Positions 1 through 23,027 of a stretch of 23,027 nt of DNA are shown piece after piece (the stretch's first letter is position 1; each line of letters begins with the position of its first letter). The notes under the pieces are model-generated. The model saw only the letters and a list, made by a program, of their open reading frames with translations, was not told the DNA's origin and did not search any database. This stretch comes from a virus. Where the stretch lies: IMG/VR virus record IMGVR_UViG_3300027861_004541, positions 1 through 23,027 of that record. One strand, 5' to 3'. The position numbers and the translations under genes were made by a program.

Positions 1-99
1 AAAAAAGAATTGATAGATATGTATGGAAAAGATGAAACTGGAGAAGTTATCGTGTCTCATAAAAAAATTGCTAGCGAAAAATACCATAGAGAAACATGA
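1..99 (+). CDS. 3' end of an unknown gene (partial)
   Basis: An open frame runs from the window edge to a TGA stop at 97-99 and gives the last 32 residues of a protein, rich in Lys and Glu. It has no stop upstream inside the window, so the start lies outside. It is followed by a 46-base gap and then a same-strand gene with its own ribosome binding site, so the two could share a transcript. No family is recognisable from this tail, and a chance frame cannot be excluded because only 99 bases are visible. Confidence 0.45.
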   Translation, partial: KKELIDMYGKDETGEVIVSHKKIASEKYHRET

Positions 100-145
100 G
101 AAAAATATTGATATATTTTAAAATACATAAAGGATAATAATTTAT

Positions 146-484
146 ATGAAGATTGAGAAAAAACAAGAAACAATACAGTACAATATTAATAAAGAAACTC
201 TGAGAATAAGTATTGGCGAAGCTATAGAGAATCTTCAGAATCTAAAAAAGGTTTACGAAGATAAATATGAAAAATTATATCTTTGGGCTAGCTATGATTG
301 GGACGACAATATCGAAATTAGTTTAAACGGAGAAAGATGGGAAACAGAAGAAGAAGCTTCTAAAAGATTAAAAGACGAAAAAGAAATAGACGACCAAAAA
401 TCAAGATTTAATAAAAAAATGGATATGAGAGCATTAAATGAATTAAAGATTAAGTATCCTGAAGAATTTAAAAGTGATTCTTAG
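146..484 (+). CDS. hypothetical protein, 112 aa
   Basis: A 112-residue, strongly charged protein (many Lys, Glu and Asp) with no signal peptide or membrane segment. Residues 15-60 contain a leucine-spaced helix followed by a short Trp-containing stretch (LWASYDWDD). Residues 65-112 look like a charged helix. The ATG at 146 is preceded by AAAGGA at 129-134, about 11 bases upstream, a little far for an ideal ribosome binding site. The last 17 bases overlap the 3' end of the opposing gene at 468-731, a tail-to-tail arrangement. I do not recognise a family and assign no function. Confidence 0.7.
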   Translation: MKIEKKQETIQYNINKETLRISIGEAIENLQNLKKVYEDKYEKLYLWASYDWDDNIEISLNGERWETEEEASKRLKDEKEIDDQKSRFNKKMDMRALNELKIKYPEEFKSDS

Positions 485-731
485 GACATTTGATACTAGA
501 ATTAATAACTATTTCTGATATTGGTTTATTAAGTAATTTACATTTTTTTCTTACAGATACTCTTGTTTTTTTTCTATTAACTATTTTTTTTGATATTGGA
601 GCAGAAAATGTACATTTATCACAAATAGATTGTTTCTTCTTTATATCTAATATTCTTTTTTGATTTGCAGAAGATATAATTTTCTTAGCATTAGTTGTTT
701 TTTTAGATCTCCTGCCGCACGCACATCCCAT
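468..731 (-). CDS. small Cys/Lys-rich protein, 87 aa (possible zinc binder)
   Basis: An 87-residue basic protein. It starts with a Cys-rich tip (C3, C5 followed by Arg-Arg), has a CxxC pair (CDKC, about residues 37-40) and further single Cys residues towards the C-terminus, so it could bind a metal ion, but no complete known zinc-ribbon pattern is visible. The ATG at 729-731 has an AAAGGA ribosome binding site on the minus strand (about 741-746). It begins 15 bases after the stop of the helicase gene, so it probably forms the promoter-distal part of that operon. The 17-base tail overlap with the plus-strand gene and the low-complexity Lys-rich composition leave some doubt. Confidence 0.55.
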   Translation of the reverse strand: MGCACGRRSKKTTNAKKIISSANQKRILDIKKKQSICDKCTFSAPISKKIVNRKKTRVSVRKKCKLLNKPISEIVINSSIKCPKNHF

Positions 732-746
732 TTTTAAATCCTTTGT

Positions 747-3700
747 TTAAGATATTTTTATTTTTTTATACCAATTATTAGTTGATGCTTTTTTTATATC
801 ATTTTTGATATTTTTCTGCAATGATTTTACAAATGACTTATCAGTTTTTTCCATCATTATAAATTCTTTTTTAGCCTGATTAAGCTTTTTCTCAATAGCT
901 TTAAGTTGCTTACTCATTCCTCTTCTATGCCCTTCTTTCATTAAAGCATCTTGTTCCATAGACATCTTATGAATGATATCTGCTATTCTCTTTTTATGAG
1001 CTAATCTAGCGTAGTAATCTTCATCAGGAGTCCCTTCAGCAATCGTGTAGGTGACATTAACATCTTCTTTAGAATTAATCCTATAAGCTCTTCCTAATGC
1101 TTGTTCATCATTAGCTACGGACCAATCGTAATCGTTGACAAAAACATCTGTAGTAATATTAGGGAAATCTAATCCAGTTCCTCCCGCTATAATATTAATA
1201 ACAATAGCTTTTGCATTTGGATCATTTTTAAAACTATCTATTGCTTCTTTTCTTTTTTTCTTACTCATTCCTCCATAGATGCTAACTACTTGTTCTCCCC
1301 TTTGTCTTTTATCTAAATGACCTTGAAGATTTTCTCTCAAAGACTGTAAAGAATCTCTAAAATCGGTAAATACCATTACTTTTCTATCTTGATTTAATAC
1401 ATTAAGAACATTTTGAGTTGTAGTATTTACTTTTTCTATCGCTATTTCGTTTCTAAAAGCTTGCATTTGAGATATCTCTAACTCTGGTTTTTTATATTTA
1501 CTTAGCCTTTGATTTACGTTATACCAGAGTCTTCCTTGATCGATAGGAATCATTTCTTTTGTTATGTTTTGATCAGGCATTTCTTTATTTAATTGTTTTT
1601 TACTCAAAGCGTCATATACTTTATGATCAAACATGAACTCTTTTAACTTATTAACAGCTTCTATTTGGTCATCTATTGTCCCATCTTCTAATCCAAATCT
1701 TCCTGGAACCATAGCTCCGAATTCTACTGCAAATTTTCCCCAACTCATTTGTCCCAAAGGATGGTTTATAGCTTTTAATTGATTATAAACATCAATAGCC
1801 TTATTAGCAACTACTGTTGCAGACAGTCCCCATACAAAAGGAACATTAGCAGATATGTCTTGAATATTAAATGTCGTATTATTAGAGGCGTGTTCTCTAT
1901 TTTTAATTTGGAGATTAGTTTGTTCTTCCGTCATTCCTCTAGCTGCGACTCTCCCTCCTGCTTTGCTAGAAGGATTTCCATTTTTAACTCCATGAGACTC
2001 GTCCAGTAGTAAACAAGTTATTTCTCCGTTTTTTGTTTGCATAACTAATTCGTCTGTTAATTCTTTTCTAGTTTGGGGAGACCCAAATTTAGGATAAGTT
2101 AAAACAGTCCATTGGGATCTATCAGAAGCGTTGTCACTAATTTGAGTTCTATCATTAATATCTAAGTGTAAAAATTCAGCTATAGCTTCCATGAACTGAT
2201 CTTGAACAGCATTTTTAGTTACGATAACTGTTCTTCCTCCTGAATGTTTAATTCTCATATCCGCAGCTAGAATTCCCTGTGCCGTATTGTGAGTTAATAA
2301 TCCATTGGCTATGTAATTATGATAACCTTTTATTGATAGGTCGTATATGTATCCTTCAAAGTCAATTTCCTCTAATTTAATAATTTTTTCAAATGATAAA
2401 TCAGTATTTATCAAATCAGTTAATTGATTAATGACATTATTAATATCTTCTTCTTTTATGTTACTATATATCTCTAAAGTTTTTTCTGTCCATTTAGATT
2501 TTTTTAATTTTTTATAATTCATTAAAAACGTTCCATTTTTAATATTTTTAAAATTTTCTATGATGTCGTTAACGATATCCTTAGATGCCCATCTTTCTCC
2601 TCTTATATATTTTTTATGAGGAACCATTGATCTATAGGGCATATGATATTTTTTATAAAATGGATTTAAAATATGCTCTAGAGGGTACAACCCTCCTTTA
2701 TTATAATTTCTTTTTTTATTATTCTCGCAATTAGAGGTCTTATAAGAATATCCAAATCCTATTTCATCTAAGTACTTTTGAGTTCCTTCTCCTATTATAT
2801 TTAAATAATAATATTTTCTTTTAATGTTTTTTCCATTAGTTGCAGATTGAAATCTTTCCTTAAATGAATGATATATACCAAACCTAGTTAATAAAAATGA
2901 TAATTGTTTTATTATAATGTGGCTTGCCGAACAAATTTCGATTGTTCCCCTATGGGAACTAGATTCTGCGTCAAAATAGCATTTTAAAAACTGCTTTGCT
3001 ACTTCGTCTTTAGATGATAATATTACCCATGGTATCTCTTTATATCTGGATAGTCTTCCCCATTTATGACCATACGATTCTAATAATTCTTTATATTCTT
3101 TGCTAGATATTTCTAAATATGAAGATTTTTCTCCATATTGCCTGATCCTGCATTTAGCTTTGTCTCCATTTGGTCTTTTTAGTTCTAATGAATTAAAAAT
3201 ATTTTTAATATTATTTAAAATATTTAAATCTTTTTGGGTGATAGTAACCCTTGCTCTATTCTTTGATTCATATCCTTCTGCTATCTGCCACGCCATTAAG
3301 GTTGCTAACTCAACACTAATATCATTTTTATCATTTATACATTCGAATTTAGATGGAGAAGATATAATATCTCCAATTTTTACATTATTTTCCCAAATTC
3401 CTTCTTGGGTTAAAAATTTATGAGGGAAAGAAGTCGTTATTTCTCTTCCATGAGAAGTTTTTATTTTTCTCAATTTGCCTTTATATTTTTGTCTGAATAA
3501 TTTAGATACTTTAGATTTTATAATTTTACCATTTTGGTCCATGCTTTGAACATATAAATCTTTTTTTGTATCTGCCCATTCTTCATCATTATCTATATTA
3601 ATATTATCTGAAAAATCTTCCCATATTTTTTCTAAAGAAGATATTCTGTCGTTGATAAACACATTAGTATCTCCAACACAGCATTTTCCAGCTCCTGTCT

Positions 3701-5132
3701 CATCTCCTTTCAAGAAAGATCTATGGGAATACAACTTAGCTATTCCTTCTTTTTGTTCTGGATATAATTCGAAAGGTAGATTATAACTATCTATTCCCTC
3801 GTAAAATTTTTCTCTAGTTCCGTACCCATCTAAGAAACCTATTCCTTCCATAGGTTTTATTATTCCTTTTTGGATTAGAGAAGCTACAATTTGAGAAACA
3901 ATAGAAGAATCGTACCCTCTATTATTTAAAGAACTGATAAAATTCATATATTCTTGCATATTTCCTGCAATATATGTTTCCCATGTATCCTTATTTAAAG
4001 ATCTCGATCCTTCTGGTTCGTCTAGTGTTTTCGAATAGTTAATAAATGAATATTTTAAAATATCTTTAAGAGTTTCCCCTTCATATGTTCCTTTTCTTAA
4101 AAATTTAATTCCCATATGCCATCTATTGCCAGTATCATCAGATACGTCTCTGACTTCTATTTGTATTCTTCTATCTTCCCCTTCTACATCTTCTGGAAGT
4201 TGTTTTATAATAGACCTTAATTCTGAACAATCATATCCTCTTGGCTCTGTTAAATCGCAAATATGTTCTAAAGATTCTCTTGTTGGTTTAGGATTTACCC
4301 ATTTAAAAGAAAATTTTCCATTTTCTTCCACCCTAGTTCCTCTAAAATTCATTAGTTTAGTTTCTTCTCTGACCTTTGGACCAGGATTATCATTATAATC
4401 TATTGTAACGGATCCATCTTGATTCAATAAGGCTGTTATTTTTTTTGTTATTTCTTGTTTTCTTACTCCTTCTAATGGAGATTGAGATGATTTGACTTCC
4501 ATTTCCGTAGTGTCATATCCTTTTCCTTGCAAAAATGGGACAAGAACATCAATAAATAATGGATGAATCTCATAAGCATCCATGTGTTGTTTACTTTTAC
4601 CGATACCTTTATAAGTAGGATGAACTTCTGTTCCCGTAAACCTATCTCTTTGCTTATCGAATTGACTCATTCCTTGATTAGATAATTCTGACATTTTTTC
4701 AGCAATTATCCTTTTTGATTTTGTCATACTTCTAAAATTTGGAATAAAAAATGTTAATTTGTCAAAAGCGGCAGGTGCAATATATTTTATAATATTAGTA
4801 TTTTGAGGATCTTGTGCCTGTCCTCCTACTAAGTTCAAATCCTGAGCTACTTCTGTTCTAAGTTGTTGATAATTAGGAAGTTGGGTTTGAGCATAGGTTC
4901 TCAAGGCTTGCATAGTTTGTATTATTCTTGATTTTGCAAGAGGAGTTCCTGGAGATATTCCAAAAAAATCAGAAAAATAATTATAATGATGTTTATTAAA
5001 TCCGCTATAATCCCATTCTGTAGGGGCTCCTCTACCAAGCATGTCTTGAACAGTCAAGATCATGTTGTCGATACCTTGTCCAGATACCATTTCTTCTTGT
5101 TGGGAATATTTTGTAGTAATATAAAATTTCAT
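747..5132 (-). CDS. SNF2-like superfamily 2 helicase/ATPase interrupted by an intein
   Basis: The 1461-residue precursor should splice to a helicase of about 995 residues that couples ATP hydrolysis to movement on nucleic acid. In the extein I see a Q-like element (LYPEQ, about 456-460), Walker A GAGK at 480-483 completed by T950 after the intein, DESH at 1044-1047, SAT at 1104-1106, a motif IV-like VMVFTDF near 1243-1249, motif V (IIAGGTGLDF, about 1305-1314) and motif VI (QALGRAYR, 1334-1341). This set matches SNF2-type SF2 enzymes. The first 450 residues match no family I know and contain three GYD-centred segments (about 205, 299 and 406). The C-terminus is a Lys-rich helical tail ending in NNWYKKIKIS, close to the N-terminus of a gene at the window's right end. 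The ATG at 5130-5132 has an AAGGA site. In phages such helicases serve replication, recombination or transcription; which applies here is not visible. Confidence 0.92.
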   Translation of the reverse strand: MKFYITTKYSQQEEMVSGQGIDNMILTVQDMLGRGAPTEWDYSGFNKHHYNYFSDFFGISPGTPLAKSRIIQTMQALRTYAQTQLPNYQQLRTEVAQDLNLVGGQAQDPQNTNIIKYIAPAAFDKLTFFIPNFRSMTKSKRIIAEKMSELSNQGMSQFDKQRDRFTGTEVHPTYKGIGKSKQHMDAYEIHPLFIDVLVPFLQGKGYDTTEMEVKSSQSPLEGVRKQEITKKITALLNQDGSVTIDYNDNPGPKVREETKLMNFRGTRVEENGKFSFKWVNPKPTRESLEHICDLTEPRGYDCSELRSIIKQLPEDVEGEDRRIQIEVRDVSDDTGNRWHMGIKFLRKGTYEGETLKDILKYSFINYSKTLDEPEGSRSLNKDTWETYIAGNMQEYMNFISSLNNRGYDSSIVSQIVASLIQKGIIKPMEGIGFLDGYGTREKFYEGIDSYNLPFELYPEQKEGIAKLYSHRSFLKGDETGAGKCCVGDTNVFINDRISSLEKIWEDFSDNINIDNDEEWADTKKDLYVQSMDQNGKIIKSKVSKLFRQKYKGKLRKIKTSHGREITTSFPHKFLTQEGIWENNVKIGDIISSPSKFECINDKNDISVELATLMAWQIAEGYESKNRARVTITQKDLNILNNIKNIFNSLELKRPNGDKAKCRIRQYGEKSSYLEISSKEYKELLESYGHKWGRLSRYKEIPWVILSSKDEVAKQFLKCYFDAESSSHRGTIEICSASHIIIKQLSFLLTRFGIYHSFKERFQSATNGKNIKRKYYYLNIIGEGTQKYLDEIGFGYSYKTSNCENNKKRNYNKGGLYPLEHILNPFYKKYHMPYRSMVPHKKYIRGERWASKDIVNDIIENFKNIKNGTFLMNYKKLKKSKWTEKTLEIYSNIKEEDINNVINQLTDLINTDLSFEKIIKLEEIDFEGYIYDLSIKGYHNYIANGLLTHNTAQGILAADMRIKHSGGRTVIVTKNAVQDQFMEAIAEFLHLDINDRTQISDNASDRSQWTVLTYPKFGSPQTRKELTDELVMQTKNGEITCLLLDESHGVKNGNPSSKAGGRVAARGMTEEQTNLQIKNREHASNNTTFNIQDISANVPFVWGLSATVVANKAIDVYNQLKAINHPLGQMSWGKFAVEFGAMVPGRFGLEDGTIDDQIEAVNKLKEFMFDHKVYDALSKKQLNKEMPDQNITKEMIPIDQGRLWYNVNQRLSKYKKPELEISQMQAFRNEIAIEKVNTTTQNVLNVLNQDRKVMVFTDFRDSLQSLRENLQGHLDKRQRGEQVVSIYGGMSKKKRKEAIDSFKNDPNAKAIVINIIAGGTGLDFPNITTDVFVNDYDWSVANDEQALGRAYRINSKEDVNVTYTIAEGTPDEDYYARLAHKKRIADIIHKMSMEQDALMKEGHRRGMSKQLKAIEKKLNQAKKEFIMMEKTDKSFVKSLQKNIKNDIKKASTNNWYKKIKIS
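2286..3683 (-). mobile_element. intein with LAGLIDADG homing endonuclease, in the helicase Walker A motif
   Basis: Residues 484-949 of the helicase precursor (466 aa) form an in-frame intein. Block A is CCVGDTNVF with Cys1 at 484; block B includes the SFPH stretch with H571; the terminal blocks read VYDL-like IYDLSIKGYHNYIANGLL and end in HN (H948, N949), followed by Thr950 as the +1 nucleophile. Removing it restores GDETGAGK+TAQG, a perfect Walker A motif. Between the splicing blocks lie two LAGLIDADG-type helices, LATLMAWQIAEGY (609-621, acidic E619) and QFLKCYFDAE (714-723, acidic D721/E723), so a dodecapeptide homing endonuclease is present and looks intact. Family knowledge: such inteins self-splice and spread by cutting intein-less alleles. 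The junctions were set by restoring the motif; an alternative Cys1 at 485 would leave an extra Cys inside GK-T and is unlikely. Confidence 0.95.
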
Positions 5133-5189
5133 ATGAATCCTTATAAATTCGAAAAATAATAGGTCTTATTATAATATTTCGAAATAAAT

Positions 5190-5222
5190 TAAGAAAATCC
5201 TACTTTTTTTCCGATAAAATAA
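5190..5222 (+). promoter_or_regulatory. sigma28-like promoter before the membrane protein pair
   Basis: TCCGATAA at 5210-5217 closely resembles the FliA/WhiG-class -10 element GCCGATAA, and TAAG at 5190-5193 stands 16 bases before it, near the usual spacing of that class. A poly-T run precedes the -10, as in the other two candidates (near 7101 and 17496). A sigma70-like TATAAT at 5225-5230 without a good -35 is an alternative. The gene start at 5250 follows at a fitting distance with AAAAGGAG as ribosome binding site. Confidence 0.45.
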
Positions 5223-5249
5223 TATATAATACTAATAAAAGGAGATAAT

Positions 5250-5615
5250 ATGATTAATTTTTTAATATGTTTAATGATTTCGGCTATTTTATCATTTGGA
5301 ATGGCTATTGCTTTGACTGAAAAGGGGAAAGAATGGCCTATTAAGCCGTGGAGGGTGAGGATCCAACTTCTTTTAAGTAAAATTCACTGGAAGTTACCTC
5401 AAGTCTTTTATTGCACCGTTTGCACAAGCTTTTGGTGTTCATTAATTTCAGACATTGCTATAGGGACTATTTTATACCTGAATAATCAAGAATTTTACTT
5501 ATTTTGGCCTTTTTCTGGATTTATAGTTGTAGGGGCTACATGGAGTATAATAGAATTTTTAAACTCTATGGACAAAGAAATAACAATAGTCAATATGATA
5601 GATAATGAAGATTGA
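5250..5615 (+). CDS. DUF1360-like small membrane protein
   Basis: A 121-residue protein with an N-terminal hydrophobic helix (about 3-22), a basic amphipathic stretch, and a motif CTVCTSFWCSL (C55, C58, C63) followed by two more hydrophobic helices (about 64-78 and 83-105) and an acidic tail. The CxxC...FW motif running into a membrane helix is the hallmark of the DUF1360 family, found in phages and bacteria with unknown function. The ATG has an excellent AAAAGGAG site. It is followed after 42 bases by the lipoprotein gene, so both likely belong to one transcript and may act at the host membrane. The family assignment is from motif memory, not a search. Confidence 0.75.
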   Translation: MINFLICLMISAILSFGMAIALTEKGKEWPIKPWRVRIQLLLSKIHWKLPQVFYCTVCTSFWCSLISDIAIGTILYLNNQEFYLFWPFSGFIVVGATWSIIEFLNSMDKEITIVNMIDNED

Positions 5616-5657
5616 TAAAAAAAAGGATTATTTTTATTTTTAAAGAATAATATAAGT

Positions 5658-6551
5658 ATGAGAAAACTACTTATATTACTATTATTATCGGGAATTATAC
5701 TATTTAGCGGTTGTATATCTTCTAAAAAGGAAAATGGATATACTAGCGTTCGTGACTATAAAATTGGTAAAGAATTGACTCAAATCTCTAAAATTATTGA
5801 CGAAAATGTTGATAAAATAGATAAATCTTCTAATAATATTAATAAAAAATCTGATTCTATTATTCAAGAAGTGGAAAAAATAGAAAAAAACAATTTTTAC
5901 GAGAAAATCCAATCTCACTTAAATAATATTAAGAAGCTCGCGGAAGAAATTCGAGAAGAGACTATAACTATAAAAGAATTGTCTAAGGAATTATCTATAT
6001 CAAAAATAGCATTAAATACTGCTAAAGATAAAGTTGAAGACACAAATGAAGACCTAAAAAAGATAGCTAAAGAAAGAGATTTAGCATTAGAAAGACTAGA
6101 CAAATCCGAAAGTGAGACAAAAAAAACATTACAATGGCTCATCTTTGCTTCAATATTAGGATTTGGAGGTAGCGTGGCATTATTCGTAATGGGTAATAAA
6201 ATGGGATTAGGAGGAGCAATAGCAAGTATATCAATTCTTATATTAGCTATAACTGTTAGTCAATATATTATGATAATAGCATGGGGTGGATTAGCTATTA
6301 TAGCAATTATTGTCTTATTTATTATTTATGAAGCTTATGTTCAAAGATTAGTGAACAAAGAATTAGTAGAAACTGTTGAAATGACAAAAGAAAATATGGA
6401 CAAAGATAATAGAATAAAAGTATTTGGAGAAGGAAAAAATACTGGATTAGCAGGAAAATTGCAAAGTAAAATAACTTCTAATGCAGTAAAAAAACAAAAG
6501 AAAAAATTAGGTTCTTTATGGAAAATTAATAAAAAGAATCCTTCTGGTTAG
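5658..6551 (+). CDS. coiled-coil lipoprotein with membrane segments
   Basis: A 297-residue protein. It opens with Met-Arg-Lys, a hydrophobic helix and LFSGC, a lipobox-like site with the acylated Cys at residue 19, so it is probably exported and lipid-anchored. Residues 40-155 are a long, highly charged helical region with heptad-like spacing, likely a coiled coil. Two or three hydrophobic helices follow (about 158-178, 187-207 and 208-226), then a basic, probably cytoplasmic tail of about 70 residues. A lipid anchor at one end and membrane helices at the other could make a hairpin-like envelope protein; spanin-, lysis- or superinfection-exclusion-like roles are possible but unproven. The ribosome binding site is weak (AAAGAATAATATAAGT before ATG). 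Its TAG stop abuts the TAG stop of the opposing gene. Confidence 0.8.
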   Translation: MRKLLILLLLSGIILFSGCISSKKENGYTSVRDYKIGKELTQISKIIDENVDKIDKSSNNINKKSDSIIQEVEKIEKNNFYEKIQSHLNNIKKLAEEIREETITIKELSKELSISKIALNTAKDKVEDTNEDLKKIAKERDLALERLDKSESETKKTLQWLIFASILGFGGSVALFVMGNKMGLGGAIASISILILAITVSQYIMIIAWGGLAIIAIIVLFIIYEAYVQRLVNKELVETVEMTKENMDKDNRIKVFGEGKNTGLAGKLQSKITSNAVKKQKKKLGSLWKINKKNPSG

Positions 6552-7055
6552 CTAATTAATAATAGAAACTATTAGATAAAATAATGCTTTTTCTTTGTTA
6601 CTATATCCAAATCTTTCTTGATTTATTTCAATAGATTTAGATATATTACCATTTTTGTGGCGTTTACATGCAGAATTCCAGTCACAAATCATTTCAACTC
6701 CATCTATAACGGTCATTTTACCGAAATCATTATTATGGAATTCTGGATGATGTCTATTTCTTATGTAATGAAGATCTATTGCAGGTCTAATTATTTCTAA
6801 TAATTCCTTATATTCTTCTGATCCATATGTGGAATTTTTAAGATCAAAAATAGTTTTAGCAAAGTGCTTAGCTTCTGACCATCTATATTTACTTAAGTCG
6901 TGAAAAATTGCCCTTTTTAGGAAGGACAACTTTTCACGATAATTATATATATGTCCAGTTTTTATTATATATTTTATGATATAATAAGAAACCCAAAATT
7001 TATGTTTTGTTGTTTGGATTTGAGTCCAAACATAACCTAATATAAATTTAATCAT
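6552..7055 (-). CDS. DUF5662-like protein
   Basis: A 167-residue protein with a pattern typical of the DUF5662 family: TTKHKFWV (H18) near the start, FHDLSKYRW (H52, D53), RNRHHPEFH (about 100-107) and EMICDW (121-126). The spaced His/Asp residues suggest a metal-binding, HD-like helical fold; the family occurs in phages and bacteria and has no established function that I know of. The ATG at 7053-7055 has an AAAGGAC site. It is a single-gene unit, convergent with the lipoprotein gene (back-to-back stops at 6549-6554), and a TCGATAAAATAA promoter-like element stands in front of it. Confidence is high for the gene, moderate for the family name. Confidence 0.8.
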   Translation of the reverse strand: MIKFILGYVWTQIQTTKHKFWVSYYIIKYIIKTGHIYNYREKLSFLKRAIFHDLSKYRWSEAKHFAKTIFDLKNSTYGSEEYKELLEIIRPAIDLHYIRNRHHPEFHNNDFGKMTVIDGVEMICDWNSACKRHKNGNISKSIEINQERFGYSNKEKALFYLIVSIIN

Positions 7056-7092
7056 TATTTGTCCTTTGTATTTAATATCTTAATTCTTCTTC

Positions 7093-7141
7093 TTATTTTA
7101 TCGAAAAAATCTGCACTTTTCAATCTTTATTGATAAAATAA
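7093..7141. promoter_or_regulatory. divergent promoter-like inverted repeat (GATAAAATAA arms)
   Basis: TTATTTTATC at 7093-7102 and GATAAAATAA at 7132-7141 are a perfect 10-base inverted repeat. On the minus strand the first arm reads TTTTTTCGATAAAATAAG, which resembles the candidate before 5250 (TTTTTTTCCGATAAAATAA), and fits a promoter for the DUF5662-like gene; a TAAAG lies upstream. On the plus strand the second arm reads TATTGATAAAATAATA, facing the HNH gene. The two arms could be -10 elements of divergent promoters or a two-site operator. Confidence 0.4.
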
Positions 7142-7149
7142 TAAAGGAA

Positions 7150-7177
7150 TTTGACGATAATAAATATAATATATAAT
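7150..7177 (+). promoter_or_regulatory. sigma70-like promoter upstream of the HNH gene leader
   Basis: TTTGAC at 7150-7155 (or TTGACG at 7151-7156) and TATAAT at 7172-7177 are separated by 16 (or 15) bases, slightly short of the ideal 17. A second TATAAT lies at 7165-7170 but is too close to the -35. Transcription would start near 7184 and give a leader of about 140 bases that contains the folded region described separately. The surrounding DNA is very AT-rich, so chance matches to TATAAT are likely. Confidence 0.35.
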
Positions 7178-7203
7178 TATTAAAGATATTTATTAAAATA
7201 TTC

Positions 7204-7310
7204 GAACTGAACCTTGGAAAATTTTAATATTAAAATTTAAATTATACATACAGAGAGCAATTTCTCTTTCCTTTAGTTCAGTTCAGGAATTAGATCTTTG
7301 CTCTTTTTTT
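7204..7310 (+). ncRNA. structured leader or small RNA with a terminator-like end
   Basis: Several pairings can be read directly. GAACTGAAC (7204-7212) pairs with GTTCAGTTC (7276-7284), 9 of 9. Inside it, 7219-7238 is a perfect 20-base palindrome, and AGAGA (7252-7256) pairs with TCTCT (7263-7267). AGAGCAA (7254-7260) can instead pair with TTGCTCT (7298-7304), which is followed by a run of T to 7310, as in an intrinsic terminator. That last pairing crosses the first stem, giving a pseudoknot, or competes with the small hairpin, giving an attenuator-like switch. The HNH gene's GGAG site and ATG (7322 region; start at 7324) follow directly. I match it to no known riboswitch or RNA family. Confidence 0.45.
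7219..7238. repeat. 20-base perfect palindrome
   Basis: AAATTTTAAT followed by ATTAAAATTT is its own reverse complement. It lies inside the loop of the GAACTGAAC/GTTCAGTTC stem in the HNH gene leader. It could be a hairpin in the RNA or a protein binding site in the DNA; being pure A/T, it may also be accidental. Confidence 0.6.
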
Positions 7311-7323
7311 ATGGAGATTAAAA

Positions 7324-8226
7324 ATGCCTAAAAAATTAACTTACGAATGCGTAAAAGAGTATTTTAACGATCATGGATGTGAGTTGTTAGAGAAAGAATA
7401 TAAAAATTGCAAAACTAAAATGAAATATAAATGCAACTGTGGGGATATTAGTGAGATAAATTTTGATAATTTTAAACAAGGGCGAAGATGCAAAAAATGT
7501 GCGAATACAAAACTTAGAAAAGATAGACAATTTTCTTTCCAATACGTTTATGACTATTTTGAGAAACAAGGTTGTAAGTTATTAGAAAAAGAATATATAA
7601 ATTCTCACACTAAAATGAAATATAGGTGTAAATGTGGAGATATAAGTGGAATCCGTCTATCTAATTTTAAATTAGGAGAAAGGTGTATGAAATGTGGAGG
7701 CAATGAGAAATTCACATTTAAATATGTTTATAATTATTTTAAAGAGCAAGATTGCGAATTGTTAGAAAAAAAATATATAAACTCAAAGTCATTAATGAAG
7801 TATCGATGTAATTGTAAAGATATTAATAAAATATCTTTTAGTGATTTTAAAGACGGACACAGGTGTAATAAATGTGGGATAAAAAGAACAACAGGAAAAA
7901 ATAACTATAATTATAACCCAAATTTAACTGACGAAGATAGAATTCTTAATAGAAAACTCCCTGGATATGAAGAATGGAGAAAAAAAGTATATAAAAAAGA
8001 TAATTACATCTGCCGAAAATGTAAAACAAAGAAAAATGATAATAACAAATATAAAAAAATAAATGCCCATCATATCAAAGGTTATGCCGATAATGAAGAC
8101 CTAAGAACAAAAGTTTCCAATGGGATAGTGCTATGCCAAGAATGCCACAATGGTTTTCACTCTATATATGGTAAACGAAATAATAATCAACAGCAATTAG
8201 ATGAGTATTTTAAAGTCCCTACCTGA
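7324..8226 (+). CDS. HNH endonuclease with three 54-residue Cys-rich repeats (probable homing endonuclease)
   Basis: A 300-residue protein. Residues 6-59, 71-124 and 131-184 are three copies of one module of exactly 54 residues, each starting (T/S)(Y/F)xxVxxYF, with a central CxC after KY(K/R) and ending in CxxC (56-59, 121-124, 181-184). Each probably holds one zinc ion and contacts DNA. Residues 220-285 form a Cys-flanked HNH nuclease: CRKC (230-233), AHHI (248-251), NG (266-267), CQEC..GFH (271-279). Repeated zinc modules joined to an HNH nuclease are typical of free-standing phage homing endonucleases. The gene sits alone between genes of opposite orientation, as expected for an insertion, with its own promoter-like site and leader. 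Its last 8 bases overlap the nadE end. Nuclease activity is inferred from the motif. Confidence 0.9.
   Translation: MPKKLTYECVKEYFNDHGCELLEKEYKNCKTKMKYKCNCGDISEINFDNFKQGRRCKKCANTKLRKDRQFSFQYVYDYFEKQGCKLLEKEYINSHTKMKYRCKCGDISGIRLSNFKLGERCMKCGGNEKFTFKYVYNYFKEQDCELLEKKYINSKSLMKYRCNCKDINKISFSDFKDGHRCNKCGIKRTTGKNNYNYNPNLTDEDRILNRKLPGYEEWRKKVYKKDNYICRKCKTKKNDNNKYKKINAHHIKGYADNEDLRTKVSNGIVLCQECHNGFHSIYGKRNNNQQQLDEYFKVPT
7339..7875 (+). repeat. three in-frame tandem copies of a zinc-module coding repeat
   Basis: Codons for residues 6-59 (7339-7500), 71-124 (7534-7695) and 131-184 (7714-7875) encode three 54-residue copies separated by 11 and 6 residues. Protein identity between copies is high (for example ELLEKEY, KLLEKEY, ELLEKKY) and the last copy has lost the Gly of the CxCGDI motif (CNCKDI). 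This indicates internal duplication followed by divergence. Confidence 0.85.
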
Positions 8227-8244
8227 TATATCTAGGAGGGACTT
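8213..8244. terminator. bidirectional terminator hairpin inside overlapping gene ends
   Basis: AAGTCCCT (8213-8220) pairs with AGGGACTT (8237-8244), and CCT (8222-8224) with AGG (8234-8236) across one bulged base. An ATTTTT run follows two bases later on the plus strand; the minus side is followed by TTTAAAAT. The hairpin lies exactly across the 8-base overlap of the convergent HNH and nadE genes, so it encodes the last residues of one and both stops. It could end transcription from both sides, though the T-tracts are short. Confidence 0.6.
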
Positions 8245-8986
8245 CATTTTTGAATCTTGCTTTCTTTACCATGGCTGAAACTTTATCAAATTCTTTCTGA
8301 GTTACATCTCCTTTATAATTGTCGTATCCTCCAAACTCTCCGTTATAGTGTCTCAATGTTAGGTCGAGACGGTCATACGTAATTCCAAGCTCGTCCTCAT
8401 CTGTTTGATTCTCAAAAAGATCAGCACTTGGTTTTTTTGTTATAATACTTTGAGGGATTTCTGGGATTAAGGATGCCATCTTAAAAATTTCTGTTTTATA
8501 GAAATTACCTATAGGTTCAACTGAACAAATTTGGTCTCCTCCGACTGTGCAATACCCAATTTCTAATTCACTCCTATTTCCAGTTCCCGCAACTAGATAA
8601 TTATACTGGTTTGCAAGAGCAAACAAATATGTCATCCTCAACCTAGCCTTAGTATTAGCTTTCGTTAATTGGCTAACGGTTTCTCCTCCTTCTTCTAATT
8701 TTTGTATAATAGCATTATAACTATCAACAAGATTAGATACTCTTAGCTCTATCCCTAAATTCTCTGCCAACTGAATACTGTCTTCTTCCATTGAAGGAGA
8801 ACTTTCACAAGGAAGATATATTCCTATAAATTTATCTCTTCCAACTGCTTCGCAGCAAAGAGACGATACGATTGCACTATCTATTCCTCCGCTAATACCG
8901 CAAATATACCCATCACATCCGCTATTTTTTTGGTACTCCAAAAGCCACTTACTTATATTATCTATTTCTTTTTGGTAATCAATCAT
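8219..8986 (-). CDS. nadE: NH3-dependent NAD+ synthetase
   Basis: A 255-residue enzyme that amidates nicotinate adenine dinucleotide to NAD+ with ATP and ammonia, the last step of both de novo and salvage NAD synthesis. The N-type ATP pyrophosphatase signature SGGIDS is at 32-37. GTGNRSE (134-140), a YCTVGGD stretch (145-151) and KKPSADL (184-190) match the NaAD/ATP binding segments of NadE. The length is normal for the ammonia-dependent form, and no glutaminase domain is present. The ATG at 8984-8986 has AAAGGA. It is the last gene of a five-gene minus-strand block with a 33-base gap before it. The enzyme appears complete. With pncB about 1.4 kb away it implies phage control of NAD+ supply; NadD, the step between them, is not in the window. 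Confidence 0.96.
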   Translation of the reverse strand: MIDYQKEIDNISKWLLEYQKNSGCDGYICGISGGIDSAIVSSLCCEAVGRDKFIGIYLPCESSPSMEEDSIQLAENLGIELRVSNLVDSYNAIIQKLEEGGETVSQLTKANTKARLRMTYLFALANQYNYLVAGTGNRSELEIGYCTVGGDQICSVEPIGNFYKTEIFKMASLIPEIPQSIITKKPSADLFENQTDEDELGITYDRLDLTLRHYNGEFGGYDNYKGDVTQKEFDKVSAMVKKARFKNEVPPRYIR

Positions 8987-9019
8987 TTTTATCCTTTCTA
9001 TTTGTTGTTAATTATTTTT

Positions 9020-9643
9020 TCAAAGATCTTCGTGATAGCCTATCGTGTCACAAAATTCTTTTATTAATTTATTTAATTCTTCTTTTGAAACTTTTACATT
9101 TTCTATATCTTTTTCTTCTCTTATCTCATGATCAAAGATAAAATCATCTATTATTGTCCATAATTCATTTCTTGGGTCTGTTTTTATTTTTTTAAAACTA
9201 TAATATAAAAGATCTTCTTTATACCAAACATAATATCCAAAATGCTCTGTCCAAATATATAAGAATTCTTCATCTTCTTCTATAAAAGAATATCTGAATA
9301 GAAAATCAGAACCGTCTAGATGCTTTGCCTTAGTAACTCCATTGAAAACTCCGCAATCTGATATCTTTTTACTATTTAAGTATTTTAATGCGTCTGTATA
9401 TGATTTTTGCTTATTAAGCATTTTATAGGGTTCTTCTAATTTTTTATAATCAACATTATAAACACATTCAGGAATGAATAATTGTTCATAATTTCTACAT
9501 TTAGGACATGTTAGAATAACTTTATCATCTAATTCTATAGGTTTTAGAATTCCTAGGCAATCATGGTCTCCACAAGTTAATTCATGAGTATAAGGAGATT
9601 TTTGCCACTTTTCAATATCTTTAATTTTGTCTTTATTCGTCAT
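9020..9643 (-). CDS. hypothetical protein with N-terminal zinc ribbon, 207 aa
   Basis: A 207-residue acidic protein. Residues 24-49 form a likely zinc ribbon: C24 and C29 (TCGDHDC) and C46/C49 (CPKC). The opening KWQKSPYTHELTCG resembles small phage and plasmid proteins of unknown function that begin with a similar Cys pattern; this is memory of a pattern, not a search. The remainder is rich in aromatic residues (about 110-165, including FLYIWTEHFGYYVWY) and ends in a Lys/Glu helix. The ATG at 9641-9643 overlaps the preceding gene by 11 bases and has AAAGGA inside that gene, so the two are probably translationally coupled. No function assigned. Confidence 0.75.
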   Translation of the reverse strand: MTNKDKIKDIEKWQKSPYTHELTCGDHDCLGILKPIELDDKVILTCPKCRNYEQLFIPECVYNVDYKKLEEPYKMLNKQKSYTDALKYLNSKKISDCGVFNGVTKAKHLDGSDFLFRYSFIEEDEEFLYIWTEHFGYYVWYKEDLLYYSFKKIKTDPRNELWTIIDDFIFDHEIREEKDIENVKVSKEELNKLIKEFCDTIGYHEDL

Positions 9644-9830
9644 TTTCTATTTCCTTTATATGTTCAAATCCCGTATCTTCGTTAGTCGTCCCATCGGTAA
9701 AGATGAAACGCATAATATCGTTATTACGAATTCCTCTATTAAAGACTAGATAGAAGTCTTTTATTATTTTTTCTTCTTCTTTGTAGAGGACCTTATCGCC
9801 CCTTACGATATTTTCGATATCTTTACTCAT
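9633..9830 (-). CDS. hypothetical small protein, 65 aa
   Basis: A 65-residue protein with the look of a small compact beta fold: VRGDKVLYKEEEKIIKDF, then a hydrophobic strand, then FIFTDGT-like IFTDGTTNEDTGF. It resembles small SH3/KOW-like phage proteins but no family is certain. Its ATG overlaps the TGA of the upstream 80-residue gene (ATGA, 9827-9830) and its end overlaps the next gene by 11 bases, so it sits tightly inside the operon, which supports it as a real gene. Confidence 0.7.
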   Translation of the reverse strand: MSKDIENIVRGDKVLYKEEEKIIKDFYLVFNRGIRNNDIMRFIFTDGTTNEDTGFEHIKEIENDE

Positions 9831-10069
9831 TTTTTAGTGTAACCTTTTCCTTTGCATTTTGGGCAATCTCGATATAACATATTAGCACAAGGGTTATGGT
9901 TAAGATTCCCATAACCATCTTCCACCCTTCCTGAACCTTTGCAGATAGAGCAGTCATCCATCACCTTTTCAACTTCTGCTATTTCCTCTTTAATCTCTGA
10001 AACTTCCGTTAGAGCATATTCTAAACCATCAGTCAATTCTCTATATCTTTTTTTAGAAACTTTAGTCAT
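9827..10069 (-). CDS. DnaJ-type CxxCxGxG zinc protein, 80 aa
   Basis: An 80-residue protein with a charged helical N-terminal half (about 1-38) and two copies of the DnaJ zinc-finger motif: CSICKGSG (40-47) and CPKCKGKG (69-76), separated by 21 residues. There is no J-domain, so this is not a DnaJ; free-standing pairs of this motif occur in many phage and bacterial small proteins and bind one zinc ion, often as a protein- or RNA-binding knob. It lies 12 bases after the preceding 64-residue gene and overlaps the next by 4 bases. Role in the nadE-containing operon unknown. Confidence 0.8.
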   Translation of the reverse strand: MTKVSKKRYRELTDGLEYALTEVSEIKEEIAEVEKVMDDCSICKGSGRVEDGYGNLNHNPCANMLYRDCPKCKGKGYTKK

Positions 10070-10081
10070 ATTATTCTCTTT

Positions 10082-10276
10082 TTAAATTATTTCTTTTAAT
10101 TTTTTTTCCATTATCTTAGAATTTACTCCAAAAGCGGAGAAGGCTAAGAAATGACCTTTTTCTTTATTTTTAGCCCAAACAAAAGGCATAGGAGTTATCA
10201 TTCCGGATTTTCTTTGTTCTTCCCAATAGAGTTCTTCTGCTAATTCGAATAATTTTTCTAATTTTTTCTTTGTCAT
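10082..10276 (-). CDS. hypothetical small protein, 64 aa (first gene of the nadE operon)
   Basis: A 64-residue protein with an amphipathic Lys/Glu/Leu helix (about 2-25), a middle segment MITPMPFVWAKNKEKGHFLAFSAFG and a second basic helix at the C-terminus. No Cys, signal peptide or membrane helix. It is the first gene of the minus-strand block 10276-8219, with the TTGCTGGAA-type element 25 bases upstream of its start. I recognise no family. Confidence 0.65.
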   Translation of the reverse strand: MTKKKLEKLFELAEELYWEEQRKSGMITPMPFVWAKNKEKGHFLAFSAFGVNSKIMEKKLKEII

Positions 10277-10301
10277 ATTAATTATAGAATTTATTTTATT
10301 T

Positions 10302-10328
10302 TTGCTGGAAAATTAATCTTTATTTTTT
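10302..10328 (-). promoter_or_regulatory. TTCCAGCAA box upstream of the nadE operon
   Basis: On the minus strand the sequence reads AATAAAGATTAATT followed by TTCCAGCAA, 25 bases before the first start codon of the block. The same arrangement (AATAAGATAATC, then AATTCCAGCAA) stands before pncB at 11667-11695. Within window intergenic DNA I see the 9-base core only in these two places. It may be a shared operator or part of a shared promoter class; a TATAAT (minus strand, just before the start) is also present but lacks a -35 at proper distance. Confidence 0.35.
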
Positions 10329-10348
10329 AAAAAAATTATATATTTTTT

Positions 10349-10360
10349 TAAGTATACTTA
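10349..10360. promoter_or_regulatory. 12-base palindrome TAAGTATACTTA
   Basis: TAAGTATACTTA is a perfect palindrome in the 120-base gap between the pncB stop and the nadE operon start, about 70 bases upstream of the latter. It is the only GC-containing symmetric site in this gap and could be a repressor operator. No second copy was noticed. Confidence 0.3.
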
Positions 10361-10396
10361 GGAAAAGGATGGAAATGTTTTAAAATATAAATCTTA

Positions 10397-11611
10397 TTAA
10401 TCCAAAGATTGATTAAAGAACGTCCATTTAGCAACCCTAATAGCATCTTTATCTCCCATAGCCTTAGAAGGAGTATCGCTAAGTTTAACAACGGGAATGC
10501 CATTTATACTCCAAAGTTTAATTACCATATTCAAAGAAGGACTATCTGGGATATTATTTGTCATAAATGTTCCTATTCCAAAAGAACATTTTATTTTTCC
10601 TTCGCAATATTTCTTAATATCAATTGCTTTTTCTATATTGAGTCCATCTGAAAATACAATTACTTTACTCATTGGATCTATGTTCATTTTTTTATAATGA
10701 TTAACAATCTTATCTGTAAATTCGAAGGGACAACCGCTATCATGTCTTACTCCGTCATAATTTTTAGCTAATTCTAGGGTAAAATTTTCTAGAAAAACGT
10801 CAGTCCCATACGTATCCGTTAAGGCAATTCCTAAATTAGACCCAAACACTCTTTTCCAATTATGCATAGTATAATAATTCGAGTTCCTTAGCCCTTCAAG
10901 TACGCTCATTCCCATACAAAGTTCATGAGCATAGGTTCCGATTGCTTTAATATTATATTTCATAGCAAAATATAAATTACTGGTGCCTACGAAAGAAGAA
11001 TTAGAATTATTTTTCTCATATTCTACGAACTGATTGATAACTAAATCTTGAATTTCATGAGATCTACGCCTGCGAGTTCCAAATTCTGCAAAGGTACAAC
11101 CACTATTAGAAAGTTCTTCTATTTTTTCGTATGCCAAAGTCTTTTGATTAATATTAACCCAATCAAGACCATCCATCCCATTAGGTCCTTTTTTAATCCA
11201 ATCGGTATCAATATATCTAAAATATAGCTCAGATATAATAGCCATTATTTTAACTTCGTACAAGATGTAATCAACCCATTTTCCTGTATATTCTAATTCT
11301 AAATCGTTATCTTTTGTAAGATTTATCTTGAAACCCGAAAAATCATATCTAAAATTTCTTAGATATTCCACAAAACCAGGGGTAAAATATTTAAAATTAT
11401 TTTTAAGCCAAAGATATTCTTCATTAGTTAGTCTTAATTTTTCCAATTCTTTAATTTCCTTTTTAAGCAAATTTAGGAATTCTTCATTAAATTTTTGTTT
11501 TCCCCTGTTTTTGAATTTATAAGTAGCAATAGCATTTGGAAAAAGCTCCAAAACACAATTCATCATACTAAACTTATAAAGGTCATTATCTAATACACTT
11601 TTAATTATCAT
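10397..11611 (-). CDS. pncB: nicotinate phosphoribosyltransferase
   Basis: A 404-residue enzyme converting nicotinate and PRPP to nicotinate mononucleotide, coupled to ATP hydrolysis; the entry step of the Preiss-Handler salvage route. Length equals that of the Escherichia coli type. I see the family opening (VLDNDLYKFSM, 6-16), FGTRRRRS (177-184), GTSNLYFA (209-216), the TYAHEL segment whose H229 corresponds to the His phosphorylated in characterised enzymes, DTYGTD, VRHDSGCP and the phosphate-binding end FGIGT. It looks complete. The ATG at 11609-11611 has AAAGG. It is a single-gene unit, followed after 120 bases by the nadE operon on the same strand. The upstream TTGCTGGAA-containing element is shared with that operon. 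Confidence 0.96.
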   Translation of the reverse strand: MIIKSVLDNDLYKFSMMNCVLELFPNAIATYKFKNRGKQKFNEEFLNLLKKEIKELEKLRLTNEEYLWLKNNFKYFTPGFVEYLRNFRYDFSGFKINLTKDNDLELEYTGKWVDYILYEVKIMAIISELYFRYIDTDWIKKGPNGMDGLDWVNINQKTLAYEKIEELSNSGCTFAEFGTRRRRSHEIQDLVINQFVEYEKNNSNSSFVGTSNLYFAMKYNIKAIGTYAHELCMGMSVLEGLRNSNYYTMHNWKRVFGSNLGIALTDTYGTDVFLENFTLELAKNYDGVRHDSGCPFEFTDKIVNHYKKMNIDPMSKVIVFSDGLNIEKAIDIKKYCEGKIKCSFGIGTFMTNNIPDSPSLNMVIKLWSINGIPVVKLSDTPSKAMGDKDAIRVAKWTFFNQSLD

Positions 11612-11666
11612 TGTTTGCCTTTCTATTAATATATTGTTTACATTTCTCTTATAAATAAATTATATC

Positions 11667-11698
11667 TTGCTGGAATTTTTGATTATCTTATTTTTTAT
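11667..11698 (-). promoter_or_regulatory. TTCCAGCAA box upstream of pncB
   Basis: TTGCTGGAA on the plus strand at 11667-11675 (minus TTCCAGCAA), preceded on the minus strand by AAAAAATAAGATAATC. The pair resembles the element before the nadE operon over about 30 bases, with small gaps. On the minus strand the box runs into GATATAAT, so it may lie between a -35 region and a sigma70 -10, 55 bases before the pncB start. Confidence 0.35.
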
Positions 11699-11702
11699 TA
11701 TT

Positions 11703-11761
11703 CCACTTTGCAAATTTTTTTTATTTTCATTAATTTTTTATTAAATAAAAATTGAAAGTGG
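11703..11761. repeat. CCACTTT / AAAGTGG inverted repeat around the sigma gene promoter
   Basis: CCACTTT at 11703-11709 and AAAGTGG at 11755-11761 are inverted copies 45 bases apart, in the divergent space between pncB and the sigma factor gene. The right copy overlaps the sigma70-like -35 TTGAAA and the left copy lies next to TTGCAA, which could act as a -35 for the leftward gene. Paired sites of this kind can be looping operators; the A/T tracts between them also align loosely. Confidence 0.35.
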
Positions 11762-11779
11762 TAGTTTTAATAATATAAT
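11752..11779 (+). promoter_or_regulatory. sigma70-like promoter for the sigma factor operon
   Basis: TTGAAA (11752-11757) and TATAAT (11774-11779) are 16 bases apart, the best sigma70-type match I see in the window. Transcription would start near 11786, about 30 bases before the ATG at 11817 with AAAAGGAG at 11803-11810. This fits host-polymerase (early) expression of the phage sigma factor and the downstream metabolic genes. Confidence 0.55.
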
Positions 11780-11816
11780 AATAGGTATATTATTATATTA
11801 TTAAAAGGAGCTACTT

Positions 11817-12665
11817 ATGAACAAAAAAACAACAGACGATAATATTGAATTATGGAAAGAATATCAAAAAGATAAAGACAGTTTAGAAATTAAGAATAAA
11901 TTATTAGAAACGTATTATCCGTTAGTCCAAAAAATCTCTTATAAAATGGCAGAAAGGATGAATTGGAAAGTCCCTCCTGATGAACTAGCTTCATTTGGGG
12001 TTGATGGGTTATATCGGGCGGTTGAAAAATTTGAACTTGAAAGAGGCTTAAAATTCTCAACTTATGCCAATATAAGAATACAAGGATCAATGATAGATGG
12101 ATTAAGAAAAGAAGATCGAATCCCCAGAAGCGTAAGAATAAAGTATAATAAGATAGAAGAAGCAAGGCAACAACTACAATCAGAAAAATGTAGAAAAGTT
12201 TCTGACGAAGAATTATTAAAACATTTAGATATCGATATTACTGATTATTATAAAAATAATAAGAAATATGTCCCAACGTCTGCTTTTAGTATTGATGTTA
12301 TCTATTCTGAAGATGGAAGTTCTGATAAATACTCTAATATTAAGCAAGATTGTAATTCTAATTTTATTGATTGCTCTACTGAACCTCCCCAAAATAAAAT
12401 TTTAAGAAAAGAATTTTTAAGCAAGTTAATTGGGAAAGATTTTTCTAAAATAGAAGCTAAAATTATATATAAATATTTCTACGATAATTGTACAATGGAA
12501 AATATAGCTAAAGATATTGGCATGTCTGAATCTAAGGTTAGCAAGATCTATAATGAAGTTATACCCAGGATTAAAGATAAAATATTGAGAAATCCAGAGT
12601 ATTTCGACAATATAAACTATATAGTAGAAAATTTTAAAAACAACGAAAATATCAAAAATCATTGA
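11817..12665 (+). CDS. FliA/WhiG-type (sigma28 family) RNA polymerase sigma factor
   Basis: A 282-residue sigma factor of the group 3 (FliA/WhiG/SigF) type. Region 2 spans about 25-105 and includes KFELERGLKFSTYANIRIQG (71-90) and SMIDGLRKEDRIPRSVR (91-107), almost diagnostic for this group: -10 recognition and melting. A region 3-like helix pair follows (about 108-150), then an Asp/Ser-rich linker, and region 4 with a helix-turn-helix TMENIAKDIGMSESKVSKI (226-244) for -35 recognition. All parts of a working sigma appear present; it has about 30 extra residues at the end. It heads a plus-strand operon and is preceded by a sigma70-like promoter. Family members read TAAA-N15-GCCGATAA, and similar elements occur upstream of 5250, 7055 (minus) and 17514, so it probably directs later phage transcription. 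Confidence 0.93.
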   Translation: MNKKTTDDNIELWKEYQKDKDSLEIKNKLLETYYPLVQKISYKMAERMNWKVPPDELASFGVDGLYRAVEKFELERGLKFSTYANIRIQGSMIDGLRKEDRIPRSVRIKYNKIEEARQQLQSEKCRKVSDEELLKHLDIDITDYYKNNKKYVPTSAFSIDVIYSEDGSSDKYSNIKQDCNSNFIDCSTEPPQNKILRKEFLSKLIGKDFSKIEAKIIYKYFYDNCTMENIAKDIGMSESKVSKIYNEVIPRIKDKILRNPEYFDNINYIVENFKNNENIKNH

Positions 12666-12680
12666 AAAGTGTAATTATTT

Positions 12681-13184
12681 ATGTTAATAGTTAAAAATGG
12701 TGATATTACATACCCTAAGTCAGAAGTATTAGTCTGCCCTTGTAATCTATGTGGAATTTTGAATAAAAATTATTCTGCAAAAATTATTAAGTCTGGGGGG
12801 AACTTGTATAAAAATATCAAGAAAGAAATTAAAAAAAATGATTTTAAAGTCGGGGATTGTTTCTCGACAGGAGCTTACCAGTTAAGAAGAAGAAGTGTAA
12901 AAAATATATATAGTACTATCTTGTCAAGATACCCTAATGATTTCATAAAAATAGATAATTTAACATTATGTTTAAATAACATATTTAAAGAAGCTCTAAA
13001 AAATGATATTCAATCTATTGCTATTCCTCCTTTAGGGACAGATAATTTAGAATATGAATTTGTTGCGATAAATATGTTAAAAATATGTAAGAATTATCAA
13101 AGGGTAATGGATATAAAAATCATCTCTGATGATTTAGACTTTATAAATGTTATGAAAAAGTACATTGAAGTGAAAGGAAAATAA
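12681..13184 (+). CDS. macrodomain (ADP-ribose-binding fold) protein
   Basis: A 167-residue protein with the macrodomain layout: MLIVKNGDIT (1-10), a strand ending in the substrate-loop segment VCPCNLCGIL (18-27) where the family has VNxxN, AKIIKSGG (33-40), GDCFSTGAYQL (57-67), and SIAIPPLGTDN (111-121) as the phosphate-binding loop. Macrodomains bind ADP-ribose, and several remove it from proteins, nucleic acids or ADP-ribose-1''-phosphate. The Gly-rich run after the Asn is replaced by NKNYS; the overall pattern is nearer to the DarG/ALC1-like branch (CNxxGxxxKxxA) than to the classical one, so hydrolase activity is uncertain. It starts 15 bases after the sigma gene without a clear ribosome binding site, and its TAA shares one base with the next ATG. 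It may act on ADP-ribosylation or ADP-ribose signals made by host defence. Confidence 0.8.
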   Translation: MLIVKNGDITYPKSEVLVCPCNLCGILNKNYSAKIIKSGGNLYKNIKKEIKKNDFKVGDCFSTGAYQLRRRSVKNIYSTILSRYPNDFIKIDNLTLCLNNIFKEALKNDIQSIAIPPLGTDNLEYEFVAINMLKICKNYQRVMDIKIISDDLDFINVMKKYIEVKGK

Positions 13185-13759
13185 TGAAAAAAATATTAGA
13201 TAGAGAAGTTTTAATCCTAAATAAGTCTTGGAATCCAATTAGAATCCAGACAGTTATAGATGCTCTCACTTTAGTATATAGAAAAAGAGCAGCTTTCATT
13301 GATGTCGATAATTATGAAGTCAATGGATGGGATGATTGGGCTAAGACTCCCCCAAAAGAAGGAGAAGAATATATAACAACTTCTCACTTTTCTTTAAGAA
13401 TTCCAAAAGTTATTGTTCTAACTCATTTTAATGATATTCCTGTTTATAAAGTGAATATTAATAAAAAATCAATCTTTGAAAGGGACGGATATATCTGTCA
13501 ATATTCGGGTAAGAAAGTATCTTTAAAGAGTGGTAATTTAGATCATATTAAACCGAAATCTAAAGGAGGAAAAAGAAGTTGGGAAAATATAGTCTGTTGT
13601 GATGCTAAAGTTAATTCTTTTAAAGATAATAGAACTCCAGAAGAAGCAGGTTTAAAATTATTGAAGAAACCTACAAAATTAGACTACAGAAAGACTGTTT
13701 TGACGTATAAAGAAGGGATGCCTGAAGAATGGAAAAACTTCCTAAAAGAAAAAAAGTAG
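13184..13759 (+). CDS. HNH endonuclease family protein with altered zinc ligands
   Basis: A 191-residue protein of the common HNH family that opens VLILNKSWNPI (9-19). The HNH core runs from IFERDGYICQYSG (97-109) through LDHIKPKSKGG (119-129, D120/H121 as catalytic pair) and WENIV (133-137, N135) to NSFKDNRTPEEAG (144-156). In the usual family the core is held by two CxxC pairs; here the second Cys of the first pair is Ser108 and the second pair reads CCDAKVN (138-144), so the structural zinc site is mostly lost. Zinc-free relatives with CQYTGK exist, so activity can be retained. The ATG overlaps the preceding TAA by one base and has AAAGGA. It may be a homing nuclease or a DNA-processing enzyme. 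Confidence 0.88.
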   Translation: MKKILDREVLILNKSWNPIRIQTVIDALTLVYRKRAAFIDVDNYEVNGWDDWAKTPPKEGEEYITTSHFSLRIPKVIVLTHFNDIPVYKVNINKKSIFERDGYICQYSGKKVSLKSGNLDHIKPKSKGGKRSWENIVCCDAKVNSFKDNRTPEEAGLKLLKKPTKLDYRKTVLTYKEGMPEEWKNFLKEKK

Positions 13760-14418
13760 ATAATTATCCTAAAAAATGGGGAATGTCTTTGAAAGATGTT
13801 CCCTGTTTTATTATAGGTAATGGACCTTCCCTAGAGAAACAATTATCCCCCAATAATAGATCTATCTTAGAAAATCTATTCACAATAGGAATTAATAGAT
13901 CTTTTTACAAAATGGATACTACTATTCTTCTATGGCAAGATATGAGTTTATGGTATTCTGAAAGAAAACAAATCGCTAAACAAAAATCTATAAAATTTTG
14001 CAGAGATCATGCGGATCCTCAAAAAAAGTTTTTTCATTTTAAACTTTCTGGAAAAGAACCTAAACTAGTTAATAATCCCGATAAGCTATATGGGAGAGGA
14101 ACGTCTGGGGTATTAGCTTTCGAACTAGCTTATTCATTAGGTTGTGATCCAATAATTTTATTAGGAATGGATTGTCAATATAATGATGGAAAAACAGATT
14201 TTTATGGAAAAAATCCTATGCACAATGAAAAAACTCTACCTAATTGCGTTAAGGGATTAGAATGGGTCAAAAATTGCAACTCTGGAAGAAAAATTATAAA
14301 CTGTTCTAGAAATAATGTTTTTGATAGTGAAAATAAACTAGATAAAATATTAGTAAATATGAATAAGATTTACACTAGGAAAGAATTAGAAACTAAAATT
14401 TTTAAAAATATGGAGTAA
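13729..14418 (+). CDS. DUF115/MptE-like Rossmann-fold protein
   Basis: A 229-residue protein with features of the DUF115 (6-hydroxymethylpterin diphosphokinase MptE-like) group: CFIIGNGPSLEK (26-37) as a nucleotide-binding loop, TIGINRSFY (52-60), YGRGTSGVLAFELAYSLG (121-138) and IILLGMDCQY (142-151). Relatives include archaeal MptE, Maf-type flagellin-modifying proteins and sugar-transferring enzymes of phages, so the substrate cannot be told. The first ATG at 13729 lies 31 bases inside the HNH gene; a second ATG at 13783 (residue 19, next to the conserved core) would remove the overlap but has no better ribosome binding site. It sits in the operon between the HNH and RNR genes, with nine bases to the latter. 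Confidence 0.7.
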   Translation: MEKLPKRKKVDNYPKKWGMSLKDVPCFIIGNGPSLEKQLSPNNRSILENLFTIGINRSFYKMDTTILLWQDMSLWYSERKQIAKQKSIKFCRDHADPQKKFFHFKLSGKEPKLVNNPDKLYGRGTSGVLAFELAYSLGCDPIILLGMDCQYNDGKTDFYGKNPMHNEKTLPNCVKGLEWVKNCNSGRKIINCSRNNVFDSENKLDKILVNMNKIYTRKELETKIFKNME

Positions 14419-14427
14419 TAAGAAAAG

Positions 14428-16920
14428 ATGTCAAAAGATAATTACCAGAAAGTAGAAGATCTATTAGTTAAGATATTAAATGATGAAATTTATACATACG
14501 AAACAGCGTTAAAAGATAGTACTGATTATTTTAAAGGGGATGATTTGGCTGCTAAAGTTTTTGTAGATAAATATGCCTTAAAAAATAAAGAAGGGTATAT
14601 ATTAGAGAACACTCCTAAAAAAATGCATCAAAGATTGGCTAAAGAATTTGCACGAATAGAAGCGAAATATGAAAACCCTATGTCAGAAGAAGAAATTTTT
14701 AATTTAATTGACAATTTCGAATATATCATTCCTCAAGGTTCTCCAATGAGTGCAATTGGAAATCCTTTCCATATCCAAAGTTCAGGTAATTGTTTCTCGA
14801 TAGAACCTCCTTACGATAGCTATGGAGGTATTTTTTACTCAGATCAACAATTAGCTCAATTAATGAAAAGACGTTGTGGGGTAGGGATGGGACTAAGCAC
14901 CCTAAGACCTAAGGGACTAGTTGTTAACAACGCTGCTAAGACTACAGATGGAATTGGAGTCTTCATGGAACGTTATAGTAACACTTGCAGAGAAGTTGCC
15001 CAAAACGGACGTAGAGGAGCCGAAATATTACTTCTAAACGTCCATCATCCAGAGATTAGAACTTTTATTAATATAAAAAGAGATAAGACTAAAGTTACTG
15101 GAGCAAACATTTCAATACAAGTTACAGATGAGTTTTTAAATGCTGTCAAGAATGATGATGAGTTCGAATTAAGGTGGCCGGTAGAAGGAACACCATCTAT
15201 TTCTCAAAAAGTTTCTGCAAAAGAAATATGGGATAACTTCATTGAATCAAGTTGGGAATCTGCTGAGCCTGGACTTTTATTCTGGGATACAGTTATCAAA
15301 AATAGCGTATCGAATAATTATGGAAAAATAGATAAGTCCTTCTATGATACAGCATGTAATCCTTGCGGAGAAATTGTTATGGGATCGGATTCATGTAGGC
15401 TTCTGGCTATTAATCTCTATTCTTTTGTTGAGAACAAATTTAAAAATAATGCTAAATTTAATTTTAAGAAATTTTCAGAGATGGTTCAAAAAGCTCAAAG
15501 AATGATGGACGATATGGTAGATCTTGAAATAGAATTAATAACTAAAATTTTAGAAAAAATTGATTCAGATCCAGAACCTGAAAACATAAAATTTATAGAA
15601 AAAGAAACTTGGCAGAAACTATTAAACACATGTATTAATGGAAGAAGAACAGGATTAGGCATAACAGGTTTAGGAGACACATTAGCTTCTTTAAATATAA
15701 CATATGGATCTAGTAAGTCGATTAAAATGACAGAAAAGATTTATAAAAATTTATGTCTTAATGCTTATAAAAGTACAGTTATATTAGCGAAAGAAAGAGG
15801 AACTTTTCCTATATTTTCCCATGAGATAGAAAAAGATATTAATTTCTTGGATAAAATTTGGAAAGAAGATCCTGAATTATTTGAATTATATAAAAAATAC
15901 GGTAGAAGAAATGTCGCCTTAACAACAACTCCTCCTGCAGGGTCTATTTCTATAGAAGCTCAAGTAACTTCTGGGATAGAACCTGTATTTATGGTAAAAT
16001 ATAAAAGACGAAAAAAGATAAACCCAAGTGATATTAATCCAAGAGTTGATTTTGTAGATGATAATGGAGATTCTTGGCAAGAATTTGATGTTTATCATCC
16101 TGGCTTTAGGCAATGGATGGATATAACAGGAAAAACTAATATTGAAGATTCTCCATATTATAAAGCTACTTCAAATGATATTGATTGGGTAGCTAGTGTA
16201 GATCTTCAAGCCGCAGCTCAAAAATGGATTTGTCATGCTATATCTAAAACTTGCAACTTACCAAACGATGCGACTAAAGAGCTAGTGGCGGAAGTATATA
16301 TGAGAGCTTGGGAAAAGGGATGCAAAGGCTTTACTGTTTATAGAGACGGATGTAGAACTGGAGTTTTAGTGAGCGAAGAGGCAACAGGCGATGACGAAAA
16401 TCATATTATCCAAACAGATTCTCCAAAAAGACCTAAAACTTTACCTTGCGACATCTATCATCCTACGGTAAAAGGTCAAAAATATTTTGTTATTATCGGT
16501 CTATTGAACGGTAAAGAGCCATATGAAGTTTTTGCGGGAAGAGGATGCCATGTCCCTCAGGATATTAAAAAAGCTTCTATAAAGAAACAAAAAAGAGGGG
16601 TTTACCGTCTATGTGACATAGAAGATGATAATAAAACAATCTATGAAAATATTTCATCTAATATTGACGAAGAGCAAGAAGCTATTACGAGATTAATTTC
16701 TGCTTCCCTAAGACATGGATGTAGTATCGATTTTATAGTCCATCAATTAGAAAAGACAGAAGGAGATTTAATGGGATTTGCAAAAGCTGTTTGTAGAATT
16801 CTTAAAAAGTATATTTCAGATAACTCAGCGGTAAGCGGAGAAGAATGCCCAGAATGTAAAGGGAAATTAATAAGAATAGAAGGATGTATTCAATGCACCT
16901 GTGGTTTCTCCAAATGCTAA
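14428..16920 (+). CDS. nrdJ: adenosylcobalamin-dependent (class II) ribonucleotide reductase
   Basis: An 830-residue enzyme that reduces ribonucleotides to deoxyribonucleotides. Key residues are visible: C122 (GNCFS), NPCGE at 311-315 with C313 and E315, C323 in the SCRLLAINL segment completing the redox pair, RRTGLGITGLGD (406-417), TTPPAGSIS (500-508) and KGFTVYRDGCR (633-643). There is no N-terminal ATP-cone, and no small radical subunit gene lies nearby, which fits a class II enzyme using vitamin B12 coenzyme as radical source. A long C-terminal extension (about 665-830) includes a TSCPD-like part and ends in CPEC...CxxCxCGFSKC (807-830), a zinc-ribbon/redox tail seen in long NrdJ forms. 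Host or medium must supply cobalamin. The ribosome binding site is weak. dUTPase follows after 36 bases. Confidence 0.95.
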   Translation: MSKDNYQKVEDLLVKILNDEIYTYETALKDSTDYFKGDDLAAKVFVDKYALKNKEGYILENTPKKMHQRLAKEFARIEAKYENPMSEEEIFNLIDNFEYIIPQGSPMSAIGNPFHIQSSGNCFSIEPPYDSYGGIFYSDQQLAQLMKRRCGVGMGLSTLRPKGLVVNNAAKTTDGIGVFMERYSNTCREVAQNGRRGAEILLLNVHHPEIRTFINIKRDKTKVTGANISIQVTDEFLNAVKNDDEFELRWPVEGTPSISQKVSAKEIWDNFIESSWESAEPGLLFWDTVIKNSVSNNYGKIDKSFYDTACNPCGEIVMGSDSCRLLAINLYSFVENKFKNNAKFNFKKFSEMVQKAQRMMDDMVDLEIELITKILEKIDSDPEPENIKFIEKETWQKLLNTCINGRRTGLGITGLGDTLASLNITYGSSKSIKMTEKIYKNLCLNAYKSTVILAKERGTFPIFSHEIEKDINFLDKIWKEDPELFELYKKYGRRNVALTTTPPAGSISIEAQVTSGIEPVFMVKYKRRKKINPSDINPRVDFVDDNGDSWQEFDVYHPGFRQWMDITGKTNIEDSPYYKATSNDIDWVASVDLQAAAQKWICHAISKTCNLPNDATKELVAEVYMRAWEKGCKGFTVYRDGCRTGVLVSEEATGDDENHIIQTDSPKRPKTLPCDIYHPTVKGQKYFVIIGLLNGKEPYEVFAGRGCHVPQDIKKASIKKQKRGVYRLCDIEDDNKTIYENISSNIDEEQEAITRLISASLRHGCSIDFIVHQLEKTEGDLMGFAKAVCRILKKYISDNSAVSGEECPECKGKLIRIEGCIQCTCGFSKC

Positions 16921-16956
16921 GCCACAAATAAATTATAATTTTAAAAAAAGGAAAAT

Positions 16957-17400
16957 ATGATAAAAGTTAAAAAATTACATCAAGATGCTGTTTTACCTCA
17001 AAAAGCTAATGAAAAAGACGCTGGATATGATTTAGTAGCTATTTCTGATCCAGAAATAAAGTATGATAATGATAACGTTCTTTATATACAATATAAAACT
17101 GGAATAGCTATTGAGCCCCCAGAAGGATATCATACTGAAATCTATCCTAGATCTTCTATTAGTAAGTATAATCTTCAATTATGCAATAGTTTAGGTTTAA
17201 TAGACGAACCATATAGAGGGGAAATTATATTAAGATTTAACTTAATAGGCTCTAAAAGAGTAGGAGCTAAAGTATATGCAAAAGGCGACAAGATAGGACA
17301 ATTGGTTATAAAAAAAACTATATCTATGGATTTTATAGAAGTTGAAGAATTAGAAGAAACCAGTAGAGGAACTGGAGGCTTCGGATCTAGCGGAAAATAA
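16957..17400 (+). CDS. dut: dUTP diphosphatase (trimeric dUTPase)
   Basis: A 147-residue enzyme hydrolysing dUTP to dUMP and pyrophosphate, which keeps uracil out of DNA and feeds dTMP synthesis. All five motifs of the trimeric family are present: DAGYDL (21-26), PRSS (64-67), GLIDEPYRG (80-88 with catalytic D83), GDKIGQL (110-116) and the Gly-rich C-terminal arm RGTGGFGSSG (137-146). Normal length, no insertion. The ATG is preceded by AAAGGAAAAT. It closes the metabolic operon that starts with the sigma factor: the strong terminator at 17430 follows after 29 bases. Partner to the class II RNR just upstream. Confidence 0.97.
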   Translation: MIKVKKLHQDAVLPQKANEKDAGYDLVAISDPEIKYDNDNVLYIQYKTGIAIEPPEGYHTEIYPRSSISKYNLQLCNSLGLIDEPYRGEIILRFNLIGSKRVGAKVYAKGDKIGQLVIKKTISMDFIEVEELEETSRGTGGFGSSGK

Positions 17401-17429
17401 TTTCAAAAAAATAATAAAAAATAGAATTT

Positions 17430-17465
17430 AAAAAGCCCTATATATTAATTTATTTAGGGCTTTTT
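17430..17465. terminator. strong intrinsic terminator after dut
   Basis: AAAAAGCCCTA (17430-17440) and TAGGGCTTTTT (17455-17465) form a perfect 11-base-pair stem with a 14-base loop, with the A- and T-tracts built into the stem so that it can stop transcription from both directions. It separates the sigma/RNR/dUTPase operon from the late block and isolates the promoter-like element at 17474-17503. Confidence 0.9.
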
Positions 17466-17473
17466 GTTTATTT

Positions 17474-17507
17474 TAAAGGTTTTTCTCCTTTTTTTGCCGA
17501 AAATAAT
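17474..17507 (+). promoter_or_regulatory. sigma28-like promoter at the head of the late block
   Basis: GCCGAAAA at 17496-17503 matches the FliA-class -10 GCCGATAA at seven of eight bases, with TAAAG at 17474-17478 upstream; the spacing of 18 is two to three bases longer than usual. A T7 run precedes the -10, as at 5204-5210. It follows the terminator directly. The ATG at 17514 is so near that the message would be almost leaderless; a weak AAAGAT lies just before the ATG. Confidence 0.45.
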
Positions 17508-17513
17508 AAAGAT

Positions 17514-19361
17514 ATGGCTATAAACAAAGAAAATTTTATTATTGTATATGTTTTGGAAGATTCTATTATATCTGATAGTGAGTCTTTCGCTAATTATTAT
17601 GCAAATATTCACGATATGGACACAACCTCCAATAATCCTTCTGGGAATAGCGGAACAACTTCTGAAGGTATATACTGGCAGGTTGATGGTCAAAAAGTTG
17701 GGATAAAAATGGAAGATACTTCTGAAATATTATCAGAAGGAACTTTTAATAAGAATTTATTAAATCCCTTAAGAGAAGCGTTATCTTCAAGTGATCTACT
17801 AGATATGAATGTGTGGGGTATTGTTCTAGGGTATAAAATTCCTGGAGGTTATAATCTAAATTCTAATAATATAATATCCTCTACGTCTCGCATATCTAGA
17901 ATAAATCATACCTTCTCCGCCAAATATGAAAATGAATTATTTAATAGAAAAGTTTTTAGTCGTTTTGACTCTTCTGATGCAGAAAAGGCATTAATTGTTT
18001 CCAGAATTGATGCTCCTAATTTGTTATTAGCGAAGCAATTTGTAAATAATGCTGAGATAGCTAATAAACAATTATTTGCTAATGGAATTTTTTATATTGA
18101 TCCTTATTCTGACAAGATAGGATCTAAAGCCGATGATTATACGGATTTAATGCTAGAATTTTCTAACCTAACTTTGCCTTCGCTAAATTTATCTATTTAT
18201 AGTACTTCTTTTATCGACCCTTATATAGATTCTATTATTCCTTTCGTAAATGATGACTCTTTTACGTGGTCTTGGTTTACAGATAGAGCTTCATCGTCTT
18301 TCTTTAGAAAAAGCAATGCGATTAGAGGGTTTTTCTATAATGCCGATTACGATGGTGGATTTACTATGAGAGATGTATCTAGCAATAGATGGCCTTTTTT
18401 AGCTATGGACGCAGGTTATATAGCGACAGCAGGGGCGATGTCTAATCCGTCTATAGAGGGATTGTTAAATTTACGTCCATTTTTCGAATCTCTTAAAAAC
18501 GGATCAACGATAGGCGAAGCCATGATCTTTAGCACTCCCTTCTTAGATTGGACAATATCATTTTTCGGAGACCCTTTAGTGAAAATATTTTTTCCTGCTC
18601 AGGAAGAAGTAGATAGCGGATTAATAGACGAGAATGAGTCATGGAGATTACAGTCGATAGACCTTTCAAGAAATATGTCATATCTTTACAAGAAAGAAAA
18701 AGAGACTGAAGAAGCTTTTCAGTTAGTGGTAGACACCCAAAATATAGAAATAGAAGAAGCGTTATTAGATAAAACTAATCAATTATTTAAGAATAATAAA
18801 GAAGAAAACAGAAAAAGCCAGTTAATAGGATTAGTTGAAAAATTCATAGAATATCCTCAAAGACAGAATTTATATACAGGTTTATCCAAGGCAACACCTG
18901 ATATTAATGATTACTTATCGGAAGAGGAATATAAATTGAGCGAATTAATAACAGAAGTTGTTAATTTCCAAAACCCAATAGACTCCGAAAATATTTTAGA
19001 AGAAGGTTATTGGGAATTCGAATTTGAGTTACTGCAGCAATCATCAACATTTGCTTTTTACAATTTTAGATTACTAGTTTCTGATGATAAAGATTTCTTA
19101 AATATAATTTTTAATATTAGCAGCGAAAACGGACAAATAGGGAATTGGCTCTACGAAAAAGAAGAAAATGAATTTATTCAATTGTTAGCGAATGGAATTC
19201 CTTCTAATTTTAAAGGAAGAAGGATTAGATACCAAAGCAAAACAAATCAATTTTTAAACAGAGGGCAAGTATATTACTTCAAGATTACTCAAGTCTTTGA
19301 TGACGGAAACAATACACAAGTCTTCTCTCCAAGAATATTTAAAGATATTATTTGGACATAG
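17514..19361 (+). CDS. TIGR03790-like (caspase/gingipain-like fold) protein with C-terminal beta domain
   Basis: A 615-residue protein. The first 360 residues follow the TIGR03790 family: NFIIVYVLEDSIISDSESFANYY (7-29), VWGIVLGYKIPGGY (100-113), ALIVSRIDAPN (159-169), NGIFYID (190-196), AGYIATAGAMSNP (300-312), FFESLKNGSTIGEAMIFSTP (323-342) and WTISFFGDPLVKIFFP (346-361). That family is of unknown function and is thought to share a C25-peptidase/caspase-like fold; I see no clear catalytic His-Cys pair here. Residues about 370-470 are charged and helical. Residues about 480-610 look like a fibronectin/Ig-like beta sandwich (FEFELL, FRLLVSDDKDF, VYYFKITQVF), a type common in virion and surface proteins. 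There is no signal peptide. It is the first gene of the late block, 31 bases before a gene leading to terminase, so a virion role is likely. Confidence 0.75.
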   Translation: MAINKENFIIVYVLEDSIISDSESFANYYANIHDMDTTSNNPSGNSGTTSEGIYWQVDGQKVGIKMEDTSEILSEGTFNKNLLNPLREALSSSDLLDMNVWGIVLGYKIPGGYNLNSNNIISSTSRISRINHTFSAKYENELFNRKVFSRFDSSDAEKALIVSRIDAPNLLLAKQFVNNAEIANKQLFANGIFYIDPYSDKIGSKADDYTDLMLEFSNLTLPSLNLSIYSTSFIDPYIDSIIPFVNDDSFTWSWFTDRASSSFFRKSNAIRGFFYNADYDGGFTMRDVSSNRWPFLAMDAGYIATAGAMSNPSIEGLLNLRPFFESLKNGSTIGEAMIFSTPFLDWTISFFGDPLVKIFFPAQEEVDSGLIDENESWRLQSIDLSRNMSYLYKKEKETEEAFQLVVDTQNIEIEEALLDKTNQLFKNNKEENRKSQLIGLVEKFIEYPQRQNLYTGLSKATPDINDYLSEEEYKLSELITEVVNFQNPIDSENILEEGYWEFEFELLQQSSTFAFYNFRLLVSDDKDFLNIIFNISSENGQIGNWLYEKEENEFIQLLANGIPSNFKGRRIRYQSKTNQFLNRGQVYYFKITQVFDDGNNTQVFSPRIFKDIIWT

Positions 19362-19376
19362 ATAGAGGAACAGAAC

Positions 19377-19790
19377 ATGCCAACAGACTTTCAATCTTTT
19401 TATAAAACTTTATCTGATCTATTAGCGGATATTCACGATAATGGAGACGATTTAAACGATACGATATTATCAATGCAAAATTATCTTGAGATATCAGATA
19501 TCTCTCCTAACAATGCTAATAAAGTTCAATTATTAGGCAAAATTAATCAAGTCAAAAATGATATAAACAAAAGACATGAAACCCCTACTCAAACATTGCT
19601 AAATGTTGTATTAAGTTTTCAATTATTAGTAGGACAAACTAGCGAAGAAGTTAACGAGTATCTACAGGCTGAGGGGATAAAAGTTAAATGTTCTTTTGCG
19701 TACTTGTCTTCTTTAGTTGGTTATATAATCGATATAGAAAATATAGAAGATGTAGAATACTGCGATATATTTTTTGAAGTAGGAGAATAA
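19377..19790 (+). CDS. hypothetical protein upstream of terminase, 137 aa
   Basis: A 137-residue acidic, mainly helical protein. Residues 1-75 are polar helices (FQSFYKTLSDLL, LNDTILSMQNYLE, KVQLLGKINQVKNDI), residues 80-105 a hydrophobic helix pair (TLLNVVLSFQLLV), and the end is strongly acidic. The ATG has a good AGAGGAA site and the stop lies one base before the terminase TTG, so translation is probably coupled. The place directly before a large terminase gene is often that of a small terminase or neck protein, but I see no helix-turn-helix or other small-terminase signature, so this stays a hypothetical protein. Confidence 0.8.
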   Translation: MPTDFQSFYKTLSDLLADIHDNGDDLNDTILSMQNYLEISDISPNNANKVQLLGKINQVKNDINKRHETPTQTLLNVVLSFQLLVGQTSEEVNEYLQAEGIKVKCSFAYLSSLVGYIIDIENIEDVEYCDIFFEVGE

Positions 19791-19791
19791 T

Positions 19792-21705
19792 TTGGCAAAA
19801 AAACAAAAAAAAGGTGAAGATTTAAATAGCATTTTATCCGAAATGCAACAAAATATTTTAGACATAAGCGATGATGGGAAAAAAGATATCCCTGATATTA
19901 TTACTTTTTGTGAAGGCGAAGATTGGTTGGCTCTTCCTTACGGATCAAATCCTATAAAATTATATCCTGTTCAGAAATTGATATTAAAAGTTTTTTACAG
20001 AGGGACAATTGGTAATAAAAATATAACACTAACTGAACAGGAAATAAAATTATGCGAGAAATTAGGACTAGTCGATAAGGAAAAAGGAGATGTATTAGGT
20101 AAATATAATAATAAAACTATTTTTGATCAATTAGTATTAGTATGGGGACGAAGGGCTAGTAAGGACTTCTTAGTATCTTTAATAGCAACTTACGAATCAA
20201 TGAAATTATTAGAATGCGAAGGTGGAGACCCATATGTTCTTTACGAACTTTCTCCCGCTAATACAATTAATATTCTAACAATAGCAAACTCGACCTCTCA
20301 GGCGGGTTTAGCTTTTACAGAAATCAAATCAAGGATTTTAAATTCTCCTTATTTTGCTGATAAATTCATCCAAGAAGGATTAACAGCGTCAGCTTTTTAT
20401 CTTTTAACTCCTAAAGACAAGGAAGATAATAAATATTTTAAATCTAAAAAAATGCCTATTAAGAAAGGATCTGTTGGGATTATTGTTGGGCATAGTAACT
20501 CAGACTCTCTTTTAGGACAAGGATGTATAGTTCTTATTCTTGATGAAGTTGCGACTTATAAGCAAACAGGAGGGGCCTCATCAGGAGATAGGATATACGC
20601 TGCTTTGACACCTACATTAAGTACTTATTGTAGAAAAACTTATAAAACGGATGAGAATGGAGATTTTATTTTAGACGAGAATGGTCAAAGAGTTATAACT
20701 CATAGGCAATATGATGGTAAAACTATTAGTATTTCGTCCCCAAGAGGTAAAGAAGGAAAATTCTACAATCTTTTTACTACTGCTGATGAAAGTCCTAAGA
20801 GGTTGGCGTGTCGGCTCCCGACATGGGAAGTGAACCCGACTCATACAAGAGAATCTTTAAGACTTCAACATATAGATATGACGGATGAAGAATTTATGAT
20901 GGAATTTGGAGCAGAGTTTAGCGGAACGGCAGGTCAAAACTTCTTTATAGCAGACTATGTTGATATGTGTTTTGATAATAGTCTAGAGAATGTATCTTCT
21001 GGGACTCGTGGAAATAAATATTTTGCTCATTTAGATCCTGCCACTAGTAGCCATAACTATGCGTTAGTTATTGTTCATAGAGAGTATTATATAAATCAAG
21101 ATACAAAAAAAATGGATTATGTAATTGTAGTAGATCATATGAAGCATTGGCATCCATTGCCCGGAAAACCTATTCAAATAGATGAAGTCGATAATTATGT
21201 AGTTGGGTTAAAAAGAAAATTTCCTTTGGCTATGATTACTTACGACCAATGGAATCATCAATCTAGCGTTCAAAAATTAAAAAAAGCTGGAATTCCTCAT
21301 AAACTAACTCAATTTGGGCAACGACATAAATGTGCTATTTACAATGAATTAGAACAATTAGTTAATATGGGAAGATTAATAATTCCTTATTATTCTCTTC
21401 TAAAATCAGAAATGTGTGAATTACAAAGAAAATATACCCCTAATGCGTATAAAGTTTATCCTATGACTGACGGAGATGGATCAAAAACAGATGATGTTGT
21501 CGATTGTTTAGCTGGAGCGTGTTTTGCGGCTCAAAATTATACTATTAATCAATTACCAAAGGGAAGGCTAGTTTCAAGTCCTTGCGGAGGTATTGAGCAG
21601 AACATAACTTGGAGGTCTATGCAAGGAACTCCTTATGGGACCGGACCTGGACAAAGAGTTGCTATGGCTCTAGAAAAGAGATCTCTTGCCTATGGAGGAA
21701 GATAA
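19792..21705 (+). CDS. terL: terminase large subunit (DNA packaging ATPase/nuclease)
   Basis: A 637-residue packaging motor protein that pumps DNA into the prohead and cuts it. ATPase part: Walker A-like WGRRASKDF (118-126, K124), Walker B CIVLILDEVA (245-254, D251/E252), coupling motif SSPRG (315-319). The Walker A is unusual: Asp125 stands where Ser or Thr is normal. Nuclease part, RNase H-like: HLDPATSSHNYALV (413-426, D415), ITYDQWN (482-488, D485) and KTDDVVDCLAG (565-575, D567/D568/D571). The length is normal for T4-like and jumbo-phage TerL. It starts with TTG at 19792, with GGAG seven bases upstream; the next ATG would cut off about 17 residues. It lies inside the late block and is the main evidence that this is a tailed phage. 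Confidence 0.95.
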   Translation: MAKKQKKGEDLNSILSEMQQNILDISDDGKKDIPDIITFCEGEDWLALPYGSNPIKLYPVQKLILKVFYRGTIGNKNITLTEQEIKLCEKLGLVDKEKGDVLGKYNNKTIFDQLVLVWGRRASKDFLVSLIATYESMKLLECEGGDPYVLYELSPANTINILTIANSTSQAGLAFTEIKSRILNSPYFADKFIQEGLTASAFYLLTPKDKEDNKYFKSKKMPIKKGSVGIIVGHSNSDSLLGQGCIVLILDEVATYKQTGGASSGDRIYAALTPTLSTYCRKTYKTDENGDFILDENGQRVITHRQYDGKTISISSPRGKEGKFYNLFTTADESPKRLACRLPTWEVNPTHTRESLRLQHIDMTDEEFMMEFGAEFSGTAGQNFFIADYVDMCFDNSLENVSSGTRGNKYFAHLDPATSSHNYALVIVHREYYINQDTKKMDYVIVVDHMKHWHPLPGKPIQIDEVDNYVVGLKRKFPLAMITYDQWNHQSSVQKLKKAGIPHKLTQFGQRHKCAIYNELEQLVNMGRLIIPYYSLLKSEMCELQRKYTPNAYKVYPMTDGDGSKTDDVVDCLAGACFAAQNYTINQLPKGRLVSSPCGGIEQNITWRSMQGTPYGTGPGQRVAMALEKRSLAYGGR

Positions 21706-21808
21706 TAAAAAAATATAAAAATTAAAAGGATATATTCTTATAAATAGGGAAATATATATTGTTATCAAATAAAAAACTAATTAAAAATATTCATTAGAGG
21801 ATTTTAAA
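21706..21808 (+). other. non-coding gap between terL and the next late gene
   Basis: A 103-base, nearly pure A/T stretch. It holds a TATAAATA string at 21739-21746 and loosely symmetric ATATATT/AATATAT segments, but no CCGATAA-like element and no convincing terminator. Readthrough from terL into the next gene seems likely. Confidence 0.3.
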
Positions 21809-22738
21809 ATGAAAAAACCGTTCAATCTTACAAAATACGCTAAAAATGATTATACTAGCTATAATAAGATGTTAGAAGAAAAAAATAAAGAGATGGGATT
21901 CGAATCTCCGGATGTAACTACTGAAGTCAATTTAGATACTAATAAAGATAAAAGTAATAGAAAAAACAATGATAATACGATTACTTATGAGAATCAATTA
22001 GAAGCATCTAGAAAAGGGGCTGATGAAAAGATAACAGAAGGATCTTTAGATAGTACTAAAAAAATGTACAACGAAAAACGATTGGATACATGGAATACTC
22101 CTATAAATAGTGTAACTAATGTTGTTTCTGAGGCTTTTGACCAAAAACATTTAGAAGCTTTTAAAGAAGCTGAAACAGAAAAGAGAGATACATCTTTTTG
22201 GGATAAATATGTAGGACTTCAGATGGATAATGAAAAGACTACCATTCCTAGTAATACTCAGAAAAGCCAATTACAAAATATTCCTTCTAGATTTAATGGT
22301 CTTGAAAAAACTCAACCAATTAGTGGAGATCTAAAAGAAAATGAATCAATGCTGAGTAAAGGGGATAAATATTACGAAATGGTTATGGCTCAATTAAAAG
22401 ACGCAGATGCTCTTTTATTCCATATTTATGCATCTGCCGAATCCCAGAACAGAAAACTAACAAGTCAAGAAAAAATGGCTGTATCTTCTGTTAATGAAAA
22501 TAAAAAAAGTATCTTATCTTATTTAGATAGTAATCAATATCCATACGATAGTAGAAGTACTTCTATAAATGATATAGAACTAGAAAATTCTCAAGCGGCT
22601 ATTAGGAGAGAATCAGATGGGAGTTTTTCAGTATACGAAAATGGATCAATATTATACACAAATGATGGAGATCCTGCTTCTGGATATCGAAGTATCCAAG
22701 AAGCTCAAGCGGATTTTCCATGGGCTAAATCAATATAA
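21809..22738 (+). CDS. hypothetical hydrophilic protein of the late block, 309 aa
   Basis: A 309-residue, very polar protein. Residues 1-170 are rich in Lys, Glu, Asn, Asp and Ser with little hydrophobic content, so probably flexible; residues 175-240 look helical (YYEMVMAQLKDADALLFHIY); residues 265-309 form a separate compact segment with GSFSVYENGSILYTNDGDP, then IQEAQADFPWA, which looks like a small recurring domain. No signal peptide, Cys or membrane helix. It follows terL after 103 bases (no gene seen there) and has GAGGATTTTAAA before the ATG. By position it may be a virion, scaffold or portal-associated protein, but nothing in the sequence proves this. Confidence 0.75.
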   Translation: MKKPFNLTKYAKNDYTSYNKMLEEKNKEMGFESPDVTTEVNLDTNKDKSNRKNNDNTITYENQLEASRKGADEKITEGSLDSTKKMYNEKRLDTWNTPINSVTNVVSEAFDQKHLEAFKEAETEKRDTSFWDKYVGLQMDNEKTTIPSNTQKSQLQNIPSRFNGLEKTQPISGDLKENESMLSKGDKYYEMVMAQLKDADALLFHIYASAESQNRKLTSQEKMAVSSVNENKKSILSYLDSNQYPYDSRSTSINDIELENSQAAIRRESDGSFSVYENGSILYTNDGDPASGYRSIQEAQADFPWAKSI

Positions 22739-22756
22739 CTAAATGGAGAGGTAAAG

Positions 22757-22972
22757 ATGTCTTGGTATAAAAAAGCTCAATCAGTTAAGGATAAGATTAG
22801 GTATAGAGCGACTGCTCCTCTTGATATATTAATAGAAGATACAGGAAATGAAGAGTTTAATCAAAACCAAGCATACGAAAAAATTATAGAAATACTATCT
22901 GTAGGATCCTCGAACGTTAAAAATTCAGGTTTCGATCATCAACTATACCCAAGCGATATACAAAGATATTAA
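22757..22972 (+). CDS. hypothetical small protein with N-terminal WYKK peptide, 71 aa
   Basis: A 71-residue protein beginning MSWYKKAQSVKDKIRYRA, a basic, aromatic N-terminal peptide, followed by an acidic segment (LIEDTGNEEF), a helix (QAYEKIIEILS) and a polar end. The ATG follows a GGAGAGGTAAAG site, one of the best in the window. It starts 18 bases after the previous stop and ends one base before the next ATG. The N-terminal peptide resembles that of the next gene and the C-terminus of the helicase. No known family. Confidence 0.75.
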   Translation: MSWYKKAQSVKDKIRYRATAPLDILIEDTGNEEFNQNQAYEKIIEILSVGSSNVKNSGFDHQLYPSDIQRY

Positions 22973-22973
22973 T

Positions 22974-23027
22974 ATGAATTGGTATAATAAAATAAAATTA
23001 TCTTTTAGAGGCAATACCCCAAGGGCT
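22974..23027 (+). CDS. 5' end of a gene with N-terminal NWYNKIK peptide (partial)
   Basis: An ATG at 22974, one base after the preceding TAA, opens a frame that stays open for 18 codons to the window edge (MNWYNKIKLSFRGNTPRA). The first ten residues match the helicase C-terminal NNWYKKIKIS closely and the start of the preceding protein loosely. No ribosome binding site is visible, so translation may depend on coupling to the preceding gene. Too short for a functional call. Confidence 0.6.
   Translation, partial: MNWYNKIKLSFRGNTPRA

Follow-up and report, generated by a model that had tools for sequence, protein, structure and literature searches.

We present evidence that an uncultured giant phage encodes a divergent relative of the FliA/WhiG-type sigma factors, and that this factor probably steers host core RNA polymerase towards sigma28-like promoters in phage DNA. 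The sequence analysed, referred to here as the window, is a complete IMG/VR virus record of 23,027 bases with no longer genome behind it, and carries genes for an intein-bearing UvsW-type helicase, NAD synthase, NAPRTase, the sigma factor, a macro-domain protein, HNH, an MptE-like protein, the RNR large subunit, a dUTPase and the terminase large subunit. Our explanation draws on homology, synteny, motif enrichment, a fixed -35 spacing, recurrence of sites at orthologs and negative controls. In the mechanism we propose, host sigma70 would read the phage sigma gene, whose product is probably made early; the phage sigma factor would join the host core RNA polymerase and direct it to sigma28-like phage promoters; and these would drive packaging and virion gene runs (the terminase operon and a portal-containing run) as well as some other genes. 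Some of the promoters abut the start codon, and the mRNAs made from them would be leaderless.

The sigma gene occupies positions 11817-12665 on the plus strand and encodes 282 aa in which Pfam regions 2, 3 and 4 are matched (region 4 at a score 2 bits under its cut-off) and region 1.1/NCR is absent, which bears out its earlier description as a complete group 3 sigma factor. Its best NCBIfam matches are WhiG (8e-48) and then the FliA/WhiG profile TIGR02479 (E=2e-43), and the FliA/WhiG profiles far outscore those of SigF/SigG. With the sigma family profile, WhiG (3e-51) and FliA (6e-44) stand ahead of the next class, SigF-type (2e-21), full-length WhiG/FliA matches ranging from 1e-33 to 3e-51, and WhiG and FliA also head the PDB ranking. 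Since the TIGR02479 score of 148.7 bits lies under the curated cut-off of 189.6 bits, and the protein is also under the curated NCBIfam cut-off for WhiG, we term it a divergent FliA/WhiG-type relative and not a certified member. In a midpoint-rooted tree with no outgroup the phage sigma factors form a separate clade with support of 99/99, and the closest neighbour of the window sigma factor is its sister from a 548-kb contig, G013. Judged by its profile matches and its clade, the product of 11817-12665 is a phage-adapted FliA/WhiG (sigma28)-type sigma factor. It resembles E. coli FliA (sigma28), B. subtilis sigmaD and Streptomyces WhiG in domain content and finds its best sequence matches among them, but it is viral, belongs to a separate clade, has no flagellar context and falls under the NCBIfam cut-offs. 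Named phage records yielded no sigma relative exceeding 33% identity; several Bacillus phage sigma factors (SPO1 and others, SigF/SigG-like) match at 23-27% identity.

Single-protein scans for close relatives of the sigma factor and of the terminase returned none, and alignment-based searches were required. These scans found 14 further IMG/VR contigs with full-length sigma relatives, 12 of them distinct (three share identical match scores). Twelve contigs, about 1.4 Mb together and including G013, were analysed whole; genes in them were called by a simple ORF-picking procedure, which will have misplaced some start codons. For statistics we used the window and ten contigs, excluding G005 and G008 as near-duplicates of G006 and G007, and G017 because its sigma match is split in two pieces. 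The sigma factors of the 12 distinct contigs are syntenic and form a monophyletic clade, and these contigs have in common the gene order NAPRT / sigma-macro-HNH-MptE-RNR-dut-g17514-TerL, with losses. We note that NAD synthase and NAPRTase, of NAD salvage, adjoin the macro-domain protein in the window (8219-11611, minus strand, and 12681-13184) and remain close to the sigma gene in several of the relatives. An HNH endonuclease at 7324-8226 is 78% identical to its G013 counterpart, most shared genes being about 30-59% identical, which suggests recent transfer, and the UvsW-type helicase gene (747-5132, minus strand) is split by a LAGLIDADG-domain intein, its orthologs in G003 and G004 being shorter and 40-41% identical. 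MT835847.1 (L003) and related records with FliA matches (also L004), deposited as Bacteriophage sp., look like bacterial flagellar/chemotaxis operons by their ORF lengths, and the sigma factors of L009 and L004 group with Lachnospiraceae in the tree; we therefore did not count these records as phages. The huge phages LR745206, LR756500 and LR745208, which have RNR or TerL matches and sigma-like genes, served only as controls.

Host control of the sigma gene is suggested by a near-consensus sigma70-like promoter, TTGAAA-N16-TATAAT, at 11752-11779 on the plus strand, where the preliminary description had placed one; it matches at 11 of 12 positions, the top sigma70 score within 11612-17520, and a Shine-Dalgarno sequence, AAAGGAG, can be read at 11804-11810 (plus strand). 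The sequence TTGAAAAGTG also sits upstream of the G013 sigma gene. The sigma genes of G007 and G008 have instead GCCGATAAT 24 nt upstream of the start, suggesting that the factor may be autoregulated in those contigs. The block that follows the sigma gene (macro domain, HNH, MptE-like, RNR large subunit and dUTPase; 12681-17400, plus strand), whose order is kept in relatives, ends at a predicted intrinsic terminator (17429-17466, plus strand; -16.9 kcal/mol, z -4.26). A strong terminator had been proposed near 17430, directly before a late promoter, and the hairpin is indeed followed at once by the candidate promoter at 17474. By eye, G014 and G015 likewise have hairpin-like inverted repeats with T runs behind them at the equivalent position.

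Three motif sites in the window had been put forward as promoters for the phage sigma factor, and all three sequences are present: GCCGAAAA at 17496-17503, TCCGATAA at 5210-5217, and TCGATAA on the minus strand from 7104. The first forms part of a sigma28-like promoter, TAAAGG...GCCGAAAA (17474-17503, plus strand), before the terminase operon, with a predicted 5' UTR of just a few nt and related elements at orthologs; it is the sole exact match in the window, on both strands, to TAAAG-N18-YCGAWAA, a pattern composed with this site in view and so not an independent test. The second belongs to the putative promoter TAAGA...TTTCCGATAA (5190-5217, plus strand), which has a T at -22 of CGATA and precedes a pair of plus-strand membrane protein genes, A (5250-5615; 121 aa, 55% identical to G013 58485-58850) and B (5658-6551; 297 aa); at the G013 ortholog of this locus, GACGATAT stands 12 nt ahead of the start. 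The third precedes a minus-strand gene at 6552-7055 whose DUF5662 assignment held up (PF18907, 4.5e-29). This 7104 site falls within TTGAAAAGTGCAGATTTTTTCGATAAAAT, that is, a TTGAAA-N17-TAAAAT element (7095-7123, minus strand) overlapping CGATAA and of a type common in the 548-kb relative; it is therefore ambiguous, and more simply explained as a sigma70-type promoter. The variable spacing to the upstream TAAG that had been pointed out is also seen: from the T of the -35 element to the C of CGATA it is 22 nt at 5190 and 24 nt at 17474, the latter 2 nt longer than the family mode.

The window alone could not have shown that these sites are a signal. GCCGATAA with at most one mismatch occurs 18 times, against 11.0 +/- 2.75 expected, mostly within genes, and two upstream sequences contain CGATA, against 1.3 expected. 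Counts so near chance would suit a reading in which AT-rich DNA yields such sites by coincidence and no phage genes are controlled by the sigma factor; they also led us to test the idea in relatives. Pooled over the statistics set, CCGATA occurs upstream of genes 41 times, against 9.8 expected from shuffles (Poisson p 9e-14), and it is not enriched in 22 control phage stretches (6 versus 4.7 expected), some of which come from one phage and two of which overlap. In most contigs taken singly, the words enriched upstream of genes include CCGATA, CGATA or a -10 variant; G015 has no CCGATA and G014 and G016 have one each, G016 and G014 having GACGATA and GGCGATA in its place. Sites also recur at orthologous genes (14 pairs versus 6.6 expected, p 0.003, the pairs not being fully independent). 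Against this family-wide enrichment, the negative controls and the recurrence, we consider chance matching very improbable. Motif enrichment across genomes, on which the preliminary description had staked its central idea of a phage FliA-type sigma factor reading sigma28-like phage promoters, is thus found in the relatives and supports that idea.

What the sites look like when aligned bears on which factor might read them. Around CGATA there is T at -3, G or T at -2, C at -1 and T-A-A-A-G at -22 to -18, and in an unbiased scan of all 5-mers at offsets 8 to 40 (33 offsets) variants of TAAAG with one mismatch rank top at -22, the exact word occurring there 6 times against 0.73 expected (p 1e-4). 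The -35 element is weak, being exact in 6 of 114 sites, four of them in one contig (G013). The family promoter overall is TKCCGATATAATA with a weak TAAAG -35, its T lying 22 nt before the C of CGATA, and the family consensus is TAAAG, N16, TKCCGATA, from which single sites vary. An EM motif search run without constraints settled instead on CCCTGA and CCAGAC, more abundant elements found in G003 and G013, and we discarded the window scan made with it. The consensus fits the FliA/WhiG criterion TAAA-N14-16-GCCGATAA, and we infer that it is paired with the phage sigma factor; as read from the aligned sites, it is a bipartite sigma28 consensus that emerges in the phage family with one extra spacer base. 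The phage -10 element also drifts from that of FliA, sigmaD and WhiG, to TCCGATAT, GACGATA or CGAAA. Among the sigma factors compared in one study, sigma28 contacts the -35 element least (PMC10216364), which fits the weak -35 in the phage family.

It might be supposed that a different phage regulator acts at CGATA together with host sigma70, the phage sigma factor reading something else. AT-rich tracts beside CGATA often resemble a sigma70 -10 element, the 7104 site overlaps TTGAAA-N17-TAAAAT, and TATCG, the reverse complement, likewise recurs at orthologs more often than expected (11 versus 3.5). We think this improbable, however, because the motif and TAAAG at one fixed spacing amount to the sigma28 bipartite consensus, which emerged without being imposed, and because a peak in the distance of CGATA from the start codon, at 12-14 nt, fits a -10 element at a leaderless start. 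In 19 of 144 cases the start follows CGATA at a distance of 12-14 nt, against 2% for permuted words (p 1e-10), and a Shine-Dalgarno sequence is absent in 18 of these 19 and in 508 of 1091 others (p 2e-5), a comparison in which the motif itself partly fills the space concerned. From a -10 element so placed transcription would begin on the start codon or no more than a few bases from it, suggesting that these genes may have leaderless mRNAs.

B. subtilis sigmaD and Streptomyces WhiG read the same promoter consensus as E. coli FliA, and it is conceivable that the CGATA promoters are those of the sigma28/sigmaD of the host, and that the phage copy only adds dose or displaces it, for example to alter host motility or development. 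The consensus of E. coli FliA itself is TAAAGTTT-n11-GCCGATAA (PMC2859248), and some phage sigma factors are known to change how the host develops (PMC9429907). Nevertheless, the sigma gene belongs to the syntenic core of a divergent phage clade, and the promoter type is enriched in the genomes of these phages and not in control phages; we regard use by a host sigma28 as unlikely. The phage sigma factor is most likely a specificity switch for the host polymerase.

The genes behind the sites suggest what such a switch would serve. Sites lead the terminase operon in the window and in G013, G001, G003, G014 and G015; in the window this operon comprises, all on the plus strand, a 615-aa TIGR03790-like gene, which comes first (17514-19361), a 137-aa gene (19377-19790) and the terminase large subunit (19792-21705; phrog_9 1.4e-11, orthologs 45-59% identical); downstream of the terminase gene, on the same strand, lies a 309-aa gene kept across the family (21809-22738). 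Orthologs of the 17514 gene in these five contigs have an AAGG-type element some 23 nt ahead of CGAA, which replaces CGATA at the terminase-operon sites, and no such site was found in front of the orthologous operons of G016 and G006. One G013 site heads a gene run that holds a portal gene, another precedes a 63-kb run of giant genes, and the portal genes of G003 and G004 likewise have sites upstream (the portal was identified as phrog_16240, 1.5e-46 for the G004 ortholog). From these genes (terminase, portal and giant-gene run) we infer late timing for the sigma28-like promoters. Site-bearing genes beyond virion genes include a glycosyltransferase-like gene; an S8-protease operon was dropped as a candidate capsid operon, its leading gene in several relatives being glycosyltransferase-like by a conserved motif. 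We also note that several conserved proteins downstream of the terminase (L257 and orthologs; alignments A5, A6 and A8) share a KTAQ/KSAQ-like stretch near an FNLKK-type sequence, a possible signal for processing or targeting.

A programme of two steps, as first proposed, is too simple, for the relatives have, besides additional ECF-like sigma genes, further promoter classes that are more numerous, and more than two steps would be expected. On the minus strand of G003 (L105-L113), 112-173 kb, a rigid element, CCCTGA-N10-AAAGTTCTAA, occurs over 50 times, in many cases immediately ahead of a small gene; this is probably a second promoter class, and G003 has a second sigma-like gene at 170729-171217. 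In G013 (L256-L283), dozens of TTTTCCAGAC elements, most of them located at 154-187 kb and 217-227 kb, are followed about 18 nt on by a TATAGAATA-like sequence; this contig also has a CTTGAAAAGTGAAAG sigma70-like class and three short ECF-like sigma genes.

Like the late sigma factor gp55 of T4, the window sigma factor is phage-encoded and would be expected to turn host polymerase towards late genes, but it has regions 2-4, including region 4, and a -35 element to go with them, whereas the gp55 type is short and has no -35-reading region 4; the T4-type late promoter TATAAATA showed no consistent enrichment across the phage family. SPO1 and other Bacillus phages likewise use sigma factors for sequential gene classes, but theirs, being sporulation SigF/SigG-like, are of another subfamily. 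Most jumbo phages are without an RNA polymerase of their own (PMC13282480), and that such phages (group 2 in PMC7824862) use sigma factors is already known as a general idea (PMC7824862, PMC13282480); they too are large phages expected to recruit host core with a sigma factor of their own, but their factors are described as minimal HTH or RpoD-like, unlike the FliA-type factor here. In the literature searched we found neither a FliA-type phage sigma factor with a matched genome-wide promoter set nor the leaderless class. Whether a huge-phage family, with at least one 548-kb contig, uses a flagellar-type sigma factor as a dedicated packaging and virion switch, alongside other promoter classes and ECF-like sigma factors and with many leaderless promoters, is a proposal that we rate evenly balanced. 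Gene timing in jumbo phages is largely unmapped, and here the sigma factor, its promoter consensus and spacing, and the terminase/portal gene set can be read from sequence. Uncultured phages may thus yield a directly testable transcription programme together with a class of start-codon-abutting promoters whose mRNAs would be leaderless.
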